Below, in pieces: positions 1-64,000 of a DNA stretch of 64,000 nucleotides. The position numbers and the translations under genes were made by a program. Where the stretch lies: assembly GCF_003002055.1 (NCBI RefSeq), contig NZ_PVZF01000001.1:434001-498000 (forward strand), in the 5' to 3' direction. This DNA is from Kineococcus rhizosphaerae. Lineage in GTDB: Bacteria; Actinomycetota; Actinomycetes; Actinomycetales; Kineococcaceae. A model generated the notes under the pieces. It saw only the letters and a list, made by a program, of their open reading frames with translations. It had not been told where the DNA came from and did no database searches. Position 1 is the stretch's first letter. Each line of letters opens with the position of its first letter.

Positions 1-1535
1 GCCCACTCACGGCGGTCGGTCTCGAACCGGTCGCCGAACTGGTCACCGAACTGGTCGGCGAACTGGTCCTCGACGGCCGCGGGGCGGCGCAGTTCCGGAC
101 GACGGGCGGGGCCGCGGCCCTGGGCGGTCGCGCCGTTGGGAGCACCGAACTGATCGGACACGCGTTCCTCCGGAGTGCGAGCGGGACGTGCCTCGGGACG
201 GCCCTGACGAGGACGGACGGGGCGGTCCGAGGTCGTCACGGAGCGTACATCAGCCGTTACTCCAGTCGCAGGGGTTCGCGTGGCGCCCGACCGCATCGAG
301 GCCATCGTCCGCGCGAAGGAGTCGCTCTCGGTCGAGATCGGCCGGTGCGGGCGCACCGCGCGCACCTCGCGCACCTCGCGCACGGGGGCCTGCTGGCCGG
401 CGGCGAACATCGCCCCGAGGCGGTCGGTGCCCTCGGCGGCGTCGGCCGCGGCCAGGACGTCACCCAGCGAGCGGGGCGCGGCCTGCTCCATGCGCTCGGC
501 CTGCCGGCGGCGGACCTCGGCGGTCCGCTGCGCCCGCTGACGCTCGGCGTGGGCGCGCTCGGCCTGCTGACGCTCGGCCTGCTGACGCTGGATCAACTGC
601 TGCTGCATCCGCTCCTCTTCCAGGGCTCGTTCTGCGGCCTCGCGCTCGCGGGCGGCACGCTCGACCTCGGCGCGCTCGCGGGCGGCGCGCTCGGCCTCGG
701 CACGCTCGGCCAGCACACGCTCGGCCTCGGCACGCTCGGCCAGCACACGCTCGGCCTCGGCACGCTCGGCCTCGGCGCGCCGGCGTTCGGCGAGCTCGAC
801 CTCCGCACGCTCAGCCTCGGCACGCTCAGCCTCAGCCTGCTCGATCTCGGCCTGCGCCTGCTCCAGCAGGTCGTCCTCGAAGGCGACGACGGCCTGCTCG
901 GCCGCCTCCTGCGAGGTCGGCTCGGCTTGAGCGGTGTCACCCGTTTGCGCGATCACGACGGGGTACTCGGCATCCGCGGCCGGAACCTTGAGCCCGCCCT
1001 GCGCGGCGCCCTCACCGGTCGTCGGCGCGGTCGTCGGCCCGGTGGCCGACCCCGAGGCGCGCAGCACCTCCAGCAGCCCGGCACGGGCGGCTTCGAACTC
1101 GTGCGCCTGCTCGTCGGCGGCGACCTCACCGGCGACCTCACCGGCGAGCGCCGGGGCGCTCGGGGCGCTCGGGGCGCTCGAGGTGTCGGGACCGGTGGCG
1201 CTGCGGGCGGTGCTCTCGGCGGCGTCGGCGGCGGCGAGCAGGGCCTCGAAGTCGAGGGCCTCGCGCTGCTCCAGGCCGTCGGTGGCGGTGGTGGGGTCGG
1301 GCAAGGACTCTCCCGTGGAGTGGTCGGTGCGGGTTTCGGGGCCGGTCTCGGTGCCGGTGGGGGCGCCGGCGCCGTCCATCTCGACGGTCACCTCGTAGCG
1401 CTCCTTGCTGAAGAAGCCGGCGACGCCTCCGGAGCGGATGCGCTCGGCGCGCACGACGCGCGCGGCGCTGCCGTGCTGCTCGCGCACGGAGTTCAGGAGT
1501 TCCTGCAGGTCAGAGCCTTCAAGAAGCAAGTGCAT
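1..1535 (-). CDS. flhF: FlhF-like protein, N-terminal part (runs off left edge)
   Basis: This minus-strand frame is open from an ATG at 1535 to base 1, so at least 511 residues are present and the C-terminus is missing. The start lies 17 nt inside the end of flhA, the usual flhA-flhF order. The N-terminus, with a GFFSKERYEVTVEM stretch around residues 40-53, resembles the N-domain of FlhF, the SRP-type GTPase that sets flagellar position and number. No P-loop or GTPase G motifs occur in the visible part. The middle is a long Ala/Glu/Arg-rich predicted helix containing tandem ERVLAERAEA units, and the last visible segment repeats DQFG/DQFA. Ordinary FlhF is under 500 residues in total, so this linker is unusually long. 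Alternative: a protein sharing only the FlhF N-domain. Confidence 0.7.
   Translation of the reverse strand, partial: MHLLLEGSDLQELLNSVREQHGSAARVVRAERIRSGGVAGFFSKERYEVTVEMDGAGAPTGTETGPETRTDHSTGESLPDPTTATDGLEQREALDFEALLAAADAAESTARSATGPDTSSAPSAPSAPALAGEVAGEVAADEQAHEFEAARAGLLEVLRASGSATGPTTAPTTGEGAAQGGLKVPAADAEYPVVIAQTGDTAQAEPTSQEAAEQAVVAFEDDLLEQAQAEIEQAEAERAEAERAEVELAERRRAEAERAEAERVLAERAEAERVLAERAEAERAARERAEVERAAREREAAERALEEERMQQQLIQRQQAERQQAERAHAERQRAQRTAEVRRRQAERMEQAAPRSLGDVLAAADAAEGTDRLGAMFAAGQQAPVREVREVRAVRPHRPISTESDSFARTMASMRSGATRTPATGVTADVRSVTTSDRPVRPRQGRPEARPARTPEERVSDQFGAPNGATAQGRGPARRPELRRPAAVEDQFADQFGDQFGDRFETDRREW
661..800. repeat. Tandem repeats inside the flhF-like gene
   Basis: A 30-bp unit of the type cacgctcggccagcacacg plus ctcggcctcgg is repeated in tandem around 701-770, with shorter degenerate copies on both sides. 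On the minus strand it encodes repeated ERVLAERAEA-like units of a charged helix. Confidence 0.75.
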
Positions 1536-3573
1536 GGACACCGCTCACCGATCCAACCGTCTCGATCCGGGGGTGGTTGCTCACGTCGTCGTAGGACAGG
1601 ACGTGCAGGCGGCCCACGGCCACCTTCAGCAGGCGGCGCAGCGGGGCGCGCAGCGGGGGTGCGCACACCAGGACCGCGCTGATGCCCTGCCCTTCGGCAC
1701 GTTCGAGGCAGGAACTTGAGCCGGTCACCAGGTGCTCGGCGGTCAGGGCGTCCAGGGCGAGGCTGGCGCCGATCTCCCCGGGGCGCAGGGAGTCGGCCAG
1801 CTGCTGCTCCAGGAGCGGGTCCAGGGTGATGACGTGCAGGACGCCGTCCTGCTCGTGGACGGCCGCCACGGCCGGGCCCAGGGCGCGGCGGGAGGCCTCC
1901 ACGAGCCCGTCGAGGTCGGAACCGGCCTTGGCGCGCAGGGACAGCGCCTCGAAGATGCGCGCCAGGTCCCGGATCGGGACGGCCTCGTCGAGCATGGCCT
2001 GCAGGACGCGCTGGACCTCCCCGAGGGTGAGGACGGCGGGGGTGAGCTCGTCGACGACGGCGGGGTGGGTGCGCTTGAGGGCCTCCACGAGCGACCGGAC
2101 GTCCTCGCGGGACAGCAGGCGCGGGGCGTGGGTGCGCACGAGCTCACCGAGGTGGGTGATGAGGACGCTGGCGCGGTCGACGACGGTGGCGCCGGTGAGC
2201 TGGGCCTGGTGGCGCAGCTCGGCGGGGATCCACTTGCCGGCCAGGCCGAAGACGGGTTCGACGGTGCTGCGGCCGGGCAGGCCGTCGAGGTTGTCGCCCA
2301 GGGCCAGCACCTGCCCGGGCGGGGCCATGCCGCGGGCCACCTCGACGCCGGAGATGCGCACCGCGTAGGTGGACACGGGCAGGTCCAGGGAGTCGCGGGT
2401 GCGCACCGGCGGCACGACCAGGCCCAGCTCCAGGGCGATCTTGCGGCGCAGGGCGCGGACGCGCTCGAGCAGGTCGCCGCCGCCGGAGGTGTCGACGAGG
2501 TCGACCAGGTCGGGGGCCAGGACGACCTCCAGGGGGTCGACGCGCATCTCCTCGAGGAGGTTCTCGGCGGCCTCACCGGGGTTGACGGGGGCGGGGGCCA
2601 GCTCGGCCAGCGCGGCCTGGCGGGCGGCCGCCTTGTCGCGCTTGGCGATGCGGGTGGAGGCGTAGATCGCGGCGCCGCCGACGACGAGGAACGGCAGCTT
2701 CGGCATGCTGGGGATCAGGGCCAGGACGACGAGGGCGCCGCCGGCGATCTGGAAGGCCAGCTTCTGCGAGGACAGCTGCTTGATCGCCTCGGAGCCCATG
2801 TCACCGGCGCCGGTGGAGCGGGTGACGATGAGGCCGGTGGCCACCGACAGCAGCAGCGCGGGCACCTGGGAGACCAGGCCGTCACCGATGCTGAGCAGCG
2901 CGTACTTCTGGATGGACTCCGCCGGGCCGAGGCCGTGCTGGACCATCCCGATGGCGAAGCCGCCGATGAGGTTGATCAGCATGATGATGATGCCGGCGAT
3001 GGCGTCGCCCTTGACGAACTTCGAGCCACCGTCCATGGCGCCGTAGAAGTCGGCCTCGGCGGTGACGTCGGCGCGGCGCTGTCGGGCGGTGGCCTCGTCG
3101 ATGAGCCCGGCGTTGAGGTCGGCGTCGATGGCCATCTGCTTGCCGGGCATGGCGTCGAGGGTGAAGCGGGCGCCGACCTCGGCGACGCGCTCGGCGCCCT
3201 TGGTGATGACGACGAACTGGATGACGACCAGGATCAGGAAGATCACCAGGCCGATGACCAGCGATCCGGAGATCACGAAGTGCCCGAAGGCCTCGATGAC
3301 CTTGCCGGCGTAGCCGTCGGACAGCACCAGCCGCGTCGAGGCGACGTTCAGGCCGAGGCGGAACAGGGTCAGGACGAGGATCAGCGAGGGGAAGACGGAG
3401 AAGTCCAGGACCCGCTTGACGAACATCGTCATCAGCAGCGCCACGAGCGAGAGCGTGATGTTGAGGGCGATGAGGAAGTCCAGCAGCGCCGCCGGCAGGG
3501 GCACGACGAGCAGCAGGACGATGCCGACGACCCCCGCGGGGACCACCAGTTGCGAGAGGTTCGGAAGTCTCAC
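1519..3573 (-). CDS. flhA: Flagellar type III export gate protein FlhA
   Basis: FlhA (684 aa) forms the membrane export gate and the cytoplasmic nonameric ring that docks chaperone-substrate complexes. The N-terminal half (about 1-310) is a multi-pass membrane domain carrying the FHIPEP signature region around RLGLNVASTRLVLSDGYAG. The C-terminal half from about residue 350 is the soluble FlhA-C domain. Length matches the family. GTG at 3573 gives the canonical MRLPNLSQL N-terminus. Its 3' end overlaps the flhF-like start by 17 nt. A sigma-28-like promoter lies about 90 bp upstream, so flhA probably heads its own transcript. Confidence 0.96.
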   Translation of the reverse strand: MRLPNLSQLVVPAGVVGIVLLLVVPLPAALLDFLIALNITLSLVALLMTMFVKRVLDFSVFPSLILVLTLFRLGLNVASTRLVLSDGYAGKVIEAFGHFVISGSLVIGLVIFLILVVIQFVVITKGAERVAEVGARFTLDAMPGKQMAIDADLNAGLIDEATARQRRADVTAEADFYGAMDGGSKFVKGDAIAGIIIMLINLIGGFAIGMVQHGLGPAESIQKYALLSIGDGLVSQVPALLLSVATGLIVTRSTGAGDMGSEAIKQLSSQKLAFQIAGGALVVLALIPSMPKLPFLVVGGAAIYASTRIAKRDKAAARQAALAELAPAPVNPGEAAENLLEEMRVDPLEVVLAPDLVDLVDTSGGGDLLERVRALRRKIALELGLVVPPVRTRDSLDLPVSTYAVRISGVEVARGMAPPGQVLALGDNLDGLPGRSTVEPVFGLAGKWIPAELRHQAQLTGATVVDRASVLITHLGELVRTHAPRLLSREDVRSLVEALKRTHPAVVDELTPAVLTLGEVQRVLQAMLDEAVPIRDLARIFEALSLRAKAGSDLDGLVEASRRALGPAVAAVHEQDGVLHVITLDPLLEQQLADSLRPGEIGASLALDALTAEHLVTGSSSCLERAEGQGISAVLVCAPPLRAPLRRLLKVAVGRLHVLSYDDVSNHPRIETVGSVSGVHALAS

Positions 3574-3664
3574 TGCACCGCCTGTCGATCTCGGGCACCC
3601 GTTCGGGCGTCACTCGTCCAGCGGCCCGTCCGTGGCCCCGCTTCAGCCTTCCTGGCTACGCCCT

Positions 3665-3692
3665 CCTTCGGCACCCGCGGCGGTGTCCTTTA
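3665..3692 (-). promoter_or_regulatory. FliA/WhiG-like promoter of flhA
   Basis: On the minus strand TAAA (3692-3689, within TTAAAGG) is followed after 16 bp by GCCGAAGG (3672-3665). This matches the sigma-28/WhiG pattern TAAA-N15/16-GCCGATAA. A dyad CACCCG-TC-CGGGTG at 3696-3709 lies just upstream of the -35. Confidence 0.7.
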
Positions 3693-3761
3693 ACGCACCC
3701 GTCCGGGTGACGGGCGCCCGCGCCACCCGTGTCGCCCCGTGTCGCCCCGGGAACGCACGGA

Positions 3762-3788
3762 CCCCGCTCCCGCGCAGCGGGAACGGGG
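3762..3788 (-). terminator. Hairpin after the response regulator gene
   Basis: Arms ccccgctcccgc (3762-3773) and gcgggaacgggg (3777-3788) pair with one mismatch around a 3-nt loop, 26 bp past the receiver gene stop. It separates that unit from the flhA promoter. Confidence 0.6.
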
Positions 3789-3814
3789 CCGGGAGGACGG
3801 GCGGGTGGGCCGCT

Positions 3815-4204
3815 TCACCAGCCGGCGGCGGCCTCGGCGGTGCGCGTCAGGGCCTTGTCGATGGCGCCGGCGAGGGCGCTGACCACGAACGGCTTGGTCA
3901 GGTAGAGGGCGCCGAGCTCCTCACCGGCGGCGATGTCCTCGGGGCGCACACGGGCGGACAGGAAGATCGCGGGCAGGTCGGCGTGCTCGGGCTGGGCGCG
4001 CAGGGTGCGCAGGACCTCCAGGCCGGTCATGCCGGGCATCGCGACGTCCAGGACGACGACCTCGGGGGCCCCGCGGTCGGCGATGACGGCGAGCGCCTCG
4101 GGGCCGGAGGGGGCGGACACGACGCGGTGGCCGAGTCCTCGCAGCCGCAGCTCCACGAGCTGACGGATGTCGGGGTCGTCCTCGACGACCAGCACTCGGG
4201 CCAT
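3815..4204 (-). CDS. Single-domain response regulator (CheY-like receiver)
   Basis: A 129-aa stand-alone receiver domain with no output domain. Visible key residues are the acidic pair E9/D10, the phospho-acceptor D53 in VVVLDVAMPG, S83 in place of the usual Thr/Ser switch and K104 in LTKPF. ATG at 4204 has a good AGGAGGA Shine-Dalgarno. It lies 88 bp downstream of two sensor kinases in the same direction, so it is probably their phospho-partner. Single-domain receivers near flagellar genes can act like CheY on the switch, but that link is inference; no cheA, cheW or MCP gene is in the window. Confidence 0.88.
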   Translation of the reverse strand: MARVLVVEDDPDIRQLVELRLRGLGHRVVSAPSGPEALAVIADRGAPEVVVLDVAMPGMTGLEVLRTLRAQPEHADLPAIFLSARVRPEDIAAGEELGALYLTKPFVVSALAGAIDKALTRTAEAAAGW

Positions 4205-4292
4205 GGGGGTCCTCCTGGACCTGGTGGGGGGACGGGGAACGGACGCGGTGGGAGCGGTGGCGTGGTGGGCTCCCCCGGCCCATCGGCCGGGC

Positions 4293-6143
4293 TCAGCCGG
4301 TGCTGAGCCGCTCGCGCAGCCCCGGGTCCCGGGCCGCGGCGACGGGGAACGTGGCCCGCAGGGTCGCGCCGCCGCCGGGGGTGGGCTCGGCGACGATGCG
4401 CCCGCCGTGGCGCTCGACGATGCGCTGGCAGGTGGCCAGGCCGATGCCGTGCCCGGCCCGGCGGCCTCGTGCGTCGTCGGTGGAGGGGCCGGCGGTGGGA
4501 CCCGCGGAAGGGTCGGCGCAGGGGTCCGCAGCGGGGTCGGCGGCGGAGGTGAACATCCCGAAGACCCGGTGGCGGTGGGCGGGGTCGATGCCGCGGCCGT
4601 TGTCGACGACGGCCAGTTCCCAGCCGCCGGGCCGGTCCGCGACGCGGACCTCGACGCGGCAGGGGCGCCCGGGGTGGCGGTAGCGCACCGAGTTGCCCAC
4701 GAGGTTCTGCAGCAGCTGGCGCAGCAGGACGGGGTCGGCGCGGACGTGGGCGGCGGTGCCGGCGCCGTCGAGGCCGGTCTCGGTGTAGGCGATCTCGACG
4801 GCGCCGGCGGCGGCGCCGAGGTCCTCCACGACGTGGGACAGCACGTCGCGCACGGCGACGGGCCTCGCGGCGAACCCGGTGGAGTCGGCGCGGGCGTGCT
4901 CGAGGACGGCCTCGATGAGGCCCTGCATGCGCCGGGCGGCGCGCAGGGCGGTGCCGGTCCAGGCCGCACCCTGCGCGCCGAGGGCCTCGGCGTGGACGTC
5001 GAGGACGAGTTCGAGGTAGCCGATGACGGAGGTCAGCGGGGCCGCGAGGTCGTGGCTGGCGACGGCGGCGAGGTTGGCCAGGTCGTCGTTGGAGCGCCGC
5101 AGCCGCTCCCCCGCCTCCTCCAGCGCGTGGATGCGGGCCCGGTCGGCGGTGATGTCCTGCATGGCGACGACGGCCCCGATGACGGCGCCCGCCTCGTCGT
5201 GCAGGGCGCGGCCGGTGCAGGTGACGCGCACCGGGTCCGCGTCCCGGGGGGCGATGACGATCTCGACGCCGCGGACGTCCTCGCCGGCCAGGGCGCGCGC
5301 CAGGGGCACGTCGGCGGCGGCCAGCGGGGTCCGGCCGTCGGCGGCGTGCAGGCCGTAGGCGCGGGCGTGCTCGGTCGAGGGCATCCGCGGGTCGGGAGCC
5401 AGGCCGTGGATGCGGCGGGCGGTGGGGTTGAACACCGTCAGGGAGCCCCGGGCGTCGCAGGCCACGACGGCGACGCCGACGGAGTCGAGCAGGGCGGCGG
5501 TGAACTCCTCGCGCGTCTCCAGCTCGGTCAGGGTGTGCTGCAGCAGGTGGCGCTGCTCCTCGACCTCGGCGACGAGGTGGGCCTGGTCGCGGTGGCGGCG
5601 GCGGCGTTCGAGCAGGGCCATGACGACCCCGGCGAGGTCGCGCAGCCGCTCGACCTGCTCGGGGGTGAGGGTGCGGGGGGTGGAGTCGAAGACGCACAGG
5701 CCGCCCAGGTGGTGCCCGTCGGGGGTGATCAGGGGCGCGGAGGCGTAGAAGACCACCTCGGCCAGGCGGCCGTCGACCCACGCCGAGTCGCCGTAGCGGG
5801 CGTCGGTGCGGGCGTCGGGCACGACGACGACGTCGGGGTCGCCGAGGTTGCGGGCGCACAGGGACTCCGAGCGCGCGCAGTCGCCGCCGACGAACCCGAC
5901 GGCCGACAGCTGGCACTGGCGCTGGGAGTCGATGAGGTTGACGGTGGCGGTCGGCACACCGGCCAGGGCGGCGGCGATGCGCACGACGGCGTCGAGCTCG
6001 GGGTCGGCGGGGGTGTCCAGCAGGTCGTAGCCGTGCAGGGCGGCCAGGCGCAGGACCTCCACGCCGGGCGCGGGGGTGCCCGGGCCCGCGAGGAGGCGGG
6101 GGACGCGGTCGGCGGCCGGGGTGTGCTGGCGGGTGCTGGTCAT
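4293..6143 (-). CDS. GAF-PAS sensor histidine kinase (soluble)
   Basis: A 616-aa protein without transmembrane segments. Order: GAF domain about 30-185; short coiled-coil 185-215; PAS domain about 215-335; HisKA dimerisation domain with the H-box VASHDLAAPLTS (phospho-acceptor H364); HATPase_c domain with the N-box LLQNLVGNSVRY and a G-box NGRGIDP. A low-complexity ADPAADPCADPSAGP insert interrupts the ATP-lid region before the HGIGLATCQRI box. ATG at 6143 overlaps the stop of the upstream kinase gene (ATGA), so the two are translationally coupled. The paired kinases and the downstream receiver look like one signalling unit; the stimulus is unknown. Confidence 0.88.
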   Translation of the reverse strand: MTSTRQHTPAADRVPRLLAGPGTPAPGVEVLRLAALHGYDLLDTPADPELDAVVRIAAALAGVPTATVNLIDSQRQCQLSAVGFVGGDCARSESLCARNLGDPDVVVVPDARTDARYGDSAWVDGRLAEVVFYASAPLITPDGHHLGGLCVFDSTPRTLTPEQVERLRDLAGVVMALLERRRRHRDQAHLVAEVEEQRHLLQHTLTELETREEFTAALLDSVGVAVVACDARGSLTVFNPTARRIHGLAPDPRMPSTEHARAYGLHAADGRTPLAAADVPLARALAGEDVRGVEIVIAPRDADPVRVTCTGRALHDEAGAVIGAVVAMQDITADRARIHALEEAGERLRRSNDDLANLAAVASHDLAAPLTSVIGYLELVLDVHAEALGAQGAAWTGTALRAARRMQGLIEAVLEHARADSTGFAARPVAVRDVLSHVVEDLGAAAGAVEIAYTETGLDGAGTAAHVRADPVLLRQLLQNLVGNSVRYRHPGRPCRVEVRVADRPGGWELAVVDNGRGIDPAHRHRVFGMFTSAADPAADPCADPSAGPTAGPSTDDARGRRAGHGIGLATCQRIVERHGGRIVAEPTPGGGATLRATFPVAAARDPGLRERLSTG

Positions 6144-8476
6144 GCGCGGGCGCCTCCGACGCCGGGGTCCTCGGGGGTGTCGGTCGAGGTGTCCATCGAG
6201 GTGTCGATCGAGGTGTCGGTCAGGGTGAGGGTGAGCGTGGCGGTCGTGCCCTGGCCCTCCTCGGAGTCCAGGTCGATGCCGCCGCCGTGCAGACGGACCA
6301 GGTCGCGGGCGATGGTCAGACCCAGGCCGGTGCCGGGGACCTGCAGGAGGGCGGCGTTGGAGGCGCGGGCGAACCGCCCGAAGACGGCGCCGACCTCCGT
6401 GGACGGGATGCCCATCCCGTTGTCCTGCACCACGATGCGCACGTTGCGGAGGTGGCGTTCGACCCGCAGGCGGACCAGGGACCCGGCCGGTGAGAACTTC
6501 ACGGCGTTGTCGACGACGGCCAGCAGGGCGCGGTGCAGGTGGTCGCGGTCGCCGTGCACGCGCAGGCCGGTGAGCTCGTCGGGGGGTGTGGTGCAGCGCA
6601 CGGTGCCGCCGCCGCGGTGCCCGGCCGGGGAGCCGGACCCGACGGCGGCCAGGACGCCGGTGACGAGGTCGGCGACGGTGGTCTCGCCGGGCACCGCGAC
6701 GGTGGGGGCCGACTCCACGCGCGAGAGCAGCAGCAGGTCCTCGATGAGGGCGCGCAGGCGTTCGGTGTTGCGTTCGACGATGCCCAGGACGGCGGCGACG
6801 TCCTCGCCGACCTCCCCGACCGCGCCGTCGCGCAGGAGCTCGAGGTATCCGGAGATGGACGTCAGCGGCGTGCGCAGCTCGTGCGAGACGGTGGCCAGCA
6901 GGTCGGACTTGACCGACTCGACGTCGCGCAGCTCCCCCAGGAGCCGTTCCTGGGCGCGGTAGAGCCCGGCCAGCACGAGGGCGCGGGCGAGGTCGACGGC
7001 CACGGAACGGACCAGTTCGACCTCCTGGACGGTCCACTCGCGGGGCCCGGCGGCGTCGACGAGGGTCAGCAGCCCGTGCGGGCTGTCCCCCACGCCGATC
7101 GGCACCAGCAGCAGGGCCCGGGCGTCGCAACCGCGCAGGAAGGCGTCCAGGCCGGGTGAGCGGCCCGTCAGCGGGCGGGTGTCGGGGACGGCGTAGACGT
7201 CTCCGGAGGCGTGCAGCTGCCCCAGCCAGGCCCGGGAGTCGTCGAAGGCGGCGCTGACGTCGGCCGCGACCCCGGCCCCGGCCCCGGTCAGGGGGGCCAG
7301 GGGGCTGGCGGCCCACTCCCTGGCCACCGGCCCCAGGCCCGCGTCGTGGCCGGAGAGCTGCACCCCCGGCGGCTGGAGCATCCGCACCCAGACCCGGGCG
7401 AGGCCCAGTTCCTCGCCCAGGCGCGTGACCGCGACCTGCAGGGCGTCCTGGGCCACGAGCTGGTCGCGGACCTCGCGGCCGATGTCGCCGGCGAGGCGGT
7501 GCAGCCGGGCCGACTGCCCGGCGGCCTCCAGCAGCAGGTCGTTCTCCCGGGCCAGGTCGTTGACGGCCAGGGCGACGGCGCGGACCTCGGCCGGCCCGCG
7601 GGTCGGGTCGGCCTGGACCTGCGCCCCGTCCCGTCCGCCGTGCTGGGCGTCGAGGACCTCCACGAGGGCCCGCAACGGCTCCACCAGGGCGCACCGGGTC
7701 CGCCGGCCGGCACCGACGGCCACCGCGAGCGCCGCGGCCATGGTCAGGACGGTGAAGGCCAGGGCGCCGTAGCGGACCCGGTTCTCGGTGGTGGTGGCGT
7801 CGTGGCGCTGGTGGCGCACGAGGGCGTCGAGGCGCTCGTTGGCGTCGCGCACCTCGGCGAAGGCGGCGGCCTGGGCGGCGGCGCCGGCGGTGTCGGCCGC
7901 GCCGCGGTCGGGGTCGGTGAGGGCGATCCAGCTGTCGATGAGCCGGGACTGCTCGGCGAAAAGGCTGCGCTGCAGCGGGTCGGTGAGCAGCGCGTCGACG
8001 CGGGCGCGCCGCGCGGGCAGGGCGGCGACGGCGGCGGTCCAGGTGGTCGTGCCCCGGGGCCGGTCGGTGTCGTGCCGGTCGTGCCGGTCGTGCTGGTCGC
8101 GCACGGCGGTGTCGGCGTCGGTGAGGGTCAGCTGCAGGCCGGCGTTGGCGGCTTCGAGGCCGCGCAGCTGGGTCTCGCGGGCCCGGGAGGAGCCGGTGAC
8201 GAGCAGGCCGCCGGCGCCGCTGAGGCCGACGAGGAGCAGGAGGGCGAGGACGCCGCCGAGGACGCGGGTCAGGCGGGCCCCGACGGAGGTGGCCGCGGCG
8301 GCGGCGGCGCGTTCGTCGGTGCGGCGGCGGGTGCGGCCGTGGGCGGCGGCGGCGCTGCGCAAGGCTCCCGGCTGGGGCGTGGGCTGGGGCAGCAGCCGCG
8401 CGAGGTGCTCGCGGGCGCCGCTGTCGCGCACGCCGTGCTCGTCCGGCGCACCCTGCGCCTCACCCGGTCGGCCCAC
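6140..8476 (-). CDS. Membrane sensor histidine kinase with GAF domain
   Basis: A 778-aa sensor kinase. A basic N-terminal tail precedes TM1 (about 73-94); an extracytoplasmic, mainly helical CHASE3-like region runs to TM2 (about 238-257); then a HAMP-like linker, a GAF-like domain (about 330-500), HisKA with H-box VSHELRTPLTS (H532) and HATPase_c (NAVKFSP, DNGMGIP, GTGLGLTIA). The C-terminus carries a DTSIDTSMDTSTDT repeat. GTG at 8476 has no convincing Shine-Dalgarno but lies 8 nt from a sigma-28-like -10 element, so the mRNA is probably leaderless. The stop overlaps the next kinase gene. Confidence 0.85.
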   Translation of the reverse strand: MGRPGEAQGAPDEHGVRDSGAREHLARLLPQPTPQPGALRSAAAAHGRTRRRTDERAAAAAATSVGARLTRVLGGVLALLLLVGLSGAGGLLVTGSSRARETQLRGLEAANAGLQLTLTDADTAVRDQHDRHDRHDTDRPRGTTTWTAAVAALPARRARVDALLTDPLQRSLFAEQSRLIDSWIALTDPDRGAADTAGAAAQAAAFAEVRDANERLDALVRHQRHDATTTENRVRYGALAFTVLTMAAALAVAVGAGRRTRCALVEPLRALVEVLDAQHGGRDGAQVQADPTRGPAEVRAVALAVNDLARENDLLLEAAGQSARLHRLAGDIGREVRDQLVAQDALQVAVTRLGEELGLARVWVRMLQPPGVQLSGHDAGLGPVAREWAASPLAPLTGAGAGVAADVSAAFDDSRAWLGQLHASGDVYAVPDTRPLTGRSPGLDAFLRGCDARALLLVPIGVGDSPHGLLTLVDAAGPREWTVQEVELVRSVAVDLARALVLAGLYRAQERLLGELRDVESVKSDLLATVSHELRTPLTSISGYLELLRDGAVGEVGEDVAAVLGIVERNTERLRALIEDLLLLSRVESAPTVAVPGETTVADLVTGVLAAVGSGSPAGHRGGGTVRCTTPPDELTGLRVHGDRDHLHRALLAVVDNAVKFSPAGSLVRLRVERHLRNVRIVVQDNGMGIPSTEVGAVFGRFARASNAALLQVPGTGLGLTIARDLVRLHGGGIDLDSEEGQGTTATLTLTLTDTSIDTSMDTSTDTPEDPGVGGARA

Positions 8477-8483
8477 GCTGTTG

Positions 8484-8512
8484 CCATCGGCGGCCCGGGT
8501 ACCGACCTTGAA
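8484..8512 (-). promoter_or_regulatory. FliA-like promoter of the kinase pair (leaderless)
   Basis: Minus strand TTCA (8512-8509, in TTCAAGG), 17-bp spacer, then GCCGATGG (8491-8484). The GTG start codon at 8476 begins 8 nt from the last -10 base. Confidence 0.65.
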
Positions 8513-8525
8513 CGGGGCCCCGGGT

Positions 8526-8570
8526 GGACCGTCGACGCACCGGAGCTCCGTCCCGGTGCGTCGACGGTCC
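8526..8570 (-). terminator. Terminator after flhB
   Basis: A perfect 18-bp inverted repeat (8526-8543 and 8553-8570) with a 9-nt loop starts 10 bp past the flhB stop. It has no U-tract, as is common in actinobacteria. Confidence 0.8.
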
Positions 8571-8579
8571 CGCGCGGGA

Positions 8580-9662
8580 TCAGGCGGGGACGGTGTGCGC
8601 CTCGCCGAAGGCGGTCAGCGACCCGCGGCTGCGCAGGCTCATGACGAAGGCCAGGACCTTGGCGACGGCGGCGAAGAACTCCGGCGGGATCTCCTGGCCG
8701 ACCTTGACGCCCTTGTACATCGCGCGGGCCAGGTCGATGTCCTTGACGAGCGGGACGTCGTTCTCCTTGGCCTTCTCGCGGATCTTCGAGGCGATGGCGC
8801 CGGCGCCCTTGGCGACGACCTTGGGGGCGCCGCTGCCCGGTTCGTAGCGCAGGGCGACGGCGATGTGGGTGGGGTTGACCAGCACGACGTCGGCCTTGGC
8901 GACGTCGGCCATCATCCGGTTGCGGGACATGGCCATCTGCTTGGAGCGGATGGCGCCCTTGAGCAGCGGGTCGCCCTCGGCGTTCTTGTGCTCCTGCTTG
9001 ATGTCCTGCTTGCTCATCTTCAGCTTCTTCATCACGCGGCGCCGGCTCATGGCGTAGTCGGCGGCGGCGATCACCAGGCCGATGAGGACGGTGACGGCCA
9101 GCATCCGGACGACGGCGGCCTTCGTCATGGCCAGGACCGCCGTCGTGGACAGCAGGCCCTGCCCGATGAGCTCGGGGGCCAGGTCCTTGACGACCATCCA
9201 CACGGCGCCGCCGATGACGATCGTCTTCAGCAGCGACTTGGCGCCCTCCCAGACCGCCTGCGGACCCCAGTGCTGCTTGAACCCGTTGACGGGGTTGAGG
9301 TTGGAGAACTTCGGCTTGAGCTTCTTGGGCGCCGGGCGCAGCGTGCCCTGGGCGGCGCCGGCGACGACGACGGCCAGGACGGTGGCGACGGCCAGGGGGC
9401 CGAGCACGGTCGGGATGCCGGCGAAGGTGTCGGTCAGGACCCTCAGCGCCCGGCCCGGTTCGGGGTGGGCGGCGACCTCGGCGATGCGGCCCAGGGTGCG
9501 CTGCCCCAGCGTCTTGCCGGCCTCGATGGTGTGCGGGATCGTGAGCGCGCCCGCGCCGGTCGACAGCCAGGCGCCGACGTCGCGGGAGAACGGGATGTTG
9601 CCCTCGTCGCGCGCCTCCTTGAGGCGCTTGGCGGTCGGCTTCTCGGTCTTCTCCCCGCTCAC
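8580..9662 (-). CDS. flhB: Flagellar export switch protein FlhB
   Basis: FlhB (360 aa) switches export from rod/hook to filament substrates by autocleavage. The N-terminus EKTEKPTAKRLKEARDEGNIPFSRD is diagnostic. Four hydrophobic segments lie within about 35-205. The cytoplasmic domain carries the autocleavage motif NPTH at residues 263-266. GTG at 9662 overlaps the fliR stop (GTGA). It is the last gene of fliQ-fliR-flhB and is followed by a perfect hairpin. Confidence 0.97.
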   Translation of the reverse strand: MSGEKTEKPTAKRLKEARDEGNIPFSRDVGAWLSTGAGALTIPHTIEAGKTLGQRTLGRIAEVAAHPEPGRALRVLTDTFAGIPTVLGPLAVATVLAVVVAGAAQGTLRPAPKKLKPKFSNLNPVNGFKQHWGPQAVWEGAKSLLKTIVIGGAVWMVVKDLAPELIGQGLLSTTAVLAMTKAAVVRMLAVTVLIGLVIAAADYAMSRRRVMKKLKMSKQDIKQEHKNAEGDPLLKGAIRSKQMAMSRNRMMADVAKADVVLVNPTHIAVALRYEPGSGAPKVVAKGAGAIASKIREKAKENDVPLVKDIDLARAMYKGVKVGQEIPPEFFAAVAKVLAFVMSLRSRGSLTAFGEAHTVPA

Positions 9663-10465
9663 CCGCCCTCACCCCCGCCCACGTCCGGACCGGCGAGGGG
9701 GGTGACCATTCGCACGATCGTCTCGCGGGCGGTGTCGGCGAGGTCGCCGACGACACCGGGCAGCAGGGAGAAGGTGAAACCGGCCAGGGTGAGGGCGATG
9801 AGGATCTTCACGGGGAAGCTCATGGCGAACACGTTCAGCGCCGGTGCGACGCGCGAGAGCAGCCCGAGGCCGATGTCGGTGATGAACAGGACCGCGATGA
9901 GGGGGGCGGCGATCTGCAGGGCGGACAGCACGAGCTGGCCGACGCCGTCGGTGAAGGTCCGCGCGATGGTGCCGGGGTCGACGCCGGCGTCCAGCGGCAG
10001 CACGTCGTAGGAGCGGAAGAAGCCCTGCAGGATGAGCAGGTGGCCGCCGGTGACGACGAGCAGCGCCGTCGTCGTCCACGCGTACAGCTTGCCGAAGATC
10101 GCGGTCTGGGTCTGCATCAGCGGGTCGTAGGCGCTGGCGAGCTGGAACCCGCCGAACAGGTCCAGCATGTCGCCGGCGGCCTGGACGGCGGCGAACAGCA
10201 GGGCCACGAAGGCGCCCATGACGACCCCGACGAGGGCCTGCTGCACGACGGCGGTGATGAGGGCGCCGGGTTCGACGGCGGGCACGGTGTCGCGCAGCCG
10301 CAACGCCACGGGCAGGGCCATCGCCACCGACAGCAGCGCCTTGACCTGCCCGGAGACGGCCTTGTTGGCGAAGGGGGGCGCGAGCATGACGAACGCGGCG
10401 GCGCGCACCGAGGCCAGCAGCACGGCCACCAGCAGGTCGAGGGGGACGGCCGGGACGCCTTGCAC
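9659..10465 (-). CDS. fliR: Flagellar export gate protein FliR
   Basis: FliR (268 aa) is an integral membrane component of the FliPQR export channel. The hydrophobic multi-pass profile, the N-terminal motif SVRAAAFVMLAPPF and a central block with NVFAMSFPVKI are typical. GTG at 10465 lies 4 bp after the fliQ stop, and the 3' end overlaps flhB by 4 nt. Length is normal for the family. Confidence 0.95.
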   Translation of the reverse strand: MQGVPAVPLDLLVAVLLASVRAAAFVMLAPPFANKAVSGQVKALLSVAMALPVALRLRDTVPAVEPGALITAVVQQALVGVVMGAFVALLFAAVQAAGDMLDLFGGFQLASAYDPLMQTQTAIFGKLYAWTTTALLVVTGGHLLILQGFFRSYDVLPLDAGVDPGTIARTFTDGVGQLVLSALQIAAPLIAVLFITDIGLGLLSRVAPALNVFAMSFPVKILIALTLAGFTFSLLPGVVGDLADTARETIVRMVTPLAGPDVGGGEGG

Positions 10466-10469
10466 GCGC

Positions 10470-10748
10470 TCAGCCGCCGTGGGTCAGCAGGGAGGGGATC
10501 TGCTCGTACAGCGCGGTGGTGAAACCCGTCGCCTCGTGCAGCATCCACTTGCCGCAGATGACGATGGCCGCCCCGACCGCGACGGCCTTGGGGACGAACG
10601 CGATGGTCTGCTCCTGCAGCTGGGTGACGCTCTGGAACAACGAGATGCCGAAACCGACCGCCAGGGCCGTCAGCAGCATCGGGGCGCACAGCTTGGCGGC
10701 GAGGACGAGAGCGGTCATCCCGATGTGGATGACGGTCACGTCGGTCAT
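10470..10748 (-). CDS. fliQ: Flagellar export gate protein FliQ
   Basis: FliQ (92 aa) has two transmembrane helices of the FliPQR channel, with the conserved FGISLFQSVTQLQEQT segment between them. ATG at 10748 has a purine-rich GGAAGAGG upstream. It heads the fliQ-fliR-flhB unit: a promoter lies 41 bp upstream and a hairpin separates it from fliP, although fliP and fliQ are usually co-transcribed. Confidence 0.95.
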   Translation of the reverse strand: MTDVTVIHIGMTALVLAAKLCAPMLLTALAVGFGISLFQSVTQLQEQTIAFVPKAVAVGAAIVICGKWMLHEATGFTTALYEQIPSLLTHGG

Positions 10749-10788
10749 CAGCTTCGCCTCTTCCGGTCGGGGTGGTCGTGCAGTGGGT

Positions 10789-10816
10789 ATCTCGGCCGAT
10801 CGGGTGAATCCCTTTA
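10789..10816 (-). promoter_or_regulatory. FliA/WhiG-like promoter of fliQ-fliR-flhB
   Basis: Minus strand TAAA (10816-10813, in GTTAAAGGG), 16-bp spacer, GCCGAGAT (10796-10789). The predicted leader is about 35 nt. Confidence 0.65.
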
Positions 10817-10867
10817 ACCCCTGCGGCGCCGTCCGCAGGCGCTCGCGGGACGGGTCCGGCCCGCACG

Positions 10868-10922
10868 CGCGAACGCCGCGCCCCGAGCCCCGCGGATCGG
10901 GGCTCAGGACGCGGCGTTCGCG
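10868..10922 (-). terminator. Large hairpin after fliP
   Basis: Outer arms cgcgaacgccgcg (10868-10880) and cgcggcgttcgcg (10910-10922) pair perfectly, and inner arms gagcccc/ggggctc extend the stem. It lies between fliP and the fliQ promoter. Confidence 0.75.
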
Positions 10923-10953
10923 GACGGGTCAGCGCGAGGGGCTGCAGCGCAAC

Positions 10954-11001
10954 GGGTCGGGCGAGGGGTCGGGCGAGGGGTCGGGCGAGGGGTCGGGGCG
11001 A
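10954..11001. repeat. 12-bp tandem repeat in the fliP 3' region
   Basis: The unit gggtcgggcgag occurs about four times head to tail, the last copy degenerate, between the fliP stop and its terminator. No coding role is seen. Confidence 0.8.
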
Positions 11002-11005
11002 TGGC

Positions 11006-11884
11006 TCAGCCGGCGTAGGAGGCGACGAGGGACTTGATGATCAGGCCCCAGCCGTCGACCATCACGAACAGCAGCAGCTTGAACGGCAGGGACACCGTGA
11101 CCGGTGGCAGCATCATCATGCCCAGGCTCATCAGGGCTCCTGAGACGACGATGTCGATCACCAGGAACGGGATGAAGACGACGAACCCGATGATGAAGGC
11201 GCTGCGCAGCTCCGACAGGGCGAAGGCCGGCACCAGGGTCGTCAGCGGCGTCTCGGCGCGGGTCTTGGGCAGGTCGCGCTTGGCGGCCTTGGTCATGAGC
11301 GCCAGTTCCTCCGGGCGCGTCTGCTTCAGCATGAACTCCTTCAGCGGCTTGGAGCCGTCGGTGAAGGCGACCGTGGCGGTCTTCTCGCCCTTGAGGTAGG
11401 GCTGGACCGCGGCGTCGTTCACGGCGCTGAAGGTGGGCGCCATGACGAACATCGTCAGGAACAGGGCCAGGCCGGCCAGGACCTGGTTCGGCGGGGTGCC
11501 CTGCAGGCCCAGGGCGTTGCGGGTCAGGCCCAGGACGACGAGGATCTTCATGAAGCTCGTCGTGAGCAGCAGCAGCGCGGGGGCCACCGACAGGATCGTC
11601 AGGGCGATGATGATGGTGACCGACTGGCTGGGCTTGCCGTCGATCCCGTTGATCGTCACCGAGCCGGACCCGGTGCCCGTGGGCGCGGTCGGCGCCGTCG
11701 GGGCGGTGGGTGCCTGCACGCCCGCCTGGACCGAGCCGCTGAGGGCGGTGGTGTAGGCGGCCGGGGCGGCGGCGGAGACGCTCGCGGCGGGGGCGGACGC
11801 CTGGGCGCTGAGCGCGCCCCCCACGACCAGACCACCGGAGAGCACCAGCGCTGCGGCCAGCGTGCGGACTCGGGACTTCGTCAC
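11006..11884 (-). CDS. fliP: Flagellar export channel protein FliP
   Basis: FliP (292 aa) is the main FliPQR channel subunit. It has a cleavable signal peptide (ending near ALSAQASA), a Thr/Ala/Pro-rich segment, then TM helices and the conserved LTTSFMKILVVLGLTRNALG and LGMMMLPPVTVSLPFKLLLFVMVDGW blocks. GTG at 11884 overlaps the fliO stop (GTGA). It closes the fliM-fliN-fliO-fliP unit. Confidence 0.96.
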   Translation of the reverse strand: MTKSRVRTLAAALVLSGGLVVGGALSAQASAPAASVSAAAPAAYTTALSGSVQAGVQAPTAPTAPTAPTGTGSGSVTINGIDGKPSQSVTIIIALTILSVAPALLLLTTSFMKILVVLGLTRNALGLQGTPPNQVLAGLALFLTMFVMAPTFSAVNDAAVQPYLKGEKTATVAFTDGSKPLKEFMLKQTRPEELALMTKAAKRDLPKTRAETPLTTLVPAFALSELRSAFIIGFVVFIPFLVIDIVVSGALMSLGMMMLPPVTVSLPFKLLLFVMVDGWGLIIKSLVASYAG

Positions 11885-12390
11885 CTGCGGGTCGTCCTCT
11901 CACGAAGAACGTCGACTGCCTTGGACCACGTGGCCGGGTTGAGGGCCGAACCGTTCACACCGGTGGCGGTGTGCTTGGCCGGAGCCTTCACGGCGATCGT
12001 CTCGCCGGCCTTGCGGAGGTAGCGCTCCCCCGTCTGGGGCTGCGCCGCACCGGCATCCGTGCCAGTCGTCTGTTCTTCCGCCGAATCCGTGGCGGTGATG
12101 TCGACCTCTTCGACACGTTCGGCCGAATCCTTGAACACGGCCTCGACGTCGGTCTCGCCCAGCAGGTTCACCCCGGCGTCGGAGACCCCGACGACCAGGG
12201 CCCTGTCGCCGACCTTGACCAGCGCGACGGCGGCCTTCGCGCCCAGGCTCTGCTTGGCCAGGACGGCGAAGTCGGCCCCCGCGGCCGTGCCGCCCTGGCG
12301 GCGGCGCAGCCAGCGGGAGATCAGGTACAGCAGGCCGAGCACCGCGACCAGCGAGATGCTCGTCCGCGCGATCGCGGCGACGGCGTCCAT
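11881..12390 (-). CDS. fliO: Flagellar biosynthesis protein FliO
   Basis: A 169-aa bitopic protein: TM helix about 7-25 (TSISLVAVLGLLYLISRWL), then a conserved FliO domain with LGAKAAVALVKVGDRALVVGVSD, followed by a variable cytoplasmic tail. FliO assists assembly of the FliPQR complex. ATG at 12390 shares one base with the fliN stop (TGATG), and the 3' end overlaps fliP. Identification rests on the domain pattern and position. Confidence 0.9.
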   Translation of the reverse strand: MDAVAAIARTSISLVAVLGLLYLISRWLRRRQGGTAAGADFAVLAKQSLGAKAAVALVKVGDRALVVGVSDAGVNLLGETDVEAVFKDSAERVEEVDITATDSAEEQTTGTDAGAAQPQTGERYLRKAGETIAVKAPAKHTATGVNGSALNPATWSKAVDVLRERTTRR

Positions 12391-13142
12391 CAGGCGCCGG
12401 CCTCCGGGGTGACGATCTCGGTGATGCGGATGGCGTAGTCCTCGTCCACGACGACGACCTCGCCGCGGGCGATGAGCTGACCGTTGACGAGGATGTCGGC
12501 GGGCGAACCGGCGGCGCGGTCCAGCTCGACGACCGAGCCCGGGGTCAGGGCCAGCAGGTCCTGGACCGTCATGGAGGTGCGGCCGAGCTCGACGGTGACG
12601 TCCATCTGCACGTCGCGCAGCAGGTCCATCGTGCGGCGGGGGCCGCCGGCGGCCGGGGCCGCACCGGCGAAGGCCGTCGTCGACGGCGCCGGGGTCGGGG
12701 CCTCGGACTGCGCGGTCAGGGTCAGGCCGATGAGGGCCAGGGTCTCCCCCGCCGCGTCGACGACCGCGACCGCGCCCCCCTCGAGCTGGTTCAGGGCCTG
12801 GGCGGGGTCGCCCTCGACACCGGCCTCCAGGACGCACTGGCCCAGGGCGTGCACGACGGTCTCCAACGCCGGGCGCAGGGCGTCGACGGGGTCCAGGGCG
12901 CCCTCGGGGCTCATGAGGAGCGTGTTGAGGGTCTCCTCCCCCACGATGACCGTGACGCGGCCGTTGGCGGCGCCGGCGAAGTTCGCCGACACCGCGGTGC
13001 CCTCGTCGCCGAGGTCGGGGGCCTGGGCGACGGCCAGGACGCTGGAGATGGTCCCGGGCGCCGACAGGGGCAGGACGGCGAGCGCAGCCTGGGCGGCCTC
13101 GCGCAGCGTGGACATGAGGTCGGCGTGGGTGGCGGTGCTCAT
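12390..13142 (-). CDS. fliN: Flagellar switch protein FliN (long form)
   Basis: A 250-aa protein. The C-terminal 80 residues are a SpoA/FliN domain ([40 protein letters not shown] and [18 protein letters not shown]). The N-terminal 150 residues form an additional globular domain plus a Pro/Ala linker, as in FliY-like proteins, but I see no clear CheC phosphatase motif. Together with FliM it builds the C-ring. ATG at 13142 overlaps the fliM stop (ATGA). Confidence 0.93.
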
Positions 13143-14083
13143 CGTGCGTTCTCCTCGGGGGTCGGGACGATCAGGCAGGCGAGTTTGGCGCCGCGGGTCC
13201 CCGCGACGGCGGAGGCGACCGAGGCGCCCTGGGCGACGACCTCGAGCGGCTCGTCGGCGCGGTGCGGCAGGCGCAGGACGTCACCGGGGATGAGGGAGAG
13301 GATCTCGTCGGGACGCATCTGCGCGGCCTTCATCCGGACCGAGACGTCGACCGGGATGTTCTCCAGGTGGTCGTCGAGGCGGTCGCGCATGAGGCGGCGG
13401 ATGCGCAGCTCCTCGGGGCTGGCCACGCGCAGCTCGGCCGCGGTCAGCGCCGCCGACAGCGGGTCCAGCGGCATCGCGAGCGTCGCGGTCCCGGTCACGC
13501 CCTCGACCTGCAGGTGGAAGGAGGAGACGATCATGACGTCGGTGGCAGCGGCGGCCTGCGCGAAGGCGGGGTTCTGGTCGATGGCCGTCAGCTTGGGCTT
13601 GAGGTCGGTGACCGTGACCAGCGAGGAGGCCAGCTCGGTCAGGGTGCGCTCGACCATCCCCCGGGCCAGGACGGCCTCGATGTCGGTCAGCTGCCGCTCG
13701 GGCTGGGCGTTGGTGCCGGTCCCGCCGAGCATGCGCTCGATGCAGGCGAGCACGAACGCGATGTCGACGTGCAGCACCGCGGCGCCGACCAGCGGCTCGG
13801 GGTCGAACACGGCCATCACGGTCGGCATCGGCAGCGACGCGGCGTACTCGTCGTAGCTGTACTGCTGGATGCCGTCCAGCTCGACCTGCACGGTGGTGCG
13901 CAGGGTGGAGGACAGCAGCGTCGCCCACTGCCGGCAGAAGCCCTCGTAGGTGATCTCGAGCACGCGGGCGTGCTGACGCGACAGCTTGGTCGGCCGTCGG
14001 AAGTCGTACGGGACGGGGACGCCTCGTCGCCGGGAGCGACGGGCACCTGCCCGCTCTGCGGTGCTGGGGGTCTCGGCTGCCAC
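13139..14083 (-). CDS. fliM: Flagellar switch protein FliM, no EIDALL motif
   Basis: A 314-aa protein with the FliM middle domain (about 50-220) and C-terminal SpoA domain (about 225-310). It links MotA/FliG torque to CheY input. The canonical N-terminal CheY-binding peptide (EIDALL-like) is absent; the N-terminus is a basic [19 protein letters not shown] stretch leading straight into the [20 protein letters not shown] helix. GTG at 14083 begins 8 nt from a sigma-28-like -10, so no longer upstream reading is expected from that promoter. First gene of fliMNOP. Confidence 0.94.
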
Positions 14084-14090
14084 GAGTCAC

Positions 14091-14119
14091 CTATCGGCAC
14101 GAACGGGCGTCACCCTTTA
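14091..14119 (-). promoter_or_regulatory. FliA/WhiG-like promoter of fliM (leaderless)
   Basis: Minus strand TAAA (14119-14116, in CTAAAGG), 17-bp spacer, GCCGATAG (14098-14091), the best -10 match to GCCGATAA in the window. The fliM GTG starts 8 nt further. A CCCG-TT-CGGG dyad lies just upstream at about 14127-14136. Confidence 0.75.
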
Positions 14120-14303
14120 GCGCGAGCCCGAACGGGTGGTCCGCGGCCTCCCGGCTCAAGGTCGGGCCCGCCCCGCCCGGCCCGGCGCGCCTGCTGCTGC
14201 ACCTCACCGTCCCAGCCTGCCCCCGGCGGGCCGGCGGGTGGTCGCGGCGCGTGTCGCGCCACCCGCGGGTGGACGGGGTCGGTCCCGGGGCGGGGTGGAC
14301 GAC

Positions 14304-14864
14304 GTGTCCAACCTGACCCGCGTGGCAGCTGAGGTGAGCGAGGCTCCCCAGGCGATCCGCATGTCCTGGGAGGAGTTCGGTGCACTGGGCGAGGACGTCC
14401 GCGGCGAGCACGTCGACGGGATGCTCGTCGTGAGCCCGCGGAGCACCGGCCGCCACCAGCTCGCCGTGGCGAACGTGCGCGAGCTGCTGCGCGGCTTCGA
14501 CGGGGTCGCGCTCACCGAGTGGGCGTGGCGTCCGGACGGCGCGACGCGCGAGTACCAGCCCGACGTGATGCTCCTGGCCCGTCTCGACACCGACGCCCGC
14601 TTCACCGTGGACCCGCCGGTGCTCGTGGTCGAGGTCACCTCACCCTCGAACGCGGTGGAGGACCGGGTGCGCACCCTGCGCGACTGCGCCCGCTGCGGCG
14701 CGCGGAACTGCTGGATCCTCGACCACGGCGACCGGTGCCCGTACGCGTTCACCCTGGTGGACGGGCGGTACGAGCCCGTCCATCAGGGCGCCGGGCACGT
14801 CAGGCTCACCGGTGGTGACCACACCGGCGTCGTCGTCGACGTCCCCGCGCTGTGGGTCCCCTGA
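14304..14864 (+). CDS. Uma2/DUF820-family protein (restriction-endonuclease fold)
   Basis: A 186-aa protein of the Uma2 family, which has a PD-(D/E)XK nuclease-like fold and unknown physiological function. Family hallmarks are MSWEEFGAL, HVDGMLVVSP, GRHQLAV, the acidic YQPDVMLL strand and LVVEVTSPS. The usual K...Y helix is less clear than in the paralogue at 49891-50448. The GTG at 14304 is a best guess; a GTG at 14295 is in frame. It is the only plus-strand gene inside the flagellar block and shares a bidirectional terminator with fliL. Confidence 0.75.
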   Translation: MSNLTRVAAEVSEAPQAIRMSWEEFGALGEDVRGEHVDGMLVVSPRSTGRHQLAVANVRELLRGFDGVALTEWAWRPDGATREYQPDVMLLARLDTDARFTVDPPVLVVEVTSPSNAVEDRVRTLRDCARCGARNCWILDHGDRCPYAFTLVDGRYEPVHQGAGHVRLTGGDHTGVVVDVPALWVP

Positions 14865-14880
14865 CTCGTGCGTGAACGTC

Positions 14881-14912
14881 GAAGGCCCCCGCCGGGAACG
14901 GCGGGGGCCTTC
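14881..14912. terminator. Bidirectional terminator between uma2 and fliL
   Basis: Perfect 13-bp arms gaaggcccccgcc (14881-14893) and ggcgggggccttc (14900-14912) with a 6-nt loop lie between two convergent genes. The stem reads A/T-containing ends on both strands. Confidence 0.85.
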
Positions 14913-14936
14913 GTGCGCTCAGCGCGTCTCAGGTCG

Positions 14937-15446
14937 TCACTGCATGACGAAGCTGGTCAGGTAGATCCCCATGACCCCTTCGGTCTCCTCACCCTTGTCG
15001 TCGTGCGTCTTGTACGCCTCGATGACCTTCTCCTGCAGCTCGTCCTTGTAGTGGTTGCGCTGCTCGGAGTTCTGCAGGTCCGTCATCGACAGGTTGGAGT
15101 ACTCGTTGATGATCAGGTCGTAGGCCTTGGACCCGTCGAGGGTGTCCTTGCTGCCCTCGCCGTGACCGCCGCCGGCGGCCGCGACGCCCTGCAGGGCGAC
15201 GCCGATCTTGAGGTAGTGCCCGTCGGCGAGGTTGACGCTGATGGGGTCCAGCGCGGTGACCGTGCCGGGCGTCAGCGTGGCGGTCGGGGTGGCCTCGGCG
15301 GCCGAGGCGGAGTTGCCCTTCGTCAGGAAGAACACCCCCGCACCGGTGCCGCCGGCCAGGAGCACGGCCGCGGCCGCGCCGATGACGATGAGCTTCTTCG
15401 CGCCGCCGGGCTTCGCGTCGCCCTCGGCCTTGTCCTTCTTGGCCAT
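14937..15446 (-). CDS. fliL: Flagellar basal body-associated protein FliL
   Basis: A 169-aa single-pass protein: cytoplasmic Lys/Glu-rich N-terminus, TM helix about 18-42, then a periplasmic-type FliL domain ending in the conserved MGIYLTSFVMQ-like tail. FliL surrounds and supports stator units. ATG at 15446 has AAGGAGG upstream. It lies 29 bp downstream of motB in the flbD-motA-motB-fliL unit. Confidence 0.92.
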   Translation of the reverse strand: MAKKDKAEGDAKPGGAKKLIVIGAAAAVLLAGGTGAGVFFLTKGNSASAAEATPTATLTPGTVTALDPISVNLADGHYLKIGVALQGVAAAGGGHGEGSKDTLDGSKAYDLIINEYSNLSMTDLQNSEQRNHYKDELQEKVIEAYKTHDDKGEETEGVMGIYLTSFVMQ

Positions 15447-15475
15447 CGCGGCCTCCTTCAGGTCGGTGGATCAGG

Positions 15476-16516
15476 TCAGTGGGCGACGTTCGTGGCGATG
15501 TCCGGCGCGATGCCCGCCGAGACGTCCTCGCTCACGGCGCCGGTGGCGCCGGTGGTGCCGGTGGTGCCGGTGGTGCCGGTGGTGCTGGTGCCGGTCTCGG
15601 TGTCGGTCGTGCCGGTCAGCTCGGCCGGCCCGTTCGACTCGGTCTGCTGCGCGACCTCCGGCAGCAGCGCCTTGACGGCGTCGGAGCTGGGCGAGGCCAC
15701 CACGAGGTCGACGCGGCGGTTGCCGGTGAGGGCCTTGGGGTCGGAGTCGGGGTACAGCGGACGCGAGTCCGCGTACCCGGTGCCGGACAGGCGGACCGGG
15801 GCGATGCCGTGGCCGATGAAGCCGGTGACCACGGTGTTGGCCCGGGCCGAGGACAGGTCCCAGTTGTCGCGGTAGCGGGCGCTGCCGTTCAGGGGCAGGT
15901 TGTTGGTGTGCCCCTGCACCGCGACGTCGTTGGGCAGGGCGGCCAGGATCGGGGCGATCGTGTCCAGGACCTCGCGGCCCTTGGCCTCCACGTCCGCCGA
16001 GGCGTTGGCGAAGAAGACGTTGTCGGCGACCAGGCCGACGACCAGGCCGTCGGCGGTGATCCGGTAGGTCACCTGGTCCTGGTCGCCCTTGGCGGTGAGG
16101 GCGGCGTCGATCTTCTTCTCGACCTCGCGGTAGTCCTGCACCTCGGCCTTGGCGGCGGTGAGGTCCTTGGCCGTCTGCGCGGTCTGGATCTTCTGGGCGA
16201 TCTGCTGGACCTGCGAGGAGGTCGTCAGCTCCTGTCCCGTGGAGTAGGGCGAGACCTGCACGACCGAGTTGCCGTTCGTGACGTCCATGACGCCCGAGGA
16301 GCCCGAGACGGCCTGGCTGGAGTCCGGGGTCCCCTTGCTGAGGCCGTCCTTGAACTGGGCGAACTTCAGCTGGTCGATCTGGCTGAGGGCGAACAGGACG
16401 ATGAACAGCGCCATGAGGACCGTCAGCATGTCGGCGTAGGAGACCAGCCACCGCTCGTGGTTGACGTGCTCCTCGTGCTCCTCGTGCTTGTGGCGCCGCT
16501 TGTGCGCTGCGGACAT
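15476..16516 (-). CDS. motB: Flagellar stator protein MotB
   Basis: A 346-aa protein. The TM helix WLVSYADMLTVLMALFIVLF carries the proton-binding Asp29, followed by a plug/linker and an OmpA-like peptidoglycan-binding domain with GHTNN and GNRRVDLVV (about 195-290). A His/Glu-rich N-terminus precedes the TM. The C-terminal tail has a TGT/TGTT tandem repeat encoded by 9-bp repeats at 15541-15597. ATG at 16516 overlaps the motA stop by one base (TGATG). Confidence 0.96.
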   Translation of the reverse strand: MSAAHKRRHKHEEHEEHVNHERWLVSYADMLTVLMALFIVLFALSQIDQLKFAQFKDGLSKGTPDSSQAVSGSSGVMDVTNGNSVVQVSPYSTGQELTTSSQVQQIAQKIQTAQTAKDLTAAKAEVQDYREVEKKIDAALTAKGDQDQVTYRITADGLVVGLVADNVFFANASADVEAKGREVLDTIAPILAALPNDVAVQGHTNNLPLNGSARYRDNWDLSSARANTVVTGFIGHGIAPVRLSGTGYADSRPLYPDSDPKALTGNRRVDLVVASPSSDAVKALLPEVAQQTESNGPAELTGTTDTETGTSTTGTTGTTGTTGATGAVSEDVSAGIAPDIATNVAH

Positions 16517-17289
16517 CAGGCCGCCTTCTTGTCCGGGACCGCGGTGCCCGGGGGCAGCAGGCTCTCGAGCTTCTTGGCCACCGAGCGCGGGTTCGAGCCG
16601 GCCTGGATGGCGAGGATGCCCTCGACGACCAGCTCCATCTGCGCGGTCTCCAGCGCGGACAGCCGGTTCAGGCGGGTCTGCACGGGCAGGAAGAAGACGT
16701 TGGCGCTGGCCACACCCCACAGGGTGGCGACGAACGCGGAGGCGATCATCGGGCCGAGGGAGCCGGCGTCGGAGAGGTTCTGCAGGACGACGGTCAGGGA
16801 GATGACCGTGCCGACGATGCCGACGGAGGGGGCGTAACCGCCGAGGTCACCCCAGAACTTCGCGGTCTGCTTGTCCGCGGCCTTCTTGGCCTGGATCCGC
16901 GCCGAGAGGATCTCGTACAGCTCGTCCGGGTCGGTGCCGTCGATGGCGGTCTGCAGGCCGTCGCGCAGGAACTCGTCGTCGACCTCCTTGATGGCGTCCT
17001 CCAGGGCCAGCAGACCCTCGCGACGGGCCCGTTCGGCCATCTTGATGATGACGCCCACGGTCTCGCCGGCGTTCTTGGGCTTGCCCAGGAAGGCCTTCTG
17101 CAGCGCCCTGAGCGACCCGATCCCGTCCTTGAGGGTGCCGCCCATGAGCCCGACGCCCAGGGACCCGATGAACACCAGGACGAGCGGACCGGGCAGCAGG
17201 ATGTCCGTCGGGCTGCCGCCCTCGTGGTTCTGCGTCCAGAGGATGGCGGCGGCGGCGATGATGAGCCCGCCGATCGTTGCGAAGTCCAT
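16516..17289 (-). CDS. motA: Flagellar stator protein MotA
   Basis: A 257-aa four-TM stator subunit. Conserved features are TM1 at the start, the cytoplasmic loop with MAERARREGLLALED, and the TM3/TM4 region with GGYAPSVGIVGTVISLTVVL and ASAFVATLWGVASANVFFLP. With MotB it drives rotation by ion flow; the Asp-type MotB and sequence style suggest protons, which is inference. ATG at 17289 lies 3 bp after the flbD stop. Confidence 0.96.
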   Translation of the reverse strand: MDFATIGGLIIAAAAILWTQNHEGGSPTDILLPGPLVLVFIGSLGVGLMGGTLKDGIGSLRALQKAFLGKPKNAGETVGVIIKMAERARREGLLALEDAIKEVDDEFLRDGLQTAIDGTDPDELYEILSARIQAKKAADKQTAKFWGDLGGYAPSVGIVGTVISLTVVLQNLSDAGSLGPMIASAFVATLWGVASANVFFLPVQTRLNRLSALETAQMELVVEGILAIQAGSNPRSVAKKLESLLPPGTAVPDKKAA

Positions 17290-17292
17290 GGC

Positions 17293-17631
17293 TCACGGCC
17301 TCCTGCGGTGCAGCGGGACCGGAGCCGGCAGGGTGCCGTCGGCTTCGCTGGTGGTCTGGTGGTCGGTGGGGCGGGCGCCGGAGTGCGCGTCCGGGTGCGT
17401 CGGCAGCTCGAGGACGTCGGCCGTCCCCGTCTCCTCCAGGGAGTGCGCGGTCGCGACGACGCGCGCGCGGAAGGCCATGACGCGCTCGACGATCTCCGAC
17501 AGGGGCTCGGTGACGACGAACTTCGCGCCGTCGACGAGGGTGATGACCGTGTCGGGGGTCGAGTCGACGCGCTGGATCAGATCGGGGTTCACGGCGAACA
17601 CCGACCCGTTGAGGCGAGTCACGAGGATCAC
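17293..17631 (-). CDS. flbD: FlbD-family flagellar protein with C-terminal extension
   Basis: A 112-aa protein. Residues 1-55 match the small FlbD (SwrD) family (MILVTRLNGSVFAVNPDLIQRVDSTPDTVITLVDG and VVTEPLSEIVERV), which typically has about 60-80 residues and sits before motA. SwrD in Bacillus is linked to motor torque; the role here is inferred from family and position. The additional ~50-residue tail is Pro/His-rich and probably disordered. GTG at 17631 has AAGGACGG upstream. First gene of the flbD-motAB-fliL unit. Confidence 0.88.
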   Translation of the reverse strand: MILVTRLNGSVFAVNPDLIQRVDSTPDTVITLVDGAKFVVTEPLSEIVERVMAFRARVVATAHSLEETGTADVLELPTHPDAHSGARPTDHQTTSEADGTLPAPVPLHRRRP

Positions 17632-17697
17632 GTGTGGGTCCGTCCTTGGGGGTGGATACGGGGGCGCCCGTCCGTGGGCTGGGTGTTTCCACCCAGT

Positions 17698-17725
17698 CCA
17701 TCGGCGTGCCGTTCCGGGACCTGAG
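17698..17725 (-). promoter_or_regulatory. FliA-like promoter of flbD-motAB-fliL
   Basis: Minus strand CTCA (17725-17722, in CTCAGG), 16-bp spacer, GCCGATGG (17705-17698). An imperfect CACCCG-TT-CGTG dyad lies upstream at 17742-17753. Confidence 0.7.
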
Positions 17726-17800
17726 AGGGGGTTGCAGGGTGCACCCGTTCGTGCTAACGCTTCGTCCGTCGTCACCCTCTGCTACTACCCGGGAAGCAGA

Positions 17801-17836
17801 GAACCCCCCCGGAGCGCTCGCTCCGGGAGGGTTCTC
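17801..17836 (-). terminator. Terminator after flgE
   Basis: 16-bp arms (17801-17816 and 17821-17836) with one mismatch and a 4-nt loop lie 12 bp past the flgE stop, ending the 11.5-kb flgB-to-flgE unit. Confidence 0.8.
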
Positions 17837-17848
17837 GGCGGTTCAGCC

Positions 17849-19126
17849 TCAGCGCTTGAGGTTGACCAGGTCCTGCAGGATCTCGTCGGAGGCCGTGATG
17901 ACCTTCGAGTTCGCCTGGAAACCGCGCTGGGCGAGGATGAGCTCGGTGAACTCCGCCGACAGGTCGACGTTCGACATCTCCAGCGATCCGGCGAGCAGAC
18001 CACCGCGGCCGGACTGCCCGGCGATGCCGTACACCGGGGTGCCGGAGTTGGTCGAGACGCTGTAGAGGGAGTTGCCCTCCTTGCGCAGGCCGGCGTAGTT
18101 GTTGAACGTCGCGATGGCGACCTGCCCGAGGGTCTGCTTGTACCCGTTCGAGTACGAACCCGTGATGACGCCGTCGGTGCCGAACGAGTAGCTGGTCAGC
18201 GTGCCGATGGGCGCACCGTCCTGCGCGGTCTGGATGCTGCTGCTGCCGGAGGCCCCGACGTAGGCGGACAGACCCGACATGTCGAGCGTCAGGGTCTGGA
18301 TGGGCGCACCCTGCGCGTTGGTGAGACCGGTGAGGTCGAAAGTCTGCGGCGACGCGTACTGCCCGACCTTGGTCGCCGACTCACCCGGCGGGGTGACCGA
18401 GTCGAAGTTCACCGCCTGGCTGGTGTCGGTGAAGGTCTTGTTGTCCGTCGAGGTCCAGATCTCCCAGTCGTTGCTGGCGGTGGTGGACGTGCTGGCGTTG
18501 ACGAACTTCACGTAGACGGGCGTGGCGACACCCTGCTCGTCGTAGGAGGTGAAGGACGTCGTGACCTCCTGCGCCTTCCCGTTCTTCAGGGTGTTGTCCA
18601 GGTTGCCCGTCACCTTGCCGGTGCTGGTCTGCTTCGCGGGCATCACGGTGTCGGAGGGGATGACCAGCTTGCCGACGGTCCCGTTGGTGTCGACGTTCCC
18701 GGCCGAGTCCGGCTTCCACCCCATGACGTAGGCACCGTCGTTGGTGACGACCGAACCCTGCGCGTCGAGGGTGAACGACCCGTTGCGGGTGTAGAAGACG
18801 CCGTCGCCCTGCTGCACGGCGAACATGCCGTCGCCCTGCAGCATCAGGTCGGTCGACTTGCCCGTGGCCTGCGCCGAACCCTGCGACATGTTCTGGGTGA
18901 TCGCGTCGACGCGGACACCGAGACCGACCTGAGCCGGGTTGGTGCCACCGGTCGCGTTGGTGGGTGCACCGGCGGCCTTGGTGAGCTGGGACAGCGTGTC
19001 GGCGAAGACGACGCTGGAGCTCTTGTAACCGGCGGTGTTGACGTTGGCGATGTTGTTGCCGACGACGTCCATCATCGTCTGGTGCGCGCGGAGACCACTG
19101 ACACCGGAGAACATGGAGCGGAGCAT
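17849..19126 (-). CDS. flgE: Flagellar hook protein FlgE
   Basis: A 425-aa hook subunit. The N-terminus MLRSMFSGVSGLRAHQTMMDVVGNNIANVNTAGYK and the C-terminus LSAEFTELILAQRGFQANSKVITASDEILQDLVNLKR are the paired D0 helices of rod/hook proteins. The centre (about 100-330) holds D1/D2 beta domains, including the YTRNGSFTLDAQG motif. ATG at 19126 has GAAAGG upstream. It lies 53 bp after flgD and ends the operon. Confidence 0.96.
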   Translation of the reverse strand: MLRSMFSGVSGLRAHQTMMDVVGNNIANVNTAGYKSSSVVFADTLSQLTKAAGAPTNATGGTNPAQVGLGVRVDAITQNMSQGSAQATGKSTDLMLQGDGMFAVQQGDGVFYTRNGSFTLDAQGSVVTNDGAYVMGWKPDSAGNVDTNGTVGKLVIPSDTVMPAKQTSTGKVTGNLDNTLKNGKAQEVTTSFTSYDEQGVATPVYVKFVNASTSTTASNDWEIWTSTDNKTFTDTSQAVNFDSVTPPGESATKVGQYASPQTFDLTGLTNAQGAPIQTLTLDMSGLSAYVGASGSSSIQTAQDGAPIGTLTSYSFGTDGVITGSYSNGYKQTLGQVAIATFNNYAGLRKEGNSLYSVSTNSGTPVYGIAGQSGRGGLLAGSLEMSNVDLSAEFTELILAQRGFQANSKVITASDEILQDLVNLKR

Positions 19127-19179
19127 GCTTCAGACCTTTCGAGGGGCTGACGGGGGTACGGGAGGGGCGAGCGGAGGGA

Positions 19180-19938
19180 TCAGGCGGACTGCGGAGGGTT
19201 CGTCGAACCCTGGGCTCCGGTGGTGCCGGAGGTCTGGGTGGTCTCAGGGGTTCCCGTGGCGGGAGCGGTCTGAGAGGTTCCCGTGGCTCCGGAGGTTCCC
19301 GTGCTGGCGGTTCCGGAGGACGCGGTGGAGGAGCTGCCGGTGGCCGCACCCGGCACGGTGGTCACGGGGACGGAGGTGCCCTCAGCCTTGGCCTTGGCCT
19401 CCGCGGCGGCCTTCTCCGCCGCCGCGTTGAGCGCGGTGGCGTCGATGGAGCCGACCCCGGAGACCTTCGAGAGGACGACGCTGACGCCGTCGACGTTCAG
19501 GACCGGCTCGCCGTTGGTGCCGCCGACCGAGCCCTGCGTGAAGGAGACCGACTTGACCTCACCGGTCACGACCTTGCCGTTCTCGTCGGTGTAGGACACC
19601 GTCTGCCCGACCATCGTGCTGGCCTGCAGCTTGTTCTGCGCCGCGACCATCGAGCTGGACTGCGTGGCGACGTCCTGCATGGCCTCCAGCGCCGAGAACT
19701 GCGCGGTCTGGGCCATGAACTGCGTGGTGTCCGCCGGCTTCGACGGGTCCTGGTAGCGCAGCTGGGCGACGAGGAGCTTGAGGAACATGTCCTTGTCGTC
19801 CTTGGTCTTCGCCTTGGCCGCCGCGGAGGTGTCCGTCGCGTTGGCGTTCTTGGTCGCCGAGGCGGCGGTCAGGGCGTCCGAGTTCGCGGTGAGCTGCGAG
19901 AAGTAGCTGCCCGATCCGCTGGTCGCGTCGACTGTCAT
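19180..19938 (-). CDS. flgD: Hook-capping protein FlgD
   Basis: A 252-aa protein. The conserved FlgD N-terminal part reads DKDMFLKLLVAQLRYQDPSKPADTTQFMAQTAQFSALEAMQ, needed for hook polymerisation, followed by a VGQTVSYTDENGKVVTGEVKSV beta-domain. The last ~60 residues are a low-complexity Ser/Thr/Gly tail with repeated TGTSGATGTSQ-type units, unusual for FlgD. ATG at 19938 with GAAGGAG is preferred over an upstream in-frame start. Confidence 0.93.
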   Translation of the reverse strand: MTVDATSGSGSYFSQLTANSDALTAASATKNANATDTSAAAKAKTKDDKDMFLKLLVAQLRYQDPSKPADTTQFMAQTAQFSALEAMQDVATQSSSMVAAQNKLQASTMVGQTVSYTDENGKVVTGEVKSVSFTQGSVGGTNGEPVLNVDGVSVVLSKVSGVGSIDATALNAAAEKAAAEAKAKAEGTSVPVTTVPGAATGSSSTASSGTASTGTSGATGTSQTAPATGTPETTQTSGTTGAQGSTNPPQSA

Positions 19939-20028
19939 GCCTACTCCTTCGGCGGAACGGGTGGGACTCTGTAGTCCGAGTGAGGGATTCACAGCGCCCA
20001 GCCAGGTGAATCCCCCGGCTGGAACGGT

Positions 20029-21894
20029 TCAGACGCTCAGGTCGAGGCGGCCGTCGGCCGCGGCGGCGGCCTCCCGGGCCTGACGGCGTTCGGCGGCGGC
20101 CGCCGAGAACGCCGACCGGGCGCTGTGCCCGGCGTTCTGCTGCGCGGAGGAGCCCTGCTGCGACGACCCCTGCCGGCCCTCGCCGGACTGGGCGTCGGCC
20201 GAGCGCTGCTGCTGGGCGGACCCGGAGTCGGCGCGCACGTCGACGGTGGTCTGGGTGAAGCTCGTCGTGGACAGCTCCCTCTGCAGGTCGCCGACGGCGG
20301 CCTGCAGCGCGTGCCGGGCCGCCTCGGAGGCCCCCGCGAGGGACACGTGCAGCGCACCCGCGGTGACCTCGGCGGTGATCCGCACCGGGCCCAGGCCCTG
20401 GGGGTTCACCTCGACGCTCATGCGGTGCACCGCGTCGGTGGTGGGCAGGTCCTCGAGCCGGCCGGCCACGCCCTGCGCGAACGCGACGGGGTTGGTCAGC
20501 GGCAGCGGGGCCGGCGGCGTGGAGGCCGGGGCGACGCTCGGCGCGGTGACGGTCCCCGTGCCGGTGACCGTCGGGGCGAGCGCCGGGACCAGACCGGCCG
20601 CCGGGTCGACGTCGGCGGGCTTCGGGGCGGCGGCGCCAGCCGTCACGGGCGGCGCGATCGGCGGGGCGACGGTCGGGCTGGCGGCCAGGACGGTCGGCGA
20701 CGGCTGAGCCGGGCCCTCCCCCGCCGCGGCCCGCGGCGGCGTCACGACGATCGGCTGGGCCGGAGCGGGGTTCTGCCCGGACCGGCCCGACGGCTGCCCG
20801 TCCTGGCCCGCGGTGTCCCCGGCGCCCTGGCCACCCTGCCCCGCGGGCACGGCGACGACCGGCGCGGAGGCGTCGGCCGGCTGCGCCGCGACGGGCTGGG
20901 CCGGGGTCTGCGGGGCGGTCGGGGACGGGGAGGCCGCTGCGGCGGCCTGGGCCTGGGTCGCGACCGGCTGGGCCGCGCCGGCGAGCGCCGGCGCCGCGGC
21001 GTCGACGGGGGTCTGCGCGACGTGCTGCGGCAACCCGGTCACGGCGGTCTGCACCGGGACCGACGGCGCGGTGGCGGGACCGGCGGGCGCGGAGGTGACC
21101 GTCGCGGTCGCCAGCGCCGCGTCCACGGCGCTCACCGGGACCTGCGGCGTGCCCTGCACCGGGGTCGAGACCGGGGCCTGCACCTGGGTCCCCGCGGCGG
21201 TGGCGATGGCCTGGGCCGGGAGTTGCACGGCGACCGCCGGGGCCGTCTGCGCCGAGGCCTGTGCGGCCAGTGGGACCTGCGGGGCTGCGGAGCCCGGTGT
21301 GGCGGACGCCGAGGCCTGGGCCGGGACCTGCTCGCCGACGGCGGCCGGGGCGGCGGTGAGGACGGGCTGGGTCGTGGCCACGCCCTGGACGGCGCTCTTC
21401 GCCGTCGCGTCGGTGGGGACGGTCTCGGCCGGGGCCTGCGGGGTCAGCGCGGCGCGCAGTGCGGGGGGCAGCCCCAGCAGCGAGAGGTCGACCGGCACGG
21501 CGGGGACGTCGGCGTCGTCGGTGGCCTCGTCCTCGCCGGCCCGCTCGGAGCCGCCGACGGGGTGCTTGGTCCCCGGCTTGGTGCTCTTGTGGGCCGGTTC
21601 GGGACGCTCGCCGCCCTTCTCGACCCGCTCGGTGGCCTTCTCGACCCGCTCGGTGGCCTTCTCGGCGCGCGGGGAGGCGTCGACGGGACGGTCGTCGGGG
21701 CGCACCTGGTCGTCGCGGGCGTCGGGTCGGGAGTCCGGGCGCACCTGGTCGTCGCGCGAGGAGCTGCGCAGGTCCTGCATGGCCTGGCCGTAGGAGTCGG
21801 CGAAGTCGGAGTCCGACGAGGAGGACGAGAAGCGGACGGTGTCGCGAGCGGTCGGTGCGAGGGGCAGCGACGTCACGGTCAGGTTGGCGCTCAC
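20029..21894 (-). CDS. fliK: Hook-length control protein FliK
   Basis: A 621-aa protein with a charged N-terminus, a very long Ala/Pro/Val/Gln-rich disordered middle (about 170-500) and a C-terminal Flg_hook domain with VEVNPQGLGPVRITAEV. FliK acts as a ruler and switches FlhB specificity. It is longer than enteric FliK (about 400 aa), mostly in the ruler-like centre. GTG at 21894 overlaps the upstream hydrolase stop (GTGA). The Gln/Ser-rich tail past the domain is also long. Confidence 0.9.
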   Translation of the reverse strand: MSANLTVTSLPLAPTARDTVRFSSSSSDSDFADSYGQAMQDLRSSSRDDQVRPDSRPDARDDQVRPDDRPVDASPRAEKATERVEKATERVEKGGERPEPAHKSTKPGTKHPVGGSERAGEDEATDDADVPAVPVDLSLLGLPPALRAALTPQAPAETVPTDATAKSAVQGVATTQPVLTAAPAAVGEQVPAQASASATPGSAAPQVPLAAQASAQTAPAVAVQLPAQAIATAAGTQVQAPVSTPVQGTPQVPVSAVDAALATATVTSAPAGPATAPSVPVQTAVTGLPQHVAQTPVDAAAPALAGAAQPVATQAQAAAAASPSPTAPQTPAQPVAAQPADASAPVVAVPAGQGGQGAGDTAGQDGQPSGRSGQNPAPAQPIVVTPPRAAAGEGPAQPSPTVLAASPTVAPPIAPPVTAGAAAPKPADVDPAAGLVPALAPTVTGTGTVTAPSVAPASTPPAPLPLTNPVAFAQGVAGRLEDLPTTDAVHRMSVEVNPQGLGPVRITAEVTAGALHVSLAGASEAARHALQAAVGDLQRELSTTSFTQTTVDVRADSGSAQQQRSADAQSGEGRQGSSQQGSSAQQNAGHSARSAFSAAAAERRQAREAAAAADGRLDLSV

Positions 21895-22952
21895 GCGGCA
21901 CTCCCGAGGTCGGCGGTGATCTTCTTGACGTAGTTCTGGGTCTCGCTGAACGGCGGGACGCCGCCGTACTTCTTCACGTTGCCCGCGCCGGCGTTGTAGG
22001 CGGCCAGCGCCAGCGGGACGGACCCGAAGGTCTCGAGGTTCTGGGCCAGGTACTTGCCGGCGGCGTCGATGGAGGCGAACGGGTCGCTCGCGTCGATGCC
22101 CAGGCTGCGGGCCGTGGCGGGCATGAACTGCATGAGCCCGACGGCCCCGGCGCCGGACCTCGCGGTCGGGTCGAAGCCCGACTCCTGCTTGGCGACGGCC
22201 TTGAGCAGGCCGGTCGGCAGGCCGTACTTGCGTTCCGCCGCAGCGAAGGCCGTCTCGTAGGGCGCGGACTTGGAGGTGGAGGACAGCGACGCGGGCCGCA
22301 CGTACGAGGACGCGTCGCTCGAGGTGGCGCCGGTGAGGCCCGACAGCAGGGTGGCCGCGACGGCGGTGCCCGCGGCGGCGGTGGCGGCCGTCGTGCCGAG
22401 GCGGCGGATCGTCATGGGGGTCTCCCAGACCTTGGACACCTTCACGACGTCCCCCGTCTTCGGCGCGTGCAGCATCTGCCCGTTGCCGACGTAGATCCCG
22501 ATGTGGTGGCCGTTCTCCAGGACGACGAGGTCGCCGGGCCTGGCCTGGTCGAGGCTGGGGACCTCGGTGCCGACGGTGGCCTGCTGGGCCGCGGTGCGGG
22601 GCAGGGTGATGCCGAGCTGCTTGGCGGCGTACTGCACGAGGCCGGAGCAGTCGAAGCCGGCGGGGGTGGTGCCGCCCCACTTGTACGGGGTGCCCGCGTA
22701 CTGCTGGGCCACCGAGAGCAGCTTCTGGCCGGTGGTGGAGTCGCTGAGGGTGCGCAGGCCACGGGTGACGACGCCGGAGGCGCTGGAACCGGCGCTGGAC
22801 AGGGCGTCGGCGAAGCCGGACGTGACGGAGGAGGCGCGCGAGGCGGTGGAGACGGCCGTGGTGGCGACCTGCCCGACGGCCTGCCCCGAGAAGGAGGCGA
22901 TGCGGGCCTGGATGTCGGCGATGCGACCCTGGATCTCGTCGACGACCGTCAC
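21891..22952 (-). CDS. NlpC/P60 - lytic transglycosylase fusion, flagellar wall hydrolase
   Basis: A 353-aa two-enzyme protein. The NlpC/P60 domain (about 75-170) has C102 in DCSGL and a histidine in the GHHIGIY motif (H149/H150). The SLT-type lytic transglycosylase domain (about 230-350) has E257 in KQESGFD, GLMQFMPATA and LALAAYNAGAGNVKKYGG. In proteobacteria FlgJ supplies wall hydrolysis for rod passage; here a different two-domain hydrolase sits in the operon between fliJ and fliK. I see no signal peptide, so export probably uses the flagellar apparatus (inference). GTG at 22952 overlaps the fliJ stop. Confidence 0.93.
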   Translation of the reverse strand: MTVVDEIQGRIADIQARIASFSGQAVGQVATTAVSTASRASSVTSGFADALSSAGSSASGVVTRGLRTLSDSTTGQKLLSVAQQYAGTPYKWGGTTPAGFDCSGLVQYAAKQLGITLPRTAAQQATVGTEVPSLDQARPGDLVVLENGHHIGIYVGNGQMLHAPKTGDVVKVSKVWETPMTIRRLGTTAATAAAGTAVAATLLSGLTGATSSDASSYVRPASLSSTSKSAPYETAFAAAERKYGLPTGLLKAVAKQESGFDPTARSGAGAVGLMQFMPATARSLGIDASDPFASIDAAGKYLAQNLETFGSVPLALAAYNAGAGNVKKYGGVPPFSETQNYVKKITADLGSAA

Positions 22953-23401
22953 TGGTCACCCCCCTCGCGCTGGGCCCGACGGCGCGCCTTGGCGGCGAAC
23001 TCGGCGACGGTGCGGTCGTCGAGCGCCTTCTGGTCGGCGCGCAGCGCGGCCTCCTCCTGGGCGCGTTCGTGGCGTTCCACGATGCGTTCCAGGGAACGTT
23101 CGGCGCGGCGGGCGCGGGCCCAGGCAGCCTGCTTGGCGCCCAGGTCGACCTCGGCGCGGGCCACGAGGGCGCGGGTGGCGTCGAGGTCGGAGACGAGGGC
23201 GGCGCGGCGGGCCACGGCTGCGGTCCAGGCGGCCATGGTCTCGTCGCTCAGGTGCGCCTGGCCGAGCTCGTGGCGCACGCGGGCGGCGCGCTTCTGCTCG
23301 TTGCGCAGGACGGCGTTGGCGGCGGCGAGGTCGACCTTGATCTGGTCGGCCTGGACCTTGCGCAGCTTCAGCAGCGCCATGATCGCCTTGGTGGCACTCA
23401 C
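22949..23401 (-). CDS. fliJ: Flagellar export chaperone FliJ
   Basis: A 150-aa predicted antiparallel coiled coil, Ala/Arg/Glu-rich, of the size and position of FliJ, the central stalk of the FliH-FliI ATPase. Sequence identity within the family is low, so the call relies on coiled-coil character and the fliI-fliJ-fliK order. GTG at 23401 overlaps the fliI stop (GTGA). Confidence 0.82.
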   Translation of the reverse strand: MSATKAIMALLKLRKVQADQIKVDLAAANAVLRNEQKRAARVRHELGQAHLSDETMAAWTAAVARRAALVSDLDATRALVARAEVDLGAKQAAWARARRAERSLERIVERHERAQEEAALRADQKALDDRTVAEFAAKARRRAQREGGDQ

Positions 23402-24765
23402 CGGGCACCTCCGAAGCTCGAGACGAGTTGCTGCAGCTGGGCCCACGCCACGGAGGCGGGGGTGATGTCGTGGATGTCCTGGCGCAGGAAGGCGTTGATG
23501 GCGGGCAGGTGGGCCACCGCGGCGTCGACCTCGGGGTTGGCGCCGGGCTGGTAGGCGCCGACGTCGATGAGCTCCTTGGCCTCGCGGTGCGCGGCCATGA
23601 CCCGGCGCAGGGCCGTGGCGGCGGCCTTCTGCTCGGGCGTGGTGACGCGGCCGGCGACGCGGGAGACGGAGTCGAGGACGTCGATCGTCGGGAAGTGCCC
23701 GGCGGTGGCCAGGCGGCGGTCCAGGACGACGTGACCGTCCAGGATCGAGCGGGCGGTGTCGGCGATGGGCTCGTTGTGGTCGTCCCCGTCGACCAGGACC
23801 GTGTAGATCCCGGTGATGGAGCCGGTCACGCCGGGCCCGGCGCGCTCGAGCAGGCGGGGCATGAGGGCGAAGACGCTCGGCGGGTAGCCGCGGGTGGCGG
23901 GCGGCTCGCCCACGGACAGGCCGATCTCGCGCTGGGCCATGGACACGCGTGTGAGGGAGTCCATCATCAGCACGACGTCGGCGCCCAGGTCGCGGAACGA
24001 CTCCGCGACGGCGGTCGCCGTCAGCGAGGCGCGCAGCCGCAGGACGGGGGCCTCGTCGGAGGTGGCGATGACGACCACGGAGCGGGCCAGGCCCTCGGGG
24101 CCGAGGTCGTCCTCGAGGAACTCGCGGACCTCGCGGCCACGTTCGCCGATGAGGGCCAGGACGGACACGTCCGCGGAGGTGCCGCGGGCGATCATGGACA
24201 GCAGCGAGGACTTGCCGACGCCGGAGCCGGCGAAGATGCCGAAGCGCTGGCCGCGGCCGGCGGGCACGAGGGTGTCCAGGGCCCGCACGCCCAGGCTCAG
24301 GGGGGTGTTCACGCGGCCGCGGGTCAGCGCGGGCGGCGGGGTGTTGTGCAGCGCCGCGCGGGGAGCGGCCACGAGCGGGGCACCGCCGTCGAGCGGGTTG
24401 CCCATGGCGTCGACGACGCGGCCCAGCAGCGCGGGGCCGACGGGGACGTCGGAGGGACGGCGGGTGGCGACGGCGGGGGCACCGGCGGCCAGGCCGGTGA
24501 GGTGGCCCAGCGGCAGGCAGCGCAGCTTCGAGCCCTCGGCCGCGACCACCTCGGCGGGGATCGAGCCCCGGTGGTCGCCGAGCAGGATCGTCTCCCCCAC
24601 CGCGGCCTCCAGGCCGGCGACCTCGACGGACAGCCCGACGATGGCGCTGACGCGACCGATGACCTGGGGGGCGGCGGCCGTGGCTGCGCGGGCGACCTGG
24701 GGGGCCAGGAGCTCGCGCACGCCGGCGGCGAGGCGGTGCGACACCAGGTTCGTCGGGGCGTTCAC
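23398..24765 (-). CDS. fliI: Flagellum-specific ATPase FliI
   Basis: A 455-aa F1-type ATPase of the export apparatus. Walker A GSGVGKSS at 180-187, Walker B around DVVLMMDSLTRV, and the family blocks GERGREVREFLEDDLG and SITGIYTVLVDGDDHNEPIADTARSILDGHVVLDR are all present. Length is typical. GTG at 24765 overlaps the fliH stop (GTGA). Confidence 0.97.
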   Translation of the reverse strand: MNAPTNLVSHRLAAGVRELLAPQVARAATAAAPQVIGRVSAIVGLSVEVAGLEAAVGETILLGDHRGSIPAEVVAAEGSKLRCLPLGHLTGLAAGAPAVATRRPSDVPVGPALLGRVVDAMGNPLDGGAPLVAAPRAALHNTPPPALTRGRVNTPLSLGVRALDTLVPAGRGQRFGIFAGSGVGKSSLLSMIARGTSADVSVLALIGERGREVREFLEDDLGPEGLARSVVVIATSDEAPVLRLRASLTATAVAESFRDLGADVVLMMDSLTRVSMAQREIGLSVGEPPATRGYPPSVFALMPRLLERAGPGVTGSITGIYTVLVDGDDHNEPIADTARSILDGHVVLDRRLATAGHFPTIDVLDSVSRVAGRVTTPEQKAAATALRRVMAAHREAKELIDVGAYQPGANPEVDAAVAHLPAINAFLRQDIHDITPASVAWAQLQQLVSSFGGAR

Positions 24766-25508
24766 GCCTGGACTCCGTCCGCGCCCTCTCCGACGAGAGC
24801 CGCCAGGGCCCGGGAGACGCTGGCGCGCAGGCCGGCGTCCACCTCGGTGTCACCCTGGCGCGCGATCGCGTCACCCGGCTGGACGGTGGGGTCGGGGAGG
24901 AAGCTCACGAGTTCTGTGTCGGACAGTGAGTGCTTCCCCTTGAGGGCGTCACCCGTCAGGACCATCAAGTCGGCCGGGTTGACCCGCACGGTGACGGGCT
25001 TCTCGGCGTCCAGGGGCTTCAGCGCGCGGCGCACGGCCTCCCCGACCTGGGAGTCCATGAGCTGGACCTCGCGGTCCAGGACGGCGCCGGCGAGCTCCAG
25101 GGCCAGCTCCAGGACGGTGTCGGCCAGCGCCCCGATCGCGGGTTCGCGCTCGGCGCGCAGGGCGTCGCCGGCGGCCAGCAGGGCCTCCTCGGCCCGGGTG
25201 CGGGCCGCGCGGCGCTCGTCGCGGTCGAGGCGGGCCGCGACGTGCGCGGCCTCCTTCTGGGCCTCCAGCTCCGCGGCGGCCTTCTCGGCCGCCTGGCGCA
25301 TCCCGGCGGCCCAGCCGGCGGCGTAGCCCTCGGTGCGGGCCTGCTCGCGCAGCCGCACCAGCTCCTCGCCGTCCTCGCGCTGGGCGAGGTCGAGGCCCAC
25401 GAAGCCGCGGGGGGACGTGCTCGTCGCCGCCGGGACGGCGACGAACACGCGGGGCTCGCGGCCCGCCGGGGTCGTGCTCGCCGGCTGGAAGTTACGAGAC
25501 GAAGTCAT
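24762..25508 (-). CDS. fliH: Export ATPase regulator FliH
   Basis: A ~248-aa protein: unstructured N-terminus, Ala/Glu-rich coiled coil (about 45-130) and a C-terminal globular domain of the FliH/V-ATPase-E type (ELALELAGAVLDREVQLMD, VTVRVNPADL). It binds FliI and tethers it to the C-ring. ATG at 25508 is chosen; GTG at 25520 is an in-frame alternative. It overlaps the 3' end of fliG by 17 nt. Confidence 0.88.
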   Translation of the reverse strand: MTSSRNFQPASTTPAGREPRVFVAVPAATSTSPRGFVGLDLAQREDGEELVRLREQARTEGYAAGWAAGMRQAAEKAAAELEAQKEAAHVAARLDRDERRAARTRAEEALLAAGDALRAEREPAIGALADTVLELALELAGAVLDREVQLMDSQVGEAVRRALKPLDAEKPVTVRVNPADLMVLTGDALKGKHSLSDTELVSFLPDPTVQPGDAIARQGDTEVDAGLRASVSRALAALVGEGADGVQA

Positions 25509-26517
25509 CGTCACCGCCACGCGTCAGCACGATCTGGCCGGACTCCTCCAGCTGACGGATGATCGCGACGACCTTCTGCTGCGACTCCTCGACCGCGGAC
25601 ATGCGGACCGGGCCCATGAGCTCGATCTCGTCGAGGAGGTTCTCGCGGGCGCGTTCGGAGACGTTCTTGAGGATCTTGTCCCGGACCGTCTCGGTGACGC
25701 CCTTGAGGGCCGTGGCCAGGTCGGCCGTCTCGACCCCGCGCAGCACGAGCTGGATCGCGCGGTCGTCGAGGGTGGTGATGTCCTCGAAGACGAACATGAG
25801 GCCGCGGATCTCCTCGGCCAGGGCGGCGTTCTTGGCCGCCAGACCCTCGAGGATGGAGCGCTCGGTACCGCGGTCGGCGCGGTTGATGATGTCGACCAGG
25901 GGCTGGACGCCGCCGACGGCGGTGTTCGTCTTGGCCTGCAGCACGGTGGACGTGCGGCGCTGGACGACGTCCTCGACGAGGCGGACGTACTCGGAGCTGG
26001 TCGCCTCCATCGTGGCGATGCGCAGCGCGATGTCGGCCTGCATCTCGGCGGTGAGCCCGCCGAGGATCATCGAGGCCTGGTCGGGGCGCAGGTGCGCCAC
26101 GACCAGGGCGATGGTCTGCGGGTGCTCCCCCGTCAGGAACGTGAGGATCTGCTGCGGGTCGGCCTGGTGCAGGAACTGGAAGGGCTGCACGACGGCCGCC
26201 TCGGCGACGCGGCCGAGGACCTCGGCCGCGCCCTCGGCGCCCAGGGCGCCCTCCAGCAGCGACTGGGCGTAGTCCAGACCGCCGAGCCCGCCGCGCAGCG
26301 GGGAGGCGATCATCCCGTGGAACTCCTCCAGGACCACGCCGGCCACCTCGGGGGTGACCGAGCGCAGCCGCAGGATCTCCGCGGTCAGCTCCTCGATCTC
26401 GGCCGGGCGCAGGTGCCCGAGCACCTTCGCGGCGTTCTCCTGACCGACCTGCAGGAGCAGGACGGCGGCCTTCTGCGCCCCGGTGAGGGGTGCGACCTCG
26501 AGCTCGGTGGACACCAC
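25492..26517 (-). CDS. fliG: Flagellar switch protein FliG
   Basis: A 341-aa rotor protein. Conserved blocks are TGAQKAAVLLLQVGQENAAKVL (N-domain), EHPQTIALVVAHLRPDQAS (EHPQR-type middle motif, here EHPQT) and the torque helix FEDITTLDDRAIQLVLRGVE with charged residues contacting MotA. GTG at 26517 lies 3 bp after the fliF stop. Length is normal. Confidence 0.97.
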   Translation of the reverse strand: MVSTELEVAPLTGAQKAAVLLLQVGQENAAKVLGHLRPAEIEELTAEILRLRSVTPEVAGVVLEEFHGMIASPLRGGLGGLDYAQSLLEGALGAEGAAEVLGRVAEAAVVQPFQFLHQADPQQILTFLTGEHPQTIALVVAHLRPDQASMILGGLTAEMQADIALRIATMEATSSEYVRLVEDVVQRRTSTVLQAKTNTAVGGVQPLVDIINRADRGTERSILEGLAAKNAALAEEIRGLMFVFEDITTLDDRAIQLVLRGVETADLATALKGVTETVRDKILKNVSERARENLLDEIELMGPVRMSAVEESQQKVVAIIRQLEESGQIVLTRGGDDDFVS

Positions 26518-26520
26518 GGG

Positions 26521-28149
26521 TCAGGACCTCCGATCGGCGAGCCAGCCGCGGAGCAGTTCCGCGACTTCCTCGGGCTGGCGGGAGACGAGTTCGACGACCT
26601 CGGTGCGGCGGGCGGCCGCGGCCTCCAGGGCCGGGTCCACCGGTGCTGCTTCGAGCGCCACAGGCTTCTCGACCGCCGGGGCGATCTCCTTGAGCCCGTC
26701 GGCCGGGGCCGTGATGTCGCCCAGCTGGAGGGGGTCGACGTCCAGGACGTCGACCGTCTCCACCTTGCGGCGGCGGAAGGCGATCAGGATGACGATCAGC
26801 ATGATCAGGACGAGCAGGGCCAGCGCACCGGTCTTGCCGTAGCTGATGAGCTGCGCCTGCTGGTCGGCCTTCTCGGCCTTGGCCAGCTCGGCGGCGGCCG
26901 CGGTGGAGGCGGTGTTGTCGAACGCCGTCTTGACGACCGTGATCTGGTCCCCGCGGGTCGCGTCCACGCCGGCGGCCTGGGTGGCGATCTGCGTGACCTG
27001 GTTGACGTCCGCGGCCCCCGCCGCGCCCTTGGCGCCGGCGTTCAGCACGACCGAGACGGTCTGCTTGGTGACCTTGCCGGGGGCCTGCTTGACGACGGTG
27101 TTGGTCTCGTCGATCGCCGGGTTGGACGACCCGGAGGTCTTGGAGTACCCGCCGTTGCCCGAGCCGGCCGTGGAGGTGCCCGAGGGCACGGCGATGTTGT
27201 CCGGGCCCAGGACGCCCGTGGCGGCCGCCGAGCCCGACCCGTTGCCGTTGTAGACCTCCGTGCTGGTGGTCTGCGCCAGCGGGTCGATCTTCGTGGGCTG
27301 CGTGTACGTCTTGGACTGGACGGTCTTGTCGTCGAAGTCCAGGGTGGCCTTGACCGTGGCCTTGACGTTGCCCTGGCCGTAGATGCCCTCGAGGTAGGTC
27401 TGCAGGGCCGAGGAGGCCGAGGCGTTGTAGTCGGTCGTCTTCTCGTTCTGGGCGCTGGAGCCGGTGCCGTCGGAGGACAGCGTGTTGCCCTGGTCGTCGA
27501 CCACGGACACGTTCTTGGGGTCCATGCCCTCGACGCCGCCGGCGACGAGGTTGACGATCGCGGTGACGTTGTCGTTGGACAGCGTCGTGCCCGGCTTGAG
27601 CTTGAGCAGGACCGAGGCGGTGGTCGGCTTCTGCTCGTCGAGGAAGACGTCCTTCTGCGGGACGGCGAGGTTCACGATGGCCTTCTGCACGCCGTCGATC
27701 GACTCGATCGTGGTCCCGAGCTCGGACTGCAGCGCGATCTGGTACTTCTTCTGCTGCATGAACTCCGAGGTCGTCACGCCGCTGTCGTCGAGCAGGGTGT
27801 AGCCCGAGCCGGTGTCGGCGGGCAGCCCCGCGCCGGCCATCGCCAGGCGCTCGGCGTCGACCTTGTCGGCCGGCACCAGGATCGACTTGCCGCCGTCGGC
27901 GATCTGGTACTTCACGCCGTCGGCGCTCAGCTTGTCGGTGATGGCGCTGGCGTCGGTGCCCGACAGGTTCGAGAACAGGGGCGAGTACGACGGCTTGGAG
28001 GCCCACTGCGAGAACAGGACGGCGCCGCCGAGCAGGGCGGCGACCACCGCGATGACGACGGCCTTCTGGCCGGTCGAAAACGTCCGGAAACCGGAGACGA
28101 AGTTCTTGGCGTTCTCGACGATCGCCGCGCTTCCCTTGGCCTTGGCCAT
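26521..28149 (-). CDS. fliF: Flagellar MS-ring protein FliF
   Basis: A 542-aa MS-ring subunit with TM1 about 30-50 (AVVIAVVAALLGGAVLFSQW), the conserved ring-building motifs (YSPLFSNLSG, GVKYQI, FMQQKKYQIALQSELGTTIESIDGVQKAIVNLAVPQ, TASVLLKLKPGTTLS), a second TM near 440-460 and a cytoplasmic C-tail that binds FliG. ATG at 28149 overlaps the fliE stop by one base. Confidence 0.97.
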   Translation of the reverse strand: MAKAKGSAAIVENAKNFVSGFRTFSTGQKAVVIAVVAALLGGAVLFSQWASKPSYSPLFSNLSGTDASAITDKLSADGVKYQIADGGKSILVPADKVDAERLAMAGAGLPADTGSGYTLLDDSGVTTSEFMQQKKYQIALQSELGTTIESIDGVQKAIVNLAVPQKDVFLDEQKPTTASVLLKLKPGTTLSNDNVTAIVNLVAGGVEGMDPKNVSVVDDQGNTLSSDGTGSSAQNEKTTDYNASASSALQTYLEGIYGQGNVKATVKATLDFDDKTVQSKTYTQPTKIDPLAQTTSTEVYNGNGSGSAAATGVLGPDNIAVPSGTSTAGSGNGGYSKTSGSSNPAIDETNTVVKQAPGKVTKQTVSVVLNAGAKGAAGAADVNQVTQIATQAAGVDATRGDQITVVKTAFDNTASTAAAAELAKAEKADQQAQLISYGKTGALALLVLIMLIVILIAFRRRKVETVDVLDVDPLQLGDITAPADGLKEIAPAVEKPVALEAAPVDPALEAAAARRTEVVELVSRQPEEVAELLRGWLADRRS

Positions 28150-28586
28150 CAGACCTGCATCCTCATGATCTCGTTGAAGGCGTCGACCGCCTTGTTGCGG
28201 ACAGCGACGGTGAGCTGCGTGGCCAGCTGCGCTTCGTTGCTGGCGATCATGTAGTCGTGGACGTTGGTGAGGTCACCGGTGGCGGCCTTGACCGCCAGGT
28301 CGTCGGAGGTGGACTGCAGGCCCTGGAGCTTGTCGATCCCCCCCGACAGCAGGGAGGCGAAGTCCGTGCCCGAGGAGCCGTCCACCGAGGTGTTCGTGCC
28401 GATGCCGCTGATGCCCGTCGGGGCGAGGGCGGAGACCGAGCCGGTGTAGGTGGTCCCGGACCCGCCGCCGATCGCGCTGGTCATCTGGGCGTTGTCGGTG
28501 TCGGCGATCCCCTGGCCGTAGCCGGCGGCCAGCGTCCCCAGGGAGCTGGCGACGTCGCCGACGCCACCGATCGATTCGATGCTCAC
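28149..28586 (-). CDS. fliE: Flagellar hook-basal body protein FliE (long)
   Basis: A 145-aa protein. The conserved FliE part is the C-terminal half (FASLLSGGIDKLQGLQSTSDDLAVKAATGDLTNVHDYMIASNEAQLATQLTVAVRNKAVDAFNEIMRMQV). About 60 extra Ser/Gly/Thr-rich residues precede it compared with the usual ~100-aa FliE. It joins the MS ring to the rod. GTG at 28586 lies 5 bp after flgC. Confidence 0.93.
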   Translation of the reverse strand: MSIESIGGVGDVASSLGTLAAGYGQGIADTDNAQMTSAIGGGSGTTYTGSVSALAPTGISGIGTNTSVDGSSGTDFASLLSGGIDKLQGLQSTSDDLAVKAATGDLTNVHDYMIASNEAQLATQLTVAVRNKAVDAFNEIMRMQV

Positions 28587-28591
28587 CTACC

Positions 28592-28987
28592 TCACCCCTT
28601 CCCGAGCTGCAGGGCGGAGGTGTAGGCCTCCTTGGCGGTGGTGATGGTCTGCAGGTTCGCCTGGTAGGCGCGCTGGGCCATCATCAGGCTCGTCATCTGG
28701 CTCGACATGTCGATGTCGGGGTACTTGACGTAGCCCTGGGCGTCGGCGAGGGGGTTGGTGGGCTCGTACACCCGCCGGCCCTCCGCGCTGCCGGTGACGA
28801 CGCCGGCGACCTGCGTGCCCTTGCCGTCGGCGGCCTCGGCGGCCACGACGTACTTGGCCTCGTAGGCGGGGTCCGACGTGCGGGTCGCGGTGTTGATGTT
28901 CGCCAGGTTGTCGCTGACGGCGTCCATCCACTTGCGGTTCACGGTGACGCCGGTGCCGGCGATGCCGATCGCGTCGAAGATGCTCAT
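28592..28987 (-). CDS. flgC: Flagellar rod protein FlgC
   Basis: A 131-aa proximal rod protein with the paired terminal motifs of rod proteins: VNRKWMDAVSDNLANINTA near the start and MTSLMMAQRAYQANLQTITTAKEAYTSALQLGKG at the end, plus YVKYPDIDMSSQM. ATG at 28987 lies 52 bp after flgB. Length is normal. Confidence 0.96.
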   Translation of the reverse strand: MSIFDAIGIAGTGVTVNRKWMDAVSDNLANINTATRTSDPAYEAKYVVAAEAADGKGTQVAGVVTGSAEGRRVYEPTNPLADAQGYVKYPDIDMSSQMTSLMMAQRAYQANLQTITTAKEAYTSALQLGKG

Positions 28988-29039
28988 GGGTTCGCTCCGG
29001 ATGTCAGGTCAGGGGACGGGGATCAGTGCCGATCCGGCG

Positions 29040-29390
29040 TCATTGGCTGCTCATCGCGGTGCGCAGCAACGAGTACTTGGAGTTCAGCGCGCTCAGCACC
29101 GTCTGGTAGCTGAGGTTGGTCGAGATGTTCGAGATCGTCTCCTCGTCGAGGTTGACGTTGTTGCCGTCCTCGCGGGTCGGCTCCAGCGACTTCTTCGTGG
29201 AGATGCCGGAGGTCGCGGCCGAGGCCGGGTCCCCGCTGGCGATGGCGCCGGCCAGGGCGTCCTCGAACTGCACCTTGTTGGCGAGGTAGCCCTTGGTGTT
29301 GATGTTGGCGATGTTGTCGGCGATGGCCCGCTGGCGCGCCTGCAGACCGTTCAACGCGGTGTGCAGTGCGACGCTGGTGAGATCGGACAC
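29040..29390 (-). CDS. flgB: Flagellar rod protein FlgB
   Basis: A 116-aa rod protein: VALHTALNGLQARQRAIADNIANINTKGYLANKVQFEDAL at the N-terminus and LSALNSKYSLLRTAMSSQ at the C-terminus. GTG at 29390 is preferred over the upstream in-frame codon at 29465 because GGAGGG sits just before it and the protein then begins at the family's usual place. First gene of the large flgB-to-flgE unit. Confidence 0.94.
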   Translation of the reverse strand: MSDLTSVALHTALNGLQARQRAIADNIANINTKGYLANKVQFEDALAGAIASGDPASAATSGISTKKSLEPTREDGNNVNLDEETISNISTNLSYQTVLSALNSKYSLLRTAMSSQ

Positions 29391-29466
29391 GGGGCCACCC
29401 TCCGGGGTTTCGAACTGCTGGGTTTCGTTCTGGCCGTGAGGCCGGGGTTCTTGAGGCTCAGACACT

Positions 29467-29495
29467 CCTTCGGCCCACCGGGGCGGGTCCTTGAG
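29467..29495 (-). promoter_or_regulatory. FliA-like promoter of the flgB operon
   Basis: Minus strand CTCA (29495-29492, in CTCAAGG), 17-bp spacer, GCCGAAGG (29474-29467). Predicted leader about 70 nt to the flgB GTG. Confidence 0.7.
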
Positions 29496-29745
29496 CCCCG
29501 ATCGGTGTGCGGGACCACCGATCTGCGGTGGGTCCTCCGGTCGTGGTCACGGGCGTCACTCGAACGGCGGTACCCCCACTGCACCCACCACGCTCCGTGG
29601 GCACCGGCGCCCCACCAGCACCACCTGCGGGCGCCGGACGACCACTCCACCGGCGGCCTCGGCCGGTGCCTCGACCGGCCCGGCCGGGCTCACGGTGAGT
29701 GCCCGTTGCGCCGGACGGGTGACCCCCGATCAGCGCACCCGCCCC

Positions 29746-29774
29746 CTCAAGGTCCTGCGCCGGACTGCCGAGAC
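29746..29774 (+). promoter_or_regulatory. FliA-like promoter of the stator-like pair
   Basis: Plus strand CTCA (29746-29749, in CTCAAGG), 17-bp spacer, GCCGAGAC (29767-29774). It is the same architecture as the flgB promoter on the other strand and places this pair in the flagellar regulon. Confidence 0.65.
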
Positions 29775-29809
29775 ACGGGGCAGCGAACACCCGTCACGCC
29801 CGAGTCCCA

Positions 29810-29857
29810 CGTGCTGCCGGACGTGCTGCCGGACCAGTTGCCGGACCTGTTGCCACG
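29810..29857. repeat. 12-bp tandem repeat in the leader of the stator-like gene
   Basis: Two identical units cgtgctgccgga (29810-29821, 29822-29833) are followed by two degenerate copies (ccagttgccgga, cctgttgcc). They lie between the predicted transcription start and the start codon. Confidence 0.75.
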
Positions 29858-29887
29858 TGAAGTCGACGAGAAGGAACCGCCACCACC

Positions 29888-32017
29888 ATGGACGACGCGC
29901 ACCTGCTCCCCCAGCGCTCCCCCGAGACCCCCGTCGAGAGCTCCCCCGAGAGCTTCGTCGAGAGCTCCACCGAGAGCTCCGCCGAGCCGGGGGGAGAGCT
30001 GTCGCAGCTGGCCGACCAGGCCCTGCAGCTGGCCGGCGCCGAACCCTCCGAGCACCGCGCGGAGGTGCTGCGGCAGCTGGCCTTCGCCGTGCGCACCGAG
30101 GCCGACGGCGGCGACGGCCGGCTGGGCCGGTGGGCCGACGCGGACCTGTTCGAGGTCCTCGACGTCGACGCCGCCGTCGCCCCGCTGGAGCTGCGCCGCA
30201 GCGTCCTGCGCTCGGGCTCGCTGCGCACCATCCTGGTCTTCGCGCCGATCATGGTGACGTGGATCGGCCTGCTGTTCGCCGGCCGCGCCTACGGCGCCAT
30301 GAGCGCCGCCGGGCAGGCCGACGGCGGGGAGTCGTTCCTGCAGCTGTGGCTGACGGGGTTCGGGGGGCGCACGTTCTTCTCCCTGGACCGCGTCGCCGAG
30401 CTCGCCGTGGTCCTCATCACCGCGGCCATCACCGTCGCGGTGGCCACCGACCGCCGCCAGCGCGTCGACGACCTGGCCGCCGCCCACGCCGACGAGTCCC
30501 ACCGGCAACTCCTGCGCGGTTTCGCCGCTCGCGCCACCCTCGTGCTGGCCCCCTTCCGCAGCAACGCCGCCGAACAGCTCGGCGCCCACTTCGAGCGCGG
30601 CCTGACCGAGCTCGGGCGCCTGGTCTCCGAGACCATCCGCCTGCACGCCGACACCAGCGAGCTGGTCGCCACCGTCCGCGCCTCGGCCCAGCACGCGATC
30701 ACCGCCGCCGAGCTGGCCAACACCGGCGGCGCCGACGTCGCCCGCGCCGCGACCGAGCTGCAGACCGCCGTCACCGAGGCCGTCAGCACCCACGGCGCGC
30801 TCATCGCCGCCGACCGCGAGCAGCACACCCGCACCCTGGCCGAGTCGACCACGACGCTGACCGAGCACCTCGAATCCGTGCGCGCTGGCACCGCCGAGGC
30901 GCTGCGCGAGGGGCTGCAGGGCCGCGACCGGGTCCTGTCCGCCGTCGAGGGCGTCTCCTCGGCCGTCGAGGCCCTCTCGACCCAGACCCGCGAGTCCATC
31001 ACCGAGCTGTCCAGCGCCGCGGCGACCATGAGCCGGCACTCCGCCGACTTCGGCGAGGCCGTCACCGGCCACGTCGCCGCCCTGTCGACCACGGCCCGCG
31101 AGTCCGTCGAGACGATGCACGCGACCGTCGTCGCCAGCGTCCAGCAGGTCACGACCATGACCGGCGAGGCCTTCAGCGAGCACGTCTCGGCCTCGGCCGA
31201 GAACGCCGCGCGCACCATGGAGACCCTGCGCCGCGACGTCGAGCGGACCTCCGAGGCCGCCGAGGTCGCCCTGGGCACCGCCACCGACGTCCTGGCCGCC
31301 GCCACCGAGGCCGCCGACCGCCGCGTGCGCCACGAGGAGCGCCTCGCGGACCTGCTCGCCACCCAGAACGAGGTCCTGGACTCCTGGCGGGGCATCGAGA
31401 ACCGCCTCGTCGAGGCCGCCCACGACATGCGCTCGGTGCCGCGCTGGCTGGAGAAGGTCCAGCACGAGCACGCCGACGCCACCGGCCGCGCGCTGCGCAG
31501 CATCGGCTCGACGCTGCGCGAGGACGTCTCGGCCGCGGTCGGCCAGACCCTGGCCATGGCCGGCGAGGACCACGTCCGGCAGGTCAACCGCGCCTACCGC
31601 GACGCCGCGCGCTCCCTGACCCAGGACCTCACCCAGACCCTGAACAACGAGCTGGGCACCGTCGTCGACCACGTCATGGACGGCCTGTCGCGCCAGGTGG
31701 AGACGCTGCCCGAGCGCATCGCGATCGCCTCGGCGCGCCAGCAGCAGCGCACCGCGCCCGCAGCCCCGGCGCCCACCCACGCTCCCGTCCGCGCGTCCGT
31801 CGCGCCCCAGCCGCAGCGCCGTCCCGAGCCGCGTCCCGAGCTCCGTCCGGAGCCGCGTCCCGAGCCCCGCGTCGAGCGCGCCCCGCAGCCGCAGCCCGAA
31901 CCCCAGCGCCGCGTCGTGCGCGCCCCCGAGCCCGAGGTCGAGGAGCAGTTCGTGGCTGTCGCGCCCCGCACCCTGCAGGACCTGGCCGCCCGTCGCTACC
32001 AGCGGGTCGGCCAGTGA
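29888..32017 (+). CDS. Two-TM membrane protein with long coiled-coil tail (stator A-like, unassigned)
   Basis: I do not recognise a named family. The 709-aa protein has a Ser/Glu/Pro N-tail, a small helical domain (about 35-105), TM1 about 111-135, a ~25-residue external loop, TM2 about 165-187, then ~450 residues of Ala/Thr/Glu/Ser-rich heptad-like helix (about 190-640) and a Pro/Arg-rich tail. It lacks the MCP hairpin tip. A membrane base with a long cytoplasmic tail, directly followed by a one-pass protein with an Asp in its TM, resembles the ZorA-ZorB arrangement; MotA has four TMs, so homology is not claimed. ATG at 29888 has GAAGGAA upstream and a flagellar-type promoter. Confidence 0.75.
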   Translation: MDDAHLLPQRSPETPVESSPESFVESSTESSAEPGGELSQLADQALQLAGAEPSEHRAEVLRQLAFAVRTEADGGDGRLGRWADADLFEVLDVDAAVAPLELRRSVLRSGSLRTILVFAPIMVTWIGLLFAGRAYGAMSAAGQADGGESFLQLWLTGFGGRTFFSLDRVAELAVVLITAAITVAVATDRRQRVDDLAAAHADESHRQLLRGFAARATLVLAPFRSNAAEQLGAHFERGLTELGRLVSETIRLHADTSELVATVRASAQHAITAAELANTGGADVARAATELQTAVTEAVSTHGALIAADREQHTRTLAESTTTLTEHLESVRAGTAEALREGLQGRDRVLSAVEGVSSAVEALSTQTRESITELSSAAATMSRHSADFGEAVTGHVAALSTTARESVETMHATVVASVQQVTTMTGEAFSEHVSASAENAARTMETLRRDVERTSEAAEVALGTATDVLAAATEAADRRVRHEERLADLLATQNEVLDSWRGIENRLVEAAHDMRSVPRWLEKVQHEHADATGRALRSIGSTLREDVSAAVGQTLAMAGEDHVRQVNRAYRDAARSLTQDLTQTLNNELGTVVDHVMDGLSRQVETLPERIAIASARQQQRTAPAAPAPTHAPVRASVAPQPQRRPEPRPELRPEPRPEPRVERAPQPQPEPQRRVVRAPEPEVEEQFVAVAPRTLQDLAARRYQRVGQ

Positions 32018-32595
32018 GGCGCCCCGCCGCGGGCCGCGGGCGCGGCCGCCGCGAGAACGCGACCGTCGGCCTGGCCGGCTGGGTCTTCGCCGACGCCCTG
32101 CTCGCGCTGACGATCATCGGCCTCGCGGCCGGTGGCGCGGTCCACGCCGGCGACGACTCCGCCGGTGAGTCGCGCACCGCCGCGACGGCGGTCGCCGCAA
32201 CCGTCGCCCCCGCCCCGACCCCCGTGCCCACCGTGACGGTCACGGCCCCCGCCCCGGACCCGGTGCCCTCGATGCCCGCGGGCGTCGCGCAGGCCCCCGT
32301 GGTCCTGCAGGTCAGCGTCGACAGCTCCTCCGACGACGCGATCCGCGCCTCGGTCGCCGCCGCCGTGCAGGACCTGGCCGCCCAGGGCCGCCGGGCCGCC
32401 TTCGTGCTGACCTTCGGCACGGCGACCGACCCCGGCGCGGGGACCGCGCTGGCCCGCAGGGTCAACGCCCAGCTCGACGTCGCCTCCCCCGGCGTCTTCC
32501 AGGGCTCGGCCAAGCGCGACTTCTGGCGCGCGGTCAACGCCCAGTCCCCGCAGGCCGGTGTCGTGCAGCTTGAGCTGTACCTGCTGCAGCAGTGA
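32014..32595 (+). CDS. One-TM protein with intramembrane Asp (stator B-like, unassigned)
   Basis: A 193-aa protein translated from GTG at 32014, overlapping the preceding stop (GTGA), so the two are coupled. A basic N-terminus (RRPAAGRGRGRR) precedes one TM helix with the motif GWVFADALLALTIIGLAAG; its Asp27 falls where MotB/ZorB-type proteins carry the ion-binding aspartate. A Thr/Pro/Val-rich linker (about 45-90) leads to a small extracytoplasmic alpha/beta domain (about 95-193: VVLQVSVDSSSDDAIRASV, AFVLTFG, VVQLELYLLQQ). I cannot show an OmpA-type peptidoglycan-binding loop in it. The ion-channel role is inference from topology, the Asp and pairing. Confidence 0.75.
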   Translation: MRRPAAGRGRGRRENATVGLAGWVFADALLALTIIGLAAGGAVHAGDDSAGESRTAATAVAATVAPAPTPVPTVTVTAPAPDPVPSMPAGVAQAPVVLQVSVDSSSDDAIRASVAAAVQDLAAQGRRAAFVLTFGTATDPGAGTALARRVNAQLDVASPGVFQGSAKRDFWRAVNAQSPQAGVVQLELYLLQQ

Positions 32596-32637
32596 GCCGG
32601 CCGCACCGGGCCGGGTGAGCGGGCACCGCCACCCCTC

Positions 32638-32674
32638 GATCGAGGCCCCCACCCGCCGGGTGGGGGCCTCGATC
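32638..32674 (+). terminator. Terminator after the stator-like pair
   Basis: Perfect 17-bp arms (32638-32654 and 32658-32674) with a 3-nt loop lie 42 bp past the stop. They isolate the pair from the cyclase gene that follows. Confidence 0.85.
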
Positions 32675-32708
32675 CGCTTGCGGCCCGCGTGCGGCGGAGC
32701 CCGGGACG

Positions 32709-32737
32709 CTCAAGGCGGTGGGCCCAGTGGTCGATCC
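32709..32737 (+). promoter_or_regulatory. FliA-like promoter of the diguanylate cyclase (leaderless)
   Basis: CTCA (32709-32712, in CTCAAGG), 17-bp spacer, GTCGATCC (32730-32737; one mismatch to GCCGA). A GTG in frame with the cyclase begins 8 nt later at 32745, the same spacing as at fliM and the kinase gene. Confidence 0.5.
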
Positions 32738-32744
32738 GTGCGAG

Positions 32745-35030
32745 GTGGCCCCTCGTCCGCCCTCGCCGGGCACCGCGCGCACCGTCGCGGTGCACGTGGG
32801 GTTCGCGTGCGCCTACACCCTCGCCGTCGTCGTCGGCCGCGGCACCCGGCTGCCCGGCTCGACGCTGGCCCTGGTGTGGCCGGCCGCCGCGGTGGCGTTC
32901 GTGTGGCTGGCCCAGGTCTGGCGCGACCGGCGCGCGGTGGCGGCGGTCACGGCCGCGGTCGCGGTGCTGTCGGGGCTGCTGAACACCGTCACCGGCACCG
33001 GACCGGCGCTGGGTGCGGTGTTCGGGCTCGCCAACGGCGCGCAGGCGTTCGTCTCGTGCGCGGTGACGCACCGGCTGCAGACCCGGGCGGGCACGCAGCC
33101 GTGGCGGTTGCGGGTCCCGGCGGACCTGTCGGCCCTGGTCGTCGGGTCCACGGCCGGGGCGGCGGCCGCGACGTGCATCGGGCCCCTGGCCCTGCTCCTG
33201 CTGGACGGGGTCCCCTGGACCCAGTCGGCCGGGGCCTGGTTGCTGCGCAACGCGGCCAGCACCTTCGTCTTCGCCGCGCTCGCGCTGCGGCTGGGCGACC
33301 GGGGCCTGGCGCGCACGACGCCCGGCCCCGGGCGCCCTGAGGTCCTCGCGGCCGTCGTGGTCGTCGCCGCCGCCTACACCGTGGTCTTCGCCCAGCCGCA
33401 GCACCTGCCGGTGGCCTTCACGCTGCTGCCGGCCAGCATGTGGATCGCGCTGCGCTTCCGCACCACGGCCACCGCCGGGCACGTCCTGGTCGTCGGGGTG
33501 TGGGTCGTGACGCTCACCATGGCCGGGCGGGGCCCGTTCTCGGTGGGCACCCCGGTGACACGGGTGCTGCTGGCCCAGGGGTTCGTGACGGTCGTCGCGC
33601 TGGCCTCCCTCGTCCTGGCCCTGATCCGCGACGACCGGCTGGTCCTGGTGGCCGGCCTGCGCCGGGCTCAGGAGGAGTCCGAGGCCCAGGCCGCGCTGCT
33701 GCAGACCGTCTTCGAGAGCACCGGGGACGCCCTGAGCGTGTTCGACGCCCGGGGCACGGCGCTGCTGCTCAACCCGGCCGCCGCGGCGCTGTTCCCCTAC
33801 CTGGCCGCCGGGGCCCCGATGGAGCGCTGGAGCGGGCAGGTCCAGGTCCGGCGGCCCGACGGGCGGCCGTGGGAGACGGCCGACCTGCCGGTCGCCCGGG
33901 CCCTGCGCGGGGAGACGGTCGAGCCGACCGACATGCTGGTGCGGACCGCGGGCGCCGCGGAGGGGTTGCTGAGCGTGGGCGCCCACCCGCTGCCGGCCAG
34001 CACCGGTGAGCACTGGGCCGGCGGCGCGGTCGTGGCCGCGCGCGACGTCACGGCCGAGCGGGCGGCCGTGGCCCGGCTCGCCGCGTCCGAGCGACGGTTC
34101 CGAGCCGCCTTCGACACCGCCCCCGTGGGGATGATGGTCGTCGGCCTGGCCGGTGCGGAGGCCGCGCAGATCCTGCAGGTCAACGCGACGCTGTGCGAGT
34201 TCACCGGGTTCGCCGCCTGGGAACTGCTGCAGCTGGACGTCCACGCCCTGACCCACCCCGACGACCGCGCCGACTGCGTCAGCGCGTTCGCGCCCTTCCT
34301 GTCCGGGGACGTGACGCAGGCCCGCCAGGAGAAGCGCTACCAGCACGCCGACGGCCGGACCCGCTGGGGCCTGATGTCGGCCACCATGCTGACCGAAGCC
34401 GGCTGGGGCGGTGCCACCGGGACCGGCGACGAGCCCTACCTGCTGTGCCTCATCGAGGACGTCACGGCGCGCAAGGCCGCCGAGCGGCTGCTGCGGCACC
34501 AGGCGCTGCACGACTCCCTGACGGGTCTGCCGAACCGGGTCCTGCTGCGCGACCGCCTGACCCACGCGCTGGCCGCGGCGCGGCGCGAGCCGGCGCAGGT
34601 GGGAGTGCTGTTCATCGACCTCGACGGGTTCAAGGCCGTCAACGACGCCGCCGGTCACGCGGCGGGTGACGAACTGCTGCAGCAGGTCGCCGACCGGTTC
34701 AGCACGTGCCTGCGCCCCGAGGACACGCTGGCGCGCTGCGGCGGGGACGAGTTCGCGGTGGTCTGCCCCGACCTGGTCCTGTCCGGCCGGGGGCAGGAGG
34801 AGACGGTGCTGCAGGCGATCGCGGACCGGCTGCGGGAGTGCCTGGCCACTCCCTTCGCGCTCACCGCGGGGACCTACTCGGTCGGGGCCAGCGTCGGGAC
34901 GACGTGGGCGAGGCCGGTCGCCGGCCGCGACGACGCCGACGTGGCCGAGGCGGCGCTGGCCGTGGCGGACGAGGCGATGTACGCCGCGAAGCGGCGCGGC
35001 AGGGTCAGGCCGGTCCCGTCGCGCGGCTGA
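32745..35030 (+). CDS. MASE1-like membrane diguanylate cyclase (PAS-PAS-GGDEF)
   Basis: About 761 aa from GTG 32745; GTG codons at 32718 and 32727 are in-frame alternatives, but 32745 fits the promoter spacing. A MASE1-type multi-TM sensor (about 1-300, with TLALVWPAAAVAFVW) precedes two PAS domains (about 315-430 and 445-570) and a GGDEF domain. The active site reads RCGGDEFAVV and is preceded by RPED in the position of the RxxD inhibitory I-site, so product feedback is expected. It makes cyclic di-GMP, which commonly opposes flagellar motility. The 3' end overlaps the convergent phosphatase gene by 26 bp. Confidence 0.9.
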   Translation: MAPRPPSPGTARTVAVHVGFACAYTLAVVVGRGTRLPGSTLALVWPAAAVAFVWLAQVWRDRRAVAAVTAAVAVLSGLLNTVTGTGPALGAVFGLANGAQAFVSCAVTHRLQTRAGTQPWRLRVPADLSALVVGSTAGAAAATCIGPLALLLLDGVPWTQSAGAWLLRNAASTFVFAALALRLGDRGLARTTPGPGRPEVLAAVVVVAAAYTVVFAQPQHLPVAFTLLPASMWIALRFRTTATAGHVLVVGVWVVTLTMAGRGPFSVGTPVTRVLLAQGFVTVVALASLVLALIRDDRLVLVAGLRRAQEESEAQAALLQTVFESTGDALSVFDARGTALLLNPAAAALFPYLAAGAPMERWSGQVQVRRPDGRPWETADLPVARALRGETVEPTDMLVRTAGAAEGLLSVGAHPLPASTGEHWAGGAVVAARDVTAERAAVARLAASERRFRAAFDTAPVGMMVVGLAGAEAAQILQVNATLCEFTGFAAWELLQLDVHALTHPDDRADCVSAFAPFLSGDVTQARQEKRYQHADGRTRWGLMSATMLTEAGWGGATGTGDEPYLLCLIEDVTARKAAERLLRHQALHDSLTGLPNRVLLRDRLTHALAAARREPAQVGVLFIDLDGFKAVNDAAGHAAGDELLQQVADRFSTCLRPEDTLARCGGDEFAVVCPDLVLSGRGQEETVLQAIADRLRECLATPFALTAGTYSVGASVGTTWARPVAGRDDADVAEAALAVADEAMYAAKRRGRVRPVPSRG

Positions 35031-36594
35031 GCAGCAGCAGGGTGTGGTCGTCGGCGCGGGCCCGGAAGCGGCTGTGCCGCACGGCCGCGGCCTCGACGGC
35101 GTCGACGAGTCCGGCACGCCGGTCGCGCACCTGCGCCAGGGACCGGCGCACCCCCTCGAGGCCGAACTCGCGGCCGCCGGGGTCGCGGGCCTCCAGCACG
35201 CCGTCGGTGTACAGCAGCAGCCGCTGACCGGGCACGAAGTCCACGGCCCGCTCGGTCCACTCCGCGTCCACGAGGACCGGCGACAGCAGCGGTCCGGTGG
35301 CCGCCAGCTCCTGCCACCGGCCGTCGGGGGTCTGCAGCAGCCCGGGCGGGTGGCCGGCGTTGACGTAGGTCAGCCGGGCGCCGACGAGGTCCAGGAGGCC
35401 GACGAAGAGCGTGGCGAACATCTCCGGGTCGGTGTCGGCCGAGCGGGCGGCCAGGACGCGCAGCGCCTGGGCGGGTGAGGCGGTGACGTGCAGCGCCGTC
35501 CGCAGGGTGTGCTTGAGGCGCAGGGCGAACACCGCGCTGGCCGCGCCGTGCCCGCTCACGTCGCCGATGACGACGGCGAGCTCGCGGGTCGTGACCTCGA
35601 AGACGTCGCACCAGTCCCCGGCCAGGACCCCCTCGGCCGCCTCGGCGCGCACCTCCACGCTCAGCCCGGCCCACGCCGACGGTCCCGGTGGTGCGTCCGC
35701 GCTCAGCTCGCGCTGCAGGGCGGCGAGCGCCGGGTCGGCCTGGGCCAGGGCCTCCAGGGCCTGCCGGGTGCGTCCCAGGTCGGCGGTGAGGCGGTCACGC
35801 ATGTCGGCGACGTCACCGGCCAGGGCGTCGACCTCGGGGGCGCCGCCGGTGGGCAGCCGGGCGTCGAGGTCGCCGTGGGCGACGGCGCGGCTGGCGCGGG
35901 CCAGGCGGGCCACCGGGGCGGTCACCGTGCGGCGCAGGAAGAGGTAGCCGCCGGCGAGGCCGGCCACGAGGACGGCCAGGGACACCGCGACGGACGCCTG
36001 CAGCCGCCGGTCCAGGGTGTCGAAGCGGTCCCGGTGCCGGCGCTCGCGCTCGCTCAGCCAGGCGTCGAGGGCGTCGACCTGCCGGCGCAGGGTGTCGAAG
36101 AGCTGCTTGCCGGCCAGGGTCTGGTCGAGGGCGGCCGCGACGGTGGGGTCACCGGCCTGCCGGCGGGCCCGTTCCCGCTGGGCCCAGGCGCTCCAGCGGG
36201 CGTGGGTGTCCAGGGGCGCGGTGAGCAGGCCGTCGGGGACCCCGAGGGCGCCGGCCTGCCGGCGCAGGGTGTCCTGCAGGGCGGGCAGCGCGGTCTCGGC
36301 GGTGGTGAGGGGTTCGAGGAACTGGTCCTCGCCGGTGGCCAGGTAGCCGCGCAGCCCGGTCTCCTCGTCGAGGTAGCCCGTGAGCACGGCGCCGAGGGTG
36401 TGCCGGGCCGACCGGGCGAGGTCCTGCTGCTGCCGGGCGGTCGCGACCTGGGCGAGGGTGGTGAGCACGAGGGTGCCGGCGGCCAGGGCGAGCACGAGGG
36501 CCACGCAGCTGACGGTGGCCACGAGCCGGGTCAGCGACCAGCCCGGGGACCAGATCGGGGACCGGGCCGCGCGCCGGCGGGCCTGAGGGCTCAC
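35005..36594 (-). CDS. Membrane SpoIIE-type serine phosphatase (CHASE3-HAMP-PP2C)
   Basis: About 529 aa from GTG 36594. TM1 about 15-40, extracytoplasmic CHASE3-like helical domain (DEETGLRGYLATGEDQFLEPL), TM2 about 185-208, HAMP (VTAPVARLARASRAVAHGDLDARL), then a PP2C/SpoIIE phosphatase domain with GDWCDVFEV, VIGDVSGHGAASAVFAL, YVNAGHPPGLL, LLLYTDGVLEARD and RADDHTLLLL, covering the metal-binding aspartates. Such proteins control anti-anti-sigma factors; no partner is nearby. An in-frame GTG at 36606 is an alternative start. It is divergent from the EamA gene. Confidence 0.9.
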   Translation of the reverse strand: MSPQARRRAARSPIWSPGWSLTRLVATVSCVALVLALAAGTLVLTTLAQVATARQQQDLARSARHTLGAVLTGYLDEETGLRGYLATGEDQFLEPLTTAETALPALQDTLRRQAGALGVPDGLLTAPLDTHARWSAWAQRERARRQAGDPTVAAALDQTLAGKQLFDTLRRQVDALDAWLSERERRHRDRFDTLDRRLQASVAVSLAVLVAGLAGGYLFLRRTVTAPVARLARASRAVAHGDLDARLPTGGAPEVDALAGDVADMRDRLTADLGRTRQALEALAQADPALAALQRELSADAPPGPSAWAGLSVEVRAEAAEGVLAGDWCDVFEVTTRELAVVIGDVSGHGAASAVFALRLKHTLRTALHVTASPAQALRVLAARSADTDPEMFATLFVGLLDLVGARLTYVNAGHPPGLLQTPDGRWQELAATGPLLSPVLVDAEWTERAVDFVPGQRLLLYTDGVLEARDPGGREFGLEGVRRSLAQVRDRRAGLVDAVEAAAVRHSRFRARADDHTLLLLSRATGPA

Positions 36595-36646
36595 CCTCCC
36601 ATCCACCCGTCGCGCCGGGTCGGCGTCAAGACGCGGCGCGACGGGC

Positions 36647-36675
36647 CTCAAGGACGGCCGGGTGCCGGTCGAGGG
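36647..36675 (+). promoter_or_regulatory. FliA-like promoter of the EamA transporter gene
   Basis: CTCA (36647-36650, in CTCAAGG), 17-bp spacer, GTCGAGGG (36668-36675; one mismatch). The GTG start codon begins 7 nt later, again implying a leaderless mRNA. Confidence 0.5.
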
Positions 36676-36681
36676 GATCGG

Positions 36682-37533
36682 GTGAGCGTCGCCTTGGCCT
36701 TGATGGCCAGTTTCCTGTGGGGTGGTTCGGACTTCGTCGGCGGCAGCGTGAGCCGGCGGTTGCGGGCCGGTCAGGTCCTCGCGGTCTCCCAGGCTCTGTC
36801 CGCGCTGGTGCTGCTGGTGGCCCTGCCGCTGCTGGTGGCCTCGGGGCACGTGGTCCGGGTACCGCTGGGGGGCTGGGTGGGCTGGGCGGTGGTGGCCGGT
36901 CTCACGTGGGCGGGGGCGATGGCCGCCCTGTACACCGCGCTGGCCCGCGGGACGATGGGCGTGGTCGCCCCGATCGCCTCCTGCGGGATGCTCGTGCCGT
37001 TCGTGGCGGGCCTGGTCGCCGGTGAGCGACCCGGGGCGCTGCAGGTGGTGGGGGCGGTGCTCGCGCTGGTGGGCGTGGTGGGGGTGGCGGGTCCGGAGCT
37101 GTCGCCGTCGACCCGGACGCCGCCGCTGGCCGTGGGGCTGGCGCTGCTGGCGGCCCTGCTGTTCGGGGTCGAGATCGAGGCGCTGGCCCGCGCCAGCGAG
37201 ACGTCCGTGGCCGGCTCGCTGCTGGGCATGCGGCTGACCTCGGTGGTGCTGGTCGTGGCGGTGGCGTTCGCCCGCCGTCGCGACGCCGCGCCGGTGGGCC
37301 GGCGGGACCTGTCGGCCCTGCTGGGGCTGGGCGTGCTGGACCTGGGCGCGACGGCGGCCTACGCGCTGGCCTCCACCGCGGGTCTGGTCAGCGTCGTCGC
37401 GGTCCTGGCCTCCCTGTACCCGGCGGTGACGGTGCTGCTGGCCGGTCGCTTCCACGGTGAGCGCCTGGCCCGGGTGCAGGTCGCCGGTGTCGTGGTGGTG
37501 CTGCTCGGGGCGGTCCTGACGTCCGTGGGCTGA
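36682..37533 (+). CDS. EamA/DMT-family transporter
   Basis: A 283-aa protein with about ten hydrophobic segments arranged as two five-helix EamA repeats (ALMASFLWGGSDFVGG at the start, ALLAALLFGVEIEALARA opening the second half). Members export or import small metabolites; the substrate cannot be read from sequence. GTG at 36682 lacks a Shine-Dalgarno but fits leaderless translation from the upstream promoter. It stands alone between the phosphatase and the GGDEF-EAL gene. Confidence 0.87.
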   Translation: MSVALALMASFLWGGSDFVGGSVSRRLRAGQVLAVSQALSALVLLVALPLLVASGHVVRVPLGGWVGWAVVAGLTWAGAMAALYTALARGTMGVVAPIASCGMLVPFVAGLVAGERPGALQVVGAVLALVGVVGVAGPELSPSTRTPPLAVGLALLAALLFGVEIEALARASETSVAGSLLGMRLTSVVLVVAVAFARRRDAAPVGRRDLSALLGLGVLDLGATAAYALASTAGLVSVVAVLASLYPAVTVLLAGRFHGERLARVQVAGVVVVLLGAVLTSVG

Positions 37534-37618
37534 GCAGGGGGAGCCTCTGGTCCACCCGTTCGGCGGGTCGAGCGGTGCGCCCGTGCAACCGACACCTCTA
37601 GTGACCTTGGAGGTAGTC

Positions 37619-40009
37619 GTGGCTTCAACCACACCGCACCGGCTGGTGCTGCCGCTGCGCTGGCGGCGTGTCCTGCACGCGCTGCTGCTGTGCGTCCCGG
37701 TCGCCTTCGTCGTCTCGACGGTGCCCGGGGTCCGGTCGGGGTCGGGCTACTCCTTCGTGCTGGACGGGCTGCTCAACAACCTGGCCTACGAGGCGGCGGC
37801 GGGGCTGTGCCTGGTGCGGACCCTGGGCCTGACCGGTTCCCGGCGCGGGGGGTACCTGTTGTCGATCGCCCTGGCGGTGTACGGCTCGGGCAACGTCTTC
37901 TGGACGTTCTTCGTGCGCCCGTTGCCGGACCAGCCGTACCCCTCCGGCGCCGACGCGGGGTTCCTGCTCTTCTACCCGCTGGTGTTCGTGGCCCTCATCC
38001 TGCTGGCCAAGCACCGCGACGCCCGGCACGCCCGGAGCCTGTGGCTGGACGGGGTGGTGGGGGCCCTGGCCGTGGGCGCCGTGGCCGCGGCCGCGGTCAT
38101 CGGGCCCATCGTGTCCGCGCGCGGTTCGTGGGCGGCGGTGGCCACGACGTCGGCCTACCCGGCGCTGGACCTGGTGCTGCTGATGGTCCTGGCCGCGGTG
38201 CTGGCCCTGTACGGCTGGCAGCCCCCGAAGGGGCTGTGGCTGCTGGCCGCGGGCCTGGTGGTGTTCGTCGTCGCCGACATGGCGTACCTGTTCGCCACGG
38301 CGAAGGGGACGTACGTCTCGGGCGGGCTGACCGACGGGGTCTGGGTCAGCGGTGTGGTGCTGATGGGGTTCACCCCGGGCTGGACGTCGGCCCCGACCGG
38401 TCCGAAGCTGCCCACCTGGGCGCTGCTGTCGATCCCGGTGCTGTCCACCGCGGTGGCCCTGGGGGTCCTGGTCACCGACCACCGGTACGCCCTGCACCCG
38501 GTGGCCGTCGCGGTCGCGGCGGCGACGATCCTCAGCGCCCTGGCCCGGCTGCTGTTCACCCTGCGGGAGGTGACCAAGCTCGCCGAGCAGCGCGAGCTGG
38601 CGCAGACCGACGAGCTGACGGGGCTGGGCAACCGGCGCGCCCTGTACCGCCGGACCCCGCTGCTGCTGGCCGAGGCCACCGCGGGGGCGCCGGAGGCCAC
38701 CGTGGCCCTGCTGCTGCTGGACCTCGACGGGTTCAAGGAGGTCAACGACAGCCTCGGGCACCAGGCCGGTGACGCCCTGCTGCGCGACATCGGCCGCCGC
38801 CTGCGGCAGGTGACGGACACCTCGCTCCCCGGTTCCGCGCAGACGATCGTCGTGCGCCTGGGCGGGGACGAGTTCGCCCTCGTGCAGGCTGCCGGCCCGA
38901 GCGGGGCGCTGGGGCTGGCCGAGGCGGTCCACGCGGCCCTGGACGAGCCCTACGACCTGCAGGGGGTCCACGTCCGGGCGCGGGCCAGCGTCGGCGTCTC
39001 CGTCCTGCCCGCGGCGACCGCGGAACTGGCGACGCTGCTGCGCCAGGCCGACGTGGCGATGTACCACGCCAAGAGCCGGCGGCTGGGGACCTTCTCCTAC
39101 TCGGTGGACGTCGACGAGTTCGCCTCCGGCGAGCGGCTGGAGACCGCCGAGCTGCTGCGCTCGGACATCACCGCGCGCCGGATGCTCCTGCACTACCAGC
39201 CGAAGGTCGACGTCGCCACGGGCGTCGTGCGCAGCGTCGAGGCGCTCGTGCGCTGGCAGCACCCGCGCCGCGGGCTGCTGTTCCCCGACGCGTTCCTGCC
39301 GGTGGTCGAGACCGCGGGGCTGATGGAGGAGCTGACGCGCGCGGTCCTCGAGCAGGCCCTGGACCAGGCCGCGCGCTGGTGGCGCGCGGGCGCCCCGCTG
39401 GCGGTGGCGGTGAACCTGTCGGCCTCCTCGCTGGGGGACGCCGACCTGCCCGGCCGGGTCGCGGACCTGCTCGCCGAGCGCGGGCTGCCGGCGCACCTGC
39501 TGGAGATCGAGATCACCGAGGACTTCCTCATGGCCGACCGCGTGCGCGCCCAGGGCATCCTGGACAGTCTGCGCCGCAGGGGGATCCGCGTCGCGGTCGA
39601 CGACTACGGGACGGGGTACTCCTCCCTGGCCTACCTGCGTCAGCTGCCCATCGACGACCTGAAGCTCGACAAGTCCTTCCTCGACGACCTCGTCGGGGAC
39701 CCCCGCGCCCTGGCCATCGTCCGCTCGACGATCATGCTGGCCCACTCCCTGGGACTGCGGCTGGTGGCCGAGGGCGTCGAGGACGAGGCCACCAGCCGCG
39801 AGCTCGCGGCCGCCGGGTGCGACGTCATGCAGGGCTGGCTGTACGCCAAGGCCCTGCCCGCCGACGAGCTCGACCACTGGCTGCTCGAGCACGACCCCCG
39901 GTCCGTCGTGCGCGGCACCGCCGCCACTCCGGACACCACCCCGGGCACCGCCCCGGACACCGTCCTGACCACCGTCCCCGCCCCTGCTCTCCCCGGGAAG
40001 TTCTCGTGA
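37619..40009 (+). CDS. Membrane GGDEF-EAL protein (cyclic di-GMP turnover)
   Basis: A 796-aa protein with about nine TM segments in residues 20-320, then GGDEF (about 335-500) and EAL (about 510-760). The GGDEF site is intact (RLGGDEFALV) but has no RxxD I-site in the expected place. The EAL domain has EALVRW, the NLSASSL and EITEDFL blocks and DDYGTGYSSLAYL, so phosphodiesterase activity is plausible. Which activity dominates cannot be read. The C-terminus is a Thr/Pro repeat (TPDTTPGTAPDT). GTG at 37619 has TTGGAGG upstream. The stop overlaps the next gene (GTGA). Confidence 0.9.
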   Translation: MASTTPHRLVLPLRWRRVLHALLLCVPVAFVVSTVPGVRSGSGYSFVLDGLLNNLAYEAAAGLCLVRTLGLTGSRRGGYLLSIALAVYGSGNVFWTFFVRPLPDQPYPSGADAGFLLFYPLVFVALILLAKHRDARHARSLWLDGVVGALAVGAVAAAAVIGPIVSARGSWAAVATTSAYPALDLVLLMVLAAVLALYGWQPPKGLWLLAAGLVVFVVADMAYLFATAKGTYVSGGLTDGVWVSGVVLMGFTPGWTSAPTGPKLPTWALLSIPVLSTAVALGVLVTDHRYALHPVAVAVAAATILSALARLLFTLREVTKLAEQRELAQTDELTGLGNRRALYRRTPLLLAEATAGAPEATVALLLLDLDGFKEVNDSLGHQAGDALLRDIGRRLRQVTDTSLPGSAQTIVVRLGGDEFALVQAAGPSGALGLAEAVHAALDEPYDLQGVHVRARASVGVSVLPAATAELATLLRQADVAMYHAKSRRLGTFSYSVDVDEFASGERLETAELLRSDITARRMLLHYQPKVDVATGVVRSVEALVRWQHPRRGLLFPDAFLPVVETAGLMEELTRAVLEQALDQAARWWRAGAPLAVAVNLSASSLGDADLPGRVADLLAERGLPAHLLEIEITEDFLMADRVRAQGILDSLRRRGIRVAVDDYGTGYSSLAYLRQLPIDDLKLDKSFLDDLVGDPRALAIVRSTIMLAHSLGLRLVAEGVEDEATSRELAAAGCDVMQGWLYAKALPADELDHWLLEHDPRSVVRGTAATPDTTPGTAPDTVLTTVPAPALPGKFS

Positions 40010-41004
40010 CCACCAGCACCACCGCGCTCGTCGAGGTCCTGGAGGACCTCGACGCGGTCCTGGCCGCCCTGTCCCGCCGCGCCGACGTGCTCGACGCCCG
40101 CTGTTCGCCCACCGCGTCGGCCGCGTGGGTGCGTTCGGCCCTGGAGGTCGTCCCGCCGGCGGCGGTGTGGGGCGTGGACCTGGGAGGCGACGAGGGTTTC
40201 GTCGCGCTGGTCGACCACGTGGACGACGGTGGACGCCGGACCGGGCTGCTCACCGGCGGGGGCGGCTACGCGGCCGGCCTGCCCTCGACCTCCCCGGCGG
40301 CGGCGGCGGCCCTGGGAGCGGCCGTGGCGGACGCCGCCGCCCGGCGCGGCGCCGCGCTGGACCTGCAGGAGCTGCCCGACGACCCGCACGTGCGGGCCTT
40401 CGCGGCCGGTGCGGGTGCGGACGTCGTGCCGGGGCTGGCGGTCCCCGTCGTAGAGCGCCCGGGCGAGGGGCAGCAGCTGGTCAGCGCCGGGGTGCGCAAG
40501 AACCTGCGCAAGACGGCCAACCGGCTGGCCGCCGACGGCGTCCGCGCCGAGGTGACCATCAGCGAGGACCCCGCCCGGTTCGCGGCGGTGCTGCCCGAGC
40601 TGGAGACGGCCTACCGCGACCGGGACGCGGTGCACGGCATCGCGTGCGCGCTGGACACCCCCCAGGGCCGGCGGACGTGGTGGTCGCGGTTGCAGGCCCT
40701 GGGCAACCTGGGGCGGCGGGAGCTGGCCGAGCTGCGCCTGGACGGCGAGCTCGCCGCGTACGTCGTCGGTGTGCCCGGCGCGCAGCGGTACGGGATCTTC
40801 GAGGGGCGCTTCGTGACCCGGTGGGCGCGCTACTCCCCCGGCCGGGTGCTGGAGCACGCCGTGCTGCAGCACGCCTTCACCGACCCGGACGTGCAGGTCG
40901 TGGACTGGATGACGGGGGTGGCCCCCGAGACGCTGCTGACGGTGAGCCGGTTCGAGCCGCGCACCGCGGTGCGCCGGGCGGCTCAGCGCGCGAGCGCCCG
41001 GTAG
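40006..41004 (+). CDS. GNAT-fold protein, CelD/BcsL or DUF2156-like
   Basis: A 332-aa soluble protein. The C-terminal half (about 160-330) has a GNAT-like layout: a basic GVRKNLRKTANRLAADG helix, ELAELRLDGELAAYVVGV strand pair and a YGIFEGRF...YSPGRVLEHAVLQHA segment, as in CelD/BcsL-type acetyltransferases and aminoacyl-transferase relatives. The N-terminal half is unassigned. It is translationally coupled to the GGDEF-EAL gene, which suggests a polysaccharide or envelope modification under c-di-GMP control; that is inference. Confidence 0.7.
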   Translation: MTTSTTALVEVLEDLDAVLAALSRRADVLDARCSPTASAAWVRSALEVVPPAAVWGVDLGGDEGFVALVDHVDDGGRRTGLLTGGGGYAAGLPSTSPAAAAALGAAVADAAARRGAALDLQELPDDPHVRAFAAGAGADVVPGLAVPVVERPGEGQQLVSAGVRKNLRKTANRLAADGVRAEVTISEDPARFAAVLPELETAYRDRDAVHGIACALDTPQGRRTWWSRLQALGNLGRRELAELRLDGELAAYVVGVPGAQRYGIFEGRFVTRWARYSPGRVLEHAVLQHAFTDPDVQVVDWMTGVAPETLLTVSRFEPRTAVRRAAQRASAR

Positions 41005-41912
41005 CTGGCCTGCAGCCAGGGGACGGCGATGCCCAGGGTGGGCGCGCCGAGGACGGCCGCGGCGGCGGCGTAGGCGGCGACCGACAGGCCCTTGCGGGCG
41101 GGGCGGGCCGCGAGGCGGCGCACGCGGGCCAGGGCGGCGGACCCGACGAGCATCTCGGACTCCCCCGCCGGGCCGCCGGCCAGGGCGACGAGGGCGCGGG
41201 CCAGGGGCACCGAGCCGGCGCGGCGGCGGGCGGAGTCGTCGGCGAGCATCTCGACGAGCAGGCGCACGGAGTCGAGGGCGGCCTGGCTGGACACGACGCG
41301 GGGGAAGGCGGCGTGCAGGGCGGTGAACCCCTCGAGGACGAGGTCGTGGCGGGCGCGCAGGTGGGCCCGTTCGTGGGCCAGGACGGCGCGCACCTCCTCG
41401 GGGGTCAGGGAGTTCAGCATGGCGTCGGAGACGACGACGCGGGAGTGCACGCCGGGCACGCAGTAGGCGACGCGGCCGGGGCCGGTCAGGACCCGCACGC
41501 CGGTCTCGGACAGCAGCGCGGCGTCGACCTCGGAGGTGGACTCCTTGCGGTGCAGCAGGTCCACCATCTCGCGGTGACGGTTGCGACGGCGGCGGGTGCG
41601 GATGCCGACGAGGGTGGCGACGACCCAGAACCGGACGGTGACGACGGCGACGAGCGCCGAGCCGAGACCGATGAGGGTGGTCTGGACGGGGCCGTGACGT
41701 TCGAGGAAGGGGAACCCGGGTTCCTCGGTGAACAGCAGGGACAGCGAGGCCAGACCGGCGCCGAGGGTGGCCAGGACGGCACCGAGCGCGATGGCCTGCC
41801 AGAGCACGAGGGCAGCGCGCGGCACCTGCCAGGTCCACCGGGCCCGGGCCAGCAGGGCCGGGACGGGACCCGCCAGGAGCAGCGCCAGTGCTGCGAACCA
41901 GACGGCGGTCAC
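40983..41912 (-). CDS. BlaR1/M56-family membrane metallopeptidase
   Basis: A 309-aa protein with three or more TM helices (about 5-25, 35-60, 75-100, 275-300) and a cytoplasmic zinc-peptidase site HERAH (in VLAHERAHLRARHD), with a downstream glutamate in LVEMLADDSA. It lacks the penicillin-sensor domain of true BlaR1. Paired with a BlaI-type repressor 10 bp upstream, it probably inactivates that repressor on some membrane signal. Its 3' end overlaps the convergent GNAT gene by 22 bp. Confidence 0.88.
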   Translation of the reverse strand: MTAVWFAALALLLAGPVPALLARARWTWQVPRAALVLWQAIALGAVLATLGAGLASLSLLFTEEPGFPFLERHGPVQTTLIGLGSALVAVVTVRFWVVATLVGIRTRRRRNRHREMVDLLHRKESTSEVDAALLSETGVRVLTGPGRVAYCVPGVHSRVVVSDAMLNSLTPEEVRAVLAHERAHLRARHDLVLEGFTALHAAFPRVVSSQAALDSVRLLVEMLADDSARRRAGSVPLARALVALAGGPAGESEMLVGSAALARVRRLAARPARKGLSVAAYAAAAAVLGAPTLGIAVPWLQASYRALAR

Positions 41913-41922
41913 GCGCTCGAAC

Positions 41923-42297
41923 CTACGGGGTGTCGGTGCCCGTCATGGCGTCGAGGGCCTCGCGCAGGGCGGCGGCCTCGGCCGGCGAGACGCCGCCGAT
42001 GAAGTGCACGAGCGCGGCCTGGCGGTCGTCGACGGTGGGGACACCGCCGAGGGCGTCGAGCATGAGCTCGGCGACCATCTGCTCGCGGGTGGCGGCGGGG
42101 GTGTAGCGGAAGGCGCGGCCCTCGCGCTCCTGGCGCACGACGTGCTTCTTGGCGAGGCGGTCGAGCACGGTCATGACCGTGGTGTAGGCGATCTTGCGGT
42201 GCTCGGCGAGCTGCTCGTGGACCTCGCGGACGGTCAGCGGCTCCTTGGCCGCCCACAGCCGGTCCATGACGTCGCGTTCGAGTTCTCCCAGGGCCAC
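41923..42297 (-). CDS. BlaI/MecI/CopY-family repressor
   Basis: A 124-aa winged-helix repressor: LGELERDVMDRLWAAKEPLTVREVHEQLAEHRKIAYTTVMTVLDRLAKKHVV is the DNA-binding domain, and the C-terminal ~45 residues form the dimerisation helices. GTG at 42297 has no Shine-Dalgarno; a TAACAT box 8 nt upstream suggests a leaderless mRNA. It is divergent from cydA with TACTAC/GTAGTA operator repeats between them, so it likely represses both itself and the cytochrome bd operon. Confidence 0.92.
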   Translation of the reverse strand: MALGELERDVMDRLWAAKEPLTVREVHEQLAEHRKIAYTTVMTVLDRLAKKHVVRQEREGRAFRYTPAATREQMVAELMLDALGGVPTVDDRQAALVHFIGGVSPAEAAALREALDAMTGTDTP

Positions 42298-42336
42298 GGC
42301 TGGATGTTACGTCAACCACACCCGCGAACGCGACCC

Positions 42337-42379
42337 GTCGTACTACGTACAGAAGTACTACAGTTGGTCGTAGTACGAC
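42337..42379. promoter_or_regulatory. BlaI-type operator between blaI and cydA
   Basis: An exact inverted repeat gtcgtactacg (42337-42347) / cgtagtacgac (42369-42379) encloses a second pair GTACTAC (42355-42361) / GTAGTAC (42370-42376). TACTA/TAGTA dyads are the known recognition pattern of BlaI/MecI repressors. The cluster is in the 120-bp gap, placed to control both directions. Confidence 0.8.
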
Positions 42380-42417
42380 GGAATGTCGTAGACGTGCCGT
42401 GGAGAGGCAGACCGACC

Positions 42418-43863
42418 GTGACCATCGAGGCGCTGACCCGCCTGCAGTTCGCCGTGACGACGCTGTACCACTACCTCTTCGTCCCGCTGTCGATCAGCCT
42501 GGCGCTGTTCACCGCGATCCTGCAGACCGCCCACGTGCGGCGCGTGGCCCGCGGCGGGGACGACACCTACGGCCGGCTGTCCCTGCTGGTGGGCAAGCTG
42601 CTCATGACGACCTTCGCCGTCGGCGTCGTCACCGGCCTCGTCCAGGAGTTCCAGTTCGGGCTGTCCTGGAGCGCCTTCGCCCGCTTCTACGGCGACGTCT
42701 TCGGCCCGACCCTGGCCATCGAGGGGATGCTCGCCTTCTTCCTCGAGGCCACCTTCCTGGGCCTGTGGTGGTTCGGCCGCGACCGGCTGCCCGCGCTCGT
42801 GCACCTGGCCACCATCTGGGTCGTGGCGATCGGCACCGCGATCAGCGCCTTCGTCATCCTCGCGGGCAACTCCTTCATGCAGAACCCCGTGGCGTACACG
42901 GTCGACGCCACGACCGGGCGCGCGAGGCTGGGCAGCTTCTTCGACCTGCTGACCAACGAGCTCAACCTCGCCGCCTTCCCCCACACCTACGCCGGTGCGC
43001 TCATGGCCGGCGGCGCCCTCGTGATGGCCGTCGGGGTGTGGCACCTGCTGCGCGGGCAGTACGCCCGCGGCTCGGCCGAGTTCACCGCCTTCCGGACGCT
43101 GTCGCGGTTCGGGGCCTGGTTCACCCTGGTCTCCGGGGCGGCCGTCTCGCTCAGCGGCGACACCCTCGGCAAGGTCATCACCCAGGTCCAGCCCATGAAG
43201 ATGGCCGCGGCCGAGGCGCTGTACCGCACCACCAGCGGTGCCCCCTTCTCGATCTTCTCCTACGCGCCCGTCGGCCAGGACGACCCGACGTTCTCCCTGG
43301 AGGTCCCCGGGTTCCTGTCCTTCCTGGCCAAGGGGTCCTTCACCGCGAAGGTGCTGGGCCTGAAGGACCTGCAGGACGCCTACTCCGCCCAGTTCGGACC
43401 CGGCGACTACACGCCCTGGGTGCCCGTGGCGTTCTGGAGCTTCCGGCTGATGATCGGCGTCGGGATGTTCGCCGCCCTCGTCGCCCTCGTGCACCTGTGG
43501 GTGACCCGGAAGGCCAGGGTCCTGGATCCAGACCCGCGGCTGGCGCAGGGGCTGCTGTGGTCGGTCGGCCTGCTGCCGCTGCTGCCGCTGTTCGCGAACT
43601 CCTTCGGCTGGATCTTCACCGAGACCGCCCGCCAGCCCTGGCTGGTGTTCGGGTTGTTCAAGACCGCCGACGGGGTCTCCCCCGGCCTGACCACCGCCGA
43701 GGTCGCCGCCAGCCTCGTCGCCTTCACCCTCGTCTACGGCGCCCTGGCCTACGTCTGGGTCAAGCTCGCGGTCCGCCTGGTGCGCAAGGGGTTGCCCGAG
43801 ATGCCGGCCCCCGCGGCCCAGGAGGCCGGCGAGGCCGACGACGAGTTCGCCCCGAGCTACTGA
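42418..43863 (+). CDS. cydA: Cytochrome bd oxidase subunit I
   Basis: A 481-aa quinol oxidase subunit with about nine TM helices. Haem and quinol regions are visible: TLYHYLFVPLSI (haem b595 His), VGVVTGLVQEFQFGLSW, EGMLAFFLEATFLGLWWFG, FPHTYAGALMAGG (haem b558 His) and GWIFTETARQPW at the quinol side. The Q-loop is of the short type. It reduces oxygen to water at low O2. GTG at 42418 has GGAGAGG at a long spacing. It is followed 10 bp later by cydB. Confidence 0.97.
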   Translation: MTIEALTRLQFAVTTLYHYLFVPLSISLALFTAILQTAHVRRVARGGDDTYGRLSLLVGKLLMTTFAVGVVTGLVQEFQFGLSWSAFARFYGDVFGPTLAIEGMLAFFLEATFLGLWWFGRDRLPALVHLATIWVVAIGTAISAFVILAGNSFMQNPVAYTVDATTGRARLGSFFDLLTNELNLAAFPHTYAGALMAGGALVMAVGVWHLLRGQYARGSAEFTAFRTLSRFGAWFTLVSGAAVSLSGDTLGKVITQVQPMKMAAAEALYRTTSGAPFSIFSYAPVGQDDPTFSLEVPGFLSFLAKGSFTAKVLGLKDLQDAYSAQFGPGDYTPWVPVAFWSFRLMIGVGMFAALVALVHLWVTRKARVLDPDPRLAQGLLWSVGLLPLLPLFANSFGWIFTETARQPWLVFGLFKTADGVSPGLTTAEVAASLVAFTLVYGALAYVWVKLAVRLVRKGLPEMPAPAAQEAGEADDEFAPSY

Positions 43864-43873
43864 GGAGACCGCG

Positions 43874-44908
43874 ATGACTTCGTGGCTGGACCTGCCCGTC
43901 TTCTGGTACTGCGTCACCGTCCTGGCCTGGGTGCTGTTCTTCGTCCTGGAGGGCTTCGACTTCGGCGTCGGGTTCCTCGGCCCGCTGCTGGGGCGCACCG
44001 AGGCCGAGCGCGGCGCCGCCGTGCGCACCGTCGGGCCCGTCTGGGACGGCAACGAGGTGTGGCTCGTCGCCGCGATCGGCGTCACCTTCGCCGCGTTCCC
44101 CGACTGGTACGCCGCCCTGCTGTCCGGGGCGTACCTGCCGATGATCGCGATCCTGCTGCTGCTGGCCGTGCGCGGCGTCGCCATCGAGTTCCGCGGCAAG
44201 CACGACACCGCCCGCTGGCGCAACGGCTGCGACGCGTTCCTGGCCGCCAGTTCCCTGCTGCTGGCCGGGACGTGGGGCGCGGTCCTGGGCGTCCTGGCCT
44301 CCGGGCTGGCCCTGGGGCCCGACGGGGAGGTCCACGGCAGCGGCCTGACCCGCTCGCTGGCCCCGCTGTTCGGGCCCTGGGCCGTCCTCGGCGGGTTCGC
44401 CGGGGTCCTGCTGGCCACCGTCCACGGTGCGACGTTCCTGTCGCTGCGCACCACCGGCGTGCTGCGCGCCCGGGCCCGCCACCTCACCGTCGCCACCGCG
44501 CCGGTCCTCGTGGTCATCGCCCTGGCGGTGTTCATCGCGGCCGGGCACGCCGTCGTCGCCGCCGGCGCCGCCCTCGCGGCCCTGGCCGCAGTGGCCGCCT
44601 GGCGCCGTGCGGAGGTCCTGGCCTTCGCGGCGACGACGACCGCCGTCGCCGGTACCGTCGTGGCGGTGTTCACCGCCCACCTCGGCGAGGGCTCCTGGGT
44701 GCTGCTGCGCTCCACGCTGTCCCCCGCCGGCGACGTGACCCTGCGCGCGGCCGCCGCCTCCGACGGGGCCCTGCACCTCATCACCGCCGCCGGGCTCGTC
44801 ATCCTGCCCGGCGTGATCGCCTACCAGGCCTGGTCGTACGTGGTGTTCCGCCGCCGCGTCGCCACCGGGTTCCCCGCCGCCCGCCGCCGGGTGCGCGTGA
44901 GCCGGTGA
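43874..44908 (+). CDS. cydB: Cytochrome bd oxidase subunit II
   Basis: A 344-aa membrane protein with the CydB N-terminal blocks EGFDFGVGFLGPLLG, VWDGNEVWLVAAIGVTFAAFPDWYA and about eight TM helices. ATG at 43874 follows GAGGAGACCGCG. The stop overlaps the CydDC gene (GTGA). The subunit stabilises the oxidase and completes the quinol site. Confidence 0.96.
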   Translation: MTSWLDLPVFWYCVTVLAWVLFFVLEGFDFGVGFLGPLLGRTEAERGAAVRTVGPVWDGNEVWLVAAIGVTFAAFPDWYAALLSGAYLPMIAILLLLAVRGVAIEFRGKHDTARWRNGCDAFLAASSLLLAGTWGAVLGVLASGLALGPDGEVHGSGLTRSLAPLFGPWAVLGGFAGVLLATVHGATFLSLRTTGVLRARARHLTVATAPVLVVIALAVFIAAGHAVVAAGAALAALAAVAAWRRAEVLAFAATTTAVAGTVVAVFTAHLGEGSWVLLRSTLSPAGDVTLRAAAASDGALHLITAAGLVILPGVIAYQAWSYVVFRRRVATGFPAARRRVRVSR

Positions 44909-47900
44909 GCTCGGGCCAGCGTCCACCCCAGCCCCGCCGCTCGAGGGGTCCCGTCGACCCCCGGCTGCTGCGGCACGCCCGGCCCGCGCGGGCGGGCATC
45001 GCGGCCACCGCCGCCGTCGAGGCCGTCGCCGCCGCGCTGCTGGTCGCGCAGGCCGTGGCCCTGGCCGACCTCGTCACCGGGCTCTGGCACGGCCGGGCGC
45101 AGGGCCTGGGCCTGCTCGCCGGGGCCGTGGCCGGGCGGGTCGTGACCTCCTGGGCCGCGGCGCGCCTCGCCCAGCGCACGGCCACCGCCGTGCGCGACGA
45201 CCTGCGCACCCGCGTCCTGGCCCGGGCCCTGGACCTCGGCCCGGCCTGGGTCGAGCGGTTCGGCCGCGCCCGGCTGTCCGCCGTCCTGACCCAGGGGCTG
45301 CCCGCGCTGGACGGCTGGTTCACCCGCTACCTGCCCGCCCTCGTGCCCGGCGTGCTGCTGCCCCCGGCCGTGCTCGTGCTGCTCGCGCTGAACGACCTCG
45401 AGTCCGCGGTCACGGTGCTCCTGACGCTGCCCCTGGTTCCCGTCTTCGCGGTCCTGCTCGGCAAGGCCACCCAGGCCCGCGCCGACCGGCAGTGGCGCAC
45501 CCAGCGGACGCTGGCCGCGCACTTCCTCGACACCGTCCGCGGCCTGCCCACGCTGCGCGCCCACCGCCGCGCCCAGCGCCAGGTCGGCGCCGTCGCCGCG
45601 ACCACCGACGCGCACCGCCGCGCCACGCTGTCCGTCCTGCGGGTGGCGTTCCTGTCCTCCACGGCCCTCGACCTCGTCGGGACGCTGTCGGTGGGCCTGG
45701 TCGCTGTGACCGCGGGCATGCGGCTGGCCGGGGGCACCCTCGACCTGCGCACGGCCCTGCTGGTCATCCTGCTGGCCCCGGAGGCCTACCGGCCCCTGCG
45801 CGAGGTCGGTGCCCGGTTCCACGACTCCGCCGACGCCGCCTCCGTCGTCGACGACGTCGACGAGGTCCTCAGCGCCCCGCTGCCCGCGCCCGCGCCCGCG
45901 CCCGCTGACGGTCCCGCCGACGGTCTGCGGCTGCGCGGGGTGAGCGTCCGGCGCGCCGACGCCTCGGCCGTGCTCGAGGACTTCGACCTCGACGTCGCGC
46001 CCGGCGAGCTGCACGTCCTGGCCGGTCCCAGCGGCGCCGGCAAGACGACCGCGGCCCGCGTCGCCGCCGGTGCCCTGGTCCCCGACGCGGGCTCCGTCGG
46101 GCACCCCGACGCGACGGCGCACCTGCCGCAACGGCCCGAGTTCCCCCACGCCGCGACCGTCGCCGACGCCGTCCGCGCCGGGCGCGACGCCGGCGACGAC
46201 CTGCTCGCCCGGGCGCTGGCCGACGCCGCGGCCGCCGACCTCGACCCCGCGACGCCCCTGGGCGAGCACGCCGCGGGCCTGTCGGCCGGGCAGCGCCAGC
46301 GCGTCGCGCTCGCCCGCACGTTCCTGTCCGCGCACCTGGGCGCCCGCGCCCTCGTGCTCGACGAACCGACCGCCCACCTCGACCCCGCCGGCGAGGCCGT
46401 CGTCGTCGCCACCCTGCAGCGGCTGGCCCACGAGGACGGCGTCGCCGTCCTGGCCGTCGCCCACCGCCCGGCCCTGCTCGCCGCCGCCGACCGCACCACC
46501 ACCCTCACCCGCCCCGCCCCCCTGCCCGCCGCCCCCCTTCCCGCGCGAGGCACACCTCGCGCCCTCGACACGCCGTCCGGCCGGGCCCGAGGTGTGCCTT
46601 CGACCCCGGACCGAGCCCTCGACCGGCGCCCGGGAGGGGGCCGGGGCAAGGGGGCGCTGGCCGTCGCGACGGGGATCGCCGCGGTCCTGGCCGCCACCAC
46701 GCTCACCGCCGCCGCGACGTGGCTGCTGGTCACCGCCGCCGGCCGGCCCCCCGTGCTGACCCTGTCGGTGGCCGCCGTCGTCGTGCGCGCCAGCGCCACC
46801 GCCCGCCCCCTGCTCGTCTACGCCGAACGCCTCCTCAGCCACGACGACGCGTTCTCCCGGCTCGCCCGCTGGCGCTCCGACGTCGTCGCCTCGCTCGTCC
46901 CGCGCCTGCCGGGTCCGTTGTCCCGCAAGCGGTCCGGGCGCTCGGGAGAACTCCTCGTCCAGCTCGTCGACGACGTCGACGCCCGTGTCGACGGGATCCT
47001 GCGGCACCGCCACCCGGTAACCGTGACCGTCGTCGCCGTGCTCCTGGCCCTGGCCGCCGTCGCCGCTCTCGACCCGCGGCTGGCGCTGGCCGCCGTCCCG
47101 GGTCTGCTGCTGGCCGTCGTGGTCGCCCCCGTGCTCGCGGGAACCGCCGAACGTCGTGACGCCGCGCACCGCGAGGACGTCGGTGCGCTCGCCGCGGCGA
47201 CCGTCGAGACCCTCGACGCCGTCGAGGACCTGCAGACCCTGCGGGCCGTGCACCCGCTGGACACGCTGTGGCGCCGGCAGTCCGCCCTGGCGCACGCCGA
47301 ACGTCGCCGGGCCCGGGCCGTCGCCGCGACCGCCGCCCTCGGGGCCGCGGGGACCGGCCTGGTCGTCCTGGGCCTGGCGTGGGGCGCCGACGCCTCGACG
47401 CGTCCCGTCGCCTGGGTCGCCGCCGCCGTCCTGGCGGGGATCACCGTCGCCGACGCCACCCGCGTCCTGCCGGACGCGGCGCGCGCACGGGAGCGGGCCC
47501 GCCGCGCCGCGGCCCGCGCCGCCACGCTCCTGGCCACTGCCCCGGCCGCGACCGAACCCGTTGCGCCGCAGCCCCTCCCTGCGGGGTCGACCCTGCGGTT
47601 GCGCGGTGTCGTCGCCGGCTGGGGCGAGCCGTGCCTGCGGGGTCTGGACCTCGACCTGACCTCCGGGGACGTCGTCGCCGTGCGCGGGCCGTCCGGCTCA
47701 GGGAAGTCGACGCTGGCCGCGCTCCTGCAACGGTTCCTCGACCCCGCCGCCGGCGACGTCCTGCTCGACGGGGTGTCCCTGACGGCCCTCGCCGGCGACG
47801 ACGTCCGCTCCGTCGTGGGCCGCGTCGGCGACGACGAGCACGTGTTCGCGACGTCGCTGCGCGAGAACCTGCTGCTGGCCGCGCCCGGCACGCCCGACGC

Positions 47901-48261
47901 CGACCTGCTCGCCGTCCTGCGCCGGGTCCGGCTCGAGGACTGGTTCGCCGCGCTGCCGCACGGGCTGGACTCCCGGCTCGGGGACGGCGGCGCCCCGCTG
48001 TCGGGCGGGGAGCGGCGGCGGCTGGCGATGGCCCGGGCGCTGCTGGCCGACGTGCGCGTCCTCGTCCTCGACGAACCGTCCGAGGGCCTGGACGAGGCCA
48101 CCGGCACCCGGTTGGTGACCGACCTGCTGGACGCGCGCGGCGAGCAGGCCGTGCTGCTGCTCGCCCACCGCACCGAGGGCGTCGAGCGGGCCGACCGCGT
48201 CTACGACCTGACCGGCGGACGCCTCGTGGTCGCGACGCAGACGACTACCGTGCGGTCATGA
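44905..48261 (+). CDS. cydDC: Fused CydDC ABC exporter
   Basis: An 1118-aa single chain with two TM-domain/NBD halves in CydD-CydC order. The first NBD has GPSGAGKTTAAR and LSAGQRQRVALAR; the second has GPSGSGKSTLAALL and LSGGERRRLAMAR, each followed by a VLDEP Walker B. CydDC exports thiols and is required for cytochrome bd assembly. In many bacteria CydD and CydC are separate; fusion is known in actinobacteria. The inter-half linker (about 535-580) is Pro/Arg-rich and contains a DNA inverted repeat. GTG start overlaps cydB. Confidence 0.95.
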   Translation: MSSGQRPPQPRRSRGPVDPRLLRHARPARAGIAATAAVEAVAAALLVAQAVALADLVTGLWHGRAQGLGLLAGAVAGRVVTSWAAARLAQRTATAVRDDLRTRVLARALDLGPAWVERFGRARLSAVLTQGLPALDGWFTRYLPALVPGVLLPPAVLVLLALNDLESAVTVLLTLPLVPVFAVLLGKATQARADRQWRTQRTLAAHFLDTVRGLPTLRAHRRAQRQVGAVAATTDAHRRATLSVLRVAFLSSTALDLVGTLSVGLVAVTAGMRLAGGTLDLRTALLVILLAPEAYRPLREVGARFHDSADAASVVDDVDEVLSAPLPAPAPAPADGPADGLRLRGVSVRRADASAVLEDFDLDVAPGELHVLAGPSGAGKTTAARVAAGALVPDAGSVGHPDATAHLPQRPEFPHAATVADAVRAGRDAGDDLLARALADAAAADLDPATPLGEHAAGLSAGQRQRVALARTFLSAHLGARALVLDEPTAHLDPAGEAVVVATLQRLAHEDGVAVLAVAHRPALLAAADRTTTLTRPAPLPAAPLPARGTPRALDTPSGRARGVPSTPDRALDRRPGGGRGKGALAVATGIAAVLAATTLTAAATWLLVTAAGRPPVLTLSVAAVVVRASATARPLLVYAERLLSHDDAFSRLARWRSDVVASLVPRLPGPLSRKRSGRSGELLVQLVDDVDARVDGILRHRHPVTVTVVAVLLALAAVAALDPRLALAAVPGLLLAVVVAPVLAGTAERRDAAHREDVGALAAATVETLDAVEDLQTLRAVHPLDTLWRRQSALAHAERRRARAVAATAALGAAGTGLVVLGLAWGADASTRPVAWVAAAVLAGITVADATRVLPDAARARERARRAAARAATLLATAPAATEPVAPQPLPAGSTLRLRGVVAGWGEPCLRGLDLDLTSGDVVAVRGPSGSGKSTLAALLQRFLDPAAGDVLLDGVSLTALAGDDVRSVVGRVGDDEHVFATSLRENLLLAAPGTPDADLLAVLRRVRLEDWFAALPHGLDSRLGDGGAPLSGGERRRLAMARALLADVRVLVLDEPSEGLDEATGTRLVTDLLDARGEQAVLLLAHRTEGVERADRVYDLTGGRLVVATQTTTVRS
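46545..46602. repeat. Inverted repeat within the CydDC linker
   Basis: cgaggcacacctcg (about 46546-46559) and cgaggtgtgccttcg (46588-46602) form a 14/15-bp inverted repeat in the part of cydDC that encodes the linker between the two halves. The first arm is itself partly palindromic. Confidence 0.55.
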
Positions 48262-48917
48262 GCTTCGTACGCTCCGTCGCCCTCGCCGTGCTCCCCCTCC
48301 TGCTGACCGGTCCCGTCCTGGACCGGGGCGCCCGGCAGGTCCGCACCCCGCCCGTCCCGCCGTTCACCTCCTCGGTCTCCCCCGTCACCGCCGCGGACCT
48401 GTCGGCGTCGTGGCGGCCCGGCTGCCCCGTGGGGCCCGCGGACCTGCGCTCCGTCGCGGTCGGCTACGTCGACCCGGCGGGGCACCCGGCGACCGGACGG
48501 CTCGTCGTGCACGCCGATGTCGCGGCCGACGTCGTCGCGGTCTTCGCCCGGCTGTACGCCCAGCGCTTCCTCGTCACGAGGATGCAGCCCGTCGAGGCGT
48601 ACGGGGGTTCGGACGACGCCTCCATGGCCGCCGACAACACCTCGGCGTTCAACTGCCGGGCCACGACCGGTGGTTCGGGGTTCTCCGAGCACTCCTACGG
48701 CACCGCGATCGACCTGAACCCCGTCGAGAACCCGTACGTCAAGGGCACGACCGTCCTGCCGTCGGCGGGCCGGGCGTTCCTGGAGCGCCGGCCCGCCCCG
48801 GGCGTCGTGGTCGCCGGGGACGCCGTCGTGCAGACGTTCGCCGAGCACGGGTTCTCCTGGGGCGGGGACTGGTCGTCCCTGAAGGACTACCAGCACTTCT
48901 CGGTCTCGGGCGACTGA
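48258..48917 (+). CDS. M15-family D-alanyl-D-alanine carboxypeptidase-like protein
   Basis: A 219-aa secreted protein with a hydrophobic N-terminal segment (FVRSVALAVLPLLLTGPVL). The M15 zinc site is visible as SEHSYGTAIDLNP (His and Asp ligands) and KDYQHF (third His ligand). It probably trims peptidoglycan stem peptides (VanY/DD-carboxypeptidase type). ATG at 48258 overlaps the cydDC stop (ATGA), so it is co-transcribed with the cyd operon, an odd partner. Confidence 0.87.
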   Translation: MSFVRSVALAVLPLLLTGPVLDRGARQVRTPPVPPFTSSVSPVTAADLSASWRPGCPVGPADLRSVAVGYVDPAGHPATGRLVVHADVAADVVAVFARLYAQRFLVTRMQPVEAYGGSDDASMAADNTSAFNCRATTGGSGFSEHSYGTAIDLNPVENPYVKGTTVLPSAGRAFLERRPAPGVVVAGDAVVQTFAEHGFSWGGDWSSLKDYQHFSVSGD

Positions 48918-48921
48918 GGCC

Positions 48922-49353
48922 TCACGACCGGCCGCGGGCCACGTCGGTGACGTCCGCGCCTTCGAGCCGGACGTCGACGACCAGCGGCACGTCACCGGCC
49001 GTCGACTCGGCCACCGCTCCGGCGATCTCGGACGCGCGCCGCACCTCCACGAGGTCCACGCCGCGCAGGGCCACGACGTCCAGGGGGGTGGTGGAGCCGA
49101 CGTCGCAGACCACGAGGACCGCGCCCCCGCGCCGGACCTCCTCGACCGCGTGCAGCAGAGGACCGGTGAGGTCCTGCCGGGTGCAGACGCCGACGGCCAC
49201 GGCACCGGGGGCGCGGGCACCGGTCTCGAGCCAGTCCCGGAACTGCCCGTCCTCGGTGGCCACGGTGAGGTCGACGTCGGGGTAGCCGGCGAAGGAGTCG
49301 CGGACGTGCTCGACGAGCGTGCGGGTGAGCCGGTCCAGCGGGTCGTGGCACAC
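48922..49353 (-). CDS. Hypothetical protein, alpha/beta
   Basis: Not recognised. A 143-aa acidic protein with alternating helices and hydrophobic strands (GAVAVGVCTRQDL, GGAVLVVCDVG, DVPLVVDVRLEGADV). GTG at 49353; no TM or signal peptide. It is convergent with the M15 gene with a 4-bp gap. The high Val/Asp content suggests a real protein rather than a shadow frame. Confidence 0.55.
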   Translation of the reverse strand: MCHDPLDRLTRTLVEHVRDSFAGYPDVDLTVATEDGQFRDWLETGARAPGAVAVGVCTRQDLTGPLLHAVEEVRRGGAVLVVCDVGSTTPLDVVALRGVDLVEVRRASEIAGAVAESTAGDVPLVVDVRLEGADVTDVARGRS

Positions 49354-49455
49354 GGCGTGGGCTCCTGGTGTCGGATGCAGTAGCCACGTCCCGACTGCCC
49401 GTGAAGCTACGCCGCCGAACGGGTTCCCGCACCCGCTGCCCGGGGTACCTTCCGG

Positions 49456-49710
49456 ATGCGTGCGGGCGGGAACGGCGGGACGGTGTCCAGCGGTACCCGG
49501 TCACGGGTCGCCGCAGGAGGTTCGTCGTCCACGGAAGGGCTGTACGGGGTGTTGGTCGTGGTGTGCTGCCTGGTGCTCGTCGTCGCGGGGTTCGTCGCCG
49601 CGGTGCGGATGGAGGCGGCATGGTTCTCCGACCGCCCCGTCACCACGGTCCCGGCTCCGCGCGCCGACGCCGTCCCACGGGAGGCGCTGCAGGAGGCGGG
49701 GACCGCGTGA
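49456..49710 (+). CDS. Small single-TM protein, unknown
   Basis: An 84-aa protein with one TM helix (about 29-50, LYGVLVVVCCLVLVVAGFVAAV) and a Pro/Ala-rich C-terminus. It overlaps the next small gene (GTGA), which supports both as real. Function unknown. Confidence 0.5.
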   Translation: MRAGGNGGTVSSGTRSRVAAGGSSSTEGLYGVLVVVCCLVLVVAGFVAAVRMEAAWFSDRPVTTVPAPRADAVPREALQEAGTA

Positions 49711-49877
49711 AACCCGACCGCGTCCCGGACGAACGGGCCGCCCGCCGGGCCGCGCTGCTCGCCGCCCGGCAGGCCGCCTGGCTGCGACGGCGCGCGCGGG
49801 GGTTCCAGCCGCGACGACTGCCGTTCTCCCCGGCCAGCATCCTCGGGCGGTCGGCGCGCAAACCACCCCCGGAGTGA
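49707..49877 (+). CDS. Small basic protein, unknown
   Basis: A 56-aa Arg-rich protein (DERAARRAALLAARQAAWLRRRARGFQPRR) starting at GTG 49707, which overlaps the preceding stop and has AGGAGGCGGGG upstream. It may be a cytoplasmic partner of the small membrane protein; function unknown. Confidence 0.5.
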   Translation: MKPDRVPDERAARRAALLAARQAAWLRRRARGFQPRRLPFSPASILGRSARKPPPE

Positions 49878-49890
49878 CACCGCGGGTGGG

Positions 49891-50448
49891 TCAGCCCAGC
49901 AGGGCGGCCACGTCGACGCGCACCGAGGCGGCGCCCAGGTCCAGGTCGACGACCGCGTCGCGGCCGTGGACGGCGGTGGGAGCGAACACCCCGTCGATGG
50001 GGGCGTACGTGGTGAGGGTCTGCGCCCGCGGGTCGACGATCCAGTAGCGGGGCAGGCCCGCCGCGGCGTACTTGGCCATCTTGCGCAGGAGGTCGTCCCC
50101 GCGGTTGGTCGAGAGGACCTCGACGACGAGGTCCGGGGTGGCGGTGAAGCGGGCGTCGGAGCCGGCCTCCGCCGTCGCGCGGTCGTAGACCATGACGTCG
50201 GGCACGAACTCGTCGCGGCCGGGCTTCCAGCCCCAGCCTGCGTTCACGTCGTGGGTGGCGGGCAGCGCCGCTGTGAAGAGCACCTGCGACCGGAAAGCGA
50301 TCTTCTGGTGTCGGCCGGACGGGCTCGGGCTCACGACCAACTGCCCGTCGATGTACTCCGCCCGCACGTCCTCCGGCAGGTCTTCGTACTCGTCCCAGCT
50401 CAGGACCCGCCCGGCCGTGACGTACGGCTCGGCGACCTGCTCCGTCAC
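49891..50448 (-). CDS. Uma2/DUF820-family protein
   Basis: A 185-aa Uma2-family protein with the full hallmark set: [33 protein letters not shown], the catalytic-type acidic strands FVPDVMVYD and LVVEVLS, and the helix [18 protein letters not shown]. It is better preserved than the copy at 14304-14864. ATG/GTG start at 50448. Biological role unknown. Confidence 0.88.
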
Positions 50449-50505
50449 GCGGACACCTCCCTCGGGTTCGTGCGCGCCAGCCTAACCGCGGGAGCGTTCC
50501 CGGGG

Positions 50506-51063
50506 TCAGACCCGGTCGAACACCCCGCGCTGCGCCGGCACCCGCGCGGTCGTGGCCACCGGCTGGTGCACCGTCAGGACCGAGCTCGGCACCTCGGCGA
50601 CCGCACCGGTGAACGCACCGGAGGACACGCAACCCCGGTGCAGCAACCGCGCCGAGCGGTGGGTGCCGCGCACGACGTCGTCGACGCGAACCGACATCGC
50701 CGGCACGTCCACCGCACGCTGCAGCAGGTCGCGCAGCAGGTCCGGTGCCGTCGTGACCCGCTCCCCCGCCAGCACGCACAGCGCCCAGTCCGCGCCGACG
50801 TGCGCGAGCGCCGCCTCCTGCGCCCGCTCGCGGTCGTCGGCCCAGAAACCCGAGACGACGGTGACGGCCGGGTGCAGCGTCGCTTCGAAGGCGGCACTGC
50901 CGGGGGTGAGGTGGTCGGCGGTGTCGTAGACGACGACCTCGTCGGCGACAGCGACGAGACCGCGCAGGTCCTGCTCGAGAGCAGGGGCGAGGGTCGCGGT
51001 GTCCGCGGCGCCCTGCAGGACGAGGCAGGCGGCGAGGGTGGTGCGGGAGGTGGTCACGAACAT
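50506..51063 (-). CDS. Degenerate GT2-like protein lacking the DxD motif
   Basis: A 185-aa protein that follows the pattern of the two GT2 enzymes in this window (acceptance of ACLV, VADEVVVYDTAD, then RERAQEAALAHVGADWALCV) but reads LAGER where they have SVDADE, so the metal/nucleotide-sugar-binding DxD is missing. It ends soon after the core. It may be an inactivated or repurposed glycosyltransferase. ATG at 51063 has GACGGAGC upstream. Confidence 0.6.
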   Translation of the reverse strand: MFVTTSRTTLAACLVLQGAADTATLAPALEQDLRGLVAVADEVVVYDTADHLTPGSAAFEATLHPAVTVVSGFWADDRERAQEAALAHVGADWALCVLAGERVTTAPDLLRDLLQRAVDVPAMSVRVDDVVRGTHRSARLLHRGCVSSGAFTGAVAEVPSSVLTVHQPVATTARVPAQRGVFDRV

Positions 51064-51189
51064 CAGCTCCGTCGGTCGGTGCGAGCGCCTGTCCGCGCCC
51101 TCGGGTGAACCATCGACCGGGAGAGGCGGAGCGTTTCGCGTGTCACACACCTTTTACGCAGTGTTGACATCTGCGCCTCACCCGCGCGG

Positions 51190-51260
51190 TTCCTGCCCGT
51201 TGGGGAGAAGACCCACGGCCGGGCGATCTGGTCGTCGTCCTCCCGGCAGACCGGCAGGAC
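51190..51260 (-). pseudogene. Relic of an FkbH-like gene 3' end
   Basis: The minus strand reads VCREDDDQIARPWVFSP (51251-51201). The C-terminus of the FkbH-like protein at 54253-57015 reads VCEEDDDRIE, then after about 16 residues RVARPWVFSP. The relic therefore looks like a decayed second copy with an internal deletion. The nucleotide match around gagaagacccacgg is also visible at 51204 and 54280. Confidence 0.6.
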
Positions 51261-51326
51261 GGAAACCTGGTCACCCAGCCTCGCGACCGCCGAAGAGCAC
51301 ATTTGGCGCAGTGGGACTCGTGAACG

Positions 51327-51364
51327 CCGAACGCCCCGGGAGCGGGTGCTCCCGGGGCGTTCGG
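51327..51364 (-). terminator. Terminator after the secreted Ig-like-domain protein
   Basis: Perfect 17-bp arms (51327-51343 and 51348-51364) with a GGGT loop, 47 bp past the stop. Confidence 0.85.
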
Positions 51365-51410
51365 TGGTCAGCGAGGACTCACCGTGAGGTCACGGCGGGT
51401 CGCACGGGGA

Positions 51411-53843
51411 TCACGCGCTGACGGTGAACTCCACACCCGCCTCGGCGTACTTGGCGCCGTCCCAGACCTGCAGGACGTAGACGCCGCTGGCGAGGTCCTT
51501 GGCGTCAGCGTCCGTGTAGTCGTAGGTCTTGATCCAACCGTCGGTGCCGTCCTGGGTCGCGACCGTGGTCTCGACGGCCTTGGCTGCACCGTCGGACTTC
51601 AGGTAGTAGCGGACCTTCACGTTGGCGGGCAGGTCCGTACCGGTGAAGGAGATCCCGCCGTCGGCGTCAGCCGAGCCGGGGGTGTAGTCGGCAGTCTCCA
51701 GAGCGGGCGCCGGGGCAGCGGCCACCGTGAACTCCTTGGTCACGACCGTGGTGCCGGCCTTGAGGGTGACCTTGTAGGTCCCCGCGGTGATGTCGGCGCC
51801 GAGGGTGAACGTCCCCTTGGCCTTGTCCCACGCGGCCTTGGTGTCGGTGGTGCCCTTGAACAGCGTCGCGGCCGTGACCGTGTCGAAGCTGTCGCCGGTC
51901 AGGGTGACGACCTTGCCGTCGTAGGCGACGTCGGAGACCGCCAGCGGCTTGGCGATGGTGAAGTCCTTCGCCACCCAGGTCTTGCCGTCGAGGCTGACCT
52001 CGGCGGTGTAGTCACCGGGGGTCAGGGCCTCGGAGAGGGTCAGCGTGGACTTGGCCGCACCGAAGGTGGTGAAGACCGCGCCGGCGCCCTTCTCGTCGTC
52101 CGTGGCGTCGCTCCCGAACACGCGGGCGACGGTGGCCTTGGTGAAGTTCGTGCCCTCGAAGGTCACGAGCTTGTCGGCGACGGTGACCTTCGTCAGGGTC
52201 TGGGCCGCGATCTTGAAGGTCGTCGCGGTGCCCCACGTCTTCCCGTCGATGCTGACGTCGACCTTGTAGTCACCGGCCGGCAGGTTGCCCGCCAGGTCGA
52301 TCGTGGCCGCACCGACGGCGGTGGCCTTGACGGCCACGCCCTCGACGTCGGCGAGGTCGTCGGCGGAGGTGCTGGCGAGGTAGACACGAGCCGTCAGCGA
52401 GTTGCTGAGGTTGGTGCCGCCGAGGGTGACGCGGGCCGGGACGGGCTTCTTGTCCGCACCCACGGTCGTCTCGGTGTAGGTGGCCTTCGTCAGGGTGGCG
52501 GGCAGACCGGCCGAGACGACCTCGAACTTGTCCGAGTCGGTGGCGGCCGTGGTCTTGACGACCGCGTCGTAGCTGCCGGCCGCCAGGGTCGGGATCTCGA
52601 AGGTGGCGGAGGTGTCGCTGGCGACCTTCACCAGGGAGGCCGTGACGGGCGTGGTCTTGCCCAGGACGCCGGTGCGCGGCGTGAGGGTGATGCTGACCAG
52701 ACCCGTGAGGTGCTCACCGGTGACCGTGAACTTGGTCTTGCCCGTGGCGCCGGCGGCCTGCTCGATCTTCGAGACGGTGGCCTGCTCGGGCGCGTCCCAC
52801 TCGAACTTGGAGTCGTCGCCGCTGGTGCTGCTGCCGTACTTGGTGTTCAGGACGAGGTCGCCCGTGACGCCGGTGGCGTCCTTGAGCTTGATCGTGGCGG
52901 CGAGCTTGGGCACGGTCAGCGTGAGGCTGGTGACCTTCTTGGTCGTGGCGTCGACGTTCTTCTTGACCGCGACGGGGACCTTGACGTCCTTGTCGTCCTT
53001 GTCCTTGATGTTCAGGGTCGCCGTGGTGACCAGGTCGAGGGCGGTGCCCTTGACGGTGACGGTCGTCGCCAGCGTGGTCAGGCCGGAGGAGACGTCGGTC
53101 GTGAAGGCCGGGGCGACGGCTTCGTAGTCGACGAAACCGGCGTAGGCGGTGCCGCCCTTGGTGGTGACGAGGACGTCCTGGATGCCCGTGAGACCGGCCG
53201 GGGCGTCGAACAGGATGCTGTCGTCGCCGCTCTTGACGACGGTGACGGTGGCCTTGGCGGGCTTGCCGCCGACGAGGACCTTGGTGGTGCCGGGCTCGAA
53301 GCCCTCACCCTTGATGGTGCTGGCGAGCGAGCCGTAGTCGGGGGAGAACCCGTCCTCGTCCGCGGCCTCCTCCGAGATCGTCGGGGCGGCCTGGGTGTAG
53401 TTGTACTTGAAGTCGCCCTTGCCACCGACCTTCACCAGGACCGCGAGCTTGGCGGCGTCCTTGCCGTCGGCGGAGACGGCCGCGGGGACCGTGACCTCGA
53501 GAGCCGTGGCGGACAGCACCTTGACGGCGTCCGCGGCGACGGCGACGTCGCCGAAGGTGACGGCCTTGGCGGCCAGGTCGTCGCCGGAGCCGGTCGTCAG
53601 GTTGGTGCCGAAGACGACGACCTTGTTGCCGCCGGCCTGCGGACCGGTCGTGGTGGACAGGCGCGTGATCTTCGCGTCCGTGGACGGCGCGGGCGCGTCG
53701 GCCGAGGCGACAGCCGCGCCGAAGGCGGAGGGGGCGGCGGCGGGGGCGGCGGCGAACGCGGGGCCCGCCAGACCGGCCGAGAGCGCGAAACCGGTGAAGA
53801 CGGCCGCCATCCGAAGCGTCGTCTTGGTGGAGGTGGAGCGCAT
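51411..53843 (-). CDS. Secreted protein with repeated IPT/TIG-like Ig domains
   Basis: An 810-aa protein. A Sec signal peptide (MRSTSTKTTLRMAAVFTGFALSAGLAGPAFA) is followed by about nine beta-rich repeats of 70-90 residues with IPT/TIG signatures (GPQAGGNKVVVFGTNL, VTLGGTNLSNS, VTFEGTNFTKA, VTLTGDSFDTV). Later repeats share the phrases LPAGDYKVDVSIDGKTWG and LTPGDYTAEVSLDGKTWV. No sortase motif or C-terminal TM is seen, so it is probably released or loosely wall-bound. Its promoter resembles the flagellar class, suggesting a motility- or filament-associated surface protein (inference). ATG at 53843 has AGGAGA upstream. Confidence 0.85.
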   Translation of the reverse strand: MRSTSTKTTLRMAAVFTGFALSAGLAGPAFAAAPAAAPSAFGAAVASADAPAPSTDAKITRLSTTTGPQAGGNKVVVFGTNLTTGSGDDLAAKAVTFGDVAVAADAVKVLSATALEVTVPAAVSADGKDAAKLAVLVKVGGKGDFKYNYTQAAPTISEEAADEDGFSPDYGSLASTIKGEGFEPGTTKVLVGGKPAKATVTVVKSGDDSILFDAPAGLTGIQDVLVTTKGGTAYAGFVDYEAVAPAFTTDVSSGLTTLATTVTVKGTALDLVTTATLNIKDKDDKDVKVPVAVKKNVDATTKKVTSLTLTVPKLAATIKLKDATGVTGDLVLNTKYGSSTSGDDSKFEWDAPEQATVSKIEQAAGATGKTKFTVTGEHLTGLVSITLTPRTGVLGKTTPVTASLVKVASDTSATFEIPTLAAGSYDAVVKTTAATDSDKFEVVSAGLPATLTKATYTETTVGADKKPVPARVTLGGTNLSNSLTARVYLASTSADDLADVEGVAVKATAVGAATIDLAGNLPAGDYKVDVSIDGKTWGTATTFKIAAQTLTKVTVADKLVTFEGTNFTKATVARVFGSDATDDEKGAGAVFTTFGAAKSTLTLSEALTPGDYTAEVSLDGKTWVAKDFTIAKPLAVSDVAYDGKVVTLTGDSFDTVTAATLFKGTTDTKAAWDKAKGTFTLGADITAGTYKVTLKAGTTVVTKEFTVAAAPAPALETADYTPGSADADGGISFTGTDLPANVKVRYYLKSDGAAKAVETTVATQDGTDGWIKTYDYTDADAKDLASGVYVLQVWDGAKYAEAGVEFTVSA

Positions 53844-53937
53844 GGGGTTTCTCCTGTGTCTTCCGTGATCTGGGAGGCCTGCTGCAGTTGCGGAGTGAGA
53901 GGGCCTGCTCCGGCAAGCGGAGCGGCTTGCACCCCGT

Positions 53938-53966
53938 TCATCGTCTGCGTGGAAGGCGCCCTTGAG
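53938..53966 (-). promoter_or_regulatory. FliA-like promoter of the secreted Ig-like protein
   Basis: Minus strand CTCA (53966-53963, in CTCAAGG), 17-bp spacer, GACGATGA (53945-53938; one mismatch to GCCGATGA). Leader about 90 nt. Confidence 0.5.
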
Positions 53967-54067
53967 CTTCGCCTCCGGTTTCACCCGACCGTCGCGTCCC
54001 ATGATTTCCCGTCACGCAACGTGACGATCGGCGAGGCGCAGGACCCTCACCGGCCCCGAACGGCCGA

Positions 54068-54094
54068 ACCGGTGGACCCGAGGGGTCCACCGGT
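54068..54094 (-). terminator. Hairpin downstream of the FkbH-like gene
   Basis: Perfect 12-bp arms accggtggaccc / gggtccaccggt with a 3-nt loop, 159 bp past the stop. Confidence 0.6.
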
Positions 54095-54252
54095 CACCGT
54101 GGTGAGCACTGAACGTGACGAGCGCTCCGCGTCACTCGTGGCGAGGTACGCCGACGGCGTCTGCCTGCGGGGCGGGAGAGGGCACACCGGACCGGAGGAG
54201 GCCGACCCCCGTCCCACCGGTGAGCAGGGTCCCGGACCAACGGGACGACCGG

Positions 54253-57015
54253 TCAGGCGGACTGCTCCTGCCAGTCGGGCGAGAAGACCCACGGTCGGGC
54301 GACCCGGTAGTCGTCGACGGGTACCCACCCCGACCGGTCCAGGGTGCGCTCGATGCGGTCGTCGTCCTCCTCGCAGACCGCGAGCACGAAGGCCGAGGCG
54401 TCCGCGGTCCCCCCGTCGTGGCCGAGCAGGACGGCCGGGGCGATGCCTGCCCCCGCCATCACGCGCGCGACGGCACCCACCCGGTTCGGGTTCGGGTCCC
54501 ACAGCGCGATCGGACGCGTGCCGATGCCGAGCGCAGAACGACGGTCGAGCACCTGGCTCGGGTGGGCGGCGATCTGTTCGAGGATGCTCTGCGCCAGGGC
54601 GTGCCCACGCTCGGCCGTCAGGTGCATGACGTAGTCCGTGACGTGGTTCCGATCGAACACGACGTCGTTCATCTCCACGACGTGAGCTCGGGGCTCGACC
54701 GCGCAGAAGTCGCGCACCGCCCGGTTGAGGACGACTGCGCGCTCCCGCATCAGGGGGAAGTCCGGCGCCATGGAGCGGAAGTACGGCATCTCAGGAGCCG
54801 TCGTCAGCAGGAGCCGGGTCCCGGGGTGCAGTCGCTCGAGGATCCAGGTCAGGTTCTCCTGCAGCCGTTCGGGCGTGATCAAGCCCTCGTCGTCGAACTC
54901 CTCACGCACCCACGTGGCACCTGGTTCGAGCTCACCGGCGTCGTGGCCGTCCACGAGGGGAGCCCAGTGCGAGGCGGCCCCCGCACCGCGCAACCGTTCC
55001 CGCAGATCCAGGTCCAGCTGCACGACGAGGTCACGCCGCTGCTTGTGACGGTACTGCGCGAAGGTCAGGTCGTCGTGGAGACCGAGGACGACGTAGTCGT
55101 AGGGGCGGTCGAAGATCTTCGTGGCGAAGGCGCTCGAACCCTGGTAGTTCAGGAAGTTCTCCCGGCAGAACTCCTGGTCCTCGATCCCCATCTCGACGCA
55201 GCTGCGGATGTACTCGGTTCCGGTGTTCACCCCGCGCTGACGACCGCGGAAGGTGTTGCACTCGAACGTCAGGTCGACCATCGGCAGGGCGAGCCGGCCC
55301 ACCGCCTGGAAGAGGTCGCACGCGCTCAGGGCGAAGACGCTCAGCCGGGCGTCGGCCGGCACCAGGGCAGCCGTGGCCCCGGTGGACCGGGGAGCACCCG
55401 CCGCCGCCTCCTCGACCTCTTCCAGCACGATGTAGTCGCGGAGCTGGTCGGTGGCCGAGACCTCGACGGCCGTGTCCCCCACCACCGTCAGGGGCGGGTG
55501 TCCGAGGTGAGCGTAGACGTGCTGCTCGATGCCGAGGTTGATCGTCCGGCAGGAGAAGAGGAAGTGCTCCAGGACCCCGTGGCGCAGGTAGTACCAGCCG
55601 ACGATCCCGTAGTCGCCGAAGTCGTCCTGGACCCGGACCGTCGCGCTGCGCCCCGCCGGGTCGGCCAGGAGCGCGTCGACCTCGTCGCGGGTCGCGCGTC
55701 GCTTGGTGAAGTTCAGCTGGTTCGTCCGCACGATCATGTCGTGGATGCGGTCGGCGTCCTCGACGCGAGAGGCTCGCAACTGGATGCGCAACCCGCTGGA
55801 CCGCAGGAAGTCCTCGTTCGAGCTCGCCGCTGCTCGAGCGACCTGCCGCTCCTGGAGCAGGCGGTAGTGGCCGAGCCGGGTGTGGTCCGGATCGGGTTTC
55901 CCTTCGAGACCGGGGAGGGACAGCAGCCTCGGCAGCTCCTGGGCGTCCAGGGTCTGGATGCCGGGGTTGTAGTAGGCGACTTCCGCGAGGTTTCCCGGGT
56001 TGTCATCGATGAAGAGCACGTTGACCGGTCGCAGTCCCATGTCCGCGATGAGCTGCTTCACCGCCTGGCCCTTGGGGACGAAGGCGATCCGGGGGAACAC
56101 GAAGTAGTCCGACAGGCCGTGGTCGGCGAGCACGGCGAGGGCTGCGTCGTGGTGGTTCTTCGAGCAGATGGAGTTGACGATTCCTCGGCCGGTGAGCTCC
56201 ACGAGAGCGCGGGCGTTCTCCTCGGGGACCCGGACGACGCCGTCCTCGGCGAGGGTACCCTCCCAGAACGTGTCGTCGAGGTCCCAGACGACGAGCTTGA
56301 CGATCTCCACCGGCTGCCGTCTCACCTGCGCGATGGCCCGTGCCCGGGCCGCGACGTCCGGCACGGGGCAACGCCCGAGCACGTCGGCGGCGTGTGCCGC
56401 GGTCTCGAACACGACCACGTCCGCCAGCCCCAGGACGACGAGCTCCACGAGCTCGTCGAGTCGCTCGGGGAGCTCGTCCAGCTGGTAGCCGGCCGCGATC
56501 AACCCGGAGCCGAGGAGCTGGACCCAGGCGTGGTCCTCGGCCTGCGTCGTCGCACCGGGAACGACGGTTCCGGGCGGCGCCGTCACCGGTTCGGCGATCC
56601 AGCGCGTCTGCGGTTGGACGAGCCTGACGCAGGCGGCGGTCAGGTGCTCCAACGGGGAGGCGCCGATGCTGCGCACTTCTCGGTACGGCTGACGGTTGGC
56701 GGCCTGCAGACCGTCGATGCGCGGCAGGACGTCGGCCAGGAGGCCGGTGACCTGGAGCCACGAGGGTTCGGAGGGCACACGGACGGCGAGGCGGGCACGG
56801 ACGTCGGCCGGTGCCGGCGCGTCGTCGTCCCCGCCCTCGACCTCCTCGGCCCGGTAGAGCAGCAGATCCGGCTCCGTGGTGCCGCGGACCCGCTCGTGGA
56901 CCAGCTCGCCGCAGGCATCGCGCACCGGGGTGAGACCCATGAGGACGATCGTCTCGGTGGCCGCTCGCGGCGAGCGGTCGAGGACGGCGGGGTTCTGCTG
57001 CAGGATCGAGGACAT
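54253..57015 (-). CDS. FkbH-like multidomain protein (HAD + GNAT-like + SGNH-like)
   Basis: A 920-aa protein. Residues 1-235 are unassigned. An FkbH/HAD-IIIC domain (about 240-375) has VVWDLDDTFWEG (catalytic D245/D247), SICSKNHH and VLFIDDNPGN. A GNAT-like segment (about 410-540) includes NQLNFTKRRAT and ARTVRVQDDFGDYGIVGWYYL-type strands. The C-terminal part (about 580-830) looks like a second SGNH-type hydrolase region with LLTTAPEMPYFR and a terminal DYVMHLT. FkbH proteins dephosphorylate 1,3-bisphosphoglycerate to load glyceryl onto a carrier protein. No acyl-carrier gene is seen nearby. Position beside flagellin genes suggests flagellar glycan synthesis. Confidence 0.82.
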   Translation of the reverse strand: MSSILQQNPAVLDRSPRAATETIVLMGLTPVRDACGELVHERVRGTTEPDLLLYRAEEVEGGDDDAPAPADVRARLAVRVPSEPSWLQVTGLLADVLPRIDGLQAANRQPYREVRSIGASPLEHLTAACVRLVQPQTRWIAEPVTAPPGTVVPGATTQAEDHAWVQLLGSGLIAAGYQLDELPERLDELVELVVLGLADVVVFETAAHAADVLGRCPVPDVAARARAIAQVRRQPVEIVKLVVWDLDDTFWEGTLAEDGVVRVPEENARALVELTGRGIVNSICSKNHHDAALAVLADHGLSDYFVFPRIAFVPKGQAVKQLIADMGLRPVNVLFIDDNPGNLAEVAYYNPGIQTLDAQELPRLLSLPGLEGKPDPDHTRLGHYRLLQERQVARAAASSNEDFLRSSGLRIQLRASRVEDADRIHDMIVRTNQLNFTKRRATRDEVDALLADPAGRSATVRVQDDFGDYGIVGWYYLRHGVLEHFLFSCRTINLGIEQHVYAHLGHPPLTVVGDTAVEVSATDQLRDYIVLEEVEEAAAGAPRSTGATAALVPADARLSVFALSACDLFQAVGRLALPMVDLTFECNTFRGRQRGVNTGTEYIRSCVEMGIEDQEFCRENFLNYQGSSAFATKIFDRPYDYVVLGLHDDLTFAQYRHKQRRDLVVQLDLDLRERLRGAGAASHWAPLVDGHDAGELEPGATWVREEFDDEGLITPERLQENLTWILERLHPGTRLLLTTAPEMPYFRSMAPDFPLMRERAVVLNRAVRDFCAVEPRAHVVEMNDVVFDRNHVTDYVMHLTAERGHALAQSILEQIAAHPSQVLDRRSALGIGTRPIALWDPNPNRVGAVARVMAGAGIAPAVLLGHDGGTADASAFVLAVCEEDDDRIERTLDRSGWVPVDDYRVARPWVFSPDWQEQSA

Positions 57016-57050
57016 CGGACGCCTTACCTGTGAGGGAGGGGTACGTCACC

Positions 57051-57078
57051 CAATCGGCGTAGCGTCAGCTGGCTTGAG
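57051..57078 (-). promoter_or_regulatory. FliA-like promoter of the FkbH-like gene
   Basis: Minus strand CTCA (57078-57075), 16-bp spacer, GCCGATTG (57058-57051). The start codon is 36 nt downstream. This ties filament-modification genes to the flagellar regulon. Confidence 0.65.
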
Positions 57079-57111
57079 CTCGGGCTCCGGGTTCCTGCAC
57101 CTCGGCACCTC

Positions 57112-58167
57112 CTACCGGGCGCCGCCTCGGGACGAGGCCAGGTGCGCCGCTCGATCCCGTGCCGCGGCCTCGAGGAGCTCCCGGCACAACCCCCGCAACG
57201 CCTCCAGCGCGCGAGGGTCGTGGCGCCGACCGGCGGTGTCGACGATGCAGGTCAGCCCTTCGAGCTGTTCCAGGGCTGCCACGGGCCGGTTGCTCTGCGC
57301 CAGGCCCTGCGCCCGCAGCCACCGGCAGTACGACACGTCGGCCCCGGCCTGCTCGAGCTCGTCGGCGAGGACGACGGCGAGCTCGGCCTCACCTGCTCCG
57401 AGCAGGACTCGTGCGAGGTAGTCGGTCGCCTCCTGACGTGTCCCCCCGGCCGGTACCAGCTCGCGCACCGCCTCGAACGCGTCGACGGCCCGCTGGACCT
57501 CACCGGTTCCGACCGCAGCCCGGCCCACCTTCAATACCGCCCGGGCGAGTTCAGGTGCTGGGGCTCCGGCGGCGACCAGCTCGTCGAGCTCCACCCGGGC
57601 CAGCTGTCCGTTGCGCATCGCTTTCGTCCGCACCACCTGCTCGGTCGCGTAGCCGTGGTGCTCCAGCTGCAGGAGGGTCGCGGGGACGAGCCGGGGCGCT
57701 CGACCGGGGACCGCTCCGTCCCGTTCGACGCGTTCGTGGACCCGACCGGACCACCGGGCGCCGGCGCGACGGAACAGTCGGACGGCGGTGGACGTGTAGC
57801 CCCCGCCCGAGGTCCTGTCGTCCTCGCGGAGGTTGTGCAGGGTCACCGCCAGGTCCGGTTCGGACGCCCCGGTCAGCAGGGCGCGCAGGGCTGCCGGCTC
57901 CCCGGTGGCGGTCTCGTCGGCGTCGACGCTGAGGACCCAGTCCCCGTGGGCCGCCGCGAGCGCGACGTTGCGCGCCTCAGCGAAGCTGTCGCGCCACTGC
58001 CCCCGCAGAACCGTGGCCCCCGCACGCCGGGCGATGCCGGGGGTGTCGTCGTGGGAGCCGGTGTCGTGGACGACGATCTCGTCGACGAGGGGCTCCAGGG
58101 CCGCCAGGGTCGCCGCGATGCGGGGCGCCTCGTCGCGGACGACGAGACACGCCGTGAGCAGAACCAT
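57112..58167 (-). CDS. GT2 glycosyltransferase
   Basis: A 351-aa protein. The GT-A domain shows ACLVVRDEAPRIAATLAAL, VDEIVVHDTGSHDDTPGIA, FAEARNVALAAAHGDWVLSVDADE (DxD) and a WSGRVHERVER acceptor-side motif; the C-terminal ~150 residues are TPR-like helices. It probably glycosylates a protein or glycan, and the placement between fliT/fliS and fkbH points to flagellin. ATG at 58167 with AAGGA is chosen over ATG 58173. Confidence 0.85.
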   Translation of the reverse strand: MVLLTACLVVRDEAPRIAATLAALEPLVDEIVVHDTGSHDDTPGIARRAGATVLRGQWRDSFAEARNVALAAAHGDWVLSVDADETATGEPAALRALLTGASEPDLAVTLHNLREDDRTSGGGYTSTAVRLFRRAGARWSGRVHERVERDGAVPGRAPRLVPATLLQLEHHGYATEQVVRTKAMRNGQLARVELDELVAAGAPAPELARAVLKVGRAAVGTGEVQRAVDAFEAVRELVPAGGTRQEATDYLARVLLGAGEAELAVVLADELEQAGADVSYCRWLRAQGLAQSNRPVAALEQLEGLTCIVDTAGRRHDPRALEALRGLCRELLEAAARDRAAHLASSRGGAR

Positions 58168-58268
58168 GGACATCCTTCGATCGTGCGTCCGGACCGCGTC
58201 GGCGCCCGACGCCGTCCTTCCTGCGGGGGTCGCCGTGAGAACGCTACCTGCCTGTGCCCGTACCTCTG

Positions 58269-58646
58269 TCACAGAGCCCGGTCGACGAAGACCGGTGGTC
58301 GTTCGGACTCCTCGAACCTGCCCAGAGCCCGCGTCTGGACACGGGCGCTGACCATGGCCTCGGCCAGACGTCGGCTCACGTCCTGCTGCCGTCGCAGCAG
58401 TGCGCGGGCCCGCTCCGCGAACTCGACGGGCAACGGCTCGAGGAGAGCGGGTGCGACCCAGTCCGCGGCGGGTGGTGCCGGGCTGACCTCGTGCCCGTCG
58501 TGCATGCGGGCGATGAGCAGTTCGGCCTGGTCCACGTCCAGTTCGACGGCGCGCAAGGCGGCGTCCCAGCTGCCGTCCCAGCTGCCGTCCCAGCGCTGTC
58601 GGGTCGCCGGCGCTGCCGAGTCGGAAGTGCGCTCCTGGCTCCTCAT
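58269..58646 (-). CDS. FliT-like flagellar chaperone candidate
   Basis: A 125-aa, mostly helical protein. It overlaps the fliS stop (ATGA), which is the usual place of fliT, and is similar in size, but no specific FliT motif is recognisable. Near the N-terminus a 12-bp DNA repeat (58563-58596) encodes WDGSWDGSWD. Role inferred from position. Confidence 0.6.
   Translation of the reverse strand: MRSQERTSDSAAPATRQRWDGSWDGSWDAALRAVELDVDQAELLIARMHDGHEVSPAPPAADWVAPALLEPLPVEFAERARALLRRQQDVSRRLAEAMVSARVQTRALGRFEESERPPVFVDRAL
58563..58596. repeat. 12-bp tandem repeat in the fliT-like gene
   Basis: The unit cagctgccgtcc is repeated almost three times in frame, producing the WDGS repeats. Confidence 0.75.
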
Positions 58647-59062
58647 GCCGTGCCGTGTCTGCCACCGGCCGCGGCGGTCAGGTGTTCCAGCGCGGCCTGG
58701 CGCCACGCCTCCGCCAGTTCGGCGGTCATCTCCCGGCAGGCTCCCGTCCGCGACGCGTCACCGGACACGTTCGCCAGCGGGAGTTCGGTGAGCAGCCAGG
58801 CGTAGATCGCCTTCAGGCCCGCTCCCCCCTCCCAGCCTTCCGGGTCGAGACTGGACTCGAGCTCCAGGACGATGGCTTGTGCGTGCACGAGGTTCTCGTG
58901 GGCGATCCCCCGGTTCCCGGCCAGCTGCGCCTCCTCGGCGCGCTGCAGGTCCAGGACGAGCCGGTCGTAGAGCATCACCAGCAGGGCCGCCGGGCTGGCG
59001 GTGCTGAGGCTGTCGGCCAGGTAGCGGTTGGTGGATCGCGCGTTGAACGTCGTACTGGTCAT
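58643..59062 (-). CDS. fliS: Flagellin export chaperone FliS
   Basis: A 139-aa four-helix protein with the FliS signature STNRYLADSLSTASPAALLVMLYDRLVLDLQRAEEA and a conserved second half (ENLVHAQAIVLELESSLDPEGWEGGAGL, YAWLLTELPLAN). It binds the flagellin C-terminus to prevent premature polymerisation. ATG at 59062 has CAGGAGGACC upstream. It lies downstream of fliD with its own promoter. Confidence 0.95.
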   Translation of the reverse strand: MTSTTFNARSTNRYLADSLSTASPAALLVMLYDRLVLDLQRAEEAQLAGNRGIAHENLVHAQAIVLELESSLDPEGWEGGAGLKAIYAWLLTELPLANVSGDASRTGACREMTAELAEAWRQAALEHLTAAAGGRHGTA

Positions 59063-59099
59063 GCGGTGGTCCTCCTGGTGAGGGCGTCGGTTGCAGGAC

Positions 59100-59127
59100 C
59101 CATCGGCAGCTCCGACCCCGATCCGAG
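59100..59127 (-). promoter_or_regulatory. FliA-like promoter of fliS
   Basis: Minus strand CTCG (59127-59124; one mismatch to CTCA), 16-bp spacer, GCCGATGG (59107-59100). The start codon is 38 nt downstream. Confidence 0.5.
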
Positions 59128-59156
59128 GAACGGCGAGGGTGGACCCTGCACGAGGA

Positions 59157-59189
59157 GGAGCCGGTCACCGCGCTGCGGTGACCGGCTCC
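59157..59189 (-). terminator. Terminator after fliD
   Basis: Perfect 15-bp arms (59157-59171 and 59175-59189) with a 3-nt loop, 7 bp past the fliD stop. Confidence 0.8.
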
Positions 59190-59195
59190 GGAGGA

Positions 59196-60683
59196 TCAGC
59201 TGCTCAGGCTGGACAGCTGTCCTGAGAGCCAGGACGACTGGCTCTGCAGCTTTCCGAGGGCGACTTCCAGGTTGGAGTAGTACTTCTGGTAGTACGTCCG
59301 CTTCGCCGCCAGCCGCACGTCCCAGTCGGAGATGCGCTGGGAGAGGTCGGAGATGGTGGAGTTCTGGCCCTGGATGGCCAGTTCCAGCGATCCCTTGCCG
59401 GAGGCGACGTTGGTCACCGGGCTGATGCCGGTGGCCTTCTGGGCCACGGCGATGAAGCCGTCGACGAGACCCTTGGTGGGGGAGGAACTGTCGATGCTCG
59501 TGGGTGCGACCATCTTCTGCGTCGTCGCCGCGTCGGCGGTGTAGGCCGCCTTGAAGGTGTCGGCGTCGAAGGACAGCTGCCCGTCCCGGGTGGACTGGAT
59601 GCCGTAGGTCGCCGAGGAGACCGACCCACCCCCGAGCCTGGTGGTGACGACGTCCAGGATCTGGGTCTTCAGCGCGCGCAGGGTGGCGTTGCCGTTGAGG
59701 GGACCGGAACCGCTGTTGGTCCCGCTCGCGCTGATCGTGCCGGCCTTGGTGACCGAGGCGATCGTGCTCAGCGCTGCGTTGGCCGCGTCGACCAGGGCCT
59801 TCACGGAGTCCGACACCGCGCTGGGGTTGGCCGCGACCGAGACGGTCGCTCCTCCCACCTTCGTCGCGGTGACCGTGACCCCCTGCATGAGGTCCGCGAA
59901 GGTGTTCGTGGACGACGTGACGGGGATGGATCCGGGGGGAACGGCTCCCCCGCTGGGCACGGCACCAGGAGTCAGGTAGAGGGTGGCGTCCTGCGCCGGC
60001 GCCATCTGGGTGAGGGCGAGCCCACCGGGTGCGGCCCCCGTCTCCAGTCCCGCGATGTCAGCGGGGTCGACGTTCGCCTCGGTCGACGGGACGAGGTGGA
60101 ACTCGCTGTCCTTGCCGGACTTGGTCGAGGTGACCTGCAGCCGGTAGGTGCCGTCGCTGACGCGCAGGGCGACGGCGGTGATCCCCAGCTTGCTGCTGGC
60201 CTTGTTGATCTCGGCGGCGACCTCCGACAGGGTGCCCGTCGTGTGGCGGATGGTGCCCACGAGGGTGCCGTGGGTGTCGACCACGTCGAGCGGGAAACCC
60301 AGGGTCCCCGCTGCGTCCTTGTCGGTAGAGAGCACCGTCGGGGTGATGACCGACCGGCTCGTGGCGAGGTTCTGGACGTAGACGTTGACGGTGCCGGGAG
60401 CGGCGGTGGTTCCCGCCGTCGCGGTGACACCGTCGGCCGAACTGGTCGCCGTGGCGGCGACCCACGTCGAGGCCTTCGTCAGGTTCTGCGCCGCGGTCTG
60501 CAGCGCGGACATCTTGCTGTTGACCGACTGGAGCGCAGTGACCTTCGCCTGCGCCGTGGAGACGCTGTTCTTCATCTGCGTCTGCGGCGCGGCGTCGACC
60601 TGGAGCAGCTGGGAGATGATGCTGGCGGTGTCGAGCCCGCTGACCAGCCCGTCGACGGCGGAGGATGAAACGGATGAAACCAT
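59196..60683 (-). CDS. fliD: Filament cap protein FliD
   Basis: A 495-aa protein. The N-terminal D0 region VDGLVSGLDTASIISQLLQVDAAPQTQMKNSVSTAQAKVTALQSVNSKMSALQ and C-terminal coiled coil ISDWDVRLAAKRTYYQKYYSNLEVALGKLQSQSSWLSGQLSSLSS are diagnostic; the centre is beta-rich D1/D2. It caps the filament and folds flagellin. ATG at 60683 has CAGGAGGGA upstream. It follows fliC, separated by a strong hairpin; its own promoter was not identified. Confidence 0.95.
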   Translation of the reverse strand: MVSSVSSSAVDGLVSGLDTASIISQLLQVDAAPQTQMKNSVSTAQAKVTALQSVNSKMSALQTAAQNLTKASTWVAATATSSADGVTATAGTTAAPGTVNVYVQNLATSRSVITPTVLSTDKDAAGTLGFPLDVVDTHGTLVGTIRHTTGTLSEVAAEINKASSKLGITAVALRVSDGTYRLQVTSTKSGKDSEFHLVPSTEANVDPADIAGLETGAAPGGLALTQMAPAQDATLYLTPGAVPSGGAVPPGSIPVTSSTNTFADLMQGVTVTATKVGGATVSVAANPSAVSDSVKALVDAANAALSTIASVTKAGTISASGTNSGSGPLNGNATLRALKTQILDVVTTRLGGGSVSSATYGIQSTRDGQLSFDADTFKAAYTADAATTQKMVAPTSIDSSSPTKGLVDGFIAVAQKATGISPVTNVASGKGSLELAIQGQNSTISDLSQRISDWDVRLAAKRTYYQKYYSNLEVALGKLQSQSSWLSGQLSSLSS

Positions 60684-60729
60684 GACAGTCCCTCCTGTCT
60701 GGGATGTCGGAAGAGGGTGGACGTGAGAA

Positions 60730-60765
60730 AGGCGGGGGACGCCGCTGGTGCGGTGTCCCCCGCCT
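60730..60765 (-). terminator. Terminator after flagellin
   Basis: Arms aggcgggggac (60730-60740) and gtcccccgcct (60755-60765) with an inner gccgc/gcggt stem; TTTCTC follows on the minus strand, giving a partial T-tract. Confidence 0.8.
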
Positions 60766-60816
60766 CACGAGACGGTCAGCCGGAACGGGTCCGGCCGATC
60801 GGCTCAGGAACCGGCA

Positions 60817-61641
60817 TCAGCCACGCAGCAGGGAGAGGATGTTCTGCGACGAGGAGTTCGCCTGGGCCAGCATCGAGGTACCCGCCTGGGAGAGGATCTG
60901 GTTCTTGGTGAACTTCGTCATCTCCTTGGCCATGTCGGTGTCGCGGATGGCGGACTCGGACGCGGTGATGTTCTCGATGGAGGTGTTGATGTTGTTGATG
61001 GCGTGCTCGAAGCGGTTCTGGACCGCACCGAGGTCGGCACGGGCACCCGTGACCTGCTTGAGCACCTTGTCGATGTCGTCGATCGCGGTCTGCGCGTCGC
61101 TGGTGTTGGTCAGCGACGTGGTCAGGCTCGCCGAGAGGCTGGCGACGTTGAAGATGTGGACGCTGATGCGGTTGTCGGTCGCGTTGTTGGCGCCCACCTG
61201 GAAGGTGCCGGTGTACGTGCCGTCCAGCAGAGCCTTGGAACCGAACTTCGTGCTGGAGCCGATGCGGTCGATCTCGGACTTCAGCGCGCTGAACTCCTTG
61301 TTCGCCGCGGCCTGCGCCTCGGAGTCCTGCGAGCCGTCGCTGGAGGCCTGGACAGCCAGGTCACGCATGCGCTGCAGGATGTCCGTGACGGTGCTCAGGG
61401 CGCCGTCGGCGGTCTGGGCCACGTTCACGCCGTCCTGGGCGTTGCGGGCGGCGACGGTGAGGCCACCGATCTGCGAGCGGAGGCCCTCGGAGACGACGAG
61501 GCCGGCCGCGTCGTCCGCAGCCTTGTTGATGCGGTAGCCCGAGGACAGCTTCTCCAGGGAGGAGCTGACGGCCTTGTCGGTGCGGTTCACGTTGTTGTAG
61601 CTGTTGAGCGCAGCGACGTTGTTCTGAATGCGAAGACCCAT
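60817..61641 (-). CDS. fliC: Flagellin
   Basis: A 274-aa short flagellin: D0/D1 helices at both ends (MGLRIQNNVAALNSYNNVNRTDKAVSSSLEKLSSGYRINKAADDAAGL, and ADLGAVQNRFEHAINNINTSIENITASESAIRDTDMAKEM...ILSQAGTSMLAQANSSSQNILSLL) with only a small middle region, so D2/D3 domains are absent. It includes Ser/Thr stretches suited to O-glycosylation (LSASLTTSLTNTSDAQ). ATG at 61641 with GGAGGA is chosen over an upstream in-frame start. It is probably the most highly expressed gene of the region. Confidence 0.97.
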   Translation of the reverse strand: MGLRIQNNVAALNSYNNVNRTDKAVSSSLEKLSSGYRINKAADDAAGLVVSEGLRSQIGGLTVAARNAQDGVNVAQTADGALSTVTDILQRMRDLAVQASSDGSQDSEAQAAANKEFSALKSEIDRIGSSTKFGSKALLDGTYTGTFQVGANNATDNRISVHIFNVASLSASLTTSLTNTSDAQTAIDDIDKVLKQVTGARADLGAVQNRFEHAINNINTSIENITASESAIRDTDMAKEMTKFTKNQILSQAGTSMLAQANSSSQNILSLLRG

Positions 61642-61709
61642 GATGACGATTCCTCCGTGATGTGGGGTCGGGGTGTCAGTGGGGGCCGTCCGTGGCCCTG
61701 ACACTTCAT

Positions 61710-61737
61710 CCATCGGTCGGTGAGCCCAGCACCTGAG
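61710..61737 (-). promoter_or_regulatory. FliA-like promoter of flagellin
   Basis: Minus strand CTCA (61737-61734, in CTCAGG), 16-bp spacer, ACCGATGG (61717-61710; one mismatch). Leader about 60-65 nt ending in GGAGGA. Confidence 0.65.
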
Positions 61738-61785
61738 TGCTCAGCCGTGTGGCAATCGGGTGATGCTCTCCTGAGCCCTCCCGCA

Positions 61786-61823
61786 CCGCGCTCCCTGGAG
61801 TCCCTCCAGGCTGACGAGCGCGG
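61786..61823 (-). terminator. Two-step hairpin after the large GT2 gene
   Basis: Outer arms ccgcgctc / gagcgcgg and inner arms cctggag / ctccagg form a stacked stem between the GT2 stop (61922) and the flagellin promoter. Confidence 0.65.
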
Positions 61824-61921
61824 CTCTCACCGTTCCGAGGATCCGGCGAACCGGCGTGACACCTCGTTGCGTGACCATCTAACCACGCAGAGTCGCCGTT
61901 GTCTCGGAGTCGCGCCCGGAC

Positions 61922-63484
61922 TCAGGCTTCGACGACGGAAGCCGCCAGCAGGTCCCGCAGTCGCGGTGAGTACATCCCCACGGCCTGCTCGACCAGGGGC
62001 CAGGTGGCCTCCTCCCAGCCCTCGAGGACGTGCTCGACGAAGCTCAGAGCGCGCTCGTCCCCCACCTCGTGCAGGACGGCGGCCGCCGCCAGCCGGTCGA
62101 CGGGCTCACGCTCGGCCGACCCCGCGATGGCCAGCAGCGGGCAGGACTCCGGGTGACCGGCCTCTCGCAGGCGCAGGGACCACGGCAGAGCCTCCGGCAG
62201 CGACATCGACGGCCACATCGACGCCGCCGCCGCCAGGACGGGCGCAGGGGAGGGAGCCGTCGCGAGCAGGGCCTCCAGCACGTCCGAGACCTCCGCGAAG
62301 GGCAGGGTCGACAGCTGCCCGAGCAGGGGTACGACGAGGGCCGGCGGGACGGCCGCGGCGAACTCCTCGACCGGCAGGTGCGCTCCGTGGACGATGGCGA
62401 GCATCTGGGGAGCGGGCATGTCGCCCGCCCCCCGCCGCAGGTGCTCGAGCATGGCGTCCGCGGCCTGGTCGTACTCCCCCAGCGCGGCGTGGCAGTTGGC
62501 CGTGTCCAGCAGGAGTGACACCTCCGTGACGCGCCCACCCCGCAGGTCGGTGACCTCCGTGACGTCGCGCAGCAGGTCCAGCGCACCGCGGAAGTCGCCC
62601 TCGGCCATCGCCACCGACGCCCGGACCCGGGTCAGCGCCCCCGGCCGCTCCCCCCACGACTGCAGTCGCTCGATCCAGGAGCGCGCCGTCTCGAACCGCC
62701 CCAGCGAGGCGGCGGCCTGGATCGCGCAGTAGGACGCCGACGCCGCCAGGGGCAGCCAGTCCGCCGGTGGCGGCTGGACGGCGTACTGGCCGTCGAGGGG
62801 CTCCAGAGCGTCCAGCGCCTCCTGGAAGTGGCGCGAGCTCAGGGCCGAGCGGGCGAAGTTCACGCGGTGGACCGTCACGTCGTGGTGACCGTCCTCCAGG
62901 GCCCGGTCGAGCTCGCGCCGGGCCAGGGCGAGGTTGCGGTCGGTCTTGCCCTTCTCCGCCATCGTCTGCACGGTGTACCCGCTGTGCAGGAGGACCAGCG
63001 GGGACACGGTCCCGCTCAGTCGCTCCCCCCCGCGCCGGACGACCTGCTCGTGCAGCGCTCCCGTCCAGTGGCACGTGCGCCGGCGGAAGACGCGAACCAT
63101 CTGCACGGTGAGCGGGTCGTCGTCGACCGAGTCCCACACCGCGTTCGCCACCTGCACGCGCACCACGTCGGCGACGGCCGACCGGCGCAGCAGCGTGCGG
63201 AAGGCCCTGGGGTCACCCTGGACGACCTCGTCGGCGTCCACGGAGAAGACCCACTCGCCGCGGCAGTGCTCCAGCGCCCGGTTGCGGGCGGCCCCGAAGT
63301 CGTCGTCCCAGTGGCCCTCGACGACGACCGCACCGCGCGAGCGTGCGATCTCCAGCGTGCCGTCGGAGCTGCCGGTGTCGTAGACGACGATCTCGTCGAC
63401 GAACGGCGCGACGGCGTCGAGCGAGGCCGCCAGCACCCGCTCCTCGTCCTTGACGATGTAGCACGCGCTGATGAAGACGCTCAC
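61922..63484 (-). CDS. GT2 glycosyltransferase with long TPR-like C-terminus
   Basis: About 520 aa from GTG 63484 (GTG 63511 is an in-frame alternative). The GT-A domain (1-230) has SACYIVKDEERVLAASLDAV, VDEIVVYDTGSSDGTLEIA, FGAARNRALEHCRGEWVFSVDADEV (DxD) and CHWTGALHEQV. The remainder is alpha-helical, with pairs of helices as in TPR proteins (for example LLDTANCHAALGEYDQAADAMLEHL). Likely a protein glycosyltransferase for flagellin, next to fliC. It is a longer paralogue of the enzyme at 57112-58167. Confidence 0.85.
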   Translation of the reverse strand: MSVFISACYIVKDEERVLAASLDAVAPFVDEIVVYDTGSSDGTLEIARSRGAVVVEGHWDDDFGAARNRALEHCRGEWVFSVDADEVVQGDPRAFRTLLRRSAVADVVRVQVANAVWDSVDDDPLTVQMVRVFRRRTCHWTGALHEQVVRRGGERLSGTVSPLVLLHSGYTVQTMAEKGKTDRNLALARRELDRALEDGHHDVTVHRVNFARSALSSRHFQEALDALEPLDGQYAVQPPPADWLPLAASASYCAIQAAASLGRFETARSWIERLQSWGERPGALTRVRASVAMAEGDFRGALDLLRDVTEVTDLRGGRVTEVSLLLDTANCHAALGEYDQAADAMLEHLRRGAGDMPAPQMLAIVHGAHLPVEEFAAAVPPALVVPLLGQLSTLPFAEVSDVLEALLATAPSPAPVLAAAASMWPSMSLPEALPWSLRLREAGHPESCPLLAIAGSAEREPVDRLAAAAVLHEVGDERALSFVEHVLEGWEEATWPLVEQAVGMYSPRLRDLLAASVVEA

Positions 63485-63589
63485 GATCCGATCCCCCACC
63501 ACGAGAGTCACCTAGAGTAATAGCCGATGCGCTGAGCGTACTCTGTCGGGGACCGCCGCTGGGGCTGCAGGGGGATCGCGACTCGGACC

Positions 63590-64000
63590 TCAGCGCGGCA
63601 GTGCCGCCCACTCCTGACGGGCGTAGGCCTCGGCCTGGTCCAGGTCGGCGGGGAAGTCGACCTCGACCGCGAAGTGGGCCGTCAGGTCGAGCCCGAGCCA
63701 GCGCACCCCGGCCCCGATCGAGCGCTCGATGCCCGCCTCGAAGTAGTCGTCGTCCCGGCAGGTGCGCAGGGCCGCCTCGAAGTCGGCGCGATCGGCCGCG
63801 CTGACGAAGTTGACGCCGATCGCCTCCCCCTCGCCCCCGACGACGGTCTTGGACAGCTCACGGATGCTGCCGGTGCCGTCGAGGCGGAACTTGACCTCCT
63901 CCTCGGCGACCCGTCCGAAGGTCACCGACACGAAGCTCTGCTCCGCCCGCACCGCCGTGCGGACCGCCGCGGCGAACCCGGGGGAGAACAGCACGTCGCC
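63590..64000 (-). CDS. Nucleotidyltransferase, C-terminal part (cut by right edge)
   Basis: 137 codons visible, continuing past base 64000. The segment begins GDVLFSPGFAAAV, typical of the strand after the active-site Asp in sugar- or choline-phosphate nucleotidyltransferases, and ends with GLDLTAHFAVEVDFPADLDQAEAYARQEW, the usual closing motif of LicC/RmlA-type enzymes. It presumably activates a sugar or alcohol phosphate for the adjacent glycosyltransferases. The specific substrate cannot be told. Confidence 0.75.
   Translation of the reverse strand, partial: GDVLFSPGFAAAVRTAVRAEQSFVSVTFGRVAEEEVKFRLDGTGSIRELSKTVVGGEGEAIGVNFVSAADRADFEAALRTCRDDDYFEAGIERSIGAGVRWLGLDLTAHFAVEVDFPADLDQAEAYARQEWAALPR

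What the first reader, a model, noticed from the sequence alone, without database searches (positions are those of the whole stretch)
29746..32674. Stator-like membrane pair in the flagellar regulon, possibly a new ion-driven motor unit
Seen: two coupled genes (GTGA) encode (a) a two-TM protein with ~450 residues of cytoplasmic helical tail and (b) a one-TM protein with Asp27 in GWVFADALLALTII, a linker and a small outer domain. They have a promoter of the same type as flgB on the opposite strand and their own terminator. Known: MotB (about D32), ZorB and TolR/ExbD-type subunits use a TM aspartate for ion flow, and ZorA has a long cytoplasmic tail. Inference: a dedicated third kind of stator or motor-coupled mechanotransducer, distinct from motAB in this cluster and not a Zorya defence system, since no zorC/D/E-like gene follows.
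Basis: partly seen in the sequence, partly recalled or inferred. Interest (0 to 1): 0.85.

Follow-up and report, generated by a model that had tools for sequence, protein, structure and literature searches.

The report
Flagellum-linked membrane pair, Zorya/ExbD-like
In the swimming bacterium Kineococcus, a pair of membrane proteins that may be a small ion-powered motor carries the same kind of promoter as flagellar genes, while several of its relatives in other actinobacteria sit beside genes typical of anti-phage and conflict systems.

Summary
Overlapping genes A (29888-32017) and B (32014-32595) encode a two-TM protein with a tail of about 520 residues and a one-TM protein with Asp27. Nine of 12 genomes of the family have the pair, divergent from flgB in 9 of 9 (and the window). 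A FliA-like promoter lies upstream of A in 9 of 9.

New: the pair belongs to an actinobacterial family not named in the libraries searched. I kept 14 non-Kineococcus loci (14 of 16 hits, 344 genomes). Eight have HMM-supported conflict- or defence-type neighbours (no background rate). fliF was absent from all 4 such genomes tested.

B's TM matches ExbD/TolR, Asp on Asp (54.5%; best of 100 permuted controls 25.0%). A shows no detectable kinship to MotA/TolQ/ExbB. Structure prediction was unusable.

Most likely it is a compact ZorAB-like, ion-coupled module recruited into the flagellar regulon. A dedicated third stator is possible but unsupported: three flagellar genomes lack it, and in both Kineococcus ones flgB adjoins the gene that follows the block.

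The parts
29467..29495 (-). FliA-like promoter towards flgB: CTCAAG-N15-GCCGA
   Evidence: the same type towards flgB in 9 of 9 Kineococcus loci
29746..29774 (+). FliA-like promoter towards gene A: CTCAAG-N15-GCCGAGAC
   Evidence: [CT]TCAAG-N15-GCCGAG present upstream of A in 9 of 9 Kineococcus loci
29888..32017 (+). gene A, 709 aa: N-terminal cytosolic part, two TM helices, long cytoplasmic helical tail, Pro-rich C-terminus
   Evidence: no Pfam or NCBIfam hit over cut-off
30227..30292 (+). TM1 of A (TILVFAPIMVTWIGLLFAGRAY); Thr124 (30257-30259) and Trp125 are invariant in 16 of 16 family rows
30392..30448 (+). TM2 of A, preceded by the conserved outer loop FLQLW..GF.GR
30452..32014 (+). cytoplasmic tail of A (about 520 residues, coiled-coil type, last part Pro/Arg-rich)
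   Evidence: weak PADLOC ZorA matches fall on the tail only
32014..32595 (+). gene B, 193 aa, GTG start overlapping the A stop (GTGA)
32071..32142 (+). TM of B, AGWVFADALLALTIIGLAAGG; Asp27 codon 32092-32094
   Evidence: aligned with the Asp of ExbD/TolR
32281..32592 (+). small outer domain of B (about 100 residues, no Pfam match over cut-off)
32640..32672 (+). 15-pair G+C-rich hairpin after B, without a T run

Best explanation
A and B form a compact, probably ion-coupled membrane module. B's Asp-bearing helix sits inside an oligomer of A, as ExbD/TolR/ZorB do in their partners. Proton or sodium passage moves B against A, and the movement is passed to a cytoplasmic partner through A's long helical tail, on the model of ZorA. 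The family is actinobacterial in all that I found, and 8 of 14 relatives outside Kineococcus lie beside conflict- or defence-type genes. In Kineococcus one copy sits next to flgB with a FliA-like promoter, so it is probably made when the flagellum is built. Shown: the pair, its conservation, the Asp, the promoter motif, the synteny, the ExbD/TolR likeness of B's TM, the neighbours of the relatives. Inferred: assembly of A around B, ion flow, force or signal transfer through the tail, sigma-factor control. Not known: what it acts on in Kineococcus.
For: Pair in 9 of 12 genomes of the family, divergent from flgB in 9 of 9 (plus window). FliA-like promoter upstream of A in 9 of 9; 6 sites in the window against 0.08 expected, one of them before flbD-motA-motB. 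FliA/WhiG sigma factor over the curated cut-off in 12 of 12 genomes of the family; a second match in 12 of 12 (175.0-190.9 bits, cut-off 189.6, over it only in G001), in this genome 2.3 kb past the window end. Asp of B in 15 of 16 family rows, Glu in the other. Thr and Trp of A's TM1 in 16 of 16. B against 12 ExbD/TolR 54.5% with Asp on Asp, against E. coli ExbD alone 87.2% and TolR alone 28.1%; 100 permutations of the TM columns gave at most 25.0%; MotB (3 sequences) against ExbD/TolR gave 13.1%. Distant A+B pairs at 14 loci, 8 of 14 with conflict- or defence-type neighbours. In MotAB the ion channel is built by only two A helices plus the B helix (PMC12505986, passages), and in type II ZorA the cytoplasmic extension begins about residue 100 (PMC11890865, section 6 part 1), so a two-TM A subunit is plausible.
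Against: A is not detectably related to MotA, TolQ or ExbB: single E. coli TolQ 0.4%, MotA 0.05%, ExbB 0.1%, a MotA profile 0.3%, a TolQ/ExbB profile 4.9% and then in TM2 and tail, unchanged when TM1 is permuted. The control MotA against TolQ/ExbB gives 94.6%. The single-sequence alignment that puts A's invariant Thr on TolQ Thr145 has 0.4% probability and was not reproduced with the 11-sequence profile. B against MotB shows nothing convincing (0.4%, 6.2% and 5.2%, the last two outside the TM). No usable structure (mean pLDDT 48.6 and 54.2) and no fold match. The neighbour count has no background control.
Confidence: 0.55

Rival explanations
1. A flagellar stator or torque-modulating unit: A/B rings dock on the flagellar base and contribute torque, load sensing or a fuel switch, next to MotAB.
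For: Own FliA-like promoter and flgB-divergent position in 9 of 9 Kineococcus copies; Asp-bearing TM.
Against: Three genomes of the family with fliF lack it. Relatives live in 4 of 4 tested genomes without fliF. A lacks the PF01618 domain. Whether it has a FliG-contacting torque interface was not tested.
Confidence: 0.17
2. An anti-phage device made only in motile cells, for example against phages that enter by the flagellum: ZorAB-like envelope sensing, with the tail activating a cytoplasmic effector.
For: 8 of 14 non-Kineococcus loci have conflict- or defence-type neighbours; ZorAB is the closest analogue in layout.
Against: No such gene among the tested window neighbours: MASE1-PAS-GGDEF, CHASE3-HAMP-SpoIIE, GGDEF-EAL, GNAT. 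No effector was identified. The neighbour count lacks a background rate.
Confidence: 0.2
3. A non-conducting scaffold or mechanosensor: A's coiled coils and B's outer domain tether the flagellar pole to cell wall and cytosol, and the Asp is a structural or helix-pairing residue.
For: A is unrelated by profile to known channel subunits. The acidic residue is Glu in one family member.
Against: Near-invariance of Asp in a TM that matches ExbD/TolR above all 100 permuted controls.
Confidence: 0.18

Closest known systems
Zorya ZorA/ZorB (types I and II)
   Same: Two-gene membrane core; B-type subunit with a TM acid; A-type subunit with a long cytoplasmic helical tail; relatives beside defence-type genes.
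   Different: ZorA HMM score far below cut-off (10.4 against 190 bits, tail only); no ZorB hit; no recognised peptidoglycan-binding domain in B; no zorC/D/E-like gene among the window neighbours examined.
ExbB/ExbD and TolQ/TolR
   Same: B's TM aligns with ExbD/TolR, Asp on Asp.
   Different: A lacks PF01618 and any TolQ/ExbB profile match; its tail is far longer; no TonB/TolA-like partner was noticed (not searched for).
Flagellar MotA/MotB (present in the same window)
   Same: Same promoter type; FAD-LL resembles the MotB YADML motif by eye.
   Different: No PF01618 in A, no Pfam domain in B, no profile match in the TM.
GAP1-N2 and kinase/PP2C/vWA conflict systems of actinobacteria (Burroughs et al. 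2020, PMC7159879)
   Same: Several relatives lie beside these gene sets.
   Different: The Kineococcus pair does not among the neighbours tested. The word counts of that paper's main text show no MotB, TolQ or ExbB, and ZorA only as an author's name; I read section 29 and passages.

Membership tests
Flagellar stator MotA/MotB | MotA_ExbB domain (PF01618) in the A subunit | tested here: not met
   No such hit at E up to 1 in A; the window MotA scores 93.2 bits
Flagellar stator MotA/MotB | TM Asp in the B subunit | tested here: met
   15 of 16 rows Asp, 1 Glu; whether it is essential was not tested
Flagellar stator MotA/MotB | OmpA-like peptidoglycan-binding domain in B | tested here: not met
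   No OmpA-type Pfam hit at E up to 1; the fold model was too poor to judge
Flagellar stator MotA/MotB | Torque interface contacting FliG | not tested
   No complex model could be made
ExbBD/TolQR | ExbD/TolR-like TM helix with Asp | tested here: met
   54.5% against 12 ExbD/TolR, best of 100 permutations 25.0%; a moderate, not a decisive, probability
ExbBD/TolQR | TolQ/ExbB core in the partner | tested here: not met
   4.9%, unchanged by permuting TM1; MotA control 94.6%
Zorya | ZorA and ZorB HMM match | tested here: not met
   NF033914 10.4 bits against cut-off 190; PADLOC ZorA matches weak (best E 5.7e-05) and in the tail; B none
Zorya | Effector genes zorC/D, zorE or zorF/G next to zorAB | tested here: not met
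   Tested window neighbours are GGDEF, SpoIIE-type phosphatase, GGDEF-EAL and GNAT by Pfam; PADLOC was run only on A and B in the window
Zorya | Long cytoplasmic helical tail on the A subunit | tested here: met
   About 520 residues in the window; roughly 207-413 in nine distant relatives measured
Any 5:2 ion-driven motor | Five A around two B | not testable with these tools
   Only single chains can be predicted; those models were poor
Kinase/PP2C/vWA or GAP1-N2 conflict operon | Those genes adjacent | tested here: not met
   Not among the window neighbours tested; present in several relatives

The most novel reading that the evidence does not exclude
A previously unnamed family of minimal (two-TM plus one-TM) ion-driven motors exists in actinobacteria, often beside conflict or defence genes. 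In Kineococcus it has been brought under the flagellar sigma factor, giving either a flagellum-coupled third motor or a motility-stage anti-phage sensor. This would be a case of a defence-type motor moved into the flagellar regulon.
Probability: 0.35. Interest if true: 0.85.

Novelty: new variant of a known kind. Interest (0 to 1): 0.62.

Why it matters
MotAB, TolQR, ExbBD and Zorya are established uses of the pentamer-dimer ion motor. A family with only the two A helices needed for the channel, found in several cases next to conflict-system genes and once in a flagellar regulon, would extend the range of this engine. It would also give a direct test of whether flagellar and defence motors exchange parts. 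It names a conserved, untested gene pair of the actinobacterial flagellar region that can be deleted in a motile laboratory strain.

Tried and rejected
Rejected: (1) Zorya membership from the PADLOC ZorA hits. They lie in the coiled-coil tail and come together with JetC/MukB-like hits, so they reflect composition. (2) The single-sequence hhalign alignment of A with TolQ that pairs the invariant Thr with Thr145 (0.4%): not reproduced with an 11-sequence profile. (3) The order-level hit G105 (1 of the 10): a multi-TM transporter-like ORF, dropped. (4) One search gave 17 hits in 197 genomes; besides the window's own I kept 4 and dropped 12 short weak ones, of which only G418 was read. One search gave 16 hits in 344; I kept 14 and dropped G342 and G615 unread. 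G556 and G542 are weak by score (1.0e-4, 6.5e-4) and were kept because an A-like gene precedes B. (6) Relatives in viral contigs and plasmids: none.

Limits: the genome search scores only part of the first-look candidates, so absences are soft; a phylum sample found the pair only in the window's genome (1 of 296). The 9-of-9 promoter statement used a regular expression that fixes the motif, so the column conservation is partly by construction; that each region holds a match is the result. That the motif resembles the FliA/WhiG consensus is recalled, not from a call. Gene names flgB, flgC, fliE, fliG, fliH, FliL are by eye; fliF rests. The 16-row alignments hold 3 Kineococcus and 13 other rows; L053 was left out as close to L052. 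Hydropathy gives two TM segments in 10 of 14 distant A proteins at a cut-off of 1.6, one in L089, L091 and L092 (a second at 1.2) and three in L088. Support labels printed were shifted by re-rooting; I use the Newick values only.

Papers: PMC11890865 (passages, section 6 part 1), PMC7159879 (passages, section 29), PMC12505986, PMC12204202 and PMC13192584 (passages only), PMC2587704 (search listing only). No description of this pair was found in searches (open-access PMC only).
Full report
What is there. Two genes overlap by four bases (GTGA). A runs 29888-32017 and encodes 709 residues; B runs 32014-32595 and encodes 193. A has a soluble N-terminus, a TM hairpin (hydropathy peaks at residues 114-132 and 169-187) with a conserved outer loop FLQLW..GF.GR, then about 520 residues of mainly helical tail ending in a Pro/Arg-rich stretch. 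B has one TM, AGWVFADALLALTIIGLAAGG, with Asp27, a Pro-rich linker and about 100 outer residues. Neither has a Pfam or NCBIfam match over cut-off. The genome holds one copy of each. The nearest named relatives are K. vitellinus, K. indalonis and Kineococcus sp. TRM81007, so the window is taken as Kineococcus.

The flagellar link. Of 12 genomes of the family searched with B, 9 have it, all in the window's genus. A gives the same 9 in a sample of 297 genomes of the order, plus one false hit, G105. In the window and all 8 other loci the pair is divergent from flgB. In 7 of these 8, flgC, fliE, fliF and fliG follow flgB; in the short contig L021, flgC is not found in the 2 kb beyond flgB, and fliF, fliG and flgC lie on another contig (L070). 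CTCAAG-N14-16-GCCGA occurs 6 times in the window against 0.08 expected. By the gene calls, one site precedes flgB, one A, one flbD-motA-motB (17860), one the minus-strand gene that starts near 1535 and one the gene at 54253-57015; the site at 992 lies inside a called gene. [CT]TCAAG-N15-GCCGAG lies upstream of A in 9 of 9 genomes, and a site of the same type faces flgB in 9 of 9. All 12 genomes have a FliA/WhiG sigma factor over the cut-off. A second match is present in 12 of 12 at 175.0-190.9 bits (cut-off 189.6, over it only in G001); in this genome it lies 2.3 kb beyond the window end at 189.1 bits. Which sigma factor reads the sites is not shown.

It is not required for a flagellum. The FliF C-terminal domain is present in 12 of 12 genomes, including the three without the pair, G006, G007 and G011. 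In both Kineococcus genomes without it, flgB adjoins a homologue of the window's M48-type gene (40983-41912; 76% and 77% identity), followed by the BlaI-, cydA- and cydB-like genes. So the block from A to the GNAT gene (29888-41004) is absent at this place in 2 of 2. No such neighbours were found in the G011 stretch. Insertion and loss are both possible.

The family is wider and its setting elsewhere differs. Profiles of B found distant relatives in the class. I kept 14 of the 16 hits and fetched their loci. In 14 of 14 an A-like gene lies upstream of B (by eye); in the nine measured, A and B overlap or lie within 35 bases. Across 16 rows A keeps Pro, Thr, Trp (P...TW in TM1) and Phe, Trp of the outer loop. 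B keeps AGW and, in 15 of 16, the Asp, with Glu in L094.

Neighbours of the relatives, within about 7 kb and over Pfam cut-offs unless stated. L050: vWA, PP2C. L051: vWA, PP2C, BrxC/D ATPase, DEAD helicase. L087: BrxC/D and a helicase scoring 1003 bits as BrxHI. L090: PP2C, kinase, two HSP70, GrpE; its vWA match is under the cut-off. L052: DO-GTPase2 just over (27.7 against 27). L093: GAP1-N2, DO-GTPase2. L092: HmaA (1035 bits) and an SNF2 helicase. L091: HsdR, DUF4268; its DO-GTPase2 match is under the cut-off. That is 8 of 14. L088 has an N6 methylase and a kinase and was not counted. L089 and L094 gave no hit in the proteins tested (2 and 3). The neighbours of L053, L095 and L096 were not tested. 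The kinase-like genes of L050, L051 and L087 gave no Pfam hit. No background rate was measured. Several sets match the GAP1-N2 themes of Burroughs et al. (HSP70/GrpE; kinase, PP2C and vWA; PMC7159879 section 29).

Is it an ion motor. For B the evidence is moderate. hhalign of the 16-row family against 12 ExbD/TolR gives 54.5% with Asp on Asp, against E. coli ExbD alone 87.2%, TolR 28.1% and MotB 0.4%. Permuting the TM columns 100 times gave at most 25.0%. MotB (3 sequences) against ExbD/TolR, an accepted kinship, gives 13.1% in the same test, and the window's FliL-like protein as a negative control 0.1%. For A the test is negative: 0.05-0.4% against single E. coli proteins, 0.3% against a MotA profile, 4.9% against TolQ/ExbB in TM2 and tail, which does not change when TM1 is permuted, while MotA against TolQ/ExbB gives 94.6%. 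A could still be a much reduced relative, because the channel of MotAB is made by two A helices and one B helix (PMC12505986, passages), and the cytoplasmic extension of type II ZorA starts near residue 100 (PMC11890865). Or it may be an independent solution. Structure prediction could not decide.

Reading. The best-supported account is a compact, ExbD/ZorB-like, probably ion-coupled module whose long tail passes movement or a conformational signal to a cytoplasmic partner. The Kineococcus copy appears recruited into the FliA-type flagellar regulon. The tree puts the Kineococcus sequences on one side of a branch with 100% support and resolves no well-supported sister (Newick). What the module does for the flagellum or the motile cell is open: torque or load sensing, motility-stage phage defence, and envelope tethering all remain.

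Noticed in passing
   Followed up: partly
L067 (G006) 3122-4673 and L068 (G007) 4061-5647, compared with window 29040-41912: In both Kineococcus genomes without the pair, flgB adjoins the M48-type gene, then BlaI-, cydA- and cydB-like genes: the block from A to the GNAT gene is absent at this place.
   Followed up: partly
L094 9959-10435: B homologue with Glu in place of the TM Asp (AAGWLFAELAM).
   Followed up: no
window 32718-40009: Next to the pair lie a MASE1-PAS-GGDEF protein, a CHASE3-HAMP-SpoIIE phosphatase and a GGDEF-EAL protein; the GGDEF-EAL gene is found beside the pair in 3 of 8 other loci (L014-L016).
   Followed up: no
window 54253-57078: A 920-residue protein with only a weak HAD-type match has a FliA-like promoter site upstream at 57078.
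   Followed up: no
G000:C1:859730-860410 and 500296-500952: Two FliA/WhiG-like sigma-factor matches stand out in each of the 12 genomes of the family (the second mostly just under the cut-off); which one reads the CTCAAG/GCCGA sites is unknown.
   Followed up: no
L095 and L096 (family f44, genomes of about 1.3 Mb): Very small actinobacterial genomes keep the pair with a short A tail (A of 188 residues in L095, 221 in L096) and AGWMYADLFL in B.
   Followed up: no
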